Made by a program: the position numbers and the translations under genes. A stretch of DNA of 64,000 nucleotides from Komagataeibacter saccharivorans (GTDB lineage Bacteria > Pseudomonadota > Alphaproteobacteria > Acetobacterales > Acetobacteraceae), in NCBI RefSeq assembly GCF_003207825.1, contig NZ_NKTY01000006.1, forward strand, positions 1 through 64,000, given 5' to 3'. Below the pieces are notes generated by a model. It saw only the letters and a list, made by a program, of their open reading frames with translations. It was not told the origin of the DNA and searched no databases. Numbering within the stretch: the first letter of the stretch is position 1; every line of letters begins with the position of its first letter. Positions 1 through 64,000 of this stretch are shown piece after piece.

Positions 1-2
1 TC

Positions 3-260
3 CTTGCTGACAGGGCGTATGACGCGGACAGGTTGATCGATCGGCTGATACAGCGCGGGATTACCCCGGTCATCCCGCCAAAACGCAACAGAACGACACG
101 ACGGAAAACTGATTTTTCTCTCTACCGCGAACGGAACCTTGTTGAGAGGTTCTTCAATAAACTCAAGCAGTTTCGCGCTATCGCAACCCGCTACGATAAA
201 CTGAAATCGACCTTCCTTGCAGCCGTGCAGTTCGCCTCAATCATCATCCTGCTTAACTGA
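3..260 (+). CDS. IS5-family transposase, C-terminal part (partial at window edge)
   Basis: The frame is open from the first bases of the window and ends at a TGA at 258-260. It encodes the C-terminal catalytic part of a DDE transposase of the IS5 family (IS427/IS1031-like group). The LADRAYDADRL segment carries an Asp of the triad. The later RNLVERFFNKLKQFR segment carries the Glu in the usual Y-(2)-R-(3)-E-(6)-K-like spacing. The hydrophobic end (AAVQFASIIILLN) is typical of the group. The N-terminal half lies outside the window. The right terminal inverted repeat should lie within the next few tens of bases, but it cannot be defined without the left end. Confidence 0.8.
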   Translation, partial: LADRAYDADRLIDRLIQRGITPVIPPKRNRTTRRKTDFSLYRERNLVERFFNKLKQFRAIATRYDKLKSTFLAAVQFASIIILLN

Positions 261-328
261 CGACACGCCGTAAACATCTAAGGAGGAAATGTTTGGGATC
301 TGCCTGTTGCAGGACAGGATGAAACGGA

Positions 329-1591
329 TCAGCCGCCACGCCGATCCATCTTTATGGGGGAACGGACAAGAAGAACGGACAGCAGTGCCGCACAGACCAG
401 TGCTGCCGCACACATGTACCAGGCCATGTCGAAGCTGCCGGTATAGAATACGATGTATCCGGTTAGAATGGGGGCAAGTAATCCGAGGGAGTTGCTGCAT
501 GTGAGCGTGACACCCGTTATCGTGCCGATTTTCTGTCCATCTTCCACCAGATCCGTCAGTAGTGCTGTATTGGCGCCATTAGCCGCAATCAGGCAGGCCA
601 GAGAGACGGAAAGCACGACAAGGATCGGGGCCATGGTATGGAAATGGGGCAGCAGTCCGATTGTCGCGGCCCCGGCAAGGCAGGTCGCGACAATATAACG
701 CCTGCGCGGCGGGTAGATGCCACGGCGGAAAACAACATGTTCAAATATCCGGCCAATGATGACCGCGCCGAATGCAGCGACAAGATAGCATAAAGCGGTC
801 CGTGTGCCGGTTCCGGTCGTATCGATGTGCAGTTCATGAATGAGATAGAGCGGCATCCATGACATGACCAGAAAGTTGAGATAATTCTGGGTGCACTGCA
901 CGGCAAGTATGCCGAGGAACGAAGATGACCGGAACAGGCTTCTTATTTCCGGGATCGAGACCGGCGCTCTGCGTGCTGTAACGGTTTTTTCTGTTGGGTT
1001 GCGATAAACCAGCCACCATACAATGGCCCACAGGATGCCGATGCAGCCAAGGGCCATGAATTCGAAACGCCAGCCGAACAGGGTAATGAGGTAGGCCCCG
1101 GCAATCGTACCGCCTGCAAGGCCCAGTTGCATTCCCGTCAGCAGCACGGTCATGACGGAGCCACGTTCCTTTGGCAGTGCCCAGTTACGGACGACCGTAG
1201 CCCCGACACCGAAGGTCGGAGCCTCACCCACGCCCAGAAGGACGCGGGTCAGCAGGAACTGGGAAATGTTCTGCACCATGCCGCCCAGCAGCATGGCAAA
1301 TGACCACAGCCCTACCGCAAGGCTGCCGACAAGGCGGCCACCCACCATGTCCAGCACAATGGTTGAAGGTAGGTTGAGCAGGAAATACGACCACAGGAAA
1401 CTGGATGAAACCCAGCCCATCTGCACGGGTGTCAGTGAAAACTCTTTTCCCATTGTCGGCAGCGCAATGGAAAGCGCTGCACGGTCACCATAGCTAATGA
1501 CATACATGAGGAACACGAGGAAGAAGAACACATAGCGGGAAGGAATGGTATGCCTGCTTCGTGTGCCGATGGCGGATTCACCTGTTGTCAC
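329..1591 (-). CDS. MFS transporter, anion:cation symporter (ACS) type
   Basis: A 420-residue major facilitator superfamily permease with about 12 membrane segments. The first loop (YGDRAALSIALP) and the TM2-3 region (WVSSSFLWSYFLLNLPS) resemble the ACS family of hexuronate, glucarate, galactonate and similar organic-acid/proton symporters. RVLLGVGEAPTFG is the family's TM4 motif. The start is a GTG with AGGAG about 9 bases upstream. Before the IS256 insertion it lay directly downstream of the EamA permease on the same strand, 74 bases after the original stop. The substrate is not readable from sequence; a carboxylate is likely. Confidence 0.85.
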   Translation of the reverse strand: MTTGESAIGTRSRHTIPSRYVFFFLVFLMYVISYGDRAALSIALPTMGKEFSLTPVQMGWVSSSFLWSYFLLNLPSTIVLDMVGGRLVGSLAVGLWSFAMLLGGMVQNISQFLLTRVLLGVGEAPTFGVGATVVRNWALPKERGSVMTVLLTGMQLGLAGGTIAGAYLITLFGWRFEFMALGCIGILWAIVWWLVYRNPTEKTVTARRAPVSIPEIRSLFRSSSFLGILAVQCTQNYLNFLVMSWMPLYLIHELHIDTTGTGTRTALCYLVAAFGAVIIGRIFEHVVFRRGIYPPRRRYIVATCLAGAATIGLLPHFHTMAPILVVLSVSLACLIAANGANTALLTDLVEDGQKIGTITGVTLTCSNSLGLLAPILTGYIVFYTGSFDMAWYMCAAALVCAALLSVLLVRSPIKMDRRGG

Positions 1592-1665
1592 GCTGTAGGA
1601 CTCCTGAAGAAGTACCGTGGATTCAAGAAAAAAGGCGACCAGTCATGGTGCAGGCCTGTGTGCCG

Positions 1666-1752
1666 TTACGGTTGCGTGCCCGAAGCCGTGTCCATCGTTC
1701 CGGCAACCACGGCGGGGCGTTTTGCGGGGCGGTCATGACGGAGCATCCAGAC
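1666..1752 (-). pseudogene. Displaced 3' end of the EamA permease gene
   Basis: If the IS256 element and one copy of its 8-bp target duplication are removed, the frame of the EamA permease to the right continues here. It adds 28 codons (beginning VWMLRHDRPAKRPAVV) and ends at a TAA at 1666-1668. The restored C-terminus (GGLLIIGSG followed by VWMLRHDR) is a typical EamA end: a last membrane helix followed by a basic tail. The segment is now separated from its gene and has no start of its own. Confidence 0.8.
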
Positions 1753-1784
1753 ACCTGACCGGGAGTGTCCTGAAGTCTGTGTAT
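1753..1784. repeat. Left target-site copy and left terminal inverted repeat of the IS256 element
   Basis: ACCTGACC at 1753-1760 is the left copy of an 8-bp target duplication. The 24-bp left inverted repeat follows at 1761-1784, starting GGGAGTGTCC and ending CTGTGTAT. It matches the inverse of 3066-3089 at 17 of 24 positions, with the two ends conserved and the middle diverged. Confidence 0.85.
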
Positions 1785-3089
1785 CTGGCCTGGCCCATGC
1801 GTTTTCAGATACTCAAGCGGCGAAGCGCTCGCCGAACATTATGGCGAACTGGTTGCGGGCTGCAAACCATTCCCGAACATTGCGGCCATCTTTCTCGAAG
1901 CTGCGGATCGCCAGGTAGATCAGTTTCGTTGCGGCATCGTCGGTGGGGAACGAACCGCGCGTCCTGATCGATTTGCGGATGACCCGGTTCAGGCTCTCGA
2001 TGGCGTTCGTGGTATATATGATCTTGCGGATCGCCGGATCGAAGGCAAAAAACGGGATCACCTCGGCCCATGCCCGGCGCCATGCCGGGGCGATCGAAGC
2101 GTATTTCTCGGCCCATTTCTCCTCGAATTCATCAAGCTCGGCCGCCGCCATGTCAGCGGTCGCGGCCCCGTAGATCCGGCGCAGGTCGGCAGCCACGGCC
2201 TTGCGGTCCTTCCATGAGCAGAAGTTCAGGCTGTGGCGGACCAGGTGGACAATGCAGGTCTGAACCATTGCCTCGGGAAAGGCGGCGGCGATGGCCTCGG
2301 GGAAGCCTTTCAGCCCGTCCACGACCGTGATCAGGATGTCCTGGATACCCCGGTTCTTCAACTCGTTCATCACCGAAAGCCAGAATTTGGCCCCCTCATT
2401 CTCGGCGATCCAGAGCCCCAGAACCTCGCGCACCCCCTCGCGGGTGACACCGAGGGCAACGTAAACGGCCTTGTTTTTAACAGTCCGGCTGTCAGCATCG
2501 CGGATCTTTACCCGAAGGGCATCGAAGATCACGATGGGATACATCCGATCCAGCGCCCGGCCTTGCCATTCCCGGACCTCGTCCAGAACGGCATCGGTGA
2601 CGCGGCTGATCAGGTCGGGAGAGACCTTCAGGCCATAAAGATCAAGCAGATGGGTCTGGATGTCCCGGACAGTCAGACCAGCGGCATAGAGACCGATGAT
2701 CTTGTCGTCGATCCCGTCGATCCGGGTCTGGCCCTTCTTTACAAGCTCCGGCTCGAAGCTGCTGTCGCGGTCGCGCGGCACCGTCATTGGAAATGCGCCG
2801 TCCTGGCCCTTCAGCACCTTGGTCGTGGAGCCATTCCGCCGGTTCGACTGGCCCGGCGGGGCAGCCTTGCCTTCCTCATAGCCCAGATGCGCGGTCAGCT
2901 CCCCACCCAGCATACGCTCCATGAGCCGAATTTTCAGCTCCTTCAGCAGCCCGGCGTCTCCAAGCAGGTCTTCAGGACGCTCCACGCCCGTCAGCAATTC
3001 GTCCAGCAGTTCCATCGAGATGGTCATTCATGCTTCCTTTCGGTCAAGCATGAACCAGATCATTCATACACAGAAGATCAGACACTCTC
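1761..3089 (-). mobile_element. Complete IS256-family insertion sequence
   Basis: A 1329-bp element with a single transposase gene, imperfect 24-bp terminal inverted repeats and a perfect 8-bp target duplication (ACCTGACC) on both sides. Size, gene layout and duplication length fit the IS256 family, which makes 8-9 bp duplications. The perfect duplication shows that the element arrived as a simple insertion, without later rearrangement at its edges. It landed in the 3' end of the EamA permease gene and supplies that gene with a new stop codon. Confidence 0.93.
1813..3027 (-). CDS. IS256-family transposase
   Basis: A 404-residue mutator-type DDE transposase, full length for the family. The catalytic Asp residues are in VIFDALRVKIRD and VVDGLKGFPEA, and the Glu is in TTNAIESLNRVIRK. 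The family motif around CIVHLVRHSLNF lies between the second Asp and the Glu. The N-terminal region (residues 1-70) includes the usual helix-turn-helix-like end-binding region. No frameshift or stop is seen, so the copy looks active. Confidence 0.95.
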   Translation of the reverse strand: MTISMELLDELLTGVERPEDLLGDAGLLKELKIRLMERMLGGELTAHLGYEEGKAAPPGQSNRRNGSTTKVLKGQDGAFPMTVPRDRDSSFEPELVKKGQTRIDGIDDKIIGLYAAGLTVRDIQTHLLDLYGLKVSPDLISRVTDAVLDEVREWQGRALDRMYPIVIFDALRVKIRDADSRTVKNKAVYVALGVTREGVREVLGLWIAENEGAKFWLSVMNELKNRGIQDILITVVDGLKGFPEAIAAAFPEAMVQTCIVHLVRHSLNFCSWKDRKAVAADLRRIYGAATADMAAAELDEFEEKWAEKYASIAPAWRRAWAEVIPFFAFDPAIRKIIYTTNAIESLNRVIRKSIRTRGSFPTDDAATKLIYLAIRSFEKDGRNVREWFAARNQFAIMFGERFAA

Positions 3090-3097
3090 ACCTGACC
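3066..3097. repeat. Right terminal inverted repeat and right target-site copy of the IS256 element
   Basis: The 24-bp right inverted repeat (3066-3089) is followed directly by ACCTGACC at 3090-3097, the second copy of the target duplication. The repeat also encodes the last residues (ESV) and the TGA of the truncated EamA permease reading into the element. Confidence 0.85.
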
Positions 3098-3926
3098 CGA
3101 TGATCAGCAGTCCACCCAGCACCATGGCAGCGCCCGGCACCTCACCAAACCCGAACCATCCGATCAGTGCGGCCCAGAGCAGGCCCGAATAGGCAAAGGG
3201 ACCGATGGCCGACACCTGAGCGGAGGCAAAGGCTTCCGTCTGCAACACCTGCGCAATGCCAGCAAAGGCTCCGACGGCGACAAGACATGCGGCAGCGGTC
3301 AGCGATGGTGTCGTCCAGATGAAGGGCAGGGGAAGTGCGGTCATGGCCGTCATCAGGATTGCCTGCCACAGGGCGATCGTGGTGCTGGCCTCCGTTGCGG
3401 AAAGCTGCCGGATCTGCATGGTCGTCAATGCGCCCACCGCGCCCTGGGCCAGGGCCACGGCATAGGCCCAGTTGGGCACGGATGTTGCGCTGCCATGCAG
3501 CAGCCCCTTGCCAAGGGCTACGACAATAACGCCCGAAAACCCGATTGAAACCGCAATCCAGCGCTGTAGTGACGGTCTTTCGTGCAGCAGCGGAATGGAC
3601 AGCAGGACCAGAAACAGGGGTTGCGTATAGGAAAGCACCTGCTGTTCCGCCAGCGGCAGCCGCGTTACGGTGACCACCACCATGATCATGCTGATAAGTC
3701 CCACCACGGAGCGTAGCAGATGACCGCCGAAGTGATGGGTTTTCAGTACTATCGTGGTGCGCGCTGCTATCATGAGGACAAACGGCAGCGAAAACAGATT
3801 GCGGAAGAAGATGATTTCAAGGGCTGGCAGGTCTGATCCCGTCAGCTTCTGCAGGGCATTGAGGGCGGCTGTAAAAAAAGTCGCCGATGCAAGAAGTAAC
3901 GCACCGCGTTTCAGGTCATGCTTCAT
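3078..3926 (-). CDS. EamA/DMT-family permease, C-terminus replaced by IS256 insertion
   Basis: A 282-residue drug/metabolite transporter superfamily protein with two EamA domains of five helices each. The start is ATG at 3926 (MKHDLKRGALLLASATF), which has GAGG 10 bases upstream; an upstream in-frame start has no such site. The C-terminus runs into the inverted repeat of the IS256 element: the native last 28 residues are replaced by ESV. All ten predicted helices remain and only the cytoplasmic tail is lost, so the protein may still work. The native length would be 307 residues. The substrate is unknown; amino acids or organic acids are common in this family. Confidence 0.85.
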   Translation of the reverse strand: MKHDLKRGALLLASATFFTAALNALQKLTGSDLPALEIIFFRNLFSLPFVLMIAARTTIVLKTHHFGGHLLRSVVGLISMIMVVVTVTRLPLAEQQVLSYTQPLFLVLLSIPLLHERPSLQRWIAVSIGFSGVIVVALGKGLLHGSATSVPNWAYAVALAQGAVGALTTMQIRQLSATEASTTIALWQAILMTAMTALPLPFIWTTPSLTAAACLVAVGAFAGIAQVLQTEAFASAQVSAIGPFAYSGLLWAALIGWFGFGEVPGAAMVLGGLLIIGSGESV

Positions 3927-4009
3927 TTTATTCGTACCTCGATGCACGACATGGTCGCGGATGCGCCGCATGCAGGATCAATAGTCGCAACAGCCCTTTT
4001 TCTTTTCAT

Positions 4010-4025
4010 GTTACGTTAACGTAAC
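4010..4025. promoter_or_regulatory. Perfect 16-bp palindrome, possible operator
   Basis: GTTACGTTAACGTAAC is a perfect palindrome located 84 bases upstream of the EamA permease start and 73 bases after the end of pxpA. Position and symmetry fit an operator for a dimeric regulator of the EamA-MFS transcript. No regulator gene is adjacent, so the cognate protein is unknown. Confidence 0.45.
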
Positions 4026-4097
4026 GCAGCATGCGCATTCCGGGTCATAGCAGTTTGTTTCGTCGTAATAAGGAATTCTTATGGGTGGAGGCCGGGA

Positions 4098-4865
4098 TCA
4101 GTCCCTGATCTGGTGCGCCGGGGTCATGACGCCGCCACTGGCTTCGATTTCCGCCCGGATCGCGCGCGCAAGTTCCAGGGAGCCGGGCGTGTCGCTATGC
4201 ACCAGAATGGACTGCGCCTTCACCGGCAGGCGTGCCCCGTCAATGGTCGTGACGGATGCATCTTCCAGAAACTGGCGCACGCGGGCGCGGACTGCATCAA
4301 GGTCGTGAATGACGGCGCCGGGCTGGCCGCGGGGGACCAGCGTGCCTGCTGTGGTATAGGCACGATCGGCCAGAAACAGCGTCTGGGCGCGTAACCCGGC
4401 CTTTTCCGCCGCGCGTTCGGTCAGTTGGCCGGACATGCAAAAGACGGTCAGATCCCGATCCAGCGCCGCGATGGCGCGTGTGAGCCGCAATGCCAGACCT
4501 TCATCCGCATTGGCCATGTTGCCAAAAGCGGCATGGTAGCTGACATGAGTCACGCGATGGCCGTGGCGCGCGGCAATGCCCTGTAGCGCCCCGATCTGGT
4601 AGGTCATCATGGCTTCCATATCCGCATCGGATACGGCCATTGCCCGTCGTCCAAATCCGATCAGGTCCGGCAGTCCGGGATGGGCGCCGATGCCAACCCC
4701 TTTTTCCTTCGCAAGCCGCACGGTGCGATCCATTATCGCATAGTCACCCGCATGAAAGCCGCAGGCGATGTTTGCCGATGTGACGGTATCCATCAGGCCG
4801 TCATCATCAGCTATGCGCCAGCGCCCGAAGCCTTCGCCCATATCGGAATTGAGATCGATCTTCAT
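4098..4865 (-). CDS. pxpA: 5-oxoprolinase subunit PxpA (LamB/YcsF family)
   Basis: A 255-residue LamB/YcsF-family protein of normal length. Family motifs are MKIDLNSDMGEGFG at the N-terminus, SANIACGFHAGD near residue 30, and GAHPGLPDLIGFGRR near 60. Together with PxpB and PxpC it forms the ATP-dependent prokaryotic 5-oxoprolinase, which opens 5-oxoproline to glutamate in the cytoplasm. It is the last gene of pxpB-pxpC-pxpA, and each junction overlaps by 4 bases, which implies translational coupling. Because a biotin carboxylase set lies divergently next to it, another lactam or urea-like substrate is possible. Confidence 0.9.
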   Translation of the reverse strand: MKIDLNSDMGEGFGRWRIADDDGLMDTVTSANIACGFHAGDYAIMDRTVRLAKEKGVGIGAHPGLPDLIGFGRRAMAVSDADMEAMMTYQIGALQGIAARHGHRVTHVSYHAAFGNMANADEGLALRLTRAIAALDRDLTVFCMSGQLTERAAEKAGLRAQTLFLADRAYTTAGTLVPRGQPGAVIHDLDAVRARVRQFLEDASVTTIDGARLPVKAQSILVHSDTPGSLELARAIRAEIEASGGVMTPAHQIRD

Positions 4866-5872
4866 GCCTTGTCTCCGGACTTGGCGCCATTGCGGCGCTG
4901 GGCGGATTTGCGATAGTGGGTCACCATCATGCGCAGGTTATCCAGATAGGACCGGATCGGATCCATGGCGGCTACGCCCTGCTGATGGCTGCACTCATGG
5001 AAGCGGATGCGTGCGCCGATGCGCGCCTGCCCCAGTCGCCACAGGTCTGCTTCGATGACCGTGGCGATACGGGGATACCCACCCGCCGTATTGGCATCGG
5101 CAAGCTGCACAATGGGTTCGCCCGCAGGCGGAACCTGCACGATGCCGGGAACAATACCGTATGAACGCAGTTCGATCGGGTGGTGCAACCGCAGCGCCTC
5201 ACCGCTCAGGCGGTATCCGACGCGATTGCTCTGTGGCGTGATGCGCCACTCGGCCGTCCACAGCCGTTCATGGGATTCGGGTGTGAAAAGGGCATAATCG
5301 GTGGCGGGAATGGCGCGCAGGTTGATGACGCGCCCGTCGGAACTGTCCCCTAAATCATCCATAATGGCGGAGGGAGGACAGGCACCATACCCGGATACGA
5401 GAGTACTATCGGCTGCGATCGTGAGCGTATCGCCCGCTTCAAGCGGCCGACCGTCCATCCCGCCAAATCCGCCCCGTAGCTGGGTGCTGCGTGATCCCAG
5501 CACCACGGGCACGTCAATCCCGCCGGCAACGCAGACATAACCGCGCGCGCCTTTTCGGGGCGGTCCAACCCGCACGACCTGACCCGCTGCCGCCGTTTCA
5601 ACGGACCATGGCAGGACGGGGCGGCCATCCAGTGTGATATCCGCGTCAATACCCGTGACGGTAAAGCTGGTGGCGGTTTCGAACCGCAGGACGAACGGAT
5701 AGGTCTGAAGTTCAATACAGGCATCGCCGGGCTGGTTTGCCAGCAGGATATTGCCGACCTGCAGCGCCACGGGGTCCATGACCCCGGATGAACCAACGCC
5801 AAGGTTGCGGTAGCCCGGTCGGCCCAGATCCTGCACCGTGTTCAGTGCTGATGTTTCAAGGATCGTAATCAC
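4862..5872 (-). CDS. pxpC: 5-oxoprolinase subunit PxpC (KipA/AHS2, biotin-dependent carboxyltransferase-like)
   Basis: A 336-residue protein of the KipA/AHS2 family, homologous to one half of the carboxyltransferase domain of urea carboxylase. The start is GTG at 5872 (VITILETSALNTVQDLGRPG), overlapping the pxpB stop by GTGA; the longer upstream reading frame lies inside pxpB and is not used. The motifs NTVQDLGRPGYRNLGVGSSG and GSRSTQLRGGFGG are typical. The middle gene of a tightly overlapping operon. Confidence 0.9.
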   Translation of the reverse strand: MITILETSALNTVQDLGRPGYRNLGVGSSGVMDPVALQVGNILLANQPGDACIELQTYPFVLRFETATSFTVTGIDADITLDGRPVLPWSVETAAAGQVVRVGPPRKGARGYVCVAGGIDVPVVLGSRSTQLRGGFGGMDGRPLEAGDTLTIAADSTLVSGYGACPPSAIMDDLGDSSDGRVINLRAIPATDYALFTPESHERLWTAEWRITPQSNRVGYRLSGEALRLHHPIELRSYGIVPGIVQVPPAGEPIVQLADANTAGGYPRIATVIEADLWRLGQARIGARIRFHECSHQQGVAAMDPIRSYLDNLRMMVTHYRKSAQRRNGAKSGDKA

Positions 5873-6561
5873 AGTTCTATGCTTTCCGGATAAAAGCGGA
5901 TGCGATCGCCGATCGCGAACAGGGCAGGGGGCGTGCGGTGCGGATCGAACTGGCAGATTTCGGTATAGCCGATGGAATTCCAGCCATTCGGCCCCGTCAG
6001 CGCGGAAATGCCTGCCTGCGCGCCGCCAATGGTAACCGTCCCGGCCAGCATCCTGAGCGATGGCACGGCCTTGCGCGGCGTGGCAATGCGTGGGTCCAGC
6101 CCATGCAGATAGCCAAAACCGGGCGCGCTGCCGATGGCGCATACCGTGTATTCGCTACCGTGATGGATGGAAATCACGTCCTGCGCGGATAGGCCGGCAT
6201 GGGCTGCTACGGCAGCCAGATCTTCCCCCAGCGCGCCGCCATAGCGGACGCCGATTTCAAACAGGCGGCCTTCAATATGGCGTTCGGGCAATGTTTCCCA
6301 CGCATGGCGCAGCCAGTCGGCCACCGCCTGTGGCTGTTCCGGCGGCTGGGAAAACACCAGCATGAGGTTGGTGACGCCGGGGATCAGTTCCTGCACGTCT
6401 GGCCGGGCTTGTGCCGCTTCCATCAGCGCCCATATCCGGCGCTGCTGCGCCATGGTGAATTCGCCGGGGGCTTCGAACAGCATGGCGCGCGTGCCGATCA
6501 TGCTGATGGTGGGGGCAATGCCTGCACTGCGCTTGGTTTCGCGCGTTAAATCCGTGTTCAA
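5869..6561 (-). CDS. pxpB: 5-oxoprolinase subunit PxpB (KipI/AHS1 family)
   Basis: A 230-residue KipI/AHS1 (cyclophilin-like fold) protein. The conserved motifs are VRYGGALGEDLAAVAAHAGL, GFAPGFGYL-like (here GSAPGFGYLHGLDPRIATPR), and GNGWNSIGYTE-like (GPNGWNSIGYTE). It pairs with PxpC to form the 5-oxoprolinase core; the same two domains are fused in urea carboxylase. It is the first gene of the leftward operon and reads away from the SDR/acc operon across a 344-base promoter region. Confidence 0.9.
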   Translation of the reverse strand: MNTDLTRETKRSAGIAPTISMIGTRAMLFEAPGEFTMAQQRRIWALMEAAQARPDVQELIPGVTNLMLVFSQPPEQPQAVADWLRHAWETLPERHIEGRLFEIGVRYGGALGEDLAAVAAHAGLSAQDVISIHHGSEYTVCAIGSAPGFGYLHGLDPRIATPRKAVPSLRMLAGTVTIGGAQAGISALTGPNGWNSIGYTEICQFDPHRTPPALFAIGDRIRFYPESIEL

Positions 6562-6905
6562 AATACACAGTCCTTGGAACAGTGCTGCTCACACCTTGGG
6601 AAGGTACGACCGGGCGTTAAGACCACAACCGTAACGATAAAGGATTCGCGGCATCCGGGGCCTGTGCCGAAGTATGGTCGTTTCAGTAACGATATCCAGA
6701 CCAATTATGGCTGTGAGGCTATCGGATAATCTTATAGGTCAAGGCGGTAATCGCTGGTATCGTATTATGTTATGGCGTAAGAACGAACTGCTCTTGGCAC
6801 CTGAATTGTGCCTCCGCTACCGTGAAATAATACTCAGCGCCCGATTTTTTCAGTATGGGTCGGGCCGTATTTTTTTTCACTGTTGCAGGATCGGGTTTCA
6901 TTACC
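6562..6905. other. Divergent intergenic region between the pxp and SDR/acc operons
   Basis: This 344-base non-coding stretch must hold both promoters. It contains a 9-base direct repeat, GTAACGATA, at 6631-6639 and 6686-6694, which may be a regulator site. The part next to the SDR is T-rich. No convincing reading frame or RNA structure was seen. Confidence 0.4.
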
Positions 6906-7661
6906 ATGAGCAATCAGCCGTATCGTACCGCTCTCGTCACAGGCGCATCCTCTGGTATTGGTGCCGCAATCGTCCGGCGGCTGAGCGAAGCCGGGATCGA
7001 GGTGCATGCCCTCGCGCGTGACGCGAAGCGGCTGGCGCAGCTGGCGGAAGAGACCGGCTGCATTCCTCATGCCCTCAGCGTATCCGATGTGGCCGGTATC
7101 GAAGCCCTGATGAACGAGATCGAGGTCGATGTTCTGGTAAACAATGCCGGACAGTCGCGCACGGGTAACATCACCAATACCACGGTTGATGACATTGACG
7201 CGCTGGTGGATGTGAACCTGCGTGCCGTCCTGCAACTGACCCGTCTGGTCGTGCCGGGCATGATCGCGCGTGATCGCGGGCATATTGTCAATATCAGCTC
7301 GATTGCCGGTCATTATGCCTTCGCTGGGGGGAACACCGTCTATCATGCCACCAAGGCGGGCGTGCATTCGCTGTCGCAGCAGTTGCGCTGCGACCTGTAT
7401 GGGCGTCATGTGCGTGTGACCGAGGTTTCGCCCGCCCGCGTGGAAACCGAAGTCTTTGGTCGCCTGATCGGTAATATGGAAGAAGCGAAGAAGCGTTTCT
7501 TCGATGAATATGAATCCCTGCTGCCGGAAGATATCGCCAATTCCGTGGCCTTTGCCGTTCTCGCCCCGCAGCGCATGAATGTGAGCTTCATGGAAGTGCT
7601 GCCGACCATGCAGGTCGTGGGTGGCCTGAACTTTGCCAAGAAGTCGGCAGACCCGGCGTAA
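6906..7661 (+). CDS. SDR-family NAD(P)-dependent oxidoreductase
   Basis: A 251-residue classical short-chain dehydrogenase. It has the nucleotide-binding motif TGASSGIG, the structural motif NNAG, the catalytic Ser in NISSIAG and the YHATK active-site pair. The start is ATG at 6906; an in-frame upstream extension lacks the fold and a ribosome site. It is the first gene of a rightward operon with accB, accC and a biotin-carrier-like protein, so it probably acts on the substrate or product of that carboxylase set. The specific substrate cannot be told. Confidence 0.88.
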   Translation: MSNQPYRTALVTGASSGIGAAIVRRLSEAGIEVHALARDAKRLAQLAEETGCIPHALSVSDVAGIEALMNEIEVDVLVNNAGQSRTGNITNTTVDDIDALVDVNLRAVLQLTRLVVPGMIARDRGHIVNISSIAGHYAFAGGNTVYHATKAGVHSLSQQLRCDLYGRHVRVTEVSPARVETEVFGRLIGNMEEAKKRFFDEYESLLPEDIANSVAFAVLAPQRMNVSFMEVLPTMQVVGGLNFAKKSADPA

Positions 7662-7666
7662 CGTCT

Positions 7667-8119
7667 GTGGACATCGCCCAGATCAAGCGCCTGATAGACC
7701 TTCTGGCCCATGCCCCCATCGCGGAGCTTGAAGCCGAGGAGGGGGGGCGGAAAATCCGCATTACCCGTGGTGCGGCGCAGCCGGTAACGGCTGCCGCCGT
7801 CCGCGCACCCGCAACACGACCGGTGGACGCAGGCGCGGGCGCATCACCCCGCCCACAGTCCGCACCCATGCCCGAACCGGTGCAGGAGCGGGTGATTGCT
7901 GCGCCGTCCTACGGTGTTCTTCACCTCTCCCCCGCACCGGGCGCACCGCCTTATGTAACGGTGGGGCAGGAGGTGAAACCCGGTCAGGAAGTCGGACTGG
8001 TGGAGGCCATGAAGGTGTTCAACGCGGTCAAATCGACACAGGCCGGCCAGATTGCCGCGATCCTTGTCGAAGACGGTACGGAAGTGGAGGCAGGGACCCC
8101 CCTGTTTCGTCTGGCATGA
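7667..8119 (+). CDS. accB: Biotin carboxyl carrier protein (AccB-like)
   Basis: A 150-residue protein with GTG start. An N-terminal helical segment (IAQIKRLIDLLAHAPIAELEAEEGG) is followed by an Ala/Pro linker (residues 35-75) and a biotinyl domain with EAMKVFN; Lys116 is the biotin site. The layout matches AccB of acetyl-CoA carboxylase, but the copy sits in a catabolic locus and without accA/accD, so it is probably dedicated to another carboxylase. Its stop overlaps the start of accC by 4 bases. Confidence 0.88.
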   Translation: MDIAQIKRLIDLLAHAPIAELEAEEGGRKIRITRGAAQPVTAAAVRAPATRPVDAGAGASPRPQSAPMPEPVQERVIAAPSYGVLHLSPAPGAPPYVTVGQEVKPGQEVGLVEAMKVFNAVKSTQAGQIAAILVEDGTEVEAGTPLFRLA

Positions 8120-9483
8120 ATGATACTCCGCGTTTCAAACGGGTCCTGATCGCCAATCGTGGCGAAATCGCCCTTCGTATTCAGCGTGCATGCCGCCAGC
8201 TCGGGCTTGAAACGGTCGCGGTCCATTCGGATGCCGATGCGGAAAGCCGCCATGTGCGTGAGGCTGATATCGCCCTGTGCATTGGTCCCGCATCTGCCGC
8301 GCGCAGCTATCTTGACCCCGACGGGCTTCTGCTGGCCGCGCGGATGACGGGGGCCACGGCCATTCATCCCGGTTACGGCTTCCTGTCGGAAAATGCCGAT
8401 TTTGCCGATGCCGTCGAAGCGGCTGGCCTGACCTTCATTGGTCCGACCGGCGCATCCATACGGATGATGGGCGACAAGATCACGGCCAAGCGCGCCATGC
8501 GTGATGCCGGTGTGCCATGCGTGCCGGGTTCTGATGGACCGCTGCCTGCTTCCATGGAGGAAGTACACGCGGTCGCGCGTGATGTCGGGTTCCCGGTCAT
8601 CGTCAAGGCTTCGGGCGGTGGCGGTGGGCGCGGCATGCGCGTTGTGACGGATGCTGCCGACCTGACCCAGGCGGTCACGCTGACGGCCAAGGAAGCCCAG
8701 CAGGCATTTGGCAACCCGACCCTGTATCTGGAGCGCTTCATGCAGAAGCCGCGCCATATCGAGATACAGGTCCTGTGCGACACGCACGGGACGGCGCTCT
8801 GGCTGGGTGCGCGTGACTGTTCGCTTCAGCGCCGTCACCAGAAGGTGCTGGAAGAAGCGCCCCCGCCGGGCATAGCACCCGATGTCATTGCTGAAATTGG
8901 CGAACGCTGTGCCCAGGCATGCCGCCGGATCGGTTATCGTGGGGCCGGTACGTTCGAGTTCCTGTATGAAGATGGCGTTTTTGCGTTTATCGAAATGAAT
9001 ACCCGCGTGCAGGTCGAACACCCGATTACGGAGGAGACGACGGGTATCGATATCGTGGCGGCCCAACTCCGCATCGCGCAGGGCGAAGCGCTGGCGATCC
9101 GGCAGGAAGATATCCAGCAGCGTGGCCACGCCATCGAATGCAGGCTGAATGCCGAGGACCCGTTCACCTTCATCCCGTCGCCCGGCACCATTACGCGCTG
9201 GGATCTGCCCGGTGGTCCCGGTGTGCGGGTCGATACGCATGTTGTCAGCGGCTATACGGTGCCGCCTTATTATGACTCGCTGATTGGCAAGGTCATAAGC
9301 CATGGTGGATCGCGTGACGAGGCCATTGCGCGGCTGCGGGTGGCGCTGGCGGAAATGCGGGTGGAAGGCGTATCGACCAATATCGCCCTGCATCAGGATC
9401 TGCTGGCCGATCCACATTTTCACGAAGGCGGGGTGGATATTCACTACCTTGAACGGTGGCTTGCGGAAAGGACGGCATCATGA
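8116..9483 (+). CDS. accC: Biotin carboxylase (AccC-like)
   Basis: A 455-residue ATP-grasp biotin carboxylase of normal length. It begins KRVLIANRGEIALRI, has the glycine-rich ATP loop (KASGGGGGRGMR near residue 160), and the catalytic FIEMNTRVQVEHPITEE region near 290. It carboxylates the biotin of the adjacent carrier using ATP and bicarbonate. No AccA/AccD carboxyltransferase lies nearby. The divergent PxpB/PxpC pair, homologous to the carboxyltransferase half of urea carboxylase, is the obvious local partner (inference). Confidence 0.93.
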   Translation: MNDTPRFKRVLIANRGEIALRIQRACRQLGLETVAVHSDADAESRHVREADIALCIGPASAARSYLDPDGLLLAARMTGATAIHPGYGFLSENADFADAVEAAGLTFIGPTGASIRMMGDKITAKRAMRDAGVPCVPGSDGPLPASMEEVHAVARDVGFPVIVKASGGGGGRGMRVVTDAADLTQAVTLTAKEAQQAFGNPTLYLERFMQKPRHIEIQVLCDTHGTALWLGARDCSLQRRHQKVLEEAPPPGIAPDVIAEIGERCAQACRRIGYRGAGTFEFLYEDGVFAFIEMNTRVQVEHPITEETTGIDIVAAQLRIAQGEALAIRQEDIQQRGHAIECRLNAEDPFTFIPSPGTITRWDLPGGPGVRVDTHVVSGYTVPPYYDSLIGKVISHGGSRDEAIARLRVALAEMRVEGVSTNIALHQDLLADPHFHEGGVDIHYLERWLAERTAS

Positions 9484-9941
9484 GCAATCCGTCAGAACTG
9501 CTTTCTGACTTCAATACTCTTCCGGAACCCGAAGAAATCAGCCAGATTGCGACGTGGCTGTCCGAGGCCGGTCTGGAATCCCTGGAACTGTCCAATGATA
9601 CGGGAACAAGGCTGCGTATCAGGGTAGCGCAGGCTGCCGCCGACACTGCTGAAATTTCATCCGTTCCTGCCTGCCCTGCCGAACCCGTAGCAGAAGTGGG
9701 CACGGTCGCGGTCAGCGCACCGTATTTTGGCCACCTCTGTCTTGACCGTCCGATGGGTGACGGAGCCTTCGCCCCGGTGGGGAGCATGGTAAGGCGGGAT
9801 GATGTTGTTGCCCTGCTGACACTGGATACCCTGCAGGTTCCCGTCAGGGCGCCCGTTGATGGCGAGGTTGTGGAAATTGTGGCCACGCCCGGTGCATTGC
9901 TGGGCTATGGCGCGGAAATCATGACAATCCGCCCCAGTTAA
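9480..9941 (+). CDS. Biotin/lipoyl-carrier-like protein lacking the modified lysine
   Basis: A 153-residue protein starting at ATG 9480, overlapping accC by 4 bases. Its plan copies AccB: an N-terminal helix with an acidic strand (residues 17-50), a linker, then a biotinyl-type beta domain (75-152). Where AccB has EAMK, this protein has TLDT, with Thr117 in place of the biotin lysine, so it cannot carry biotin. The rest of the domain (VPVRAPVDGEVVEI, then ALLGYGAEIMTIRP) is intact, which speaks against random decay. It may be a structural or regulatory partner of the carboxylase complex. Confidence 0.8.
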   Translation: MSNPSELLSDFNTLPEPEEISQIATWLSEAGLESLELSNDTGTRLRIRVAQAAADTAEISSVPACPAEPVAEVGTVAVSAPYFGHLCLDRPMGDGAFAPVGSMVRRDDVVALLTLDTLQVPVRAPVDGEVVEIVATPGALLGYGAEIMTIRPS

Positions 9942-9992
9942 AGACAGACCGGTGCAGGGCTTTCTCGCCCTGTGTCTGGAAGCAGATAAAGA

Positions 9993-10036
9993 AAAGCCGG
10001 GGCTGCCATGATGGTGGCCCCGGCTTTCTGTTTTCC
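9993..10036 (+). terminator. Rho-independent terminator of the SDR/acc operon
   Basis: An 11-bp perfect stem (AAAGCCGGGGC at 9993-10003 with its complement at 10017-10027), a 13-base loop and a T-rich tail (CTGTTTT). It lies 51 bases after the stop of the last gene. Confidence 0.8.
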
Positions 10037-10070
10037 TGATCGGTGTTTGGGCGACACCGATCAGGAAAAC
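10030..10070. repeat. Perfect 17-bp inverted repeat
   Basis: GTTTTCCTGATCGGTGT at 10030-10046 is repeated in inverse at 10054-10070 with a 7-base spacer. It lies between two convergent transcription units, directly after the terminator of the first. It could act as a back-up bidirectional terminator, although there is no strong T-run on either side. It could also be a remnant of a small palindromic repeat. Confidence 0.7.
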
Positions 10071-10091
10071 TTCTGGAATAAAAAGGAAGTT

Positions 10092-10126
10092 CTGTCGCTG
10101 CCCTTTCGAAAAAAAGGCGGCGACAG
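10092..10126 (-). terminator. Hairpin likely terminating the aminotransferase gene
   Basis: An 11-bp stem with one G-T pair (10092-10102 with 10116-10126) around an A-rich loop (T-rich on the minus strand), 19 bases beyond the stop of the leftward aminotransferase. The GGCGGCG-type stem is like one arm of the palindromic element at 41965-42044. Confidence 0.5.
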
Positions 10127-10144
10127 GCTATTTTGAATGCCTTC

Positions 10145-11347
10145 TTACTTCAGGCCCGATACGAACGCGGCGATCCGGCGGCAGCCTTCGCGCAGCGTTG
10201 CGGTATCTGTTGCATAGGAGATGCGGAAGAAGGGGCTCATGCCGTATGCGGCACCCTGAACCGACGCCACCTGCTGTTCTTCCAGCAGCGCCATGACAAA
10301 GTCGGTATCGTTACCGATATGGCGCCCTTCGGCGGAGGTCTTGCCGATGCATGCGCTGATGTCCGGATAGACGTAGAACGCACCCTGCGGGGTGTGGCAC
10401 TGGATGCCGGGAATGGCGTTAAGCAGGCTGACAACAAGATCACGGCGTGCCTGATATTCTGCCGCACGCTCCTTGAGGAAATCCTGCGGGCCTTCAAGGG
10501 CTGCGACGGCGGCCGCCTGCGCAATGGTGTTGATGCCGCTGGTGGACTGACCCTGCATGTTGTTCATGGCTGCGATCAGGTTGCGCGGCCCACCGCAGAA
10601 ACCGACGCGCCAGCCGGTCATGGCATAGCTTTTGGAAACGCCGTTGACCGTCAGCACACGGTCCTTCAGGCGTGGTTCAACTTCGGCCAGCGTGCAGAAC
10701 TGGAAGTCATCGTAGATGAGATGTTCGTAAATATCGTCCGTCAGGATCCAGACATGGGGGTGCTTGAGCAGAACGGCGGCAATTTCTTCCATGTCCTTGC
10801 GCGGGCAGCAGGCCCCGGTCGGGTTGCTGGGGAAGTTCAGCACCAGCCACTTGGTCCTGGGCGTGATGGCTGCATCCAGATCCGCTGCCGACAGCTTGAA
10901 GTTATTGGCGGCAAGGCAGGGTACCTGCACGATACTGGCCCCGCCCAGACGGGCGATATCGGCATAGCTGATCCAGTAAGGGGTGGGCAGCACCACCTCA
11001 TCGCCCGGATTGATGGTCGCCATCATCGCGTCATAAATGATCTGCTTCGCGCCATTGGCCACCAGAATTTCATCCAGTGCGTAATCAAGATGATTTTCGC
11101 GCTGGAATTTGCCCTGAACAGCCCGTTTCAGGGCTGGCTTGCCATCCTGCGGCGGGTATTTGGTATCGCCACCACGCGCCGCCGCAATGGCGGCGTCCAC
11201 TACATGGGTCGGGGTCGGGAAATCCGGCTCCCCCGACGACAGGCTGACAATTTTCAGCCCCTCCGCCTTAAGGGCGGTGGCCTTGTCCGTCATGGCGGCA
11301 GAGGCCGAAATCCCTATTCCATTCAGTCGATCTGCAAAGCCGGGCAT
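10145..11347 (-). CDS. Class I/II pyridoxal-phosphate aminotransferase (aspartate aminotransferase type)
   Basis: A 400-residue fold-type I aminotransferase. It has the NFPSNPTGA pyridine-binding motif, DDIYEHLIYD, the PLP lysine in NGVSKSYAMTGWR, and the C-terminal substrate-binding Arg in FFRISYA. This is the AspC subgroup Igamma, which usually interconverts aspartate and oxaloacetate. The start is ATG at 11347 with GGAGAG 7 bases upstream; an upstream TTG has no such site. It is divergent from aspA, so both genes may feed aspartate into the citric acid cycle. A paralogue lies at 46464-47672. Confidence 0.9.
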   Translation of the reverse strand: MPGFADRLNGIGISASAAMTDKATALKAEGLKIVSLSSGEPDFPTPTHVVDAAIAAARGGDTKYPPQDGKPALKRAVQGKFQRENHLDYALDEILVANGAKQIIYDAMMATINPGDEVVLPTPYWISYADIARLGGASIVQVPCLAANNFKLSAADLDAAITPRTKWLVLNFPSNPTGACCPRKDMEEIAAVLLKHPHVWILTDDIYEHLIYDDFQFCTLAEVEPRLKDRVLTVNGVSKSYAMTGWRVGFCGGPRNLIAAMNNMQGQSTSGINTIAQAAAVAALEGPQDFLKERAAEYQARRDLVVSLLNAIPGIQCHTPQGAFYVYPDISACIGKTSAEGRHIGNDTDFVMALLEEQQVASVQGAAYGMSPFFRISYATDTATLREGCRRIAAFVSGLK

Positions 11348-11598
11348 TAACCATCTCTCCAATCAGCATATGTAAGAAGGCAGGCGTGTATATTGGGACA
11401 CACCGTAAATCGTTTCGACTGCCATTAGATACCGCCGAAAATTGTCTGGCCCCATATAACAATCCTATGGGGTCACGGTGCATCGGCCACCATAGGCTTC
11501 CGGGACGAAGGAGAGTGGCGCACAACCATGCCGATGGTGCCATTCCGTTACGTCAGCCAGTATCGTTCTGGCATTATTTTAGCCCCGGATAGACTGAA

Positions 11599-13104
11599 AT
11601 GACCGATATGCTTCCTGATACGGCGAACCCTGCCGATCTTCCTTCCCCAACGGAAGTGAAGACAGCGCCGGTCGGGGTAGGGGGCGCGCGTCCCGCCAGC
11701 CGCATTGAACGCGACCTGCTTGGCGCAGCCGAGATCCCGGCCGGTGCGTTGTGGGGCATTCATACCATGCGCGCGCTGGAGAATTTTCCCATAAGCGGTA
11801 CGCCCATCGGGACGTTTGGCGAACTGGTTCAGGGGCTGGTTACGGTCAAGCAGGCAGCAGCGCGCGCCAACCATACGCTGGGCTATCTGGATGCCGGGCG
11901 GGCAAACGCCATTGATGCCGCCTGCAACGCGATCCTGCGTGACACCCGTTACTGCGATCAGTTTGTGGTGGATGCCATGCAGGGTGGGGCAGGCACATCC
12001 ACCAACATGAACGCCAACGAGGTGATAGCGAACGTAGCTCTTGGGTTGATGGGGGAAAAGCCGGGCACATACGCGCTCATTCACCCCAATGACCATGTGA
12101 ACATGGCGCAGTCCACCAACGATGTGTATCCGACCGCGCTCAGGCTGGGGATGCTGCTGGCAGTGGAGCCATTGCTGGCTTCACTCGCACGGCTGGAAAA
12201 CGCTTTTGACGCTAAAGCGCAGGCTTTCAGTGAGATACTCAAGGTCGGGCGCACGCAGTTGCGCGATGCGGTTCCCATGACATTGGGGCAGGAATTCCAT
12301 GCGTTCCGTACCACGATACAGACGGAAATCAGGAGCCTGAAGCAGCATGCCACTGCGTTTGAGCAGGTCAATCTGGGCGGCACAGCCATCGGAACGGGGC
12401 TGAACACTGATCCCCGTTACGCGCATGCCGTCATGGCGGAACTGCGCGGGTTGAGTGGGCGACCAATGGTCAGTGCGCCGGACCTGATCGAGGCGACATC
12501 CGATGTCGGGGCTTTTGTCCTGTTTTCCGGTGTCTTGAAACGGCTGGCCCTGAAACTTTCCAAAATCGCCAGCGATCTGCGCCTGCTGTCCAGCGGGCCG
12601 CGGGCAGGACTGGGCGAAATTGTTTTGCCGCCGGTACAGGCGGGTTCTTCCATCATGCCGGGCAAGGTCAATCCGGTCATACCGGAGGCCGTCAATCAGG
12701 TAGCCTATCTTGTCGCCGGGCATGACCTGACCATCACCATGTGCGCGGATGGCGGGCAGCTGCAGCTTAATCCGTTTGAGCCGATGATCGGCTACTGCCT
12801 GTTTTCGTCCCTGAAAATCCTGCGTGCGGCTGTCGATACCCTGACGACACGGTGCGTCAGCGGGATTTCGGCAGATGGCAGCCGGTGTCAGTATCTGTCC
12901 GAACTGAATATCGGCATTATTACAGCCCTCGTCCCCGTGCTGGGATATGATACCTGCTCGGCAGTCGCCAGGCGTGCCCTTGTCGAAAACCGGAAGGTTA
13001 CGGACCTTATTATTGAGGAAAACCTGCTATCTTCCGACAGGCTGGCCGAACTCCTGCGGCCTGATGCGCTGACACGGCCCAACATCGGCAGGGAAGCAGG
13101 CTAG
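11599..13104 (+). CDS. aspA: Aspartate ammonia-lyase
   Basis: A 501-residue fumarase/aspartase-superfamily lyase that converts aspartate to fumarate and ammonia. The signature loop GSSIMPGKVNP is at about residue 350; THMN/QSTNDVYPTA and GGTAIGTGLN motifs are present. The N-terminus is about 30 residues longer than usual (Pro/Thr-rich start, then SRIERDLLGAAEIPAGALWGIHT). GALWGIHTMRALENF, as in aspartases, favours aspartase over fumarase. It is convergent with the LysR gene, with only 4 bases between the stops. Confidence 0.92.
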   Translation: MTDMLPDTANPADLPSPTEVKTAPVGVGGARPASRIERDLLGAAEIPAGALWGIHTMRALENFPISGTPIGTFGELVQGLVTVKQAAARANHTLGYLDAGRANAIDAACNAILRDTRYCDQFVVDAMQGGAGTSTNMNANEVIANVALGLMGEKPGTYALIHPNDHVNMAQSTNDVYPTALRLGMLLAVEPLLASLARLENAFDAKAQAFSEILKVGRTQLRDAVPMTLGQEFHAFRTTIQTEIRSLKQHATAFEQVNLGGTAIGTGLNTDPRYAHAVMAELRGLSGRPMVSAPDLIEATSDVGAFVLFSGVLKRLALKLSKIASDLRLLSSGPRAGLGEIVLPPVQAGSSIMPGKVNPVIPEAVNQVAYLVAGHDLTITMCADGGQLQLNPFEPMIGYCLFSSLKILRAAVDTLTTRCVSGISADGSRCQYLSELNIGIITALVPVLGYDTCSAVARRALVENRKVTDLIIEENLLSSDRLAELLRPDALTRPNIGREAG

Positions 13105-13108
13105 CCCA

Positions 13109-14059
13109 TCATGTCGATGCCTGCGTGCCCGGCCAGTTCCGGGACGCAGCCATCGTTTTGGCCAGATCGATCAGCAGTTCCCGCACCGCGACCGATGCTT
13201 CCGTTTCAGGAATGATTTCGGGAATGCACAGCGATACATCTTCCTGTATGACGGGGTTGCGCAGCGGATAGATGCGGGACTTTTCGGGCACGACAATGCG
13301 GCTTGCGACCGACCATGGCAGGATGGTGCTGCCGATGCCTTCGATAATGGCGCCCTGCAGGGTAATCAGCGCCTCTATTTCCGCGACAATCCGCGGTTCA
13401 AGCTGCTTGCGCATGAAGGCCATATCGACGCTTTTGCGTACGAAGTTATGTTTGGGCGGCAGCAGCAGGGGGATGTCGGCAATATCGGCCAGTTGCACCG
13501 CGCCTGTTTCATCTTGCGGAAATTCCAGTGCCTGCGGTGCGAGGAGGAAGAACTCCTCCTTCATCAGGGGGGTGAAGACCACGCCCTTGATCGGTCCCGC
13601 ACCGTGGATGACGGCCATGTCCAGGCGGCCCGTCATGATCAGTTCGCTGTATATATCATCAAAACTTTCGGTCAGATGCAGCGTAATGTTCGGCAGCCGT
13701 TCGCGCACCAGCCGCAGCAGTTCGACAGACAGTGTCGATCCTGCGCTGTAGGGGGACAGCCCGACCGATACCTTGCCCACAAGTGGCCCGGCGCCCTGAC
13801 TGATTTCGACCATGGCGCGATCGAACTGCTTGGTTAGTGTCTGTGCATGACGGTAGAGTTCCGAGCCTGCTGTTGTCGGCGTAACACCGCTTTTGCTTCG
13901 GATGACCAGCTTCTGCTTGAAAACATTCTCAAGCGTTGCCAGTTGCTGGCTCAGCGCAGGCTGGGCGATGTTCAGCAGGTCCGCAGCGCGTGAAATGCTG
14001 CCCAGATCGATTATTTTCACAAAAGCCTGCAGTCGCCGTATATCCAACTGGAACTCCAT
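13109..14059 (-). CDS. LysR-family transcriptional regulator
   Basis: A 316-residue LysR-type regulator. The N-terminal winged helix-turn-helix is at residues 5-65 (LQAFVKIIDLGSISRAADLL, then AQPALSQQLATLE) and a periplasmic-binding-like effector domain at 90-300. The sequence is closest to the Nac/CynR-like group by general look. It reads away from the TonB-dependent receptor gene across 349 bases, the normal arrangement for a regulator of its divergent neighbour; aspA, which ends against it, is another possible target. Confidence 0.9.
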   Translation of the reverse strand: MEFQLDIRRLQAFVKIIDLGSISRAADLLNIAQPALSQQLATLENVFKQKLVIRSKSGVTPTTAGSELYRHAQTLTKQFDRAMVEISQGAGPLVGKVSVGLSPYSAGSTLSVELLRLVRERLPNITLHLTESFDDIYSELIMTGRLDMAVIHGAGPIKGVVFTPLMKEEFFLLAPQALEFPQDETGAVQLADIADIPLLLPPKHNFVRKSVDMAFMRKQLEPRIVAEIEALITLQGAIIEGIGSTILPWSVASRIVVPEKSRIYPLRNPVIQEDVSLCIPEIIPETEASVAVRELLIDLAKTMAASRNWPGTQAST

Positions 14060-14408
14060 TATACGTAAGTGGCTTTATCACATTGATAATAGGCATATTT
14101 ATTCGATCAGTCAACGAACTGAACGGGGTATGCTCCTACGTTTCGAAAATTTAACATCATTCCCGGTGGTTAGTCGCCGCCCGGCACGGAGGGCAGATTT
14201 CCGGCAGATTCTTTCGATTCCAGAACGAAAAAATATATGAAATAAAAAAGACACATATTTTCAATTATATAGTCTTGTTCGAACAATTGCGCGGCGTATG
14301 GGAAGGCAAGATATTAAGAATCCATATGACGCCAAATCATAACGGACACGCATCATATCCTTGCACATAGTCGTTACGGAACGTCCGGCGGTATTCAGGG
14401 GGGATGCA
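14060..14408. other. Divergent region between the LysR gene and the TonB-receptor gene
   Basis: A 349-base AT-rich non-coding region. It contains a 12-bp perfect palindrome, TTGTTCGAACAA, at 14275-14286, 122 bases before the receptor start, and runs of A/T at 14225-14275 that could hold a promoter. No gene or RNA was recognised. Confidence 0.4.
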
Positions 14409-16871
14409 ATGGTAGGCCTGTCAAAACGGAAGTTATATTTGGTGGCTGGGGTGGCTTTGGGCACATTCGTACCAGCCATCGGCGAGGCCGCTACCGCACC
14501 TTCCGCTGCACCTGAAAAGCACTACAGGACGGATGCCAAAAAGAAGGTACAGCCGTCCCCGTCCCATACCGTCACGTCGTCGGTGCGCGCTTCGGCCAAT
14601 CCGGAAATCATCCATGTCGGCGGCCATTCGACCAACTCCGTGTTCTCCCCCGGCACGGCGCGTCACAGCACGACGCAGGTGACGGTTGTAACGGGTGCGG
14701 AACTTCTGAAAACCGGTCAGAGCAATGTGCTGTCCGCGCTGGCGCAGGCCAATCCCGCTATCACAACCGCAGCCCTGCCCGGTGGTGGCGCAAGTTCCTT
14801 TGTGCAGACAATGCAGTTGCGTGGCCAGTCGCCTGATGACACCCTGATCCTGATCAACGGCCATCGCCGCCATATCGGGGCCAACTTCAATTCCAACTCC
14901 GGCACCAACTGGGGCAGTGAACCTGCCGACATCTCGCTTATCCCCATTACCGCGATCGACCATATCGAAGTCATTACGGAAGGGGCTTCGGCGCTGTATG
15001 GGCAGGATGCGATTGCGGGCGCCGTCAACATCGTGCTGAAGCGCGATACGCATGGTGGCAGCATCAATTTCAAAAACAGCGGCTATTACGCGGGCGACGG
15101 ACAGGGGCTGGACGGTTCCGCCAACTACGCCATGGCGCTTGGGCACAAGGGCGGCTATCTGGATCTGGCAGCGCAGGTGACCCATCAGTTGCCGACGACG
15201 CGCGGCGGGGATTTCTACGGCACCCTGTTCAGTGATTCCCGTAACGAAACCGCAAACCGCAACGTCCAGCGCGGGCTGGGTATTCCCAAGTCCACGCTTG
15301 AGACCCTGAGTGAGAACATGTCCGTGCCGCTGGGTCACGGGTTCAGTGTCTACAGCACGTCCACCTTCTCGCACCGTCGCGCCAATGTGCCCGAAACCTA
15401 TCGTAGCGCGGCCGATACGGATAGCTGGATCAATACATCCCTGTATCCGAATGGCGACCAGCCCTACATCACCATGGATCAGTACGACTTCGAGACGGAC
15501 AATGGCATCCGCACCCGCAAGTTCGGTTTTGCGTGGGACGCCTATGTCACCTACGGCCGTGATGCGCAGCAGTATGGCACGAAGGATTCTGAAAACGTCT
15601 CGCTGCCGGGCAGCACCCAGACTTCCTTCTATGATGGTTCGTCCATTTCGTCGGAACTGACAACGGGTCTGCGCGGGTCGCGTTCCTTCAGGACGGGCCT
15701 GCTACCCAGGGACATCAACCTGAAATTTGGCGCTGAATACCGTCACGATACATTCCAGATGACGCAGGGTGAAACCGCGTCATGGGAAGGGCTGGGCGCT
15801 ACCGACCATCCGGGTAACGTGCCGATGGCCGTAACCAATCAGAACCGTGATGTGTACGAAGGTTTTGCCAATCTCGACTTCTACGTAACCAAGAAGTGGG
15901 AATGGACACTGGGCGGTCGTGTCGCCAGCTACAACAACCTGGCGACTGTTGAAACGGGATCGGTAGGCACGCGGTACAACTTCAACAAACGCTGGGCCAT
16001 CCGGGCGAATATCAATACCGGTTACCGTCCGCCCACGCTTGGCGAAATGTCCTATTTCTATTCTGCGCCTTATCCGGGATATACGGTCGATCAGGTTCCG
16101 GCGAACAGTGCGATCGCCAAATATCTGGGTTCCGGTAACATGAAGGGCGAGTATTCCCGCAGCTACACGATCGGTGTCGATGCGACGCCGGTTGATGATT
16201 TCCATATCACGGGTAACCTGTATTACATCGCCATCAACGACCGGCTTGGCAGCACCCAGTCCTACAGTGTCAATACAAACGACACGACCCTGATGAACCT
16301 GCTGAAGGCCGCCAATCTGGAAAGCGCGACATCCCTTTCCTATTACGCCAACCTGTATAACACGCAGACATTCGGCGGCGACCTGAACGCCGATTATACG
16401 CTGCGCACAAGCCGTTATGGTAAATTCCGGTTCGCCATGGGGATCAACTTCTCGGATAACGAGATCCGGTCTGCCAAGAATAACCTGGTGAATGAATATA
16501 CCAAGGAAATGGTACTGCATTCAGCGCCCAAGAACCGCGAACAGATCAGCATTAACTGGCAGTACGGTAAATGGTCGGTATTCGCACAGGAAATGCGGTA
16601 TGGTTCCATCATTTACATGGCCGCGCCGACCGGTCCGGGTGGGGTGCCGTTTGAACAGAACCCGGCCTTCATCACCAATCTGGAAGTTGACTACAAGGTC
16701 ATGCCCAAATGGACCATCGGTGTTGGGGCAAACAATCTGGGCAATAAATACCCGACCCGTGTCTCCAGGACCATTTCCAACACCCAGCAGGGGCTGACCA
16801 AATATCCTTCCTATTCGCCTTATGGCTTCAGTGGCGGGATGTATTACGTCAAGACATCTCTGGATTTCTAA
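14409..16871 (+). CDS. TonB-dependent outer-membrane receptor
   Basis: An 820-residue receptor. The start at ATG 14409 gives a clean signal peptide (MVGLSKRKLYLVAGVALGTF, cleavage near GEA). A TonB-box-like segment (EIIHVGGHS) is followed by the plug (residues about 85-200: VTVVTGAELLKTGQSNVLSA, LINGHRRH, GASALYGQDAIAGAVNIVL) and a beta-barrel ending in the aromatic C-terminus (YVKTSLDF). It imports an unknown ligand across the outer membrane. There is no extra signalling domain, so it is not of the FecA type. The adjacent LysR gene and the porin suggest a carbon substrate rather than iron, but this is not certain. Confidence 0.92.
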   Translation: MVGLSKRKLYLVAGVALGTFVPAIGEAATAPSAAPEKHYRTDAKKKVQPSPSHTVTSSVRASANPEIIHVGGHSTNSVFSPGTARHSTTQVTVVTGAELLKTGQSNVLSALAQANPAITTAALPGGGASSFVQTMQLRGQSPDDTLILINGHRRHIGANFNSNSGTNWGSEPADISLIPITAIDHIEVITEGASALYGQDAIAGAVNIVLKRDTHGGSINFKNSGYYAGDGQGLDGSANYAMALGHKGGYLDLAAQVTHQLPTTRGGDFYGTLFSDSRNETANRNVQRGLGIPKSTLETLSENMSVPLGHGFSVYSTSTFSHRRANVPETYRSAADTDSWINTSLYPNGDQPYITMDQYDFETDNGIRTRKFGFAWDAYVTYGRDAQQYGTKDSENVSLPGSTQTSFYDGSSISSELTTGLRGSRSFRTGLLPRDINLKFGAEYRHDTFQMTQGETASWEGLGATDHPGNVPMAVTNQNRDVYEGFANLDFYVTKKWEWTLGGRVASYNNLATVETGSVGTRYNFNKRWAIRANINTGYRPPTLGEMSYFYSAPYPGYTVDQVPANSAIAKYLGSGNMKGEYSRSYTIGVDATPVDDFHITGNLYYIAINDRLGSTQSYSVNTNDTTLMNLLKAANLESATSLSYYANLYNTQTFGGDLNADYTLRTSRYGKFRFAMGINFSDNEIRSAKNNLVNEYTKEMVLHSAPKNREQISINWQYGKWSVFAQEMRYGSIIYMAAPTGPGGVPFEQNPAFITNLEVDYKVMPKWTIGVGANNLGNKYPTRVSRTISNTQQGLTKYPSYSPYGFSGGMYYVKTSLDF

Positions 16872-17244
16872 ACAACATTCCCCTCCGGCCTTGCGATTGC
16901 ATGCGTCCGGGCTGGAGGGCCAGAATGTCGGTATGACGCCGATAGACTGACAGGCCGCCTGTAGTCCCCGTAGCCATTTTTCATGGTACGGGGATTTCAT
17001 ATTTTATGGCCTGCCTGCGATATGGATGGCTTTGCACCCTTTCGATTATTTCGGTAACTATTCCCGATGCTGATAGGATGGACCGGCATGCTGAAATCAG
17101 TATCCGATGCCGGGGACCACGCCACATCCGTTGATAGGGCAGCAAACGATACAAAAAATAATCAGCCGTGATGACGGGAACCGTTTTCAGATACCGGAGA
17201 CTGGGCCTGCGTCAGATAAAAAACATCCGGTGACTGTATTCTGA
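16872..17244. other. Intergenic region between convergent receptor and porin genes
   Basis: A 373-base region. A 10-bp stem (16881-16890 with 16910-16919, one G-T pair) lies 9 bases after the receptor stop and may terminate it, although it has no T-run. The rest shows no supported gene; the porin gene must terminate here on the other strand. Confidence 0.4.
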
Positions 17245-19008
17245 TTACAGCGTAATACCCGTTTCAAAATCCAGAACCAGTGGATTTTTATACCGGTTAT
17301 TGCCACCTGTGCTCCAGATATACTGGGCACCCGGCCTGATCAGGAGCCATGGCGTGGGACGCCATCCATAGTTCAGTTCAATCGCGGGTTCGCCGGATGG
17401 CTTGTACACATCGGTTACGCCAGTACCCTGTAGTTCCCGCACCCAGTTTGTCAGTTTCGGATTGACCCAGAGCATCTTCATGCCAAAGCTGACCGTGTCA
17501 TTGGGACGGTTCCAGAACGTTCCCTTACGCGTTATGCCCGCGTCCACAAAATAGGGTGCAACGGATGTCCTTGGATCGCCCCATGTGAAGGAGGCAAAAA
17601 ACGATGTCCCCCGTTTGGCATCTTTTCTGTCACGTTCCAGCATCCGGTCAAACTGGAACCATCCGCCAAAACGGCCACGGACGTTGGCGACAGGGGCCGC
17701 AGCAAGATACTGGGATGCAATCCCGAAGGTTCCCAGATGGGAATACACATCCTTGACTTCCGACGTGTCCCAGTAACCACCAACCTTGACGTTGGTCTGA
17801 AGCGGGCCGGAATAATCGTCCTTGCCGCCCCGGTGCCATACCAACTGGAACGGCAGGAAGGTTCCTGTCGCGCCATGCAGGTTCATTTTCCAGCCATTAT
17901 GGGTATTGGCGATTGTCGGATCGACCGAATAGACGCCGAACTGAATGGAATAATGATTGTTGCCCGCCGGGTAAAACTTGACCCATGCACCGGGATGGGC
18001 GGTGGGATAGTAGCTGTAGCCGGAGTTGAAAGCGATTGACTGGGGCATACCGCAGATTGCGTTGCTCTGGAACTGACAGTAGTTGTTCATGCCCCAGTAG
18101 ATCGACCAGGTTTCAAAATCCGTTTCAGCATTGATTTCACCCACATTTGTGGCCACGTAGCGGTTCCATGGCATTTCCCATGCCAGCAGTGTCAGCCGCA
18201 CGGTCGGTGAACCATAGATTTCCTGTGGGCTGTCCAGGGCCGGAAGCGTTGCCCCAAGGCCCTTGCCCGCGCGGGATGTGACCGTGAAATGGAACAGGCC
18301 GAGCTGGTATCCCGTCAGTTTCTTGAGGTTGAAATCGACATTGATCCCGACTTCATGGGCATACCGTACGTCCTTGGACTTGCCGCCCGTGGGGTTGCCG
18401 GCACTATCCTGAAAATAGTGTCCGGTAATGGTTATGCCCTTGTCATTCAGATGTGTGCGCCAGCCGGCCCAGTTACCGGTCATCGTGTCCTGTGTCAGCC
18501 AGTCATGGAAACTGGTAGGGAAAAAACTGTGTTCCGTCGTATCGGAAGGAAGGGTGACAATCGGTGTCGTGTCGTGGGGCACGACGGTGCGTACGGGGGC
18601 GGGCTGGATGGTTTTTGTCGGGTTGGGGGCGTAATTTTTACGGCGAGCATCCACCGAAACCGTTGCACTCGTTCCTGTTTCGGAAATATTGACCGGCGTG
18701 ACCTGCGCATGGGCATTGTGGGAGCACCCGATAAACATTGATATGCCGGAGCAGATCAGTCCCGTTATTCCGACACACCGACCTGTAACAAAAATTCTGT
18801 TCAGGACAGTTTTTGCAAGGACGGGGTTGTCAGTATTGGCCCATTTCTCCGTTCTTGGACAGGCAGCCTTATGGCTGGATCGCAGTTGTTCCGGGGGAAG
18901 GCACGTTCCCTGTATAAACTTTCGAAAAGGGGGACTGTCCCCGACAGTTTTAGGGAAACGGAATTTCCATTCGTTTTCCGGGTATATCTGGCGCATCTGG
19001 TATGCCAT
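17245..19008 (-). CDS. OprB-family carbohydrate porin with unusual N-terminal leader
   Basis: A 587-residue outer-membrane porin of the OprB (carbohydrate-selective) family. The typical start of the mature barrel part is FHDWLTQDTMTGNWAGWRTH. Family segments GYQLGLFHFT, GVYSVDPTIANT and the end WRPTPWLLIRPGAQYIW follow. OprB proteins are usually near 450 residues. Here a signal-like hydrophobic segment (IFVTGRCVGITGLICSG, then a cut site at NAHA) lies only at residues about 70-101 of the chosen start (ATG 19008, GGAG 8 bases upstream). No closer ATG, GTG or TTG exists. Either the leader is real or the start is atypical. Confidence 0.85.
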   Translation of the reverse strand: MAYQMRQIYPENEWKFRFPKTVGDSPPFRKFIQGTCLPPEQLRSSHKAACPRTEKWANTDNPVLAKTVLNRIFVTGRCVGITGLICSGISMFIGCSHNAHAQVTPVNISETGTSATVSVDARRKNYAPNPTKTIQPAPVRTVVPHDTTPIVTLPSDTTEHSFFPTSFHDWLTQDTMTGNWAGWRTHLNDKGITITGHYFQDSAGNPTGGKSKDVRYAHEVGINVDFNLKKLTGYQLGLFHFTVTSRAGKGLGATLPALDSPQEIYGSPTVRLTLLAWEMPWNRYVATNVGEINAETDFETWSIYWGMNNYCQFQSNAICGMPQSIAFNSGYSYYPTAHPGAWVKFYPAGNNHYSIQFGVYSVDPTIANTHNGWKMNLHGATGTFLPFQLVWHRGGKDDYSGPLQTNVKVGGYWDTSEVKDVYSHLGTFGIASQYLAAAPVANVRGRFGGWFQFDRMLERDRKDAKRGTSFFASFTWGDPRTSVAPYFVDAGITRKGTFWNRPNDTVSFGMKMLWVNPKLTNWVRELQGTGVTDVYKPSGEPAIELNYGWRPTPWLLIRPGAQYIWSTGGNNRYKNPLVLDFETGITL

Positions 19009-19288
19009 TTTTATCTCCACCATTATTGTTTTTCTGTGGGATAGGGATTTAGGCGAGACGGGAGATGCCGAAAGTTGCAAGGGCGGCGCATACAGTAATG
19101 CAGATGGCCTGCCCCGGAATTCAGTTACGGAAATTTTGTTATTTAATTAAGGGGTGGAACCTTTTTCAGTTCCATCTATATTTAAAATGAAAACGGTTTT
19201 ATTTTTAGCGGCGTCGACCGTATTTTATTTTGTCGATGCCTGCTGCGTAAGTAATAACGGAAGTAGTTTCTAAAGTGGTATAAGACCG

Positions 19289-20884
19289 TCAGGCATTGCC
19301 ACGGATAAGATCCGCAGCGCGCTCCGCAATCATAACTGTCGGCGCATTTGTGTTGGACCCGATAAGGGAAGGCATGACCGAACTGTCACAGATACGGATG
19401 CCATCCAGACCATGAATGCGTAACTCCGGGTCAACAACGGACATGGTATCCCGTCCCATCTTGCACGTGCAGGTCGGGTGATACGATGTCCGCCCGTGCT
19501 GTCGTGCATAAGCCTGAAACGTCTCTGGCGTTTCAGTGTTTGCATCGAAGAAATTTATTTTCTGGATATATTTACTTAGTGAATGCTGCCTGAATATATC
19601 AAGGCTGATCTTCACGCCTTCACATGAAATACGCAGGTCATCGGGATCGGCAAGGAAATTCGGGTCAACAACAGGCGCATCGGCAGGGTCGGATGATTGC
19701 AGTTTCACCGTGCCGCGTGATTTCGGGCGCAGCGTATAACTGTTCAGCGTAATGCCGGATGTGCCTTTGGATACGGAACTGACACCGGCCTCTGCCCCGG
19801 CGCCGGCAAGGAAATGGAATTGCAGGTCGGGGCAGGGAGCATTCCGGTCCGCATACCAGAAGGCACCAGCTTCAACCACGTTGGATGTTACCGGTCCGGA
19901 ATTGAACATGGCATATTGTAGTCCTGCCCAGAACATCCAGTGCATTTGGTTGTATTTGTTGAAACTGTCGTGCCTTTTCAGTTCAGCGACAATATCAATG
20001 CCGAAATGATCCTGCAGATTCTGTCCCACCCCCGGCAGATCACGCACCACGCGGATATTGTGCTGCCGTAGATGTTCCCCCGGACCAATGCCGGACAGCA
20101 TCAGCAGTTTGGGCGTGCCAATCGCGCCGGATGTGACGATGACTTCCTGATCCGCCTGCACAATATGCCTGTCACCCCGCACCGCGTATTCCACGCCCGT
20201 CGCGCGGGAACCACTGAACACGATACGCAGGACCTGCGCGCCGGTAACGACATGCAGGTTGCTGCGCTTCAGGGCCGGGCGCAGATAACCCTGCGCGGTT
20301 GAACAGCGGCGGTTGTTGCGGATCGTCATCTGGTAGATACCGGCCCCTTCCTGTACGGGGCCGTTGAAATCGGGGTTGTAGGGTATTCCCATCTCCTGAC
20401 AGCTCTGCACGAAAGCGCGGCTGACCGGGCTGGGTGTGGACAGGTTGGATACGCCAAGCGGGCCATCCGTACCGTGCCACGGACCGGCAAGCATCGTATT
20501 GCCTTCGGAACGCAGCAGGTATTTCTGGATATCCCGGAACCCCCAGCCTTCGGCACCTTCCTCGACCCAGCGGTCGTAATCGGAAGGGTGGCCACGGGTA
20601 TAGACCTCGGCATTGATTGAAGACCCACCGCCCAGCACCTTGGCCTGAACATAGGGTATCTGGCGGTTGTTGGCGTGTTTCTGCGGTGTGGTCATCAGCC
20701 CCCATGTCAGCGGGCCGGTCGTCATTTTGGCAAAGCCGATCGGCATGTGGATGAGGGGATTGGTATCACGCTTCCCTGCTTCCAGAAGACATACACGCGC
20801 ACTGGGATTTTCCGACAGGTGTGCCGCCAGAACACATCCGGCCGAACCGCCACCAATAATGATGTAATCAAAACCCTGGTTCAT
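19289..20884 (-). CDS. GMC-family FAD-dependent oxidoreductase (choline dehydrogenase-like)
   Basis: A 531-residue glucose-methanol-choline oxidoreductase. The FAD motif DYIIIGGGSAGCVLA is at the N-terminus, the GMC signature KVLGGGSSINAEVYTRG near residue 80, and the active-site His and Asn are in SYHPTCTCKMG and GSNTNAPTVMIAE. It oxidises a primary or secondary alcohol and passes electrons to a quinone or other acceptor. The start overlaps the stop of the upstream aldehyde dehydrogenase by ATGA, so the two are translated together: an alcohol to aldehyde to acid pair. Confidence 0.92.
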   Translation of the reverse strand: MNQGFDYIIIGGGSAGCVLAAHLSENPSARVCLLEAGKRDTNPLIHMPIGFAKMTTGPLTWGLMTTPQKHANNRQIPYVQAKVLGGGSSINAEVYTRGHPSDYDRWVEEGAEGWGFRDIQKYLLRSEGNTMLAGPWHGTDGPLGVSNLSTPSPVSRAFVQSCQEMGIPYNPDFNGPVQEGAGIYQMTIRNNRRCSTAQGYLRPALKRSNLHVVTGAQVLRIVFSGSRATGVEYAVRGDRHIVQADQEVIVTSGAIGTPKLLMLSGIGPGEHLRQHNIRVVRDLPGVGQNLQDHFGIDIVAELKRHDSFNKYNQMHWMFWAGLQYAMFNSGPVTSNVVEAGAFWYADRNAPCPDLQFHFLAGAGAEAGVSSVSKGTSGITLNSYTLRPKSRGTVKLQSSDPADAPVVDPNFLADPDDLRISCEGVKISLDIFRQHSLSKYIQKINFFDANTETPETFQAYARQHGRTSYHPTCTCKMGRDTMSVVDPELRIHGLDGIRICDSSVMPSLIGSNTNAPTVMIAERAADLIRGNA

Positions 20885-22380
20885 GATGCAATCCAGTGCG
20901 AACGGTCGCCAATTTCGATATGGACGGATTTGGCCTGTGTGTATTCCTCCACACCCAGAAGACCCGTTTCCCGGCCCCATCCTGACTGTTTGAAACCACC
21001 CGTCGGTGTTTCAGGGCCACCGGCCATGATGGTGTTGACCCAGAAACGCCCGGCCCGTACGCGCCGCGTTACACTCAGCGCCTGATCGATGTTCTTGGAC
21101 CACACCGATGCGGCCAGTCCGTAGACCGTGTCATTCGCGATCGCTATGGCTTCTTCCAGCGTATCGAAATGGAAGGAAGACAGGACAGGCCCGAATATTT
21201 CTTCGCGCGCAATGGTCATGGAAGGGGTCACGCCCGAAAACAGCGTAGGTTCGATATAACGCCCATGCCCGCATTGCAGCGCCTCGCCGCCAACCAGTAC
21301 CCTGGCGCCTTCGGATTTGCCCGCAGCGATGTATTTCAGGATGGTTTCGTTCTGGCCTGCCGTGGTGATGGCGCCCACCTGTGTTTGCGGGTCGAACGGG
21401 TCGCCAACACGGATCTTCTTCATCTTTTCGGCCAGAATTCGTTCAAACCTGTCAGCGACCGAGCGTTCCACGATCAGACGGCTGGAGGAAACGCAGCACT
21501 GCCCTGTATTGAAGCTTATGCCGAATGCCGCACCATCCGCCGCATCTTCCAGATTGGCATCGGCGAACACGATGATGGGGTTTTTCCCACCCAGTTCAAG
21601 CCCGAGCTTCTTGAGGTTGCTGTCGGCTGAAGCATGCACGCATGAACGCCCCACGGCGGTCGAGCCGGTGAAGGATAGCATGTCCACGTCGGGATGTTCC
21701 GTCAGCGTCTGACCAATACTGCGCCCCGTACCGGTCACGACATTATAGACACCTGCGGGAATGCCCGCATCGGCAAGAATATCCGCAAGGATCAGTGTCG
21801 TCGCACTCGTAACCTCGGCAGGTTTGACCACCAGTGTGCAGCCGGATGCCAGAATAAACGGCACGCGTTCACACAGGATCAGGAAAGGGAAGTTCCACGG
21901 CGTGATGAGGCCAACGACGCCTACGGGTTCGCGCAGCACCATGCCAAACAGGCCATCGCCCAGATTGTTGAAGCTTTCGCCATGCAGAAGCCGCGCGGCA
22001 CCGGCTGCGGTCTCGAAACAGGCGATGCAGTGATCAATTTCGCCACGGGCCTGACTGATGGGCTTGCCGTTTTCCAGCACTTCCCATGTGGCGATTTCCT
22101 CGCGACGCTGGCGGATGCCTTCTGCCGCGCGCAAAAGTACTGCTGCGCGCGCACCACCGGGCAGGCCCGCCCAGCGGCGGTCTTCAAATGCCTGCCGGGC
22201 GGCTGCGACGGCGTCGTTCACATCATCAGGTGTGCAGCGGGACGTACGCGTTACCGGCACATCATGACTGGGGGAATTGCGTTCAAACAGTTCCCGGCCC
22301 CTGCGCCATTCGCCATTGATAAAGAAACCGAATTCGCGCGGGGTTTCCGGTAACGCCACCCCGTGTGTCATCTCGTGCAT
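20881..22380 (-). CDS. NAD(P)-dependent aldehyde dehydrogenase
   Basis: A 499-residue aldehyde dehydrogenase. It has the TPWNFPF cofactor segment, KPAEVT, FTGSTAVGR, the general base Glu in LELGGKNP, and the catalytic Cys in FNTGQCCVSSSR. EEIFGPVL and the C-terminal KQSGWGRE are normal. It resembles betaine- and semialdehyde-type dehydrogenases. It is the first gene of the leftward pair with the GMC enzyme and reads away from the acyl-CoA dehydrogenase operon over a 696-base region. Confidence 0.92.
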   Translation of the reverse strand: MHEMTHGVALPETPREFGFFINGEWRRGRELFERNSPSHDVPVTRTSRCTPDDVNDAVAAARQAFEDRRWAGLPGGARAAVLLRAAEGIRQRREEIATWEVLENGKPISQARGEIDHCIACFETAAGAARLLHGESFNNLGDGLFGMVLREPVGVVGLITPWNFPFLILCERVPFILASGCTLVVKPAEVTSATTLILADILADAGIPAGVYNVVTGTGRSIGQTLTEHPDVDMLSFTGSTAVGRSCVHASADSNLKKLGLELGGKNPIIVFADANLEDAADGAAFGISFNTGQCCVSSSRLIVERSVADRFERILAEKMKKIRVGDPFDPQTQVGAITTAGQNETILKYIAAGKSEGARVLVGGEALQCGHGRYIEPTLFSGVTPSMTIAREEIFGPVLSSFHFDTLEEAIAIANDTVYGLAASVWSKNIDQALSVTRRVRAGRFWVNTIMAGGPETPTGGFKQSGWGRETGLLGVEEYTQAKSVHIEIGDRSHWIAS

Positions 22381-23076
22381 TGACTGCCTCTCCGTGATTC
22401 TGACCCGCCGTTCGTCGTCATGGCGGATGGGTAACCGACCGTCTGAAAAGGACGTGCCTTTCAGCGGTTCGACGGATACCGAAACCTAAGGAACGAAATA
22501 AAAATACAGTCGTTTCATGAAATAAATCATGTAACAGTATGGGTAACGCGCTACTGTTTCAGGTTCAGGCGGAAATTACGCTGTGACGTTAATACGTCCG
22601 GTCCCGATTTGCGGGACAGCCCCCTGAACAGTTCTGGACTTGCGCGGAACAGCAGGCAGGTTATGGAAATTACCCATTGGTCGATGTCCTGTATTTTTAA
22701 TTTATGCCTGTCTGATTTTTTTACGACGGCACTTATTTTTGGAATGACATCACCCAGACGCACCATCTGGTTACGTATGTGATAGAGCGTCGTGCCCGCA
22801 CGGTTAACTCATATTTCTGTGATATATGCAGGGGCAAAGAAAAACAGGGGGCGTATCCGCCAGCATCCATGCAGCAGACCGTTTCGAGATCGGGATACGA
22901 AGCTGCGGAAATCATGCGGTTTTGCAAAAGTCCTGTACTGTAAATACACGCGTCCGTGACCATAATTCCTGAAAAATAAAAGAACATTGAAAATATCCGT
23001 CTTTCTTTGTCCTTGCTCTTCTCAAGTGAAAAATGTATGTAACCAGTTAGTTCATATAAGAGCAGGAATTGCCGGA
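22381..23076. other. 696-base divergent region without a supported gene
   Basis: The region lies between the aldehyde dehydrogenase and acyl-CoA dehydrogenase genes and must contain both promoters. It is AT-richer than its surroundings. On the minus strand, codons from about 22800 down to 22551 encode a segment (IDQWVISITCLLFRASPELF) that faintly resembles the C-terminal ligand domain of a TetR regulator. It has no matching N-terminal DNA-binding part, so at most it is a gene remnant. No RNA structure was seen. Confidence 0.35.
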
Positions 23077-24219
23077 ATGTATCTGAACGAGACTCAGGAA
23101 CAGGTGCGCGACACGGCCCGGGCCTTTGCGGATGAGGTCATCCGCCCCGCAGCCGAGACGCTGGACCGTGAAGAATGCTTCCCTTCTGAAATCTATGAAG
23201 AAATGGCGAAGATTGGACTGTTCGGAATCGGCGTTCCGGAAGAACTGGGCGGCCCCGGATTCGATACGCTGACCTATGCCGTGGTGATGGAGGAACTGTC
23301 GCGTGGTTACGCCAGTGTCGCGGATCAGTGCGGACTGGTTGAACTTATTTCCACATTGCTGGTCCGCCACGGAACGGAAGTGCAGCAGGCCATGCTGCCT
23401 GAAGTCATCGGCATGCAGCGTAAGGTGGCGTACTGCATTACCGAAGCGGAAGCGGGCACCGATGTCTCCGGTATCCGCACAACGGCACAAAAGGACGGGG
23501 ACGGCTGGGTCCTGAACGGGGGCAAGCTGTGGATTCATAATGCCCCGGTAGCCGATACCGGTTTTGTGCTGGCGCGGACGGACAAGGAAGCCGGAAATCG
23601 CGGCATGTCGATCTTCATTGTCGATCTGCATGACCGGGGGGTCGAGCGGGGACCGAAGGAGCACAAGATGGGGCAGCGGGCCAGTCAGGTCGGCGGCCTC
23701 AATTTTACCGATGTGCGCCTTGGCCCCGATGCCCTGCTGGGTCAGGCCGGGCGTGGTTTCCACATGATGATGAGCGTGCTGGACAAGGGACGGGTGGGCA
23801 TAGCCGCGCTGGCGGTCGGTATCGCGCAGGCGGGGCTGGAAGCCGCCGTGGATTATGCGGGCACGCGCAAACAGTTCGGCAGGCAGATATCCGAATTTCA
23901 GGGCGTGCAGTGGCTGCTGGCGGATATGGCGAAAGATATTGAAGCCGCGCGTCTGCTGGTGCATTCGGCGGCGGTCAAGATCGATCGGGGGCTTGATGCC
24001 ACGCGTGCCTGCTCCATGGCCAAGTGTTTCGCGGGTGACATGGCGGTGGCGCGGACGGCCGATGCCGTGCAGGTATTTGGTGGTTCGGGCTACATTCGTG
24101 GCTTCGAGGTGGAACGCCTTTATCGTGATGCCAAGATCACGCAGATCTATGAAGGCACCAACCAGATCCAGCGTATGATCATTGCGCGTGAACTGCTGAA
24201 AAAAGGTGCCCGCGCATGA
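23077..24219 (+). CDS. Acyl-CoA dehydrogenase
   Basis: A 380-residue flavin acyl-CoA dehydrogenase of full length, start MYLNETQEQVRDTARAFADE. FAD-binding motifs (YCITEAEAGTDVSG; LWIHNAPVADTGFVLARTD) and the C-terminal IYEGTNQIQRMIIARELL with the catalytic Glu in the short-chain position are present. It oxidises an acyl-CoA at the 2,3-position and passes electrons to ETF, whose genes are four genes downstream. It starts the operon that ends with etfA. An upstream in-frame extension to 22987 lacks similarity and a ribosome site. Confidence 0.93.
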   Translation: MYLNETQEQVRDTARAFADEVIRPAAETLDREECFPSEIYEEMAKIGLFGIGVPEELGGPGFDTLTYAVVMEELSRGYASVADQCGLVELISTLLVRHGTEVQQAMLPEVIGMQRKVAYCITEAEAGTDVSGIRTTAQKDGDGWVLNGGKLWIHNAPVADTGFVLARTDKEAGNRGMSIFIVDLHDRGVERGPKEHKMGQRASQVGGLNFTDVRLGPDALLGQAGRGFHMMMSVLDKGRVGIAALAVGIAQAGLEAAVDYAGTRKQFGRQISEFQGVQWLLADMAKDIEAARLLVHSAAVKIDRGLDATRACSMAKCFAGDMAVARTADAVQVFGGSGYIRGFEVERLYRDAKITQIYEGTNQIQRMIIARELLKKGARA

Positions 24220-24983
24220 GACAGGTGGCGCTCGTAACCGGGTCCACGCGCGGGATCGGCCTTGCCGCGGCACAGGCGCTGGCGCAGGCCGGTTTTGCGG
24301 TGGCCATCAATGGCCCGGTGGAAGATGAGGAACTGCACGCGGCGATAGGGCATATGCAGGCGCTGGGCGCGCCGGTGATGGCGGCGGCATTTGACGTAAG
24401 TGATGTCAGCGTACACGCAGCCAGTCTTGCATTGATAGAAGACCGGCTTGGACCACTGACCACGCTGGTCAACAATGCCGGTGTCGGCGTGCTGCAACGG
24501 GGTGATCTGCTTGATGTGACCGAAGCAAGCTGGGACCGTTGCGTGGGGGTCAATGCCCGCGCACTGTTCTTTCTGTCGCAGGCTTTTGCGCGTCGCCTGC
24601 TGGCACGCCAACGCGATGCGGACCTGTTCCATTCCATTGTCAATGTCACATCGTCCAATGCCATGGCCGTTGCGGTGCAGCGATCGGAATACTGTGCATC
24701 AAAGGCTGCTGCGGCCATGGTGTCCAAGGCGCTGGCGGTCCGGCTGGGTCCTGAAAACATTGCCGTCTATGACGTGCAGCCCGGCCTGATCGCGACCGAT
24801 ATGACCGCCCCGGTGATCGAGATGTATCGCCAGCGTGCGCGCGACGGCCTGACACTGTTTCCGCGCGTGGGTACGCCCGATGATATGGGTGCCATTATCG
24901 CGACCCTGGCCAGTGGCAGGCTTCCCTACACGACCGGGCAGGTCATTTCGGCGGATGCCGGAATGCTTGTGCCCCGTTTTTGA
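24216..24983 (+). CDS. SDR-family oxidoreductase, 3-ketoacyl-reductase-like
   Basis: A 255-residue short-chain dehydrogenase with TGSTRGIG, LVNNAGVG, a catalytic Ser in VTSSN and YCASK. C-terminal TGQVISADAG is typical of the FabG group. It overlaps the acyl-CoA dehydrogenase stop by ATGA. In this operon it may oxidise or reduce a hydroxyacyl or sugar-acid carbonyl; the sequence does not decide between these. Confidence 0.9.
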   Translation: MRQVALVTGSTRGIGLAAAQALAQAGFAVAINGPVEDEELHAAIGHMQALGAPVMAAAFDVSDVSVHAASLALIEDRLGPLTTLVNNAGVGVLQRGDLLDVTEASWDRCVGVNARALFFLSQAFARRLLARQRDADLFHSIVNVTSSNAMAVAVQRSEYCASKAAAAMVSKALAVRLGPENIAVYDVQPGLIATDMTAPVIEMYRQRARDGLTLFPRVGTPDDMGAIIATLASGRLPYTTGQVISADAGMLVPRF

Positions 24984-24991
24984 GAACAGCC

Positions 24992-26140
24992 ATGAAAATC
25001 GCACTCCCTGACGAGACCGGCCGGAAGGAGGATTACTTCCTGACCGGCAAACCGCTTCCCCATACTGTCCTGCCCCCCGATCCGGTACGCGTTGTCTATT
25101 CGGCAGCGCATGTGGTGGCTGATCCCTTTGCCGCCACTGACCCGTCAGGGCAGGCCGCGATAGACTGGGACAGGACGCTTGCTTTCCGCCACTACCTCGC
25201 CGGAATGGGGCTAGGCATTGCGGAGGCGATGGATACCGCGCAGCGCGGCATGGGACTGGACTGGTCGCGTTCCCTCGAACTGATCCGCCGCACAAAGGCC
25301 GATCTGCCCGATGCGCTGGTGGGCAATGGCTGCGGTACCGACCAGCTTGATCCGCGCGATGTCACGTCCATCGATCAGGTGGAAGATGCCTATCTTGAAC
25401 AGGCCGAAGCCATTCAGACGGTCGGCGGGCGTATCATCCTTATGGCCAGCCGTGCCCTCGTGCAGGTTGCGAAAACGCCGCAGGACTATCAGCGGGTTTA
25501 TCGCACCGTGCTGGCTGCATGCGATCAGCCCGTCATCCTGCACTGGCTGGGTGAAATGTTTGACCCTGCGCTGAAGGGATACTGGGGCGCTGATGACTTC
25601 ACTACCGCGCTGGAAACGGTGCTGGCCATTATTGAGGAAAACAGGCCCCGCATAGACGGGATCAAGATATCCCTTCTGGACAAGGAAAAGGAAATCCTCC
25701 TGCGTCGCCGCCTGCCTGCGGGCGTGCGGATGTATACCGGCGATGACTTCAACTACCCCGAACTCATACAGGGGGATGCGCAGGGGTTCAGTCATGCCCT
25801 TCTGGGTATCTTTGACCCGCTGGCCGTTGCCGCCGCCCATGCCGTAAACAGGCTGGGGGAAGGGGACATCACGGCGTTTCGTGCGATACTTGATCCCACC
25901 GTGCCGCTGGCCCGGATGATATTTCGGGCACCCACCCAGTATTACAAGACAGGCGTGGTTTTTCTTGCGTGGCTGAATGGCTTTCAGGAACATTTCATTA
26001 TGCTCAACGGCGCGCAGGCCATGCGACCGCTGCCATATTTTTCCGGAATATTCCGGCTGGCGGATGGCTGCGGTCTGCTGCGTGAACCGGAACTGGCCAT
26101 AAGCCGCATGAAAACCCTTCTGGCGCTTTACGGGGCATGA
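24992..26140 (+). CDS. DUF993 family protein (dihydrodipicolinate-synthase-like)
   Basis: A 382-residue protein of the DUF993 group, distantly related to the dihydrodipicolinate synthase TIM barrels. Barrel-like segments are VGNGCGTDQL, LHWLGEMFDPALKGYWG and GIKISLLDKEKE; the Lys in IKISLLDK is in a plausible Schiff-base position (inference). The start is ATG at 24992. The family is often found with sugar ABC importers and sugar isomerases in alpha-proteobacteria, and an aldolase or lyase role on a keto-sugar acid is the usual guess. Function is unproven. Confidence 0.82.
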   Translation: MKIALPDETGRKEDYFLTGKPLPHTVLPPDPVRVVYSAAHVVADPFAATDPSGQAAIDWDRTLAFRHYLAGMGLGIAEAMDTAQRGMGLDWSRSLELIRRTKADLPDALVGNGCGTDQLDPRDVTSIDQVEDAYLEQAEAIQTVGGRIILMASRALVQVAKTPQDYQRVYRTVLAACDQPVILHWLGEMFDPALKGYWGADDFTTALETVLAIIEENRPRIDGIKISLLDKEKEILLRRRLPAGVRMYTGDDFNYPELIQGDAQGFSHALLGIFDPLAVAAAHAVNRLGEGDITAFRAILDPTVPLARMIFRAPTQYYKTGVVFLAWLNGFQEHFIMLNGAQAMRPLPYFSGIFRLADGCGLLREPELAISRMKTLLALYGA

Positions 26141-26141
26141 C

Positions 26142-26999
26142 ATGCGTGATTTCCAGCGCGATCACTCAGCCCTTGCCCTGAATACCGCAACACTGGGCCA
26201 TAATGTCGCGGGGGGCGGGGCAGGCTGGTCGCCCGAACGAACTGTGGATGCCTGTGCCGCACGCGGCATCGGCGGCATCGTATTCTGGCGCAGGGAAATT
26301 GAGGGGCGGGCCGCAGCGGTGGGAGCCTACGCACGGGCTGCGGGCATCCGCGTGGTGGGGCTGTGCCGGGCACCGTTTCTGGTCGGTCCCCTTGCTTCAC
26401 AACAGCCGGAGGAGGTAGCCGACGATTTTCGCAGGGCGATAGACCAGACCGCCGAACTGGGGGCCGATGTGCTGACCATCGTGACCGGCGGCGTGCAGGT
26501 GGGCACGAAAGGCGTAACCCGCAGCCTGGAAACCGTGACACGTTACGTGGCCGCCGCCGCTTCATACGCCGCCGGGGCTAATGTCCGGCTGGCGCTGGAG
26601 CCGCTGCATCCTGTCTATGGTGGCGACCGGTCCTGTCTTGTCACGACACGCGATGCGCTGGACATATGTGATCTTATCAATGCTGATAATGTGGGCGTTG
26701 CGATCGATATCTATCATGTCTGGTGGGATACCGACCTTGCGCGCCAGCTTGCGCGGGCGGGAGAACGTGTCTTCGGGTTTCATCTGTGTGACTGGCTGCC
26801 CCATACGACGGATGTTCTGCTGGATCGTGGCATGATGGGCGATGGTGTCGCCGATATAAGGGCGATCCGCGCCAGCGTTGAGGGGGCCGGGTATGACGGT
26901 CCGTGTGAAGTGGAAATCTTTTCGGCAAACAACTGGTGGAAGCGCGATCCGGCGGAGGTTCTCGACATAATGGTCGAACGCTTCCGCACGGTGTGCTGA
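26142..26999 (+). CDS. Sugar phosphate isomerase/epimerase-like TIM-barrel protein
   Basis: A 285-residue AP-endonuclease-2-type TIM barrel of the IolE/IolI/hydroxypyruvate-isomerase superfamily. Metal-site residues are visible in LALEPLHP (Glu), VAIDIYHVWWD (Asp, His), FGFHLCDW (His, Asp) and CEVEIFS (Glu). Such enzymes isomerise or epimerise sugars and keto acids. It starts 2 bases after the DUF993 stop and is clearly in the same operon, so the two probably act in sequence. Confidence 0.87.
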   Translation: MRDFQRDHSALALNTATLGHNVAGGGAGWSPERTVDACAARGIGGIVFWRREIEGRAAAVGAYARAAGIRVVGLCRAPFLVGPLASQQPEEVADDFRRAIDQTAELGADVLTIVTGGVQVGTKGVTRSLETVTRYVAAAASYAAGANVRLALEPLHPVYGGDRSCLVTTRDALDICDLINADNVGVAIDIYHVWWDTDLARQLARAGERVFGFHLCDWLPHTTDVLLDRGMMGDGVADIRAIRASVEGAGYDGPCEVEIFSANNWWKRDPAEVLDIMVERFRTVC

Positions 27000-27014
27000 A
27001 CTTCAGAGGGAACC

Positions 27015-27776
27015 ATGAAAATTCTCGTCCCTGTAAAGCGCGTGATTGATTACAACGTAAAGGTCCGTGTCAAAACGGACGGATCGGGTGTTGATCTGTC
27101 AAACGTGAAAATGTCCATCAACCCCTTTGACGAAATTGCGGTGGAAGAAGCGGTCCGGCTGAAGGAAAAGGGGATCGCATCCGAAATTGTCGTGGTCTCC
27201 ATCGGTGTGCCACAGGCGAAGGACATACTGCGCACCGCACTGGCAATGGGGGCTGACCGGGCCATCCTGATTGATGCGACAGCGGATGTGAATCAGGATA
27301 TCGAACCGCTTGCGGTGGCAAAGATACTTGCCACCATCGCTGAACAGGAACGTCCGGACCTGATTCTGGCGGGCAAGCAGGCCATTGATAACGACATGAA
27401 TGCGACCGGGCAGATGCTTGCCGGGCTGCTGGGATGGGGTCAGGCGACCTTTGCATCCCGTATCGAGGTGACGGAAGGCAGTGTGCTTGTCACGCGTGAG
27501 GTGGATGGCGGGCTGCAGACCATCCGTGTCAGGTTGCCCGCAGTCGTAACGGCTGATCTGCGCCTGAACGAACCACGCTATGTTTCCTTGCCCAACATCA
27601 TGAAAGCAAAGAAAAAACCTCTCGACGAGCGCACACTTGCAAGCCTTGGTATCGATATCACGCCCCGGCTCAGGGCAACACGCACGATGGAACCGCCCCA
27701 GCGGAATGCTGGCGCACGCGTGGCATCGGTCGATGAACTGATAGACAGGCTGAAAAACGAAGCGGGGGTCATCTGA
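27015..27776 (+). CDS. etfB: Electron transfer flavoprotein, beta subunit
   Basis: A 253-residue EtfB. The N-terminus [20 protein letters not shown] and the family signature in the second half ([27 protein letters not shown]) are clear. It carries AMP and, with EtfA, accepts electrons from acyl-CoA dehydrogenase and hands them to the ETF-quinone oxidoreductase. It starts 15 bases after the isomerase gene and overlaps etfA by one base. It is an additional, pathway-dedicated copy if the chromosome has the usual etf genes elsewhere (not visible here). Confidence 0.95.
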
Positions 27777-28705
27777 TGTCTGTTCTGCTGCTTGGCGAAG
27801 TCCATAATGGACATCTGGCGACCGACGCGGTTGCAAGGGCGCTGTCCGCGCTGGCGTCCCTTGATACGCGGGTTGATGTGCTGATTATGGCGGGGGATGG
27901 CGCAACCGCAGCGCAGGAAGCGTCCCGCCTGAATGGTGTTGCGCGCGTATTGGTGGCGCAGGATGACGCACTGGCCCATGGGCTGGCGGAACCTGCTGCA
28001 GCGCTTGTTGTCTCGCTTGCGCCCGACTACACGCATATTGCTGCAGCCTCCACCGCGTTTTCCAAAAATATCCTGCCGCGTGTCGCCGCCCTGCTGGATG
28101 TGATGGTGATAACCGACGTTACAGCCATTCGGGATGCCGAAACATTCGATCGCCCCGTTTATGCTGGCAACGCCATACAGACCGTAACGTCCACCGATCC
28201 GATCAGGGTTCTGACCATAAGAACATCTGTCTTCCAGGCTGTGGGACAGGGTGAACCCGCGCCGGTTGAAACGGTCCCGCCGGTTGCCGACCCAGTGCTG
28301 TCATCATGGGTGGAAGACATGGCGGTGATTTCCGAACGGCCGGAACTGACGGCGGCCCGTGTGGTTGTGTCGGGCGGACGTGGTGTCGGATCGAAGGAGC
28401 ATTTTGAAACCATTGTCAGGCTTGCCGACCGGATGGGCGCAGCCGTCGGTGCAAGCCGTGCAGCGGTGGATCTGGGCTACGCGCCCAATGACTGGCAGGT
28501 AGGGCAGACAGGCAAGGTTGTGGCGCCAGATCTCTATCTCGCGGTGGGAATCTCGGGCGCGATCCAGCACCTTGCAGGCATGAAGGATTCCCGGGTCATT
28601 GTCGCCATCAACAAGGATGCGGACGCACCCATATTCAGGATTGCCGATTACGCGCTGGTGGGTGACCTTTTTACGGTTGTGCCTGAACTGACGGCAAAGC
28701 TGTAG
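27776..28705 (+). CDS. etfA: Electron transfer flavoprotein, alpha subunit
   Basis: A 309-residue EtfA with the FAD-binding C-terminal domain: [37 protein letters not shown]-like segment, [15 protein letters not shown] and [11 protein letters not shown]. It partners the preceding EtfB. It is the last gene of the acyl-CoA dehydrogenase operon; 173 non-coding bases separate it from the aldo/keto reductase. Confidence 0.95.
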
Positions 28706-28878
28706 GACGGATTGCAACCGGTATACTTGGAGGGAGGTAAAATATACGAAATAATTAAGAACATCTTGCCGCACGCATGAAACGTAAGCATGGGGTGCGG
28801 GGTTTATACAGGAATGACGGCCGTCCAGAAAAACAAGCCGCGCGGGAATGACGCGGCGCAAGAACAGGATGACAGGCT

Positions 28879-29925
28879 ATGAACCCTGATGAAAAACGAA
28901 AATTCGGCAGAAGTAATATTGATGTAACCGCGTTTGCTTTCGGAACGGCGCCACTTGGCAATTTCATGCGGGAAGTGGATGAAGCCGTTGCCGGGGACAT
29001 GATACAGCACGCATGGGATGCCGGTATCCGTTTCTACGATACGGCGCCCATGTATGGTCATGGGCTGGCGGAACTCCGGCTGGGGCAGGCATTGCGCTGG
29101 AAAAAGCGCGATGACTTCGTGGTGGCCTCCAAGGTCGGGCGCGTCCTGCATGCGGGGAGGCGCTCGGACATCGATTTTACACCTTGGGCCAACGCGGCAC
29201 CCAACACCATGGAATTCGACTACAGTTATGACGGCACGATGCGTGCGTTTGAAGATTCGCTGCAACGTCTTGCGCTGGAACGGATCGATATCCTTTTCAT
29301 CCACGACATTGACCGTTTCACTCACGGGGACAGCCAGCCCGAAATATTCAGGCAGGCCATGGATGGATGCTGGCGCGCGCTGGAACGGTTGCGCCGGGAG
29401 GGGGCTGTCAGTGCGATTGGCGTGGGGGTGAATGAATGGGAAGTCTGTTACGACGCCATCCGCCAGCATGATTTTGACTGCTGCCTTCTGGCCGGACGCT
29501 ACACATTGCTGGAACAGGAGGCGCTGGATCAGTTCCTGCCCCTGTGTGAAAAGCAGGGTGTGGCGGTCGTGGTCGGCGGGGGCTTCAATTCCGGCATTCT
29601 GGCAACCGGCGCGGTTGCGGGGGCAAAGTATAATTATGCCCCGGCACCTGACGCCATCATGCAGCGTGTCGCGCGGATCGAGGCCGTCTGCCGCGAATAT
29701 AATGTCCCGCTTCCAGCCGCCGCCCTGCAGTTTGTGGTGGCCCACCCCGCCATCCCGACATTCTGCGCGGGTACGCGCAATGTCGCGCAACTGGAAGAAA
29801 ACCTTAAATGGTTCCGTCACCCCATTCCCGCCGCGTTCTGGGGCGAACTGAAAAAACGCGGTCTGTTGCGCGATGATGCGCCTGTTCCGCAATACGGGCG
29901 CGACCTTGCCCCCAATTTTGCCTGA
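28879..29925 (+). CDS. Aldo/keto reductase, aldose 1-dehydrogenase-like
   Basis: A 348-residue aldo/keto reductase. The tetrad is visible: Asp and Tyr in FYDTAPMYG, Lys in VVASKVGR, His in ILFIHDID. The sequence resembles the L-fucose/D-threo-aldose 1-dehydrogenase group, which oxidises free sugars to lactones with NAD(P). Its place just before a sugar ABC importer fits the first oxidation of an imported sugar. Which sugar is used cannot be read from sequence. Confidence 0.88.
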   Translation: MNPDEKRKFGRSNIDVTAFAFGTAPLGNFMREVDEAVAGDMIQHAWDAGIRFYDTAPMYGHGLAELRLGQALRWKKRDDFVVASKVGRVLHAGRRSDIDFTPWANAAPNTMEFDYSYDGTMRAFEDSLQRLALERIDILFIHDIDRFTHGDSQPEIFRQAMDGCWRALERLRREGAVSAIGVGVNEWEVCYDAIRQHDFDCCLLAGRYTLLEQEALDQFLPLCEKQGVAVVVGGGFNSGILATGAVAGAKYNYAPAPDAIMQRVARIEAVCREYNVPLPAAALQFVVAHPAIPTFCAGTRNVAQLEENLKWFRHPIPAAFWGELKKRGLLRDDAPVPQYGRDLAPNFA

Positions 29926-30053
29926 CAGTTCCCGGCGGGTGCGCGGGCCCTTTCTGAAAACAGCAATCCCGGTTCGATAACAAGAACGTCGGAATGTCGT
30001 AAACATGCCGGAACATAACGGCATTACCCATAACAGGCGTCCCGGAGACAGAT

Positions 30054-31172
30054 ATGTCGTTCATCAAGGATTATATCGAGCAGCAGACGCTCAACCGCCG
30101 CAACCTGCTGCTGCTTTCGGCCTATGGCCTGTGCGGCGCGGCGGCGGCTACCGCACTCAGGCCGACCGGGGCACGCGCGGTTACCCCCAGCCCCAAGATT
30201 GCATGGAGTTACCGGGACCGGACAAATCCGTACTGGAACGCCATCGTTTCGGGTGGCAATGCCTTTTTCCGCAGTCTTGGCCTGCCGGAAAGCGCGTTGA
30301 TCAACCTGATAAACGGGGGCTCCAGTGAAAAGTCGCTGGCGGATATCCAGTCGCTGCTTGCACGCTATGGCAGCAGTCTGGCACTTGCGGCGGACCCGAA
30401 CGACATGCCCAACTGCCGCCCGGTGGTCGAGGCCGTAAGCAGGGCCGGTGCCTATGTTTCCACAATATGGAACAAGACCGATGACCTGCATCCATGGGAT
30501 TTTGGCGATAATTATGTATCGCACATGACATGGTCCGATATCGGTCCATCGGAACAGACCGCGCGCGTGCTGTTCGATGCCATGGGGGGCAAGGGCGGGG
30601 TCGTGCATCTGGGTGGTATTGCATCCAACAATCCGGCGATCGAGCGTCTTGCGGGTTTCCGTAACGCCCTGAAGGCCTATCCCAATATCCAGCTTCTTGC
30701 CGTGCAGGCCGCCGACTGGGATACGCAGAAAGCCAATCAGGTCATGTCCGGCTTCCTCACCCGCTATGGCGATGCGATCAAGGGCGTGCACTGCGCCAGC
30801 GATACCATGGCCTATGGCGTGATCGAGGCGTTGCGGGCCGAAGGGATCGAGGACATGCCGGTCGTATCGTATGACGGCAACCCGCAGGCGGTCGAACTGG
30901 TGACCAAAGGGAAGATACTGGCCACGGTTTTCACCAATCCCTACTGGGCGGGGGGGATTACGGCGTCACTTGCCTATTACGCGGCCACCGGTGCCTTCAA
31001 ACCCTCTGCCGAGCCGCATGAACATCGTGAATTCTATGGGCCGACCACGCTGGTCACCACAAAGGACGCACAGGACTTCAAGGCAAAATATATCGACACC
31101 AACCCCCAGTATGACTGGAAGAACTTCTGGTCCATGACCAGGGGGCAGATACAGTACGGCAAGACCATATGA
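30054..31172 (+). CDS. Sugar ABC transporter, periplasmic substrate-binding protein
   Basis: A 372-residue RbsB-like (periplasmic binding protein type 1) protein. A twin-arginine-like start (NRRNLLLLSAYGLCGAAAAT) precedes a cut site near ARA, so export by the Tat route is possible. Two alpha/beta lobes follow: SYRDRTNPYWNAIVSGG in lobe 1 and VVHLGGIASNNPAIERLAGF, ASDTMAYGVIEAL and VVSYDGNPQAVEL in lobe 2. It delivers a sugar to the two permeases and the double ATPase encoded next. Confidence 0.9.
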   Translation: MSFIKDYIEQQTLNRRNLLLLSAYGLCGAAAATALRPTGARAVTPSPKIAWSYRDRTNPYWNAIVSGGNAFFRSLGLPESALINLINGGSSEKSLADIQSLLARYGSSLALAADPNDMPNCRPVVEAVSRAGAYVSTIWNKTDDLHPWDFGDNYVSHMTWSDIGPSEQTARVLFDAMGGKGGVVHLGGIASNNPAIERLAGFRNALKAYPNIQLLAVQAADWDTQKANQVMSGFLTRYGDAIKGVHCASDTMAYGVIEALRAEGIEDMPVVSYDGNPQAVELVTKGKILATVFTNPYWAGGITASLAYYAATGAFKPSAEPHEHREFYGPTTLVTTKDAQDFKAKYIDTNPQYDWKNFWSMTRGQIQYGKTI

Positions 31173-31248
31173 ACATGACCGGCTGTATCGGGGAATTACT
31201 GCCCGGTTACGGGGTTTTACCTTTCTGCTGAAAAAAAAGGCTGGATCG

Positions 31249-32214
31249 ATGAACAGGTTCCTGGCCATGGACAGACTCAGGAAATGGGTGCCGCTTCTCG
31301 TGCTTGTGGGATTATGCCTGTTTTTTACACTGGTTAATCCCAATTTCCTGTCGTTACGCAATTTTGCCCGTATTGCCATTTCTTCCTCTCCTGCACTGAT
31401 GGTTGCGACAGGGGTGACCTTTGTCATCCTCATGGGCTCCATCGATCTGTCGATGGAGGGGACCATCGCCGTCTGCGCGGTGCTGTTCGCGCTGATCCTC
31501 AACGCACTTGGCGGGTCGATTGCAGGATGGGGATGGGTGGCCATTCCCGGTGCGCTGCTTGTCGGGGCCGTGCTGGGGGCGATCAATGGCGCAGTGCACG
31601 TACAGCTCAGGATACCGTCATTCATGGCCAGCCTTTCGCTGGGTTTTGTGGGGATCGGGCTGTCACTGCTGATTACCGGCGGTGACCGGATACTGATTGA
31701 CGATCCGGTGTTCCGTTCCCTGCTGACGGTGCGCGTGGGCGGCTTTCCGCTTATGGCCTATGCGGCGCTGGCCTGCCTGCTGGTGGCATGGTTCATTCAG
31801 GATAACACCACCACCGGTCGCAACTTCTACGCCGTGGGCGGGGGGGAGGATCTTGCGCGCGCATCGGGGCTGAATGTCGGGCGGTTGCGGATTATCGGTT
31901 TCGTGCTCGCAGGGGTGTTCTACGCGCTTGGCGCCATCTTCGCCGTGGCGCGGCTTGGCATTGCCGAGACCGAGACCGGACGCAACTTCATGTTCATGTC
32001 CATTACATCCGTCGTGGTGGGTGGAACCGCGTTGCGTGGTGGCGCGGGCGGTGTGTGGAATACGCTGGTGGGCGTGCTGATCGTGAATGTCATCGCCAAT
32101 GGAATGGTGGTGATCGGTCTGGCTGATTACTTTCAGGACGGTGTTCTTGGACTGCTGGTTATTGCTGCGGTTTACCTGTCCACCGACCGGCGTTCCCTTT
32201 CATTTGTAAAGTAG
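31249..32214 (+). CDS. Sugar ABC transporter permease (RbsC type), first copy
   Basis: A 321-residue inner-membrane permease of the BPD-transp-2/RbsC family with 8-10 helices. The conserved loop TTTGRNFYAVGGGEDLARASGLNVGR-like region contacts the ATPase, and the end VVGGTALRGGAGGVWNTLVG is diagnostic. It probably forms a heterodimer with the second permease at 33663-34679. Confidence 0.92.
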   Translation: MNRFLAMDRLRKWVPLLVLVGLCLFFTLVNPNFLSLRNFARIAISSSPALMVATGVTFVILMGSIDLSMEGTIAVCAVLFALILNALGGSIAGWGWVAIPGALLVGAVLGAINGAVHVQLRIPSFMASLSLGFVGIGLSLLITGGDRILIDDPVFRSLLTVRVGGFPLMAYAALACLLVAWFIQDNTTTGRNFYAVGGGEDLARASGLNVGRLRIIGFVLAGVFYALGAIFAVARLGIAETETGRNFMFMSITSVVVGGTALRGGAGGVWNTLVGVLIVNVIANGMVVIGLADYFQDGVLGLLVIAAVYLSTDRRSLSFVK

Positions 32215-32220
32215 GGTGCC

Positions 32221-33726
32221 ATGTTCGAACTGCAGAATGTCGAAAAACGCTATATGGGCGTGCATGTGCTCAAGGGCGTGGATTTCCGCATTGAGGATGG
32301 GGAGATCATCGGCCTGGTGGGGGAAAACGGGGCGGGCAAGTCCACCCTGATGAAAGTGATATACGGCGCGGTCCAGCATGATGGCGGCACCGTCCTTGTT
32401 GACGGAAACGCCGTGCATTTCCGCAGCCCCCGCGATGCGATGAAAATGGGCGTGGGCATGGTGTATCAGGAACAGTCCCTGATTCCGAACCTGACGGTCA
32501 TGGAAAACATCTTTCTGGGTTTTGAAAAGCCCTTTGTCCGCTTTGGCGCGATCAACTGGAAAAAGATGGCCGCAGCGGCGCGCAGGCAACTGGCGAAGGT
32601 CAAGCTGGACATTGATCCCGCGACCATTACCGATCACCTGACCTTCGCACAGCGCCAGCTTGTCGAACTGGCCAAGGTTCTTGCGCTGGAGGAGCGTGTG
32701 GAGGGCAAGCTGGTCATCCTGCTGGATGAACCGACATCCGTGCTGTCGCGTGAGGAGATCGACCTTCTGTTCACTGTGGTGCGGGCGCTGCGCAGGCGTG
32801 CGTCGTTCATATTCGTCTCACACAGGCTCGATGAAATCATTGCCCTTTCGGATCGCATCTACGTGCTGAAAGACGGCGTGGTGGTTGATGTCATGAGTGC
32901 AAGGGGGGCGGAGATTGGCGATATCCAGAAGAAAATGGTCGGGCGCGACATAAACAGCGAATATTACCGCGAGGACCGGCAGCGCCCGTATGATCCGGAC
33001 AGGGTGCTGCTTGAACTGGACCATGTCACGATCACGGGGCGCGGGAATGATGTTTCCCTGAAGCTGCATGCGGGTGAGGTGCTGGCCCTTGTGGGCGTGG
33101 AAGGATCGGGGCGTGAGCCGATCCTGCGCACGATATTCGGCATGCAGAAGCCCGAAAAAGGCACGCTGCGCATCCGGGGCGAGCCGGTACATACGTTCAG
33201 CCCATCGCGCAGTGTCGCCCATGGAATAGGCTACATCCCGCGCGAGCGTAAGGTCGAGGGGATCGCGGGCGGCATGAACGTATATGAAAACATGACGCTG
33301 TCGCAGATGCGGAACTATTCCCGTGGCGGGGTTCTCGATATCGCGGCGGAGCGGGCGCTGGCGCGGGAGTGGATACATAAACTGTCCATCAAGGTGCCAT
33401 CCGAACTGGCCGATTGCGGCAACCTGTCGGGCGGTAACCAGCAGAAAGTCGTGCTGGCGAAATGGCGCAGCGGTGGTTCGGAAATCATCATGCTCGACCA
33501 TCCCACGCGGGGCCTCGATATCGGGGCGAAGGAAGATGTCTATGGAATGATCCGCGATATGTCAGCCGATGGCGTGGGGATCATTCTGGTTGCGGATACG
33601 CTGGAGGAGGCAATCGGCCTCAGTCACACCATCGCGGTCATCAAGGACGGAGAGATCAGGAAATGGTTCAACTGTCAGCCGGGCGCAAAGCCTTCACTCT
33701 ACGACCTCATCCAGTACATGGTGTAA
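32221..33726 (+). CDS. Sugar ABC transporter ATP-binding protein (RbsA type)
   Basis: A 501-residue protein with two ABC domains in tandem. Domain 1 has Walker A GENGAGKST and Walker B VILLDEPTSVL, with the signature region degenerate (LTFAQRQLVELAKVL). Domain 2 has a changed Walker A (GVEGSGREP), an intact signature LSGGNQQKV and IMLDHPTRGLD, where His replaces the usual catalytic Glu. Such asymmetry is normal for RbsA-type ATPases. It lies 6 bases after the first permease. Confidence 0.93.
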   Translation: MFELQNVEKRYMGVHVLKGVDFRIEDGEIIGLVGENGAGKSTLMKVIYGAVQHDGGTVLVDGNAVHFRSPRDAMKMGVGMVYQEQSLIPNLTVMENIFLGFEKPFVRFGAINWKKMAAAARRQLAKVKLDIDPATITDHLTFAQRQLVELAKVLALEERVEGKLVILLDEPTSVLSREEIDLLFTVVRALRRRASFIFVSHRLDEIIALSDRIYVLKDGVVVDVMSARGAEIGDIQKKMVGRDINSEYYREDRQRPYDPDRVLLELDHVTITGRGNDVSLKLHAGEVLALVGVEGSGREPILRTIFGMQKPEKGTLRIRGEPVHTFSPSRSVAHGIGYIPRERKVEGIAGGMNVYENMTLSQMRNYSRGGVLDIAAERALAREWIHKLSIKVPSELADCGNLSGGNQQKVVLAKWRSGGSEIIMLDHPTRGLDIGAKEDVYGMIRDMSADGVGIILVADTLEEAIGLSHTIAVIKDGEIRKWFNCQPGAKPSLYDLIQYMV

Positions 33727-34679
33727 GCGGTGATCTGACGCTGACCGAAAGGATGCGGCGTCATTTCCCGTGGATCACGCTGGTCAGTCTGCTGGTACTG
33801 GTGGGGATGAAGGACATCACCTTCCTCAGCCCCGAAAACCTGGTCAGTCTGGCATCCGATGTCGTGCCGCTGCTCATCATGGCGGTGGGCATGACGCTGG
33901 TGATCTATATCGGCAGCATAGACCTGTCTTCCCAGTCCATCGCGAACATGGCGACGGTCCTGACAACGATCGCGCTGCCGTCCTGCGGGGTGGCGGCCGG
34001 TCTGCTGGTTATTGCCGTGGGGCTTGTATTCGGCGCGGTTTCCGGGGTGGTGACGACACGGCTGAAGGTGCCCTCCTTCATCTCGACACTGGCTGTGGGG
34101 GGGATTGCGCTGTCTGTCGGGCAGTACACATCCGGCCAGCAGGCGCTGCATATGGATACGGCCCAGCGCAGGCACGCATTCGGCTGGATGGTGGGCCAGA
34201 CTGCTGGTATTCCGCATGAACTGGTGCTGGCGCTGCTGATCGTGGCAGTGGCATGGTTCATCCAGACCCGTATGGTGCCGGGCCGGACCTTCAAGGCCAT
34301 CGGGGCGGGGGAGCCGGTCGTGGTGGCTTCGGGCATCAGGGTGGAACGCTACAAGATCCTTGCTTTCGCCCTGTCGGGCATGTTCGCAGCCATTGCGGGG
34401 CTGGTTTTTTCAGTCAGGCTGTCAGGTGGTTCGCCCACACTGGCCGAAGGGTTCCTGCTGCCCGCAATCGTTGCCGTTCTGGTGGGCGGCACGCCGCTGA
34501 CCGGCGGCGTGGGCGGTGTGCTCAATACGCTGGTGGGAACCATGATTGTCGCGGTTGTGCGCGCCAGCATGCTGTATTTCAGTATTCCCGCGACGGGGCA
34601 GCAGATTTTCTTTGGTCTGGTCCTGATCATCGCCATCGCAACAACAATAGACCGTTCAAAAATGCGGATCGTAAAATAA
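33663..34679 (+). CDS. Sugar ABC transporter permease (RbsC type), second copy
   Basis: A second RbsC-family permease, 338 residues. The chosen start, ATG 33663, lies inside the ATPase gene (64-base overlap) and has GGAGAG 8 bases upstream; the alternative ATG at 33753 (MRRHFPWITLVSLL) is closer to the first helix but lacks a good ribosome site. The family loop PGRTFKAIGAGEPVVVASGI and the end LVGGTPLTGGVGGVLNTLVG are clear. Two different permeases imply a heterodimeric channel. Confidence 0.88.
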   Translation: MVQLSAGRKAFTLRPHPVHGVSGDLTLTERMRRHFPWITLVSLLVLVGMKDITFLSPENLVSLASDVVPLLIMAVGMTLVIYIGSIDLSSQSIANMATVLTTIALPSCGVAAGLLVIAVGLVFGAVSGVVTTRLKVPSFISTLAVGGIALSVGQYTSGQQALHMDTAQRRHAFGWMVGQTAGIPHELVLALLIVAVAWFIQTRMVPGRTFKAIGAGEPVVVASGIRVERYKILAFALSGMFAAIAGLVFSVRLSGGSPTLAEGFLLPAIVAVLVGGTPLTGGVGGVLNTLVGTMIVAVVRASMLYFSIPATGQQIFFGLVLIIAIATTIDRSKMRIVK

Positions 34680-34691
34680 GCGGCGAGGAGA

Positions 34692-35732
34692 ATGATAATG
34701 GAGACCATGCAGGCAGCCGTGCTGGTAACCCCCGGACATTTCGAGGTACGCGATGTGCCCATACCCGAAACCGGACCGGATGATGTACTGGTGAAGGTGG
34801 ATCGCTGCGGGATATGTGGGACTGATGTGCATATATTCCAGGGCCATTACGTGGCCGACAGGCTGCCGTTCATTCCGGGGCACGAGTTTACCGGAACGCT
34901 CGCCCGCATAGGCGGCCGTGTCAGCGGTCTGCATGTGGGGCAAAGGGTGGTGGCGGATATCAATATCGGCTGCGGTCACTGCTACTTCTGTCGCCGCAAT
35001 GAAATCCTGAACTGCCCTGAAATGCGCCAGATCGGCATTCACCGTGATGGCGGGTTCGCGCAATATGTTTCGGTCCCCGGGCGGCAGATCATTCCCGCAT
35101 CGGAGGACACCCCGGCGGAGGTGCTGGCCCTGACGGAACCCGTGGCCTGCGTGGTCCGGGCCGCGCGCAAGGCCGGTGTGGGTTTCGGGCAATCTGTTGT
35201 CGTGCTGGGGGCGGGACCTGTCGGTAACCTGCATATCCAGATGATGCGGCTTGTCGGCGCGGCCCCGGTCATTGCCGTTGAACTCTCGCCCGAACGCGCA
35301 CGGCTGGCTGCCCGCGCGGGAGCCGATGTGGTGATTACCAACCCGGACCGGGTAGTCGATACCGTCAGGGCGCATACAGGCGGGCGCGGTGCGGATGTGG
35401 TGATAGAAAGCATCGGCCTGCCAGCCCTTTATGCCCGCGCGTTCGATCTGATCCGCCCCGGTGGGCATGTCGCGGCCTTTGGCATTACCGGTCCCGATGA
35501 TACCATTGCGCTAGGGATACTCGACATGATCCTGAAGGAAACCTCGATCAAAGGTTCCGTTGCCGGCATGGGACAGGACATGCACGATGCCCTGACCCTG
35601 TTGCAGCATGGTCGATTTATGGTTGAACCCTTTACGCAGGCGGTAGTCCCGCTGGAGCAGATCCAGTCCGCATTCGATACGCTGAAGGACAGGCCGGAGA
35701 TACTGAAAGTCCAGATCGCGCCGCCAGTGTAA
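34692..35732 (+). CDS. Zinc-dependent alcohol dehydrogenase (polyol dehydrogenase type)
   Basis: A 346-residue medium-chain dehydrogenase. The catalytic zinc ligands are in CGICGTDVH and GHEF, and the structural-zinc loop has four Cys (GCGHCYFCRRNEILNC). The Rossmann motif is VVLGAGPVGNL, and EPVACVVRA is typical of the sorbitol/threonine dehydrogenase group. Placed 12 bases after the second permease, it probably oxidises a secondary alcohol of the imported sugar or a derived sugar acid. Confidence 0.9.
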   Translation: MIMETMQAAVLVTPGHFEVRDVPIPETGPDDVLVKVDRCGICGTDVHIFQGHYVADRLPFIPGHEFTGTLARIGGRVSGLHVGQRVVADINIGCGHCYFCRRNEILNCPEMRQIGIHRDGGFAQYVSVPGRQIIPASEDTPAEVLALTEPVACVVRAARKAGVGFGQSVVVLGAGPVGNLHIQMMRLVGAAPVIAVELSPERARLAARAGADVVITNPDRVVDTVRAHTGGRGADVVIESIGLPALYARAFDLIRPGGHVAAFGITGPDDTIALGILDMILKETSIKGSVAGMGQDMHDALTLLQHGRFMVEPFTQAVVPLEQIQSAFDTLKDRPEILKVQIAPPV

Positions 35733-35950
35733 CGGGGGATCAGCAGGCTGGAAACCAGACGACTGTTATCGGATGTCCGGCGGCAAAGTCTCCATCTGTT
35801 CCGGTCTCATGATGATCTGGCATGATGCGGTGAACGGTTTCCGCATGGGTAAATGCCTTGTTACTTATGGTGCGAATGGGGTACAGGGGGCGCCGTCCGG
35901 TTGCATACCCGGTCGCCGCAATCGACCCACTGTCAGTTTAAGGGGATACC

Positions 35951-36643
35951 ATGCCGAAAGTATCGAATGTAGCCAGACAGTCCGGGTTGCATGAAAAGAA
36001 GAATTCCGGCTCCCCCACACGGGCACCGCGCGCCAGGGATGCGGAGGCAACGCAGAAACGCATTCTGGCCGCCGCCAAGAAGGAATTCGCCATGAGTGGT
36101 CTGGCTGGCGCGCGGGTTGATATCATTGCCGAGCGGGCCGAAGCCAACAAACGCATGATCTACCATTATTTCGGCAGCAAGGAAGCCCTGTTTGAACGGG
36201 TGCTGGAAGATGCCTATGCCGATATATGCATTGCGGAACAGTCCCTGAAACTGGATCATCTGGACCCGAAGGAAGCGCTTGAAACCCTTGTCCGCTTTAC
36301 ATGGAAATACTATCTGGAAAACCCGGAATTCCTGACGCTGGTGAATAATGAAAACCTGCAGAAGGCCGTACACCTTCAGGCATCGGAAGTGCTGCCGGTC
36401 ATCAGCCGCAACCGGCTGGACATGGTCGAATCCCTGCTGGCGCGCGGGGTGAAGGCAGGCATATTCCGCCGTGGCATCGACGCCATGCAATTGAATATAA
36501 CGATCGCAGCTGTCGGGTATTATTATATTACGAACCGATTTACGGGTTCCATTATTTTCGACTGTGATTTCATGGCGCCGGACCTGCTGCGCAAACGGCT
36601 GGAATTCAATATTGAAACGATTATCCGTACTGTATGCAAATAA
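35951..36643 (+). CDS. TetR-family transcriptional regulator
   Basis: A 230-residue TetR regulator. A basic N-terminal tail is followed by the helix-turn-helix at residues 35-82 (RILAAAKKEFAMSGLAGARV, then IAERAEANKRMIYHYFGSKEALFE) and a helical ligand domain. The start has AAGGGG 6 bases upstream. It lies between the sugar importer/dehydrogenase genes and the CoA-transferase, so it probably controls the whole 23-40 kb series; a 6-5-6 inverted repeat at 36841-36857 (GTGGGACATCATCCCAC) is a candidate operator. Confidence 0.9.
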   Translation: MPKVSNVARQSGLHEKKNSGSPTRAPRARDAEATQKRILAAAKKEFAMSGLAGARVDIIAERAEANKRMIYHYFGSKEALFERVLEDAYADICIAEQSLKLDHLDPKEALETLVRFTWKYYLENPEFLTLVNNENLQKAVHLQASEVLPVISRNRLDMVESLLARGVKAGIFRRGIDAMQLNITIAAVGYYYITNRFTGSIIFDCDFMAPDLLRKRLEFNIETIIRTVCK

Positions 36644-36935
36644 ACCGCCTGCAAAAACGGCATACTGGTTCACGCCGCCTGATTCGACAGGCGCGCACCA
36701 CAGGTCTCCTGCTGTCAGGGGCTGTGCAGACAGGGCATGTAAACTTTCATAACGCGTTGTCCGTTTACGGCGCGCGTCGTGCCGACAGGGCGCGTAGTCG
36801 GCTGGTGGCGATAGCACTTTAATACTGACTTCACATGCGCGTGGGACATCATCCCACCTTTGGGATTGTCCTTGATCGGGTCAAACCGAATATATAAATA
36901 ACCAGATAGTTACATGTGGTAAAAGAGGTTCCGGT

Positions 36936-38525
36936 ATGTCAAAAACAAAAAGCGCCGCGGACGTTGCCGCGTTGATCCGTGATGGCGCGATCGTCGCCGT
37001 AAATTCGTCCAGCGGCCTGTGCTGTCCCGATGCGGTTCTGGCCGCCATTGGGGAGCGGTTCCGTACCGAAGGCGCGCCACGCAACATCACCACAATCCAC
37101 CCCATTGCCGCAGGCGATATGTTCGGCACGCGCGGCGTGGATCATCTGGCGCAGCCGGGGCTGATTTCCACCATTATCGGTGGATCCTATCCGTCAGGCC
37201 CGTCCTCGGCGGAACCACCGCTGATCCGCCAGATGCTGGGCCGTAATGAAATTGCGGCCTATAACGTGCCAAGCGGCATCATATTCGACATCCTGCGCGA
37301 AGGGGCGGCCATGCGCCCCGGCGTGCTGACAAAGGTGGGGTTGGATACCTTTGTTGATCCCGCGCAGGAAGGCTGCGCCATGAATGAGGCCGCACGGGAC
37401 AGACCCCTTGTCAGCAAGGTGGAATTCCAGGGGGAGGAATGGCTGTATTTCCCCGCCATCCGGCCTGATGTGGCCATTATCCGCGCCAGTACGGCCGATG
37501 AGCGCGGCAACCTGACATTCGAGAATGAAGGGGCCTATCTTGGCGCGATGGAACTGGCGCTGGCGGCGCATAATAGTGGCGGCATCGTAATCGCGCAGGT
37601 GCGGCAGGTCGCGCAGGCGGGCACGCTTCGCCCCCATGATGTGCGCGTGCCCGGTATTCTGGTGGATTACGTTGTGGAAGCGCCCAACCAGTTGCAGACT
37701 ACCGCCACCCCGTATGACCCCGCCATATCGGGTGAAGTATTCCGGCCACTGGACAGTTTTGCACTGCCTCCGTTCGATGCGGCCAAGGTGATCGCGCGCC
37801 GTGTCGCACGGGAACTGCAACCCGGATGGGCGGTGAATATAGGTTTTGGCATATCGGCCAACGTTCCGCGCATCCTGCTGGAAGAAGGACGCCATGGCGA
37901 GGTGACATGGGTGATCGAGCAGGGGGCGGTCGGTGGCATTCCGCTTCTTGATTTCAAATTTGGCTGCTCCTCCAATGCCGAAGCATTTGTCGCATCGCCG
38001 CATCAGTTCACCTATTTTCAGGCGGGCGGTTTTGATCTGTCGCTTCTGTCCTTTCTCCAGATTGATGGCAACGGATCGGTCAATGTGTCCCGACTGTCGG
38101 CGCGCCCGCATGTAACGGCGGGTTCGGGCGGGTTTGTCGATATTACTTCCCGCGCCCGCAGGATCGTTTTTTCCGGGTATTTCAATGCCGGGGCCAAATT
38201 CGACATTGTGGATGGCAGGCTGGTGATTACGCGCGAAGGAAAAATTGCCAAAATCGTCAACCAGCTTGAACAGGTTTCCTTCTCCGGCCCGCGCGCCATC
38301 GCGCAGGGGCAGCAGGTACTGTACGTAACGGAACGCTGCGTCATGCAACTGACTCCGGACGGGTTGATGGTAACGGAAATCGCGCCGGGCGTGGACCTGC
38401 AGACGCAGGTGCTCGATCAGGCGGAAGCGCCGCTGCTGGTTTCCCCGTCGCTCCGCGTGATGGATGCAGCGCTGTTCCAGCCCGATGGCAAAATCGCGCC
38501 GCAGGGTTCCCGCGTGGCGGCATAG
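36936..38525 (+). CDS. CoA-transferase, acetate/propionate CoA-transferase family
   Basis: A 529-residue family I CoA-transferase with alpha and beta parts fused in one chain. The N-terminal half has DGAIVAVNSSSGLCCPD and ends near residue 270; the C-terminal half has the catalytic-Glu region VTWVIEQGAVGG. It moves CoA between acyl groups. With the acyl-CoA dehydrogenase/ETF operon upstream it could activate a sugar-derived acid or release the final product from CoA. Ribosome site AGAGG 7 bases before ATG. Confidence 0.9.
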   Translation: MSKTKSAADVAALIRDGAIVAVNSSSGLCCPDAVLAAIGERFRTEGAPRNITTIHPIAAGDMFGTRGVDHLAQPGLISTIIGGSYPSGPSSAEPPLIRQMLGRNEIAAYNVPSGIIFDILREGAAMRPGVLTKVGLDTFVDPAQEGCAMNEAARDRPLVSKVEFQGEEWLYFPAIRPDVAIIRASTADERGNLTFENEGAYLGAMELALAAHNSGGIVIAQVRQVAQAGTLRPHDVRVPGILVDYVVEAPNQLQTTATPYDPAISGEVFRPLDSFALPPFDAAKVIARRVARELQPGWAVNIGFGISANVPRILLEEGRHGEVTWVIEQGAVGGIPLLDFKFGCSSNAEAFVASPHQFTYFQAGGFDLSLLSFLQIDGNGSVNVSRLSARPHVTAGSGGFVDITSRARRIVFSGYFNAGAKFDIVDGRLVITREGKIAKIVNQLEQVSFSGPRAIAQGQQVLYVTERCVMQLTPDGLMVTEIAPGVDLQTQVLDQAEAPLLVSPSLRVMDAALFQPDGKIAPQGSRVAA

Positions 38526-38681
38526 GGTCACGCCTGCCTGTTCCGTCATATGTCACGCATATGGCGGGGCAGGGACGGCCAAAATATTGTTTGAAAATAA
38601 ATCTTCACCAAAAACGTCCTTATGCTTTCCGGATATTTCCTGACAGACTTTGCAAACAGCCTCTAAGGAGAGTTGATCGCC

Positions 38682-39953
38682 ATGGCGGGTGAACGCGCGT
38701 TTCTGACGCGTCTTTTCAGGGCCGCAGTCGCGGCGGCAGATCCTGAAATTGTGCTGGGTCCGTTTCTTCCTCCGCGCCCCAAAGGGAAAACGGTTGTCGT
38801 GGGGGCGGGCAAGGGCGTAGCCCAGCTTGCCCATGCGCTGGAACGTTTATGGGATGGTCCCCTGTCTGGCGTTGTGGTGACACGGTATGGTTATGGCATC
38901 CCGTGCAGACGCATCCGTGTTGTCGAGGCCGGGCATCCGGTTCCCGATCAGGCGGGACTGGATGCGACGGGCCTGCTGTTTGCGGCTGTTCAGGGGCTGG
39001 AGGCGGACGATCTGGTGATCGCCCTTGTCTGCGGTGGCGGTTCGGCATTGCTGCCAGCCCCGGCGGCGGGATTGAGCCTGCAGGATGAAATTGCCCTTAA
39101 CGAAATCCTGCTGGCCTCAGGTGCCCCGATTTCCGTCATGAACATGATCCGCAAGCAGGTTTCCCGCATCAAGGGGGGCAGGCTGGCGGCTGCGGCATGG
39201 CCTGCGCAGGTTGTCAGTCTTGTTGTATCCGATATTCCGGGGGACGATCCCGCACTGGTGGCATCAGGGCCAACAGTGCCGGATGCGGCGGGCGTGCAGG
39301 ATGCGCTGGCCGCAGTCAGGCGCTACGGCATGACGCTACCCCCTGCAATCATGCACTCTCTCAATACGGCAACAGCCCAAGCTCCCAGCCCCGACGACCC
39401 CCGCTTTCAGCGCAATACGGTGCATGTCATTGCCTCGGCCTCCCTGTCGCTGGAAGCTGCGGCACGGACTGCGGAGCGCGAGGGCATACCGGCTGCCATC
39501 CTGTCTGACTCCGTGGAAGGTGAGGCACGTGACGTTGCACAGGTTCATGCAGCGATCGCCCGCGAAATCGTGCAGCGCAACCGGCCCTTTCCCCGCCCTG
39601 TCCTGCTTCTTTCCGGTGGGGAGACAACGGTCACCCTCAAAGGACATGGGAAGGGAGGACGAAACAGCGAATTTGCCCTGTCCCTTGCAATCGGCATCAG
39701 TGGCGTGGAAGGCATCCATGCGCTGGCAGCCGATACGGATGGCATTGACGGGAGCGAGGATAATGCCGGGGCTTTCGTCGATACGTTTACGGCCACCCGG
39801 CTTTATCAGCGCGGGATGGACCCGGCGTCCCTGTTACGACGCAATGACGCATGGACGGCTTTTTCCGCGTTGGGGGACCTGTTTGTAACCGGCCCGACGG
39901 GGACGAATGTAAATGACTTCCGGGCCATTCTGATTGCACGGCATCCGATGTGA
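38682..39953 (+). CDS. Glycerate 2-kinase (MOFRL/GckA type)
   Basis: A 423-residue glycerate kinase of the GckA/TtuD class. The N-terminal DUF4147 domain has VVVGAGKGVAQLAHALE and LVCGGGSALLPAP, and the C-terminal MOFRL domain has LLSGGETTVTLKGHGKGGRN and DTDGIDGSEDNAGAF. It makes 2-phosphoglycerate from glycerate and ATP, feeding lower glycolysis. Its presence suggests that glycerate (or a precursor such as tartronate semialdehyde) is an end product of the neighbouring pathway. AAGGAG lies 11 bases before the ATG. A 7-bp hairpin over the stop (39952-39969) may end the transcript. Confidence 0.92.
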   Translation: MAGERAFLTRLFRAAVAAADPEIVLGPFLPPRPKGKTVVVGAGKGVAQLAHALERLWDGPLSGVVVTRYGYGIPCRRIRVVEAGHPVPDQAGLDATGLLFAAVQGLEADDLVIALVCGGGSALLPAPAAGLSLQDEIALNEILLASGAPISVMNMIRKQVSRIKGGRLAAAAWPAQVVSLVVSDIPGDDPALVASGPTVPDAAGVQDALAAVRRYGMTLPPAIMHSLNTATAQAPSPDDPRFQRNTVHVIASASLSLEAAARTAEREGIPAAILSDSVEGEARDVAQVHAAIAREIVQRNRPFPRPVLLLSGGETTVTLKGHGKGGRNSEFALSLAIGISGVEGIHALAADTDGIDGSEDNAGAFVDTFTATRLYQRGMDPASLLRRNDAWTAFSALGDLFVTGPTGTNVNDFRAILIARHPM

Positions 39954-40200
39954 TGCCCTGCCGGGCGTCATGCTGTCGGCTTCCTTAAAGCTCGGGACCG
40001 ACAGGGTGCGTGATCGGGGCGTTATGCAACGAACGCTGGCATCCGGCGTTAAACTGATGGTCCCAGGGCCTGCAAAGAGGTTCTGGAGCGGCCTGTTTGG
40101 CTATTTTTAATGATTGTTGTGTTTGATCGCGCGTCGTGCGGAACGGCAAATATTGTCCGTTCTGCTGCGGCACAGGATCATCGACACAAGGAGTAGTGAC

Positions 40201-40371
40201 ATGGACAAGGATCGTATGGCAGGCATGGCAAAGCAGGCCAAGGGCGCCATCAAGGAAGCCGCGGGCAAGGTCCTCGGCGATACAAAAATGACTGCCGAAG
40301 GCAAGGGCGAAAAGGCCGCAGGCAAGGTCCAGAACGCCGTTGGCGGCGTGAAGGATAAAGTGAAGGAATAA
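40201..40371 (+). CDS. CsbD-family stress protein
   Basis: A 56-residue hydrophilic Lys/Ala/Gly-rich protein: DRMAGMAKQAKGAIKEAAGK, then TAEGKGEKAAGKVQNAVGGV. This is the CsbD family, small general-stress proteins of unknown action, often strongly expressed in stationary phase. The start is ATG at 40201 with AAGGAG 9 bases upstream; a longer in-frame frame from 40114 is not similar to the family. Single-gene unit with its own terminator. Confidence 0.93.
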   Translation: MDKDRMAGMAKQAKGAIKEAAGKVLGDTKMTAEGKGEKAAGKVQNAVGGVKDKVKE

Positions 40372-40871
40372 TACCGCTCGGGTCTGTTACAGGGCGACCG
40401 GGTATCACGGCTGCTGGCAGTCGGTATTCGGTCCGCCCTGCAATAAAAAACAGAATAATAACAGGCTCGCAGTATAATCGGGTCCGTTTGTGAACGGTGT
40501 ATCGTGCATGTCCTGTACAGATCTGAAAAATCATAGGGCATGCACCCCTGTCCGTGGCATGACGGATATCCGGATGCAGGATGGCATCACCGTTTCCGCG
40601 ATCCATGTTTCGGGCGATATGATGCCTGTATAAATACCTTGCCCCACAGGATTGCCTGCCTTGTGCATAAGGTAGCAGGACCATCCCATCCGGTTTCCTG
40701 CAGAACAGGCAGACAGCGCACCATGCTTGCAACAGCAGGGTGCTGAATACCCTTTCCAGATTCAGACATTCGTAACCGACCCAATGCAGCGATACGGCTC
40801 TGTCGCGCTTCTGACATGCGAGGTTTACGACCGGCTCCGATGCGAGGGTTGAGACCTAACGGAGTAAAGCG
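40372..40871. other. 500-base intergenic region with two hairpins
   Basis: After the CsbD terminator this stretch shows no supported coding sequence. It holds a second long hairpin at 40504-40545 (11-bp arms GTGCATGTCCT and AGGGCATGCAC with one mismatch, 20-base loop). A small RNA or long 5' leader of the following membrane-protein gene could lie here, but nothing recognisable supports this. Confidence 0.35.
40390..40440 (+). terminator. Terminator of the CsbD gene
   Basis: A long imperfect stem: CAGGGCGACCG at 40390-40400 pairs with CGGTCCGCCCTG at 40429-40440 with one bulged base. It is followed by CAATAAAAAAC, so the signal is A-rich rather than T-rich downstream; a terminator is likely from position but not ideal in form. 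Confidence 0.45.
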
Positions 40872-41045
40872 ATGAGTACAATTCTTATCATCATTGTGGT
40901 GATTCTGCTGCTTGGTGGCGGTGGGGGGTATTATGCGCATGATCGCTATGGCGGTGCGGGACTTGGGGGTGTTCTTGGTCTCGTTGTCCTGATCCTGCTG
41001 CTGCTATGGCTGTTCGGGGGGCTTGGCGGTGTCAGCAGGGTATAG
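40872..41045 (+). CDS. Small hydrophobic membrane protein (DUF3309-like)
   Basis: A 57-residue protein, MSTILIIIVVILLLGGGGGY, a short polar loop (YAHDRYGGAG), then a second helix (VLGLVVLILLLLWLF) and a Gly-rich end. The two-helix pattern with MSTILIII start is that of DUF3309 proteins. GGAG lies 7 bases before the ATG. Function is unknown; the position beside CsbD fits a membrane or stress role. Confidence 0.82.
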   Translation: MSTILIIIVVILLLGGGGGYYAHDRYGGAGLGGVLGLVVLILLLLWLFGGLGGVSRV

Positions 41046-41253
41046 CCGGGCCGGGGTAGGGAAACTGACGGATATATAAGAAATGGAAATGGTGCGTTTC
41101 CATGCTTGTTGTTCATGTCAGTTGGTTATCCCGGTATGCACGGATGACGGCAGGACTGTAGCCGGGAACGGACGGAAGAAATCATGAAAATCTTCCGTCC
41201 TGTTTTCTGTCTTCTGATTGCCAGTATATCCCGTTCCTTTCCGGAGAGTTTTT

Positions 41254-41871
41254 ATGAAATATAACCCCCTGTTCCTGCCCCTCGCAGCGGTTGGTATCGC
41301 TCTTGCCTGCGTCCGGCCTGTTGCGGCGCAGGTCGTGACCAATCCGGCACAGGTGCAGTCCGGGCATTACGATGTTGAAGCCGCCCATACACAGGTCGGT
41401 TTTTCCGTTCTGCATTTCGGTTTTACCAATTATGGGGGCGTGTTTTCACAGGTTTCCGGCACACTTGACCTGAACGCCCACGCGCCTTCCGCATCGAAAC
41501 TGTCGGTCACCATTCCCCTTGCATCAGTCCAGACCACCAGTTCCCGCCTTACGGAAGAACTGAAGGGCGATCAGTGGTTTGACGCGACCAAATTCCCGAA
41601 TGCCACCTTTGTTTCCCGCAGTGTTCAGGTAACGGGAGCCGGTGACGCGACGGTAGAAGGGGATCTGACCCTGCATGGCGTGACGCGACCCGAGACCCTG
41701 AAAATCCACTTCATCGGGGCGGGCGTGAATGCGATGGACAAGAAATATACGGCCGGTTTCGAGGCTACGGCGACAATAAAACGGAGCGATTTTGGCGTAA
41801 AAATGTACGTTCCGTATGTTAGCGACGAAGTGCGCCTGTTTATCAACGGTGCCTTTGAAAAGCAGGGCTGA
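41254..41871 (+). CDS. YceI-family periplasmic protein
   Basis: A 205-residue secreted YceI lipocalin-like protein. Signal peptide MKYNPLFLPLAAVGIALACV with a cut site after VAAQ; then the YceI pattern GHYDVEAAHTQVGFSVLHFG, LTLHGVTRPETL and KRSDFGVKMYVPYVSDEVRL. Family members bind long isoprenoid or fatty ligands in the periplasm. GGAGAG lies a few bases before the ATG. Confidence 0.93.
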   Translation: MKYNPLFLPLAAVGIALACVRPVAAQVVTNPAQVQSGHYDVEAAHTQVGFSVLHFGFTNYGGVFSQVSGTLDLNAHAPSASKLSVTIPLASVQTTSSRLTEELKGDQWFDATKFPNATFVSRSVQVTGAGDATVEGDLTLHGVTRPETLKIHFIGAGVNAMDKKYTAGFEATATIKRSDFGVKMYVPYVSDEVRLFINGAFEKQG

Positions 41872-41964
41872 CACGCTGCTGTTCCCGCATGCAGCATGCC
41901 GGCGGGAACAGATCAGGCGCAGGAACAAAAGGATCGGTCCATAAGACCCTTTTCGTAATCGCAT

Positions 41965-42044
41965 GAAAGTTTTTGGTGAGGCTTTTTTAAAAAAGCTGCG
42001 GAAGACGCCGCCTTTTTGAAACAAGGCGGTGCCCCAAAACTTTC
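41965..42044. repeat. Palindromic intergenic element with three stems
   Basis: An 80-base element. The outer arms GAAAGTTTTTGG (41965-41976) and CCAAAACTTTC (42034-42044) pair with one bulge. Inside lie a perfect 16-bp palindrome GCTTTTTTAAAAAAGC (41981-41996) and a second stem CGCCGCCTT...AAGGCGGTG (42006-42031). The structure would fold as a cloverleaf-like form in DNA or RNA and can terminate transcription from both sides (YceI gene and TetR gene are convergent here). I recall similar elements from other Komagataeibacter genomes, but cannot confirm the copy number. Confidence 0.7.
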
Positions 42045-42080
42045 CTGCTTTTTATTAAAGATTTCTTTTCAAACAATCTT

Positions 42081-42707
42081 TTACAGGCGGGGTAAGGCGA
42101 TGCCATCCAGCACCGTCTGTACCAGCGTATCCATCCACTTTATATCAAGCGGGCCAACCGGCACCAGCATGCGGTAATAAATCGGACCGTATAACGCATC
42201 AAGCACCACCTCCGGGTCCAGATCCGGGCGCAGTTCGCCCTGTGTGATGGCGGCCTGCAATATGGTGCGGGCCTCGTCCCGGCGGGGACGGGCATATCCT
42301 TCCACAAATGCCGTAATGGTATGCGGGTCACGCTGTCCTTCGGCAAGGATGGCGGCCATAACGCGCCCCGTTGGTCCGGCATAGACCTCCGCCACGCGCA
42401 GTAACTGCCGGCGCAGGGCATCCAGCGCGCTGTCACCATCCTTTGGGTAGCTGATCTTGGGTTCCGTCGCGGCAAGGAAACCCGCCATCGCCAGCGCGCC
42501 CTTGCTGGGCCACCAGCGATAGATCGTACTCTTGCCGACACCGGCGCGGGCGGCCACGGCCTCCATCCCGAAACCGGCTATCCCGTTTTCTTCAAGCAGG
42601 GCGTTGGCAGCCTGCAGGATCGCCGCGCGCGCGGCACGGTCGCGCGGTCGGCCCGCGCGGGTATGGGAATGGTCAGTGCGTTCCAGAGCAGGGAGGGATG
42701 GGTCCAT
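42081..42707 (-). CDS. TetR-family transcriptional regulator
   Basis: A 208-residue TetR regulator. Helix-turn-helix: RAAILQAANALLEENGIAGF, then VAARAGVGKSTIYRWWPSKG; the C-terminal domain is of the TetR_C_33/AcrR-like kind. The start is ATG 42707 (MDPSLPALERTD) with AAGGAG 9 bases upstream rather than the ATG at 42728. It is divergent from the phytanoyl-CoA-dioxygenase-like gene, and two palindromes lie in the 163 bases between them, so it very likely represses that gene and itself. Confidence 0.92.
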   Translation of the reverse strand: MDPSLPALERTDHSHTRAGRPRDRAARAAILQAANALLEENGIAGFGMEAVAARAGVGKSTIYRWWPSKGALAMAGFLAATEPKISYPKDGDSALDALRRQLLRVAEVYAGPTGRVMAAILAEGQRDPHTITAFVEGYARPRRDEARTILQAAITQGELRPDLDPEVVLDALYGPIYYRMLVPVGPLDIKWMDTLVQTVLDGIALPRL

Positions 42708-42778
42708 ATTGCGCGTCTCCTTGAGCATTCACTGCCCGGCATGACGAAAATGAGCAAGTTATTTTACTATATGCGTCT

Positions 42779-42794
42779 CTTAATCCTGATTAAG
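42779..42794. promoter_or_regulatory. 16-bp palindrome, likely operator of the TetR gene
   Basis: CTTAATCCTGATTAAG has 7-base arms around CT and is a perfect inverted repeat. It lies 72 bases upstream of the TetR start in the divergent promoter region, a usual place for an autoregulatory operator. Confidence 0.55.
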
Positions 42795-42811
42795 TCCCTT
42801 TCACTTTATAA

Positions 42812-42854
42812 TTGACAATGAACGACAGGTCTACTTACGATACAAAAAGTATCG
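42812..42854 (+). promoter_or_regulatory. Sigma-70-like promoter with overlapping inverted repeat
   Basis: TTGACA (42812-42817), an 18-base spacer and TACGAT (42836-42841) form a promoter for the dioxygenase-like gene. An inverted repeat, CGATAC-AAAAA-GTATCG (42838-42854), covers the -10 box and would block RNA polymerase if bound, as expected for a repressor site. Confidence 0.5.
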
Positions 42855-42870
42855 AAATAGGAAAACTGTC

Positions 42871-43704
42871 ATGTCCATGGCATTGACTCCGCAGCAGGTC
42901 GCGTTTTTCCGTACGCATGGATACCTTTCCCCGCTTCAGGCTTTTTGCCCCAATCAGGCCCGGCATTACCGTGCCCGCCTTGAAGCCTATGAACGCCAGA
43001 CGGGCGAGGAAATGAACGCGCGCCTCAAGATCAAGGCGCATCTTGCCTTTCCCTGGCTGTGCGACATGGCGCGCAATCCCGCCATCGTGGCGGCGGTCCG
43101 GTCGCTGCTGGGGCCGGATGTGCTGCTGTTTGGTGCATCGTGTTTTGCCAAGAACGCACATGATCCGCGCTTTGTCTCATGGCATCAGGATTCGGCCTAT
43201 TATGGCCTGGACCCGCATGAGGAAGTAACGGTCTGGGTCGCCCTGTCACGTGCTGACTCACGCAGCGGCTGCCTGAAGGTGCTGCCCGGCAGCCATCTTG
43301 GTCCCGACCGGGTGCATGATGAAACGTACGACGCTGCCAATCTGCTTTCACGCGGGCAATCACTGCGCGATATTGACGAAGCGCAGGCCGTGGAAATGCC
43401 ACTCGAACCCGGCCAGTTCTCTATCCATCATGAACGTACGGCCCATGGTTCAGGCCCGAACCTGTCGGATGACCGACGTGTAGGGGTGGCATTTTTCTAT
43501 ATGCCCGCTCACGTCCGCTCCACCCTTGGCCGCCGTACGGCGATGCCGGTCTGTGGTAGTGACTCCTACGGGCATTGGGACCGTGACCCTGAACCGCGCA
43601 CTGATCTTGATGCACAATCCATGGCGGCGCTGGAAATGGTATGGGGGGACTATCGCGATAAAGCGCGAACAGGTCAGGCAGCACAGCGTAGTCCTGCACC
43701 CTGA
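42871..43704 (+). CDS. Phytanoyl-CoA dioxygenase (PhyH) family protein
   Basis: A 277-residue Fe(II)/2-oxoglutarate oxygenase. The metal ligands are His and Asp of WHQDSAYYG (near residue 108) and the distal His in TAHGSGPNLSDDRRVG, with Arg for 2-oxoglutarate in the same segment. Bacterial members hydroxylate small substrates such as ectoine, aminoacyl groups or phosphonates. The context (a private TetR repressor, no other enzyme) does not name the substrate. Confidence 0.9.
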   Translation: MSMALTPQQVAFFRTHGYLSPLQAFCPNQARHYRARLEAYERQTGEEMNARLKIKAHLAFPWLCDMARNPAIVAAVRSLLGPDVLLFGASCFAKNAHDPRFVSWHQDSAYYGLDPHEEVTVWVALSRADSRSGCLKVLPGSHLGPDRVHDETYDAANLLSRGQSLRDIDEAQAVEMPLEPGQFSIHHERTAHGSGPNLSDDRRVGVAFFYMPAHVRSTLGRRTAMPVCGSDSYGHWDRDPEPRTDLDAQSMAALEMVWGDYRDKARTGQAAQRSPAP

Positions 43705-43712
43705 GCGTTCAC

Positions 43713-43764
43713 GGCGGGCTTTTTATGCAGGGGAACAACAGTTTCCCCGGTTGTAAAGCCCGCC
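43713..43764. terminator. Bidirectional terminator between the dioxygenase gene and a small leftward gene
   Basis: Outer 10-bp stem GGCGGGCTTT (43713-43722) with AAAGCCCGCC (43755-43764); inside it a GGGGAA...TTCCCC-type hairpin. T-runs follow the arm on both strands. It lies 9 bases after the dioxygenase stop and 22 bases after the stop of the small minus-strand gene. Confidence 0.65.
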
Positions 43765-43785
43765 CCCTACGGGATGGCCGCCTGC

Positions 43786-43938
43786 TCACGGCAGCAGATA
43801 TAGCCCCGCATCGGGCGGCAGGGCCTGACCGGACATCAGGGCCATGACGTATAACGCCACCAGCATAAGGGCTGCGGCAATAAGCATTGGCCAGTAAAGG
43901 GGCGAGTGGCGATGTGTGGACAGGGGAATCGGACGCAT
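43786..43938 (-). CDS. Small single-helix membrane protein, unknown
   Basis: A 50-residue frame beginning MRPIPLSTHRHSPLYWP, with one membrane helix (MLIAAALMLVALYVMAL) and a short tail ending GLYLLP. GGAGG lies 5 bases before the ATG, which is one of the best ribosome sites in the window, and a terminator follows the stop, so the gene is likely real. I do not recognise a family. It is convergent with the dioxygenase gene. Confidence 0.65.
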   Translation of the reverse strand: MRPIPLSTHRHSPLYWPMLIAAALMLVALYVMALMSGQALPPDAGLYLLP

Positions 43939-44298
43939 TGTGGCCTCCATTCACGTTCGCGGACATTGCGTTGACGTCATGCCTGCATGGTGCAGACATG
44001 GGTGGCCAGACGTGATGGACAATACGTTCCTGCTGCATGGGCGGTGGTACGGGTAATGTGGGGGACGCATGGCTGGGTGATCCGGTTTTACGCCGGTCAG
44101 GACAGAAAATTCATGGGAGGGCATCGACCCTGCCAAAAATGCGGTAACATTTCGTTTAAGAAATAATATGCTTTATCATGAAGCCATGAACATCCGCATT
44201 TGAAGGGGGCATGGGATAGTAAAAGTAGCCGTCAGTATGCTCTTGCCCCCAGCCGATGCGCTTCTCTGTACGTTTTTTAAAACTGAACGGAATTCATC
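43939..44298. other. 360-base intergenic region
   Basis: The region upstream of both the small membrane-protein gene and the proline-racemase-family gene. It must contain promoters for both directions; an AT-rich stretch (44148-44180) is the likeliest site. No reading frame, RNA or strong palindrome was found. Confidence 0.4.
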
Positions 44299-45339
44299 AT
44301 GCGCAGTAAGAAGCTTGTCCATATCGTAACCTGTCATGCGGCGGGGGAGGTGGGAGATGTGATTGTGGGTGGTGTCGCCCCGCCACCCGGCGATACGTTA
44401 TGGGCACAGTCGCGCTTCATTGCGCAGGATGAGACACTGCGTAACTTCGTGCTGAACGAACCACGCGGCGGCGTGTTCCGTCATGTCAACCTGCTGGTCC
44501 CGCCACGCGATCCCCGTGCGCAGATGGGCTGGATCATCATGGAACCCGCTGACACGCCCCCCATGTCTGGTTCGAATTCGATCTGCGTTTCCACCGTCCT
44601 GCTGGAAACGGGCATCATACCGATGGTCGAACCCGAAACCCGCATGGCGCTGGAGGCACCGGGCGGAGTGATCGATGTGACCGCGACCTGCCGTGATGGC
44701 CGGGCCGAACGGATAAGCGTGCGCAATGTCCCGTCTTTTGCCGCCCGTCTGGATGTCCTGCTGGATGTGCCGGGACTGGGCACGCTGAAGGTCGATACCG
44801 CCTATGGTGGTGACAGCTTCGTCATCGTGGATGCTGCGGCACTGGGGCTGGATCTGGGGCCGGATTCAGCGCGGACGCTCGCGGAACTGGGCATGCGCAT
44901 TACCGCCGCTGCCAACCGGCAGTCTGGCTTTCATCATCCCGACAATCCCGACTGGACGCATATATCATTCTGCCTGTTCACCACGCCGGTTGAACTGTGC
45001 GATGGTGTCCGCACCGCCCCGCATGTGGTGGCGATCCGGCCGGGCAAGATTGATCGCTCACCTACCGGCACTGCATGTTCCGCCCGGATGGCGGTGCTGC
45101 ATGCGCGGGGTGAAATGGCGGTGGGAGACCGCTATGTCGCGCGTTCGATCATCGGTTCGGAATTCGACTGCCATATCGACGCCACCGCACGCGTGGGCGA
45201 TACCGATGCAATCATTCCCGTTATTTCAGGCAGCGCATGGATTACCGGCACGCAGCAGTTGATGCTGGACCCCACGGACCCGTATCCGGCAGGCTACCGG
45301 CTGAGCGATACATGGCCGGTCATGGCTCCGGATATGTAG
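44299..45339 (+). CDS. Proline racemase superfamily protein with Ser/Thr active-site pair
   Basis: A 346-residue protein of the proline racemase fold. The two catalytic positions, Cys in proline racemase and hydroxyproline epimerase, are here Ser90 (PPMSGSNS) and Thr256 ([14 protein letters not shown]). Known trans-3-hydroxyproline dehydratases have Cys/Thr, and some bifunctional enzymes Ser/Cys; a Ser/Thr pair points to a different reaction, probably elimination rather than racemisation. Other motifs ([30 protein letters not shown]-like end) are intact, so it is not a decayed copy. It lies at the edge of the amino-acid catabolic island and its 3' end overlaps the convergent DMT gene by 20 bases. 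Confidence 0.85.
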
Positions 45340-46345
45340 CATCGGTATCCAGAACCTGCTTCGCCTGTCCCTGTACGGTAAAGGCGATCAGCCCACACAG
45401 CACGGCGGCAATGCCCGTCCACGCCATTGCGCCGGGCAGCGGCGCGCCCAGAAACAGGGTATCACCGGCCAGTGCAAAGAACATTTCACTGGCCTGCGTG
45501 GCGTCAACGGCTGCAATGCGCATCGGGTCGGATGACATGTTCCGTGCGTAGATGAATAGTGTCATCCCACCGCATCCCGCCACCAGCGCGACCAGTGCGG
45601 TATCGAGTATCTGACCCGCGGTGGGTGGCGGCGGGGCGCTGCCCAGCACCACGGCGGCAAAGACCGGCAATGCCCCCAGCGTCAGTAGCAATACGCTTAC
45701 TGCCGGGTCGGCCAGAATATCGCCCCCTGGCAGGTTCCGGTCATGGCGCGCATGACTGAGCATCTGGTTGCCCAGCGGGTAGGTAAAGGCGGCTACGATA
45801 ACCGGCAGTATTCCCGCCACGACCTGCCCCATGCTGGCGCCATCCTGCACGCGCGTCGCATTGACGATCATGACGCCCGCAGCAATGACCGCAAGCGACA
45901 CGACCCCGCGTAGCGGCACCCGCGCGCCAAATGCCAGCATGACGATGGGGCTGGCCAGAATGGTCAACTGCCATGTGGTTGAAAGCATCCACGCAGGCGT
46001 ATGCGCCGCCGCGTAGCAGAAATAGGAATAGGTAACGCCATACCCGCTGCCGCCCGCCAGCAGCCACACGATGGGCCGCGCACGATAAAGGGCGAATACA
46101 CGGCTTATGAAGGCAGGGCCACGCCGCACCAGCAGCCATGCCGTCAGCAGGATGGCGGTATCAAGATAACGTAGCGCGGCACTCCATGCCCAGTGTCCAC
46201 CCTCCATGCTCATGAGACGGTTGAGGATGAAGGTCAGCGAAAACAGGCCCCCCGCCGCAATCCCCAGCATCATGACCCGCACAAGGGAGGGCGCGGTGGG
46301 GGCAGGAGCACACGCGGAAGGGAGGGGAACGGCGGTAGCAGGCAT
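45320..46345 (-). CDS. DMT-superfamily permease (multidrug-resistance efflux type)
   Basis: A 341-residue permease with about ten helices, of the EmrE/DMT type (PF13536-like). The start is ATG at 46345 ([20 protein letters not shown]), since the longer frame overlaps the aminotransferase gene. Membrane segments begin [20 protein letters not shown]. It is third in a leftward series GntR-aminotransferase-permease and may export a product or import the amino acid of this island. Confidence 0.85.
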
Positions 46346-46463
46346 GACGGCGCATGACTTTCGGGAAGGGGCCCGGACCGGGACGGGATGGCGCGGAATA
46401 TTAGTCGCGCCATCCCGTATGGTCATTACGATATCGGTGCAATACACCCATGCACCCGTAACG

Positions 46464-47672
46464 TTATTGCAGCGCCATGCAGGCTGTGTGCATCCGGGCG
46501 CAGCAGGCGGCCAGCACGTCCGTATCCACACCGAAGGCAATGCGCACATGTCCCGGTGCGCGAAAGGCTGAACCGGGCACCAGCGCCACGCGCGCGGCTT
46601 CCAGCATATAGGTTGCGAAATCGACATCGGTACGCAGCACCTGCCCCGATGGCGTGGTCCGGTTCAGGCAGCCGCTTACATCCGCGAAGACATAAAACGC
46701 CCCTTCCGGCAGCACGGCATCGAGACCGGGCGTGGTACGGACCATATCCATCACGATGGCGCGCCGCGTGCGCAGGATCGGCAGCCATTCATCCAGAAAG
46801 CCAACCCCGCCAGACAGTGCCGCACGGGCCGCATCCTGGCTTATGGAACTGGGGTTGGATGTGCTCTGGGACTGTAGCGTATCAAGTGCCGCGATCAGCC
46901 ATGACGGCCCCCCGGCATAACCCAGCCGCCACCCGGTCATGGAAAAGCTTTTGGATACGCCGTTAATGGTCAGGATACGTGAGGCCAGTGCCGGACGCAG
47001 CGCCGCCGGGGTGGCGAATGTCGTATCAAAAACAATGGCTTCATAAATATCGTCGGCCATGATCATCACGTTGTCATGCGGGGCAATGACATCGCACAGC
47101 GCACCCAGTTCCGCCGCCGGATAGACCGCGCCGGTGGGGTTGTTGGGGGAATTGAGGATGACCCAGCGGGTACGTGGCGTAATCGCCGCCGCCAGGTCTT
47201 CAGGCGCCAGTTTCCAGCTATTGCTGGCATGGCAGGGAACCAGAACCGGCGTACCGCCAGCAAGGCGGATCATGTCGGGATACGAGACCCAGCACGGTGT
47301 GGGGACAATCACCTCATCACCCGCGTCCAGCGTGGCGAGGAAAGCATTGAATATGATCTGTTTCGCCCCGCAGGATGCGATGACTTCATTCTGTGCGAAA
47401 TCCAGCCCGTTGCGCTGGCGAAAATACGCCCGGATCGCATCCTTCAGCCCGGTGGTGCCCGCCACGGCGGTATATTTGGTCAGGCCCGCACGGATGGCGG
47501 CGATGCCTGCTTCGGCAATGGGGGCGGGGGTCTCGAAATCCAGTTCACCTTCGCCCAGATTGTCAACCGTGACACCGGACGCCGCGAGGGTGCGTACCGT
47601 GTCGGAAATGGCGGCGGTGGGCGATGCGCCAATCATGCCCATGCGTGGGGCCAGCCTGCCGGAGGGTGCCAT
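46464..47672 (-). CDS. Class I/II pyridoxal-phosphate aminotransferase
   Basis: A 402-residue aminotransferase, paralogue of the gene at 10145-11347. Motifs: NSPNNPTGAVYP, DDIYEAIVFD, PLP lysine in NGVSKSFSMTGWRLG. The N-terminus has NLGEGELDF where typical AspC proteins have SLSSGEPDF. The chosen start, ATG 47672, has GGAAGG 12 bases upstream. In this island it probably transfers the amino group of the pathway's amino acid. Confidence 0.9.
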   Translation of the reverse strand: MAPSGRLAPRMGMIGASPTAAISDTVRTLAASGVTVDNLGEGELDFETPAPIAEAGIAAIRAGLTKYTAVAGTTGLKDAIRAYFRQRNGLDFAQNEVIASCGAKQIIFNAFLATLDAGDEVIVPTPCWVSYPDMIRLAGGTPVLVPCHASNSWKLAPEDLAAAITPRTRWVILNSPNNPTGAVYPAAELGALCDVIAPHDNVMIMADDIYEAIVFDTTFATPAALRPALASRILTINGVSKSFSMTGWRLGYAGGPSWLIAALDTLQSQSTSNPSSISQDAARAALSGGVGFLDEWLPILRTRRAIVMDMVRTTPGLDAVLPEGAFYVFADVSGCLNRTTPSGQVLRTDVDFATYMLEAARVALVPGSAFRAPGHVRIAFGVDTDVLAACCARMHTACMALQ

Positions 47673-47758
47673 GGCGTGGATATTCCTTCCATATCGGGGG
47701 ACGCGCCGCATCCTGATGCGCGGCGTGCTCCAATATTGTACAGAACATCACACAAAGA

Positions 47759-48748
47759 TCAATCTTGCGGGCGTTCCTTTCGGGCTCCGCGCGCCATGGC
47801 CTTTGCGGCCTCATAGGCACGGCCAAGATGCTCCGCCATCATCGTGGATGCGTCCTCGTTACGACCGTTGGAGAGTGCATCCATTATGCGTAGATGTTCA
47901 CGGCACCAGTCGCGTACACGGCGGCGATTGACATAGCCCCCGAACTCCAGCAGCCGTCGCAGCCGGTTATGCTGTTGCATGGTCTGTACAATGAAGGCGT
48001 TATGCGTGAAGCGTGCGATCATTTCATGAAACTGCGCATCGGTATCGAATATCTGCACCGCGCTGACCCGCGATATGTCGGGGTGCGATTCAAGGTAGAT
48101 ATGCTGGATACGGCAGTGTTCCAGCGCCCCCGGATCGATACGGAAATGTTCGCCCATCATGCTGGCAGGTTCGAACATGCGGCGGAATTCGTAGCTGTTC
48201 TGTAAGGCCACGCCGGTATCCAGCGTGGGCAGGAAGGTCCAGCCGCGTCCCTGATTGCGCCTGAGCAGCCCGTCATCCACCAGCCGCAGCAGCGTGCGCT
48301 GCAGCAGGGCGCGGTCCACGTCATAGCGGCGGCTTATGCTGCTTTGCGTAAAGGATTCCGGCAGGTCGCCGTTAAGGCGTTCCTGCACGATCTCGGAATA
48401 CAGGTCCTGTTCGGGGGTGGAAGGGACGGAAATGTCCACATGCTGGATCTCGCCCGCGTTGGCCCGCAGGAAATACCCCTGATTGCGACGCGCCTCGATA
48501 ATGCCGCGTTCGGCCAGCAGCGCCAGCGCCGTGCGGATGGGCGAACGCGAGATGCCAAGCAGATCCGCAAGCTGCTGTTCGCGCAGGTGATGTCCCGGCT
48601 CAAAGCGGCCTTCGCGGATGATGTCGAGGATCTGGTTGGCCAGAAGATAACGTTTTTGGGTCGGGCGGCGGACCATGCGTGTCCTGATGAAATCGTGCTG
48701 ATGGTGGGCGATCATACAAACTTCATCATCATATGTCGATCTGGCCAT
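47759..48748 (-). CDS. GntR-family regulator with two winged helices and FCD domain
   Basis: A 329-residue regulator. A GntR winged helix is at residues 33-95 (LLANQILDIIREGRFEPGHH, LADLLGISRSPIRTAL). A second winged-helix-like segment follows at about 115-170 (SISRRYDVDRALLQRTLLRL, DDGLLRRNQGRGWTF). The helical FCD effector domain with its His/Asp metal site is at 180-315. Normal FCD regulators are about 230 residues, so the second helix-turn-helix is additional. It stands between the aminotransferase and the divergent ABC importer and probably controls the whole island. Confidence 0.9.
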   Translation of the reverse strand: MARSTYDDEVCMIAHHQHDFIRTRMVRRPTQKRYLLANQILDIIREGRFEPGHHLREQQLADLLGISRSPIRTALALLAERGIIEARRNQGYFLRANAGEIQHVDISVPSTPEQDLYSEIVQERLNGDLPESFTQSSISRRYDVDRALLQRTLLRLVDDGLLRRNQGRGWTFLPTLDTGVALQNSYEFRRMFEPASMMGEHFRIDPGALEHCRIQHIYLESHPDISRVSAVQIFDTDAQFHEMIARFTHNAFIVQTMQQHNRLRRLLEFGGYVNRRRVRDWCREHLRIMDALSNGRNEDASTMMAEHLGRAYEAAKAMARGARKERPQD

Positions 48749-48778
48749 GGAATAATGCGAAATCGGAATGTTTCGTGC

Positions 48779-48807
48779 TTGACATGGAATGCGGAAGAAT
48801 TTGTATT
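48779..48807 (+). promoter_or_regulatory. Candidate promoter of the amino-acid ABC operon
   Basis: TTGACA at 48779-48784, a 17-base spacer and TGTATT at 48802-48807, 72 bases before the start of the binding-protein/permease gene. The -35 box is perfect, the -10 box only fair. Confidence 0.4.
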
Positions 48808-48878
48808 ATTGAAACGTAACAGGACAATATTGCCGCGCACCGTTCCGGTGGCGGTGTCCGCCGCACGACAGGGGCCGC

Positions 48879-50435
48879 ATGATCCGCAACGCCATCCTTG
48901 CCGCGATATCCATACTGCCCCTGTGGCATGGCGCAGCGCGGGCGATGCCCACGCTGGCTACGCCGGGTGCATTGACTTCGGCCACGGCTGCGACCTTCAC
49001 GCCTTTTGAATTCGTGCGTGACGGTCAGGTGACGGGATTTGATATAGACCTTGCCGCCGCCATGGCCGCGCGGCTGCACCTGCGCCCGGTAACGGTGAAC
49101 ATGCAGTTTGACGGGCTGATCCCGGCACTACAGGGCGGCCGTGTCGATTTTATCAATTCGGCCATGTATATCAGTCCCGAACGTGCGCGGGCGGTCGATT
49201 TCGTGCCCTATCTTCAGGTTGCGAACGTGGTCATGGTCTCCGCCGCCCGGCCCGGTGGCATTACGGGCAATGATCTCAGCCTGTGTGGGCGGCAGGTCGC
49301 CGTTACCCTTGGCGGGATCGAGGATGACAACGCACGCGACGCCTCCGCCCGGTGTCGCGCGGCGGGACGGCCCGCGCTGGACGTGCTCAGTTTCCCCACG
49401 GGGCAGGATACGGCCATGAACCTGCGCGCCGGGCGGGTGGATGCGGCGTTCGATTCCGTTTACGGCGCGGTCACGCTCATGCACGACATGCCCGGTGTCT
49501 ACGCCGTGGCGGGACGCCCTTTCGGCACGGATGCGTGGATCGGCTTTGCCGTGCGCAGGGGCGATACGGCCATGCGCGATATGCTGGCCGGTGCCCTGCA
49601 CGCGGTGCAGGCGGATGGCACGTTCGATGCGCTGGTGCGCCGGTGGGACCTGCCGCCTGCGGAACAGGTCGATACCGCGGCACAGGGACAGGTGCGTCGT
49701 GGCGGCCTATGGCGGGGGCTGGCGGCGTGCTGGGGGTATTTCGCATCATGGCTGTTTTTTGAAGCAGCCCTCATGACATTGCTGGTTACCATCCTGTCGC
49801 TGGCGGCGGGCTGTGTGATCGGGCTGGGTGCCGCCCTTATGCAGTCGTCGCGCCTGCGCGTGGCGCAGGTAGTGGTGGCGCTGTATCTGTGGCTGTTCCG
49901 TGGCACGCCCGTGCTGTTGCAGATCGTGTTTGTCTATAACGTACTGCCGGGTTTCGGCCTGCGGCTTTCGGCGCTGCTGTCCGCCGTGCTGGCGCTTTCG
50001 CTGAACGAAGGGGCCTACATGGCCGAAATCATCCGCGCCGGACTGCGCGCCATCCGGCCCGGACAGCGCACGGCAGGGCTGGCGCTGGGCCTGACACCCG
50101 TGGGGGTCATGCGGCATATCGTCGCCCCGCAGGCATTCCGTGTGATCGTGCCCATGCTGGGTAATCAGGCGATCGGTATGCTCAAGACCAGTGCGCTGGT
50201 GTCCGTGATTGCGGTGGAAGACCTGCTGCTGGTCGCCAATCAGGCTGCATCCGCCAGCTTCCGGTATCTTGAGGCCCTGTCCGCCGCAGGTCTGTATTAT
50301 CTGGCGCTGACAACCCTGTTCATGCTGGGGCAGGCGGTCCTTGAACGCAGGTTGGACCCGGCGGTGCGGGCTACGGGCGGCACGCTGCTGGCACGTCTTG
50401 GCCGGATGGTGGGGAGTACTGGCGATGCCCGTTGA
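48879..50435 (+). CDS. Amino-acid ABC transporter, binding protein fused to permease
   Basis: A 518-residue fusion. After a signal peptide (MIRNAILAAISILPLWHGAA) comes a periplasmic binding domain of the GlnH/HisJ class (about residues 25-265: ATFTPFEFVRDGQVTGFDID, LIPALQGGRVDFINSAMYIS). Then comes a HisM/GlnP-type permease domain (285-505) with the EAA loop AGLRAIRPGQRTAGLALGLT. It imports a polar or cyclic amino acid with the ATPase encoded next. Fusions of this type keep one binding domain per permease chain. Confidence 0.93.
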   Translation: MIRNAILAAISILPLWHGAARAMPTLATPGALTSATAATFTPFEFVRDGQVTGFDIDLAAAMAARLHLRPVTVNMQFDGLIPALQGGRVDFINSAMYISPERARAVDFVPYLQVANVVMVSAARPGGITGNDLSLCGRQVAVTLGGIEDDNARDASARCRAAGRPALDVLSFPTGQDTAMNLRAGRVDAAFDSVYGAVTLMHDMPGVYAVAGRPFGTDAWIGFAVRRGDTAMRDMLAGALHAVQADGTFDALVRRWDLPPAEQVDTAAQGQVRRGGLWRGLAACWGYFASWLFFEAALMTLLVTILSLAAGCVIGLGAALMQSSRLRVAQVVVALYLWLFRGTPVLLQIVFVYNVLPGFGLRLSALLSAVLALSLNEGAYMAEIIRAGLRAIRPGQRTAGLALGLTPVGVMRHIVAPQAFRVIVPMLGNQAIGMLKTSALVSVIAVEDLLLVANQAASASFRYLEALSAAGLYYLALTTLFMLGQAVLERRLDPAVRATGGTLLARLGRMVGSTGDAR

Positions 50436-51186
50436 AACCCTGGCGTCCCCACAGACCCCGATCCTTGAAGTCAGCGGTATCTGCCGCAGGGTCGGTGATG
50501 CGGTGCTGCTTGATGACTGCGCCTTTACCCTGCCACGTGGGCAGACGGCGGTCCTGCTTGGCCCTTCGGGTGCGGGCAAGTCCACGCTGCTGCGCTGCAT
50601 CAACCTGCTGGCCCCGGCCGATAGCGGGCGCATCCTGTTCGACGGGCGTGACATCATGGCGCCGGGCGTGGATGCGCCGGGCGTGCGACGCGACATTGGC
50701 ATGGTGTTCCAGAATTTCGAGCTGTTCGATCATATGACCGTACTGGAAAACATCATGCTGGCGCCGATGCGCGTGCGCGGCCTGTCGCGTAATCAGGCGC
50801 GCGATCTTGCCATGGCCATGCTGGAAAAGGTGCACCTGCCGCACCGGGCCGATGCCCTGCCATCCGGTCTGTCGGGTGGCCAGCAGCAGCGCGCCGCGAT
50901 CGCGCGCGCGCTGGCGATGCAGCCGCGGCTGATGCTGTACGACGAACCGACTTCCGCGCTGGACCCGGAAATGACCGGCGAGGTGCTGACAGTCATGTCC
51001 GACCTTGCGGCGGAAGGCATGGCCAGCGTGGTCGTAACCCACGAAATGGGTTTTGCCCGCCGTGTCGCGGACCAGATCGTATTCATGCAGGCCGGACAGG
51101 TGGTGGAGGAAACACCTGGCGCCGACTTCTTCGCCGGACGGTGCAGCGTGCGGGCCCGGCGTTTTCTTGAACGGGTGATGGACTGA
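50425..51186 (+). CDS. Amino-acid ABC transporter ATP-binding protein
   Basis: A 253-residue ABC ATPase of the GlnQ/HisP class: Walker A GPSGAGKST, signature LSGGQQQRAAIARAL, Walker B MLYDEPTSALDPEM, switch His in VTHEMGFARRVAD. The start at ATG 50425 overlaps the preceding gene by 11 bases. It energises the fused importer. Confidence 0.94.
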   Translation: MPVETLASPQTPILEVSGICRRVGDAVLLDDCAFTLPRGQTAVLLGPSGAGKSTLLRCINLLAPADSGRILFDGRDIMAPGVDAPGVRRDIGMVFQNFELFDHMTVLENIMLAPMRVRGLSRNQARDLAMAMLEKVHLPHRADALPSGLSGGQQQRAAIARALAMQPRLMLYDEPTSALDPEMTGEVLTVMSDLAAEGMASVVVTHEMGFARRVADQIVFMQAGQVVEETPGADFFAGRCSVRARRFLERVMD

Positions 51187-51235
51187 TCCGTCCCGCCCCT
51201 TTCCTTCGTTACTGAATGATCTGGATGGAATACAG

Positions 51236-52393
51236 ATGAAGCAGACCCCAGACCTGGACCGGATGAAGCGCGATCTTGCCGCGCTGATCGCCATGCCCAG
51301 CGAAAACCCGCCGGGGCATGAGGCGCAGGTGGCCGATTACGTTGCTGCCTGCCTGGAGCCGCTTGGTTTTGTCATCACGCGGGATGAATATGAGCCCGGT
51401 CGCGTCAATATCGAAGCCCGTCTGGACAACGGACCCGGTCCGGTATTCGCGCTCAATACCCATATGGATGTCGTCCCGGCGGGAACGGGCTGGCAGCACG
51501 ATCCCTTCACCATGACGGAGGAGGGCGGGCGGCTGTACGGTCGCGGGTCAAGTGACTGCAAGGGCTCGCTGGTCTGCATGATGGAAGCGGGCCGCATGCT
51601 CGCGGCGGACAGGGCGGAATGGCGTGGCACGCTGCTGCTTGTATTCGTGGCGGATGAGGAAGTGGCGAGCGTGGGCGCACGGCGTTATGTCACCACCGCC
51701 CCGCATATTGATTACGTTATCGTGGGCGAACCCACATCGAACACAACCTATGCCGCGCATAAGGGCAGCCTGCGCCCGCTGGTGCGCGTGCATGGCACAC
51801 CGGCCCATTCCGGCACGCCAGATCTGGGGGATAACGCGATCTATCGCGCCGCCGCGCTGGTGAACATGGTTGCTGCCGAACATGCGGATGTTGTCCGTCA
51901 TATCGACCATCCGCTGGTGGGGGCTGCAAGCCTTACGATCACGCGCGCAAGCGGTGGCCATGCGGATAATGTCGTGCCGCAGGGCTGCGACCTGTTGCTG
52001 GACCGCCGCATGGTTCCGGGCGAAGATGAAGAAGCCGTCAAGGCGCAGATTGCCAGCCTGCTGGCGCGCGCCAACGCACAGGCAGGCGTGCGGGCCGAAA
52101 TTGTTGAATTCCGTCCCACGACCGGCGGTGCGGTTGAAACACCGGCGGACCATGTGATCGTGCAGCAGGGGCTTGCGGTCTGTCGTGCCAATGGTGTCGC
52201 GGAGCCCGGTCCCTTCGGTTTTCAGGGCGCGTGCGATCTGGTGCATTTCTGTAATGCCGGGGCGGCTGGCGTAGTGATCGGGCCAGGTGTGCTGAGTGTG
52301 GCGCACAAGGCCGATGAATACGTGCCCGAAGCCGACCTGCCGGTGGCCGCCTGCATTTACCGCGATATGGTCATCGCCCTGATGCCCGTCTGA
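51236..52393 (+). CDS. M20-family metallo-hydrolase (ArgE/DapE deacylase type)
   Basis: A 385-residue two-zinc amidohydrolase. Metal and catalytic residues: NTHMDVVPAG (His, Asp), GRGSSDCKG (bridging Asp), FVADEEVASVG (Glu-Glu), VGEPTS, and the final His in SVAHKADEYVPE. The lid domain (about 175-285) has HGTPAHSGTPDLGDNAIY. It hydrolyses N-acyl amino acids, carbamoyl groups or dipeptides. It follows the importer, so a deacylation step after import is likely. Confidence 0.92.
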   Translation: MKQTPDLDRMKRDLAALIAMPSENPPGHEAQVADYVAACLEPLGFVITRDEYEPGRVNIEARLDNGPGPVFALNTHMDVVPAGTGWQHDPFTMTEEGGRLYGRGSSDCKGSLVCMMEAGRMLAADRAEWRGTLLLVFVADEEVASVGARRYVTTAPHIDYVIVGEPTSNTTYAAHKGSLRPLVRVHGTPAHSGTPDLGDNAIYRAAALVNMVAAEHADVVRHIDHPLVGAASLTITRASGGHADNVVPQGCDLLLDRRMVPGEDEEAVKAQIASLLARANAQAGVRAEIVEFRPTTGGAVETPADHVIVQQGLAVCRANGVAEPGPFGFQGACDLVHFCNAGAAGVVIGPGVLSVAHKADEYVPEADLPVAACIYRDMVIALMPV

Positions 52394-52398
52394 CTGTC

Positions 52399-53523
52399 AT
52401 GCGTGTCACGCTGCATCGCGCCATGCTGACATATGCCGATCCGGCGGCGTCAGTGCATACCGCGTCCTCTGGTCCGGTGGCCGGGCTGGATACGCTATAC
52501 CTGCTTGTGGATACGCCCCATGGTGCGCCCGTGGTGGGGGAGGTGCGGATAAACTGCGCCTATCTCAACGGCTATGAACCTGACACGATCATGCGCGCAG
52601 CAGTGGCCATGCTGCCCACGATCGACTGGGCGGCGGGTGCTGACGCACTGCTTGAAAGCGGGGCGGGGCAGGGGCAGATCGCACCCGTGCGCATGCTGCT
52701 TGATACCCTGCTGCATGACTGGGCGGCAAAGGCGCGCGGCGTGCCGGTGGCCCGCATGCTGGCCCCCGCCATGCCGGGCAATGCGAATGGGCCGGGAGGC
52801 GATGAAATCGCCCATGCGACAAACCAGACGCTGTTCCTCACCCCCATGGATGTCTTCCTTGCCCGTGCCGAAGCGTATGTAGCGCGCGGCTTTCGGGATC
52901 TGAAAGTGCGGCTGGGTGCTGATGCGGATGATGACATCACACGGATTGCCGCCCTGCGCGCGCGATTTGGCCGGGACGTGCATATCGCAGCCGATGCCAA
53001 TGGCGTGTGGGAGGAAGACCATGCGCGCCGCATGCTGGACCGGCTGGCGACATATGACCTGTCCTATGTCGAACAGCCCGTGGCGCCGGGCGACTGGGCC
53101 ATGCTGGACCGGGTCGCACGTACAAGTCCCGTTGCCATCATGCTGGATGAAAGCATGGCGTCACCAGCCGATGTGGAGCGGATCATCGATCTGCCCCGCA
53201 CGGTCATGGCGCATCTGAAACTGCTGAAATTCGGTGGTGTCGCGCCGGTCATGGCGGCGGTGCGACGCTTACGGGCGGAGCATGTCGGGTTCATGACCGG
53301 ACAGATGAACGAAGGGGGTATCGGCACGGCAGCGGTGCTGCATGTCGCCGCCGCCACCGCGCCGGACCATGCCGAACTCTATGGCGCGGATGGATTGTCC
53401 AATGATCCCGCAACGGGCGTGACCTATGGCGCGGGGATGGCCCGTGTATCGGCGCGGGCCGGATGGGGTGTGGATTTCAACCCCACGGGAACAACCCTTG
53501 TAACGGAGTACATGGTAGCATGA
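52399..53523 (+). CDS. Enolase-superfamily enzyme (mandelate racemase/muconate lactonising type)
   Basis: A 374-residue enolase-superfamily protein. The three metal ligands are Asp199 (HIAADANG), Glu225 (YVEQP) and Asp250 (IMLDES). The base motif on the second strand, usually Lys-x-Lys, reads Lys169-Val-Arg171, and the opposite Lys is at 277 (LKLLKFGG). This fits the MLE subgroup, whose members epimerise dipeptides, N-acyl amino acids or proline betaines or cyclise acids. The Arg in the second base position makes a simple 1,1-proton-transfer racemase less likely. Confidence 0.87.
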   Translation: MRVTLHRAMLTYADPAASVHTASSGPVAGLDTLYLLVDTPHGAPVVGEVRINCAYLNGYEPDTIMRAAVAMLPTIDWAAGADALLESGAGQGQIAPVRMLLDTLLHDWAAKARGVPVARMLAPAMPGNANGPGGDEIAHATNQTLFLTPMDVFLARAEAYVARGFRDLKVRLGADADDDITRIAALRARFGRDVHIAADANGVWEEDHARRMLDRLATYDLSYVEQPVAPGDWAMLDRVARTSPVAIMLDESMASPADVERIIDLPRTVMAHLKLLKFGGVAPVMAAVRRLRAEHVGFMTGQMNEGGIGTAAVLHVAAATAPDHAELYGADGLSNDPATGVTYGAGMARVSARAGWGVDFNPTGTTLVTEYMVA

Positions 53524-54695
53524 ACGCAATCGCAGGCGTGGTGCAGGGGCAGGAAGCAACCTTCCCCCGCGCCGAATATGATGGTCGCGTCGCACGGACG
53601 CGTGCGGCGATGGAAAAGGCTGGCATCGACGTGCTGGTCGTGACCGGGCCGGAAAACATCTATTACCTGACCGGTCAGCAGACACCGGGATATTATACCT
53701 TCCAGTGCCTTTTGCTGCCGGTAGACGGTGATCCGGTATTCATTATCCGGCAACTGGAATATTTCAATTTCATTGCCAATACCTACCAGTCAGATGCCCG
53801 CATCTATCAGGATGGGCAGAGCCCGATGAAGCTTCTGGCTGAGGTCATCCGTGAACGCGGCTACGCCACGCGGCGTATCGGCGTGGACAAGAATGGCTGG
53901 TTTCTCTCCCCTGCTGCGTACGAGGCCCTGTGCAGCCAGCTCGGCACGGTTCATGACGCAGCCGGTATTGTCGAAAGCCAGCGTGCCATCAAATCGCCGC
54001 TGGAGGTCGAAAAGATTGCCCGTGCCGCCACCTATGTCGATGCGGGCATGCGCGCGGGACTGGCCAGCGTGCGCGCCGGGGCGAGCGAGAACGACATGGT
54101 CGCGGCCATGATGGGATCGGCCATTGCCGCCGGGTCGGAATATGTTGGGATGGAGCCGCTTGTTTCCTCCGGTCCGCGCAGCGGGGTGCCGCACGGGACA
54201 TGGCGGCGGCGGATGATGGTGGCGGGTGATCCCGCTTTTCTGGAAATGGCGGCGTGTCATGACCGCTATCACGCAGCCCTCATGCGTTCGGCATGGATCG
54301 GCACGCCCCTGCCCGAAGCGGTGGACATGATGAAGGTCTGTCAGGATGCGCTCGCCGCCTCCCTCGATGCGATCCGTCCCGGTGTCACCTGTCAGGAACC
54401 GCACCGGGTCTGTCAGCGCATTATCGATGCCGCCGGCTATACCGACAGTTTCCGCAAGCGGCTGGGCTACAGCATCGGCATTTCCTTCGCACCCGACTGG
54501 GGCGAAGGCGCGATCCTGAGCCTGAATGAAGGTGAGACAACCGAACTGCGTCCCGGCATGACCTTCCACCTGCCGCCCGCGCTGCGGCTGTACGGGCGTT
54601 TTACCGTGGGCGTAAGCGAAAGCATTGTCGTGACCGAAACGGGCTGTCGCGTGCTGGGCACGATCGACCGCGCGCTGCATGCCGTCCCGGCATGA
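53520..54695 (+). CDS. M24-family protein, creatinase/ectoine-hydrolase-like
   Basis: A 391-residue pita-bread protein. The N-terminal creatinase-type domain (about 20-155) has VLVVTGPENIYYLTG. The C-terminal domain has LEMAACHDRYHAALMRS (241-257), LGYSIGISFAPDWGEG (315-330) and FHLPP (349-353). True Xaa-Pro peptidases have an Asp-Asp-His-Glu-Glu metal set; here the first Asp is part of LEM..CHDRY and the others are changed, just as in ectoine hydrolase (DoeA/EutD) and creatinase, which cleave C-N bonds of small cyclic or guanidino compounds. The start ATGA overlaps the enolase gene stop. Confidence 0.85.
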   Translation: MNAIAGVVQGQEATFPRAEYDGRVARTRAAMEKAGIDVLVVTGPENIYYLTGQQTPGYYTFQCLLLPVDGDPVFIIRQLEYFNFIANTYQSDARIYQDGQSPMKLLAEVIRERGYATRRIGVDKNGWFLSPAAYEALCSQLGTVHDAAGIVESQRAIKSPLEVEKIARAATYVDAGMRAGLASVRAGASENDMVAAMMGSAIAAGSEYVGMEPLVSSGPRSGVPHGTWRRRMMVAGDPAFLEMAACHDRYHAALMRSAWIGTPLPEAVDMMKVCQDALAASLDAIRPGVTCQEPHRVCQRIIDAAGYTDSFRKRLGYSIGISFAPDWGEGAILSLNEGETTELRPGMTFHLPPALRLYGRFTVGVSESIVVTETGCRVLGTIDRALHAVPA

Positions 54696-54739
54696 TCGCG
54701 CCTTACCGCCCCTGAAACATAGAAGATACTGAAGAAAAC

Positions 54740-55660
54740 ATGAAAAATATTGATGAGAGCCGCGCCCGTCTGCACGGCATATTCAACATCACGGTAACAC
54801 CCTTCGGCGCGGACGGGTCCATTGATCTGGCCGGGATCGCGCGCAGCATCGAACGTGTGCTGGGGCTGGGTTACGATGGTGCGCTGATCGGCGGCACCTA
54901 TGGCGAATTTCCTGTCATGTCGCCGGATGAACGGGCGGGTCTGTTCCGGCACGTCATGGATGTTGTGGGCACGCGCGCGCCGGTCATGCTGTGCAGCGCG
55001 GATTCCGATCCGCGTGTCACGCGCGACCTGAGCATACTTGCCGGTGAACTGGGCGGCGTGCCGATGGTGATGGCGCCCTATGTGTCCGAAATCACCGATG
55101 CGCAGATACTCGCCTTTTTCCGCGAAATCGCGCCCCTGTCGCGCACCGGCACGATCATCTACAACGCGCCGGGCATCGGCATCACGCTTTCCCCCGCGCT
55201 GATCGAACAACTGGCGGAAGTCGAGGGGATTGTCGCACTGAAGCAGGGCGATCTGTCGGTCGGTGCGATTGACCGTATCGCCAATACGCTGTCGGGTCGG
55301 ATCAGGCTGTTCTGTGCATCCGACCTCGCTTTTCACGGGCCGATGATGAACGGCTTCGATGGTATCAGCACAACCAATTCATGCGCGCTGCCTGAACTGG
55401 TTCTGGCCAGCTTCCGTGCGATACAGGAAGGGCGCGCGCATGAATCGCGCGACCTGCACAGGCTGTGGTACAGCTACCGTGCCCTGGCGCGCGGCATGGG
55501 ACAGCCGCAGACGGTCAAGGCCGCGATGGCGCTGCGCGGGTTCGATGGTGGTTCCGTGCGTCGTCCGCTGCTGGATCTGGATGCGGGGCAGAAAGCTGCC
55601 GTGGCGGAAGTGATGCGCACGATCGCGGCAGACCCGCGCGCGGGCTTTACGCTGGCTTGA
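54740..55660 (+). CDS. Dihydrodipicolinate synthase/N-acetylneuraminate lyase family protein
   Basis: A 306-residue class I aldolase-fold protein. Schiff-base Lys168 (IVALKQG), Tyr141 in IIYNAPG and the GGTYGEF segment (residues 51-57, in place of the usual GTTGE) mark the family. Members with a changed GTTGE motif include the hydroxyproline-pathway deaminase and 2-keto-3-deoxy-acid lyases or dehydratases. In this island it probably acts on a keto or imino acid from the amino-acid substrate. Confidence 0.9.
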   Translation: MKNIDESRARLHGIFNITVTPFGADGSIDLAGIARSIERVLGLGYDGALIGGTYGEFPVMSPDERAGLFRHVMDVVGTRAPVMLCSADSDPRVTRDLSILAGELGGVPMVMAPYVSEITDAQILAFFREIAPLSRTGTIIYNAPGIGITLSPALIEQLAEVEGIVALKQGDLSVGAIDRIANTLSGRIRLFCASDLAFHGPMMNGFDGISTTNSCALPELVLASFRAIQEGRAHESRDLHRLWYSYRALARGMGQPQTVKAAMALRGFDGGSVRRPLLDLDAGQKAAVAEVMRTIAADPRAGFTLA

Positions 55661-55685
55661 ACCCGGCGGCGGAGGGCAGACGGAC

Positions 55686-56918
55686 ATGGCGCTGATTGTG
55701 GTGCGGCACGACACGGGACGACCGGGGCTGTATGGCGCGGCGGCGGGTATTGTTGCCGCGCAATGCGGCGCGCGGGTCATGCATGGGCCGGTAAGGCTGG
55801 ATGAGGTCCGTGATCCTGATGCCTGCCAGCATGTGGGTACCGGCCCCGACCGCGTAGCCAGTGGCCTGCTGCATGCCGAAAGGCTGACGGGGCGGCAGGT
55901 GGATGTCATTGCGACCCCCGCGCAGATTGTTGCGGCGGCAGCCACGGACGATGTCGTGGTGCCGCTGGACGGACTGCTGGATGCGGGTACGGGCTTCGTC
56001 ACCGATCTGTTGCGCCGTGGCGCAGCAGTCGGGCTGCGCAGGGTCAGCGCGTATCAGGATGGTGCCGTGCTGATGTGCCGGGATGATGGGGATGGAACCG
56101 TTGTCGCCCACGCGGTCCGCGATGGTTTTGGCAGGTTCCTGCCCGAAACGCATGATGCAGGGGGAGCGGAAGCCGGACGGGTCAGTGTGGTGCTGATCGG
56201 CAGGCCGGTCACGCATCACGAGGTCTATCCCGGTGCGCTGGCCGCATTGGGGGACGCGGCCGATGCGCTGGGGATCGGGGTGGATGTGACGTTTGTGGAC
56301 CCGGCAGCCGCTGACGATGATCCCTGTTACACAGCCCTGACGGATTTTGATGGCATGCTGCTGCCCGGTGGCGCGGCGGTTCCCGGTGCGCGCGGGCAGG
56401 TTCGGGCCGCCACCGTCGCGCTGGAAAGTGGCGTGCCCGTCATGGGCCAGTGTCTGGGCATGCAGACCATGGTAACCGCCTTTGCCCGGTCGCGCGCGGG
56501 GCTGCCCGATGCCACCATGGCGGAAATCGCGGGCGGGGCTGCGGGAGTACACAGTTTCATCCCCCATCCGCATTACCGTCTGGGCACGGGTAAACTTTCC
56601 CCGGTCCCGGATACGGTGCTGGGGGCAATGCTGGTGGATGGGGCGGCATGCGTTCGCAGCAACCACCGTTATGTCCTCAATACCCGGTTATTGCCGGGAC
56701 TTGCCGCCGCCGGACTGCGGGTCGGGGCATGGAATGATGATGCGGACGTGGTCGAAGGGATCGAGGTTCCTTCACACCCCTTCTACATGGGCATGCAGGG
56801 CCATCCTGAACTGTCCTCCATCCCCGGCAGTCCCCATCCCTTATGTGTTGCATTCCTGCGCGCGGCCCTGACGCGGCGCGACGGGCGTGCAGAAGCGGAA
56901 AACAGGAAAGAACGGTAG
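55686..56918 (+). CDS. Stand-alone class I glutamine amidotransferase, CTP-synthase-like, with novel N-terminal part
   Basis: A 410-residue protein. Residues 165-395 form a triad glutamine amidotransferase closest to the C-terminal domain of CTP synthase: FDGMLLPGG, nucleophile Cys256 in VMGQCLGMQ, SNHRYVLN like the PyrG HRYEVN motif, and His373/Glu375 in GMQGHPELSS. The CTP synthase amidoligase domain is absent. Residues 1-160 (VVRHDTGRPGLYGAAAG, VVVPLDGLLDAGTGFVTDLL) are a domain I do not recognise. It may deliver ammonia to, or hydrolyse a gamma-glutamyl or amide bond of, the island's substrate. Confidence 0.83.
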   Translation: MALIVVRHDTGRPGLYGAAAGIVAAQCGARVMHGPVRLDEVRDPDACQHVGTGPDRVASGLLHAERLTGRQVDVIATPAQIVAAAATDDVVVPLDGLLDAGTGFVTDLLRRGAAVGLRRVSAYQDGAVLMCRDDGDGTVVAHAVRDGFGRFLPETHDAGGAEAGRVSVVLIGRPVTHHEVYPGALAALGDAADALGIGVDVTFVDPAAADDDPCYTALTDFDGMLLPGGAAVPGARGQVRAATVALESGVPVMGQCLGMQTMVTAFARSRAGLPDATMAEIAGGAAGVHSFIPHPHYRLGTGKLSPVPDTVLGAMLVDGAACVRSNHRYVLNTRLLPGLAAAGLRVGAWNDDADVVEGIEVPSHPFYMGMQGHPELSSIPGSPHPLCVAFLRAALTRRDGRAEAENRKER

Positions 56919-56920
56919 AA

Positions 56921-57700
56921 ATGGATCTGGGTATTTCAGGGCGTCTGGCCCTTGTCATGGGCTCCAGTCAGGGACTGGGACTGGCCAGCGCACAGGCGCT
57001 GGCGCGTGAGGGCGCACGGGTTATCCTGACCGGGCGGGACCCGGCCCGGCTGGAAGCGGCATGCGCCAGCATCCGTGATGAAGGCGGCGAGGCGGATGCC
57101 CGTGTGGTCGATTTTTCGGATGCCGTGCAGTGTGCGGCGCTGATGGACGGGCTGGATCAGGCTGGCGTGGATATTCTGGTCGTCAATGGCGGGGGGCCGC
57201 CGCCCGGTCCGATCGCCGATGTCGCCCCCGAAGTATGGCGCGCGCAGTTCGACAGCATGGTGGGCGTGCCGATGCGCATGGCGCAGGCGGTCCTGCCGGG
57301 CATGCGGGCGCGTGGCTGGGGGCGGATCATCAATATCGTCTCATCCGGTGTGGTACAGCCCATCCCCAATCTGGGGATTTCCAATACATTGCGCATGGCC
57401 GTGATCGGCTGGGCCAAGACCCTGGCGGCGGAAGTGGCGGCACAGGGCATTACGGTCAATTCCGTGGTGCCGGGGCGTATCCATACCACCCGCGTTGACC
57501 AGCTTGACGCCGCCGCATCAAGGCGTACCGGTAAACCGGTCGAAGACATAGCAGCAGCCTCCCGCGCGACAATTCCCATGCAGCGTTATGGCCGACCGGA
57601 AGAATTTGCCGATGCCGTGGCCTTTCTGGCCAGCGCGCGGGCGTCGTACATGACCGGTGGAATGGTCCGTGTCGATGGCGGCATGATCCGCAGCACATAG
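56921..57700 (+). CDS. SDR-family protein with altered active site
   Basis: A 259-residue short-chain dehydrogenase fold, starting 3 bases after the amidotransferase gene. The cofactor motif is GSSQGLG. NNAG is replaced by NGGGPPPG, and the Tyr-x-x-x-Lys pair by Ser154-N-T-L-Arg158 (LGISNTLRMAVIGWAKTLA region), while the Ser of SSG remains. This pattern marks a known subfamily of FabG-like proteins whose chemistry is not clear. It is the last gene of the island, followed by a strong terminator. Confidence 0.88.
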   Translation: MDLGISGRLALVMGSSQGLGLASAQALAREGARVILTGRDPARLEAACASIRDEGGEADARVVDFSDAVQCAALMDGLDQAGVDILVVNGGGPPPGPIADVAPEVWRAQFDSMVGVPMRMAQAVLPGMRARGWGRIINIVSSGVVQPIPNLGISNTLRMAVIGWAKTLAAEVAAQGITVNSVVPGRIHTTRVDQLDAAASRRTGKPVEDIAAASRATIPMQRYGRPEEFADAVAFLASARASYMTGGMVRVDGGMIRST

Positions 57701-57729
57701 AACAGCGCGCGGTTTTACGACCGGTAAAG

Positions 57730-57761
57730 GCCGGGCCATGATACGCATGGCCCGGCTTTTT
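57730..57761 (+). terminator. Terminator of the amino-acid island operon
   Basis: An 11-bp perfect stem GCCGGGCCATG (57730-57740) and CATGGCCCGGC (57746-57756) with a 5-base loop, followed by TTTTT. It is the strongest terminator in the window and lies 29 bases after the SDR stop. Confidence 0.9.
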
Positions 57762-57869
57762 CGTCTGCGGGTCTTTTCAGGCTATCATGGCGGCCCGGAT
57801 ACCGGCGCGCATCGGGATCGGGCCAGCCGCGTTATGGCTGTTGATAAATAGCTGTGGAGAATGCCTGTC

Positions 57870-58823
57870 ATGGCCCGCTGGTCCTATCCGCGCCCGTCAC
57901 CGGGTGAAATCACGCCGCGTTCCGTATGGCTGGGACGACGGCAGATGCTTGCCGGTGCCGCCGTCACGGCAGCGGAATGGGGGGCAGGGCGTGCATCACA
58001 CGCCTATGGGGCCGGGCTGCATACTCGTCCCGGCCCGTTTCAGGCGACGGAAAAGCCCACGCCGCTGACTGATGTGACGCATTACAACAATTTTTATGAA
58101 TTCGGTCTGGATAAAAGCGATCCGGCAACCTATTCCGCCGCATTCCAGCCGCGTCCGTGGACACTTTCGGTAGAAGGTCTGGTCGCCCATCCCCGTGTAT
58201 GGGATCTGGACCAGTTGATCGCCAGCATGCCGATGGAGGAACGTCTCTACCGCATGCGCTGTGTCGAGGCATGGTCCATGGTCATACCATGGGACGGGTT
58301 TGCGTTGTCGGAACTGCTCCGGCAGGCGGAACCGCTGGGGAATGCCCGTTACGTGTCGTTTGAATCCGTTGTCAGACCGGACCAGATGCCCGGCCAGAGA
58401 TCGGGGCTGGATTCATTGTCGTGGCCCTATGTCGAAGGATTGCGACTGGATGAGGCGATGAACCCGCTGACCATCCTTGCCGTGGGGCTGTATGGGGAAA
58501 TGCTGCCAAACCAGAACGGTGCGCCCGTGCGGCTGGTCGTGCCATGGAAATACGGTTTCAAGGGGATCAAGTCGATTACCCGCATCCGTCTGGTGGCCGA
58601 CATGCCCCCGACGACATGGAACCGGATGAGCCCGGATGAATACGGCTTCTATGCCAATGTTAACCCCGAAGTCGATCATCCACGCTGGAGCCAGTCATCG
58701 GAACGGGTGATCGGGGCAGGGGGATTTTTTGGCGGGGGACGCAAGAAAACCCTCATGTTCAACGGGTATGGCGAACAGGTGGCCAGTATGTATGCCGGTA
58801 TGGACCTGCGGACCAGTTACTGA
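57870..58823 (+). CDS. msrP: Protein-methionine-sulfoxide reductase, catalytic subunit MsrP
   Basis: A 317-residue molybdopterin-dependent periplasmic reductase. A twin-arginine signal ([11 protein letters not shown]) is near residue 25. The Mo-ligating Cys is in [27 protein letters not shown] and the C-terminal [14 protein letters not shown] are typical. It repairs oxidised methionines in periplasmic proteins together with MsrQ. ATG 57870 has GGAG 10 bases upstream; ATG 57861 is too close to the same site. Confidence 0.93.
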
Positions 58824-58825
58824 CC

Positions 58826-59455
58826 ATGCCGCGTATTATCCGGTCGGGCCGTAATCATGTGGTCGTACCCTGGCGGGGAGAGGTGTGGATTATCGCACTG
58901 CTCGGCCTGCTGCCTGCCGCCGTGTATTTCTGGTACGGTGCGCAGGATCGGCTTGGTCCGGACCCGGTCAATGTATTTGAACGCTGGCTTGGGTTGTGGG
59001 CGGTGCGTTTTCTTGTCCTGACCCTGCTTGTAACGCCGCTGCGTGTGCTTGCGGGTTACAGCCTGCTGCGTTACCGGCGCATGCTGGGGCTGCTGGTTTT
59101 TGCGTATGCGTGCCTGCATGTGGGGACCTATGTCATACTGGACCAGCAGGGTAATCTGGGCGTGCTGGTGCAGGATATTACACACCGCCCCTTCCTTTTG
59201 CTCGGGTTTGTGGCCTTTGTTCTTCTGTCGCTGCTGGCGGCGACATCCACTAACTGGTCCATGCGCAGGCTGGGGCGACAGTGGGGCCGACTGCACCGCC
59301 TTGTGTATGGCGTCGCCCTGCTGGTGGCCGTGCATTTCCTTATGGCGTTCAAGACGTATAACGCCACCAGCATTGGTTATGCGGCAATACTGGGGATGCT
59401 GGTTTTATGGCGGGTGCCGGATTTGTGGCGTAAGCGCATGCGTCGTGTCCCATGA
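58826..59455 (+). CDS. msrQ: Haem-binding membrane subunit MsrQ
   Basis: A 209-residue inner-membrane protein with six helices. The haem ligands are His residues in YACLHVGTYVI and RLHRLVYGVALLVAVHFL. It passes electrons from the quinone pool or flavin reductase to MsrP. It starts 2 bases after msrP. Confidence 0.93.
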   Translation: MPRIIRSGRNHVVVPWRGEVWIIALLGLLPAAVYFWYGAQDRLGPDPVNVFERWLGLWAVRFLVLTLLVTPLRVLAGYSLLRYRRMLGLLVFAYACLHVGTYVILDQQGNLGVLVQDITHRPFLLLGFVAFVLLSLLAATSTNWSMRRLGRQWGRLHRLVYGVALLVAVHFLMAFKTYNATSIGYAAILGMLVLWRVPDLWRKRMRRVP

Positions 59456-59503
59456 AGGGAAGTAACCGGTTTATTGTGGATGAGCGGAATTGTCCGCTGT
59501 CTT

Positions 59504-60463
59504 TCAGGCCCGTTTTGCGCTGGGCGTGCCCGCAAGGTTGCGGATCTTGCGGTGCAGCGTCGAGCGGCTGATCCCCAGCATGCGCGCGGCCACGGCAACC
59601 TTGCCGCGCGCGCAGGCCAGCGCCGTATCAATGGCCATGATCTGTGCTTCGCGCAGCGGGGCGGCCGTCACGGGGCCTGTCGCATTGTCCAACAGGCACA
59701 TGTGGATTTCCTGCGCCGTCGCTATGCCCATATGCTGGCGCGCGGCATGGGTGGCTCCCACGACCCGGCGGTCCTGATCCAGCGCCAGCATCGGCGTGGA
59801 CGTCGCATCCGCCATGCCCAGCAGCATGATGGCATGGTTGCGGTAGACATCCATGAAACAGGCCTGTTCAATCTGGCGTGCAGCCTGTAGCAGGCTGCTG
59901 CTGACCAGTGCATTCATTGTGCTGTTTTCTGCCGTGACATGGAAAGCACTGGCGTTGAGGGCACCCGCCAGACGACCGGATGCGTCATAAACGGGCATGG
60001 CGATACAGGTCAGCCCGTGCAGCCCGCTGCGCCAGTGCTGGTTACGATGCACGCTTGTGCCGCGCTGTTCCGCAAGGCAGGTGCCAATGCCGTTCGTTCC
60101 CACGCTGCGTTCGTTCCATATGGCGCCCGGCCACAGGTGCCACCGGCGGCAGCCGCGCTGGATCGAACGTTCCGCGCGATGCATCACGACCACGCCCGAT
60201 GCGTTGGACAGCATGACGGTATAGCCCCCCGGTTCCAGCAGACCGTGCAGGCGGTCCATTTCAGGTCCGGCGAAATGCAGCAGTCGCCCCACCTGCTGGC
60301 TGCACTGGCGCAGTTCCGCGCCGGACAGCACATCGGGCAGGGTGGGGGAAGCCGGGTCAAGACCGTAGTCGTGCTGACATCGCCGCCACGAAGCGTCCAG
60401 CCCCGCATGCAGCGCGGCAGGAGCCGATGAAACGGGTGAGACGACGCGGGAACGGTTCAGCAT
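59504..60463 (-). CDS. AcoR-like regulator (GAF plus Fis-type helix-turn-helix, no AAA+ domain)
   Basis: A 319-residue regulator. N-terminal motif ASWRRCQHDYGLDP and the GAF domain (about 60-190: EPGGYTVMLSNASGVV, WNERSVGTNGIGTCLAEQ) match AcoR, the acetoin-operon activator. The end is a Fis-type helix-turn-helix (VAVAARMLGISRSTLHRKIR). The central AAA+ sigma-54-activator domain is missing (no GAFTGA, no Walker motifs), so it cannot drive sigma-54 transcription and must work with sigma-70. The start is ATG 60463; the longer frame is out of the conserved region. It is divergent from acoA. Confidence 0.88.
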   Translation of the reverse strand: MLNRSRVVSPVSSAPAALHAGLDASWRRCQHDYGLDPASPTLPDVLSGAELRQCSQQVGRLLHFAGPEMDRLHGLLEPGGYTVMLSNASGVVVMHRAERSIQRGCRRWHLWPGAIWNERSVGTNGIGTCLAEQRGTSVHRNQHWRSGLHGLTCIAMPVYDASGRLAGALNASAFHVTAENSTMNALVSSSLLQAARQIEQACFMDVYRNHAIMLLGMADATSTPMLALDQDRRVVGATHAARQHMGIATAQEIHMCLLDNATGPVTAAPLREAQIMAIDTALACARGKVAVAARMLGISRSTLHRKIRNLAGTPSAKRA

Positions 60464-60520
60464 GCGGTTTCTTTGCGCCAGAACGATGTGGTTGAGGTGG
60501 CGGCTAAACACGCGGCGAGG

Positions 60521-60538
60521 TGTCGCGGTTTCGCGACA
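60521..60538. promoter_or_regulatory. 18-bp palindrome, likely AcoR-type operator
   Basis: TGTCGCGGTTTCGCGACA has 7-base perfect arms around GTTT. It lies 58 bases upstream of the regulator gene and 146 bases upstream of acoA, the expected place for the upstream activating site of an acetoin operon. Confidence 0.6.
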
Positions 60539-60683
60539 CTTTGGACCATGCCCGTCACATGGGTGTGAAACGGGGGCGGGTATCCTTGCCCGTGCGTCGT
60601 GTCCGGGTGTGTGCTGGCGTCGTGCCCGCCCGCATGTGTGCGTTCCTGTCTGGCGGGTCCTGAAAAGAACAAGGGAAATACCC

Positions 60684-61649
60684 ATGCAAATAGCGCGTGA
60701 AACGCTGCTGCGCTCCTACCGGGCCATGCGCACGATCCGCATGTTTGAAGAGCGCCTGCATGTAGAATTCGCAACCGGCGAAATTCCCGGCTTCGTGCAC
60801 CTGTATTGTGGTGAGGAAGCCTCCGCCGTGGGCGTGTGCGCCAATCTGACGGATAAGGACACCATCGCCAGCACCCATCGCGGCCATGGCCACTGCATAG
60901 CCAAGGGTGTTGAAGTCAGCGGCATGATGGCCGAAATTTATGGTCGCAGCACCGGCGTATGCCGGGGCAAGGGCGGGTCGATGCATATTGCCGACCTGAC
61001 CTGCGGCATGCTGGGGGCAAACGGGATCGTGGGGGGTGGACCGCCGCTGATCTGCGGGGCCGCCCTGTCGCACAAGACCCTGCGCAATGGCGGGGTGGCG
61101 GTCGCATTTTATGGTGATGGCGCATCCAACGAAGGATCGACCCTCGAAAGCCTCAATCTGGCTACGGTGTGGAAACTGCCAGCCGTATTCGTGGTGGAAG
61201 ACAATGGCTACGGGGAGGCGACGGGTGCTTCCTATGCCTGCGCGGGCACCCAGCAGGCGCGGGCGGCGGCTTTTGGCATGCCGTATATGGAGTGTGATGG
61301 TTCGGACTATTTTGCCGTCCATCAGGCCGCGGGGGAGGCCATCGCCCATGCGCGCGGCGGGAACGGGCCGGTCATGCTGCATGTCCACCTGGCCCGCTGG
61401 TATGGTCATTTTGAAGGCGATGCGATGACCTATCGCGCACCAGATGAAGTGGCCGAGGCCCGACGCGACCATGACTGTCTGAAACTGTTCCGCCAGCGCG
61501 TGACGGAGGCGGCCCTGTTCGAGGTCAGCGCACTTGATGAAATCGATACAGCCGTCGCAGACGAGATCGAGGCCGCCGTAAGGAAAGCCAAAAGCGATCC
61601 GCTGCCGCAGTCGCCCGACCTGCTGGCCGATGTGTACGTGCGGTACTGA
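60684..61649 (+). CDS. acoA: Acetoin dehydrogenase E1 component, alpha subunit
   Basis: A 321-residue thiamine-diphosphate dehydrogenase alpha chain. The TPP motif GDGASNEGSTLESLNLATVW and the phosphorylation-loop-like GGSMH are present. YRAMRTIRMFEERL and GEIPGFVHLYCGEEA are the family start; the enzyme cleaves acetoin to acetaldehyde and acetyl-dihydrolipoamide. The start is ATG 60684. First gene of acoA-acoB-acoC. Confidence 0.92.
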   Translation: MQIARETLLRSYRAMRTIRMFEERLHVEFATGEIPGFVHLYCGEEASAVGVCANLTDKDTIASTHRGHGHCIAKGVEVSGMMAEIYGRSTGVCRGKGGSMHIADLTCGMLGANGIVGGGPPLICGAALSHKTLRNGGVAVAFYGDGASNEGSTLESLNLATVWKLPAVFVVEDNGYGEATGASYACAGTQQARAAAFGMPYMECDGSDYFAVHQAAGEAIAHARGGNGPVMLHVHLARWYGHFEGDAMTYRAPDEVAEARRDHDCLKLFRQRVTEAALFEVSALDEIDTAVADEIEAAVRKAKSDPLPQSPDLLADVYVRY

Positions 61650-61681
61650 TCCGGTCCCTCCAGCTACGAAAGAAACACATA

Positions 61682-62710
61682 ATGAGCAAAAAAAGCTTTC
61701 GTCAGGCCATTAACGAGGCCCTGCGGCAGGAAATGCGTCGTGACCCGACAGTGGTCCTGATGGGCGAGGACGTGGCTGGTGGCCGGGGCGGGTCCGCCGG
61801 CATAAAGGATGCGTGGGGCGGCGTGCTGGGCGTGACCAGGGGACTGCTGGAAGAGTTCGGGGACAGCCGCGTGCTCGACACCCCGATTACCGAGGCATCC
61901 TATATCGGTGCCGCCGCCGGGGCCGCCGTAACCGGCCTGCGCCCGGTGGCGGAACTGATGTTTGTCGATTTTGTCGGCTGCTGCCTTGACCAGATCATGA
62001 ACCAGGCCGCCAAGTTCCGGTACATGTTTGGCGGCAAGGCGCGCACCCCGCTTGTCATCCGCGCCATGTACGGCGCGGGTTTCAATGCCGCCGCCCAGCA
62101 CAGTCAGGCGCTGTACCCCCTATTTACCCATATTCCGGGGCTGAAGGTGGTGATCCCGTCCTCCCCTTATGAGGCCAAGGGCCTGCTGATTTCAGCCATC
62201 CGGGACGATGATCCCGTCATCTTCCTTGAAAACAAGGTGATGTATGACGATGAGGAGGACGTGCCGGACGAGGCCTATACCATCCCGCTGGGCGAGGCGA
62301 ACCTGACGCGCGAGGGAACCGATGTCACCATCGTCGCCTTTGGCCGCATGGTGGGCTACGCCAATCAGGCCGCTGACCGGCTGGAAAAAAAGGGCATAAG
62401 CTGTACGGTCATCGACCCGCGCACCACATCGCCGCTGGATGGTGAAACAATACTGGAATCAGTGGCGGAGACGGGGCGTCTGGTTATCGTTGATGAATCC
62501 AGCCCGCGCTGCAACATGGCGACCGATATTGCAGCCTTGGTGGCGGAAGAGGCATTCGATACCCTGCGCGCGCCCATCCGCCGCGTGGTACCGCCGCATA
62601 CGCCGGTCCCCTTCGCCACCGTGCTGGAAACGCTGTACCTGCCCAGTGTGGAAAAGATCGAGGCGGCGGTGACCGCCACCATGAAACATCGTGTAGTGGA
62701 GAAAGTCTGA
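61682..62710 (+). CDS. acoB: Acetoin dehydrogenase E1 component, beta subunit
   Basis: A 342-residue E1 beta chain: REEM-like N-terminus (NEALRQEMRRDPTVVLMGED), DTPITEASYIGAAAGAA, LMFVDFVGCCLDQIMNQAAK and the C-terminal VIDPRTTSPLDGETILES. It forms the tetramer with AcoA. AAAG lies close to its ATG, 32 bases after acoA. Confidence 0.93.
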   Translation: MSKKSFRQAINEALRQEMRRDPTVVLMGEDVAGGRGGSAGIKDAWGGVLGVTRGLLEEFGDSRVLDTPITEASYIGAAAGAAVTGLRPVAELMFVDFVGCCLDQIMNQAAKFRYMFGGKARTPLVIRAMYGAGFNAAAQHSQALYPLFTHIPGLKVVIPSSPYEAKGLLISAIRDDDPVIFLENKVMYDDEEDVPDEAYTIPLGEANLTREGTDVTIVAFGRMVGYANQAADRLEKKGISCTVIDPRTTSPLDGETILESVAETGRLVIVDESSPRCNMATDIAALVAEEAFDTLRAPIRRVVPPHTPVPFATVLETLYLPSVEKIEAAVTATMKHRVVEKV

Positions 62711-62711
62711 C

Positions 62712-63863
62712 ATGACGCAGGACATCACCCCCATTACCATGCCCAAATTCGGCCTTGCCATGACGGAGGGCAAGATTGCCGGTTGGATGGTTTCCCCTGA
62801 TTCGGACATAAAGACCGGCGATGAACTGGTTGATATCGAAACCAGCAAGATCACCAATACCTTCGAAAGCCCCGTGACCGGCAGGCTGCGGCGGCAGGTC
62901 GCCAGCAATGGCGAGATGCTGCCCGTTGGCGCGCTGATCGGTGTCGTGGCGGATGCGGCGGTAACAGACGCGGATATTGATGCGTTCATCACCCGTTTTC
63001 AGGCGGATTTCGCTGCGTCCTCGACCGATCAGGGCGCGGATGCGAAGACGGATGAACCCACCACGCTGACCGTGGGCGGCCATACCCTGCGCGTGCATGA
63101 CCGGGGGGAGGGGGATGAAATACCCCTCCTGCTGATCCACGGTTTTGGCGGCGACCTGAAGAACTGGATGCTCAATCAGGCAGCACTGGCGCAGGGGCGG
63201 CGGGTCATCGCCTTCGACCTGCCGGGGCATGGTGGGTCATCAAAGGATGTGGGACCGGGCACGCTGGCCTTTTTTGCGGAGGTCACGGTCCAGTTGCTGG
63301 CCGAACTCGGGCTGACGCGCGTGCATGTGATGGGGCATTCCCTCGGCGGTGGCATTGCGCTGACACTGGCGCATGTCGCACCGCAAAGCGTTGCCTCGCT
63401 TACCCTGATCGCACCCGCCGGTCTGGGGCCGCAGATCAACATGGATTTCATCACGGGCTTTATCGAGGCTGATCGTGTCCGCACCCTGCAGGACGTGCTG
63501 AAATACCTTGTGCATGACAAGACCCTGATCGGCCGCCGCATGGCGGATGATGTGCTGCGCTACAAGCGCCTTGATGGTGCGGAAGCAGCCCTGCGCAAGG
63601 TCTCGGCCGCCTGCTTCCCCAATGGCAGGCAGGGTGATGACCTGCGACCGGTTCTGGAGGCCACAAGGATTCCGGTAACGCTTGTATGGGGTCAGGAAGA
63701 CGAAATCCTGCCTGTAGCCCAGTCGGAGGGACTGCCCGCCGGTATCGTGCGCCACATCCTGCCCGATATCGGGCATATGCCGCAGTTGGAAGCCGCGGAT
63801 ACACTTAACGGACTGGTCACGACATGTATGAAGGATGCCAGTCTGGAAAAGACCGCATCGTAA
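62712..63863 (+). CDS. acoC: Acetoin dehydrogenase E2 component (lipoyl domain fused to alpha/beta hydrolase)
   Basis: A 383-residue AcoC. The lipoyl domain (residues 1-80) has the modified Lys in DIETSKITNTFESP; after a linker an alpha/beta hydrolase domain (about 118-375) has the nucleophile Ser in VMGHSLGGG, Asp near WGQEDEILP and His in DIGHMPQLEA. This is the normal plan of AcoC, which takes the place of the usual E2 acetyltransferase domain. No dihydrolipoamide dehydrogenase (acoL) gene follows within the window. Confidence 0.92.
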   Translation: MTQDITPITMPKFGLAMTEGKIAGWMVSPDSDIKTGDELVDIETSKITNTFESPVTGRLRRQVASNGEMLPVGALIGVVADAAVTDADIDAFITRFQADFAASSTDQGADAKTDEPTTLTVGGHTLRVHDRGEGDEIPLLLIHGFGGDLKNWMLNQAALAQGRRVIAFDLPGHGGSSKDVGPGTLAFFAEVTVQLLAELGLTRVHVMGHSLGGGIALTLAHVAPQSVASLTLIAPAGLGPQINMDFITGFIEADRVRTLQDVLKYLVHDKTLIGRRMADDVLRYKRLDGAEAALRKVSAACFPNGRQGDDLRPVLEATRIPVTLVWGQEDEILPVAQSEGLPAGIVRHILPDIGHMPQLEAADTLNGLVTTCMKDASLEKTAS

Positions 63864-63902
63864 GGGGCGGGAAGCCTTCATTACTTCAACCATACCAGAT
63901 GA

Positions 63903-63929
63903 GGGGGAGGGGCGTGGCCTCTCCCTTTT
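63903..63929 (+). terminator. Terminator after acoC
   Basis: An 8-bp stem with one G-T pair (63903-63910 with 63918-63925), 7-base loop and TTTT tail, 39 bases after the acoC stop. The last 70 bases of the window show no gene. Termination here implies that the aco operon has three genes. Confidence 0.65.
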
Positions 63930-64000
63930 CTGTTGGGACCATGTCTTTTTGCGTGTAGCGCGGAGACGTAAATCTTATGTGCCGCCATGGTCAGCAGACA

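Follow-up and report, generated by a model that had tools for sequence, protein, structure and literature searches.

Why would an operon for import and degradation encode a glutaminase of the kind found in CTP synthase (PyrG), and what would such an enzyme do there? The question is raised by a gene in a 64,000-nucleotide stretch of Komagataeibacter saccharivorans DNA (contig NZ_NKTY01000006.1), which we refer to as the window. The gene is an open reading frame on the forward strand (55686..56918, ATG to TAG) that fuses an N-terminal domain to a PyrG-type glutaminase in a protein of 410 amino acids. It lies 25 nt after the end of a gene for a dihydrodipicolinate synthase (DHDPS)-type enzyme, and its stop codon is followed after 2 nt by the start of an SDR oxidoreductase gene.

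A PyrG-type glutaminase fused to an uncatalogued domain

Residues 164-395 (56175..56870, forward strand) make up a class-I glutamine amidotransferase (GATase) domain, as judged from profile and PDB matches. Pfam model PF00117 matched residues 197-390 (70 bits against a gathering score of 22.8; E 2.7e-19), and CTP synthetase 1vco matched residues 166-398 with an E value of 1.9e-28. The top curated models were two for CTP synthase: NF003792 scored 127 bits (cut-off 308) and TIGR00337 scored 117.5 bits (cut-off 462.75), both far below threshold, and their alignments cover the PyrG C-terminus only. The amidoligase family PF06418 was missing from the Pfam matches of the 410-residue protein (E up to 1) and from those listed for 19 N-termini of its family. 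The sole PF06418 match in the genome at E up to 1e-20 sits on another contig (C33), so that the true PyrG of this genome is encoded elsewhere than at 55686-56918. The sequence evidence thus describes a PyrG-like class-I GATase that lacks a recognisable synthetase half and carries an uncatalogued N-terminal domain, in line with the initial annotation, which had read the gene as a PyrG-type glutaminase without the synthetase. Some family members are annotated as CTP synthase, an example being ATU_RS26150 of Agrobacterium fabrum C58 (NC_003064.2); this label is misleading because those members have no recognisable synthetase domain. Comparison with the homologue in a congener (65% identity) gave a dN/dS of about 0.25, with values of 0.29 and 0.23 for the two halves, and both halves of the protein are under purifying selection.

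The N-terminal domain (residues 1-163; 55686..56174, forward strand) had been described as matching no known domain, and wider searches agreed. Searches of Pfam, NCBIfam, PHROGs and PADLOC with residues 1-160 found nothing up to an E value of 1; PADLOC matched no part of the 410-residue protein, which gives no sign of a role in defence. The 19 family N-termini gave nothing credible against Pfam (best E 0.048, each listed family appearing in only one or two members), nor did a profile built from them against the PDB (best E 0.2); two members, L090 and L106, were excluded from the N-terminal profiles and from the class A identity means given below. An AlphaFold2 (AF2) model of residues 1-170, made from three sequences, is an alpha/beta structure with a pLDDT of 68.5 and a pTM of 0.74; the corresponding full-length model had a pLDDT of 52 and was discarded. 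The best structural matches by VIA-align were FtsY (6cy5; Z 7.9, rmsd 4.3, 132 residues aligned) and the dethiobiotin synthetase BioD (3fgn; Z 7.8, rmsd 3.3, 128 aligned), and diphthine synthases reached Z 6.6. Since Z stays below 8, these matches may reflect a common arrangement only. A Foldseek search with the model had no match with an E value of 0.001 or less; RadA/RecA-type and ThiF proteins headed its list. CTP synthase was absent from the best 50 VIA-align matches listed, which is informative neither way.

The likeness to BioD and to FtsY/Ffh is one of predicted alpha/beta topology, and for BioD and FtsY it spans nearly the whole N-terminal model. BioD, the SRP GTPases and the PyrG amidoligase all belong to the P-loop NTPase class, and inspection by eye found no P-loop in the N-terminal domain, which we accordingly describe as modelling like a P-loop-NTPase-type fold that lacks the P-loop. 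We also noted by eye a collinearity with the PyrG amidoligase, in which FVxxx...G..AA.L... is followed by QH and then by ER. The hhalign score between the two N-termini was equalled by 8 of 400 column shuffles in global mode and 26 of 400 in local mode. Of 245 real decoy windows, 11 did as well globally and 26 locally, and windows from SDR proteins had the top local scores, above PyrG. In a profile search with the family N-terminus (hmmsearch), the best PyrG ranked about 300th, within background. Neither the shuffles, the decoys nor the search rank is significant, and descent from the PyrG amidoligase, which would make the N-terminal part the degraded known domain that the initial annotation had considered, is no more than possible.

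A conserved catalytic core and a largely dismantled GTP switch

Full-length relatives with 32-43% identity are found in Agrobacterium, Rhizobium, Shinella, Neorhizobium and Pantoea. Of 246 genomes from one family, 21 carry a total of 23 copies; we take this family to be the Enterobacteriaceae, broadly defined, on two grounds: identity to the Pantoea operon genes reaches about 84%, and its PyrG carries the E. coli numbering. Closer to home the gene is patchy. Counting the window's own genome each time, matches occur in 2 of 19 genomes of the genus, in 2 of 385 of the class (the second being one other genome) and in 3 of 398 of the phylum, where the others are one class B copy (see below) and one match judged to be chance. 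A weak match in genome G770 (L062) was dropped as chance because it contains a stop and runs antisense to a longer open reading frame. Nine further weak matches had E values of 0.001-0.01, and five of them, in genomes of the genus, were lost once a profile was used. A scan of viral contigs found no relative, and literature searches found no publication on this glutaminase family.

We extracted 33 proteins from 34 loci, one (L063) being cut by a contig end, and dropped L017, whose frame is broken and which is outside the alignments and the 23-member counts. The 32 intact members, including the Komagataeibacter protein, share the N-terminal domain and fall into two classes: 23 class A proteins, which have a complete triad and lie in the operon described below, and nine class B proteins (L061, L087, L091, L092, L094, L097, L100, L103 and L104), which lack the cysteine and lie outside it. 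In class B, the position of the PyrG nucleophile C379 is occupied by N (seven members) or G (two), E403 is replaced by G in seven and gapped in two, H469 is Q in all nine, and H515 is kept in only two. The class B gene of L061 lies a few kilobases from genes that, by eye, resemble a ureide-degradation cluster. Residues 1-75 of class B have a mean pairwise identity of 81%, compared with 59% for its GATase part, whereas the order is reversed in class A (42% and 49%, respectively). That this segment outconserves the GATase part in class B suggests an independent function for the N-terminal domain.

In phylogenetic trees, PyrG, class B and NF004836 (CTP synthase C-terminal region-related (seleno)protein) each formed one clade, with support from 100/99 to 100/100 and 100/100 for PyrG, and a long branch parted classes A and B from PyrG. 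Class A was only weakly one clade, with support of 51/37 in the tree that included NF004836 (nine members, together with 11 of the 23 PyrG sequences) and with two changes in the tree without it, so class B may have arisen inside class A. The branching order is unsure because the tree with NF004836 was midpoint-rooted with one very distant outgroup. NF004836 resembles our family in being a free-standing PyrG-type GATase, and is reportedly named as a selenoprotein in one publication (PMC13188914). It nevertheless grouped with PyrG (98/96) and not with classes A and B; its model has 228 positions and lacks the N-terminal domain of these proteins, it gave the 410-residue protein 80 bits against a cut-off of 260, and the nine of its members that we read have, by eye, Q (V in one) at the position of PyrG H515.

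To compare residues, we aligned the 23 triad-bearing operonic proteins of class A, the Komagataeibacter one included, with 23 PyrG sequences and used E. coli numbering. The triad that had been assigned from the window as Cys256, His373 and Glu375 (codons at 56451..56453 for Cys256 and 56802..56810 for His373-Pro374-Glu375, forward strand) corresponds to PyrG C379, H515 and E517 and is invariant in all 23 operonic members, as are G351, G352, E403, R440, G442, H469 and R470. Other positions of PyrG have been lost from class A: F353 is A or S, M439 of the GG(T/S)MRLG motif is H or Y, R468 is N and positions 425-431, including R429 (L13), are gapped, in each case in 23 of 23 proteins. G437 is kept in two, R356 in one and G357 in one, the Komagataeibacter protein. 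The distance from C379 to E403 is 27 in PyrG and class A alike. For H469 and the QxH motif it is 44 (PyrG) and 42-45 (class A), and for E403 and H469 it is 65 (PyrG) and 33-55 (class A); these figures derive from a pattern fitting 21 of the 23 class A proteins and one of six PyrG proteins tried.

For PyrG, one study (PMC9138612) assigns GTP roles to L11 (R356), to L13 (R429), to the GG(TS)(ML)RLG motif and to R468/R470, and also links R440 and R470 to GTP. Another (PMC8325340) describes a GTP-related role for F373 of fly CTP synthase. We take F353 to be its counterpart. The retention of the catalytic residues together with the loss of most GTP elements suggests an uncoupled glutaminase-type enzyme that may have no need of GTP. 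As R440 and R470 are GTP-linked in PyrG, their presence in class A is no proof that a gamma-glutamyl group is recognised, and it argues against complete erasure of the GTP site; E403, R440 and R470 are residues that any PyrG-type glutaminase would keep. The family therefore has in common with PyrG the triad, the oxyanion glycine pair, E403, R440, H469-R470, the spacing from cysteine to E403 and the C-terminal position of the GATase domain. It differs in having about 163 N-terminal residues, with no amidoligase recognised by sequence, where PyrG has an amidoligase of about 287, and in lacking the GTP-linked L13, F353 and R468 and, nearly always, R356.

A catabolic operon and its sister cluster

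In the window, the operon is headed by a divergent GntR/FCD regulator gene (47759..48748, reverse strand), of which homologues are found at the operon in relatives. Beyond it on the reverse strand lie a class I/II PLP aminotransferase (46464..47711), whose homologues adjoin the GATase gene in relatives, and beside this an EmrE-type (PF13536) transporter (45320..46627), of which the membership in the island is uncertain. The remaining genes, all on the forward strand, were assigned from profiles and homologues and encode a fused amino-acid ABC binding protein and permease (48879..50435), a GlnQ/EhuA-like ABC ATPase (50428..51186, start inferred), an M20 deacylase of the ArgE/DapE family (51236..52393), an MR/MLE enzyme of the enolase superfamily (52399..53523), an M24 enzyme whose closest solved relative is the ectoine hydrolase DoeA (53517..54695, start taken from homologues) and the DHDPS-family aldolase/dehydratase (54740..55660). 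After the GATase gene comes the SDR oxidoreductase (56921..57700, start inferred), assigned from profiles. The binding protein and permease form one open reading frame here and two genes in A. fabrum C58 and Pantoea. After the operon, 57861-59455 encodes two proteins that resemble an MsrP/MsrQ pair, namely a molybdopterin oxidoreductase (PF00174) and a membrane protein similar to ferric reductases (PF01794). The region 59504-62710 is reminiscent of an acetoin dehydrogenase locus, with a gene for a Fis-type regulator (PF02954) next to a pair for dehydrogenase E1 (PF00676 and PF02779/PF02780).

The same company recurs around class A genes in relatives: a GntR regulator, an amino-acid ABC importer, M20, MR/MLE and a DoeA-like M24 enzyme, together with either DHDPS and the aminotransferase or a VOC protein, a reductase and a D-transaminase. 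Across 25 operon loci, M24 was found in all, M20 and MR/MLE in 24 (the exception, L088, is truncated in the sequence fetched, with its MR/MLE gene found just outside) and the GATase in 24 (the exception, L063, runs off its contig). Nineteen loci have DHDPS and the class I/II aminotransferase; the other six, L063 and five rhizobial loci, have VOC, a GhrA-like reductase and D-transaminase instead. The absence of DHDPS from the five rhizobial loci indicates that the downstream path is not uniform. Among the 246 genomes, the operon MR/MLE (E up to 1e-80) occurs in 14, and class A GATase occurs in exactly the same 14; the other seven GATase-bearing genomes have class B only, and two genomes (G908 and G1007) carry A and B together. 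Among plasmid records, 44 matched the M24 enzyme, and the 30 that did so at 60% identity or more are, by eye, the accessions of the best 30 of 81 GATase matches, of which 40 were listed.

These neighbours across relatives agree with the placement of the gene in a catabolic operon by the initial annotation, and the co-conservation of the GATase with the ABC/M20/MR-MLE/M24 core refutes the possibility, raised there, that the gene is not co-conserved with the island. The co-occurrence holds for this core; it is less complete for the two genes named in the initial annotation, DHDPS (19 of 25 loci) and SDR, which gave the top match close to the cluster at 15 of the 25 loci (with fetched stretches of differing length).

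A second kind of cluster bears on the bond that is cut. Fourteen plasmid records carry an M24 relative at 50-54% identity, and we counted genes in 19 kb fetched around each (loci L122-L125 and L137-L146). All 14 of these sister clusters contain the 5-oxoprolinase PxpABC, and none contains a GATase, M20 or MR/MLE of the operon kind; conversely, the stretches fetched for the 25 GATase loci show no PxpABC. Two Methylobacterium records have, about 7 kb off, an annotated type 1 glutamine amidotransferase that tblastn places outside the GATase family. The sister clusters also contain a VOC protein (12 of 14) that is 80-92% identical to that of A. fabrum C58, a D-transaminase (11 of 14; 58-62% identity) and a Zn-dependent hydrolase of the hydantoinase/carbamoylase type (11 of 14). 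PxpABC, which acts on the gamma-amide in a lactam, is ATP-dependent and unrelated to the GATase; what the two systems have in common is a comparable cluster with homologous M24, VOC and D-transaminase genes.

Because PxpABC stands in the sister cluster in place of the GATase, M20 and MR/MLE, the bond cut in the operon may also be a gamma-amide. In this model the GATase would hydrolyse an open-chain gamma-amide, and PxpABC a related compound in its lactam form. In Rhizobium lusitanum (L147) the two clusters lie end to end, and only one VOC and one D-transaminase gene were detected in 35.6 kb, so both modules seem to feed the same later steps. The exchange is one of whole modules, PxpABC and mostly the Zn-dependent hydrolase for GATase, M20 and MR/MLE, and the GATase need not be the counterpart of PxpABC; in R. 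lusitanum both modules are present.

Proposed role of the enzyme and alternatives

The gene family has lost the nucleotide-making half of PyrG and much of its switch, and it travels with one degradative gene set, which suggests that the enzyme probably removes an amide from a glutamine-like nutrient. On balance, we favour a stand-alone, GTP-independent class-I amidohydrolase that acts on a glutamine-like or gamma-glutamyl intermediate of an import-and-degrade operon and is not an ammonia donor. An origin from the glutaminase half of CTP synthase, or a sister relationship to it, would be part of this explanation. Computed support comes from the triad, the oxyanion glycines, the loss of most of the GTP switch, the purifying selection on the gene, its co-occurrence with the operon and the exchange of modules with 5-oxoprolinase; from these we infer the free gamma-amide substrate, the independence from GTP, the unchannelled ammonia, the order of the enzymes and the role of the N-terminal domain. 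In the proposed mechanism, the M24, M20 and MR/MLE enzymes would generate the intermediate, and Cys256, activated by His373 and Glu375, would attack its gamma-carboxamide. The acyl-enzyme would then be hydrolysed and ammonia, or an amine, simply released, and the glutamate-like product would pass to the operon aminotransferase, and from there to the enzyme of DHDPS type or to a 2-hydroxyacid reductase. For the N-terminal domain, which has no recognisable nucleotide-binding motif, the most likely role would be to cap or position the substrate. Hydrolysis of a gamma-glutamyl or glutamine-like compound was one of two functions offered by the initial annotation and fits these data best, with plain glutamine and an analogue of it looking alike as substrates at the level of sequence.

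A more elaborate history, which we regard as doubtful, would have a whole CTP synthase recycled. Its amidoligase would have shrunk to a P-loop-less gate for the glutaminase and its GTP switch would have been dismantled, leaving an amidohydrolase for a modified glutamine in a catabolic pathway not yet described; a lactam branch would run through 5-oxoprolinase, and a side lineage would have lost the cysteine but kept the shrunken domain for another job.

A catabolic glutaminase or gamma-glutamyl hydrolase like PuuD, which would free the gamma-glutamyl group from an imported compound, shares with our protein the form of a free-standing class-I GATase-type hydrolase, and PuuD is likewise encoded in a catabolic operon. 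The Peptidase_C26 model, the family of PuuD, matches the 410-residue protein with 44.4 bits (cut-off 20.5), the annotation of several relatives reads gamma-glutamyl-gamma-aminobutyrate hydrolase family protein, and M20 and M24 hydrolases are among the neighbours. We consider a PuuD-like role unlikely, however, because the PuuD equivalog model gives only 19.9 bits against 266, the N-terminus is a different one and the closest sequences are those of PyrG. The Puu pathway also includes a ligase that loads glutamate, and no such partner was found among the island genes scanned.

Class-I GATases usually donate ammonia to a partner, and we judge it less likely still that this one hydrolyses ordinary glutamine and passes ammonia, within a complex, to a pathway enzyme docked by the N-terminal domain. 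That domain does occupy the place of the ammonia-accepting domain of PyrG, and residues 1-75 are conserved in class B even with the GATase cysteine lost. Against such a donor, no ATP-using ligase or synthetase was found among the island genes scanned (Pfam, NCBIfam) or annotated inside the operon loci of four relatives, most of the GTP coupling elements are gone, and a catabolic operon would have little to gain from glutamine-derived ammonia. The other function initially offered, the feeding of ammonia to a neighbour, is thus the less supported of the two; these points do not speak against transfer to an unlinked enzyme. Finally, the loss of the cysteine in nine relatives, and of the histidine as well in seven of them, shows that the lineage does make pseudoenzymes, but a decayed CTP synthase acting as a pseudoenzyme or regulator is very improbable for the operonic proteins, in which the triad is kept throughout, both halves are under purifying selection and the GATase is linked to the operon.

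The glutaminase of PyrG is noted for being controlled both by GTP and by the synthetase half. An operon-bound relative that has the core but neither the synthetase nor most of the switch would offer a ready comparison for how such coupling arose or is lost, and its gene is a marker, in rhizobia, Pantoea and other bacteria, for an import-and-degrade operon that is as yet uncharacterised.
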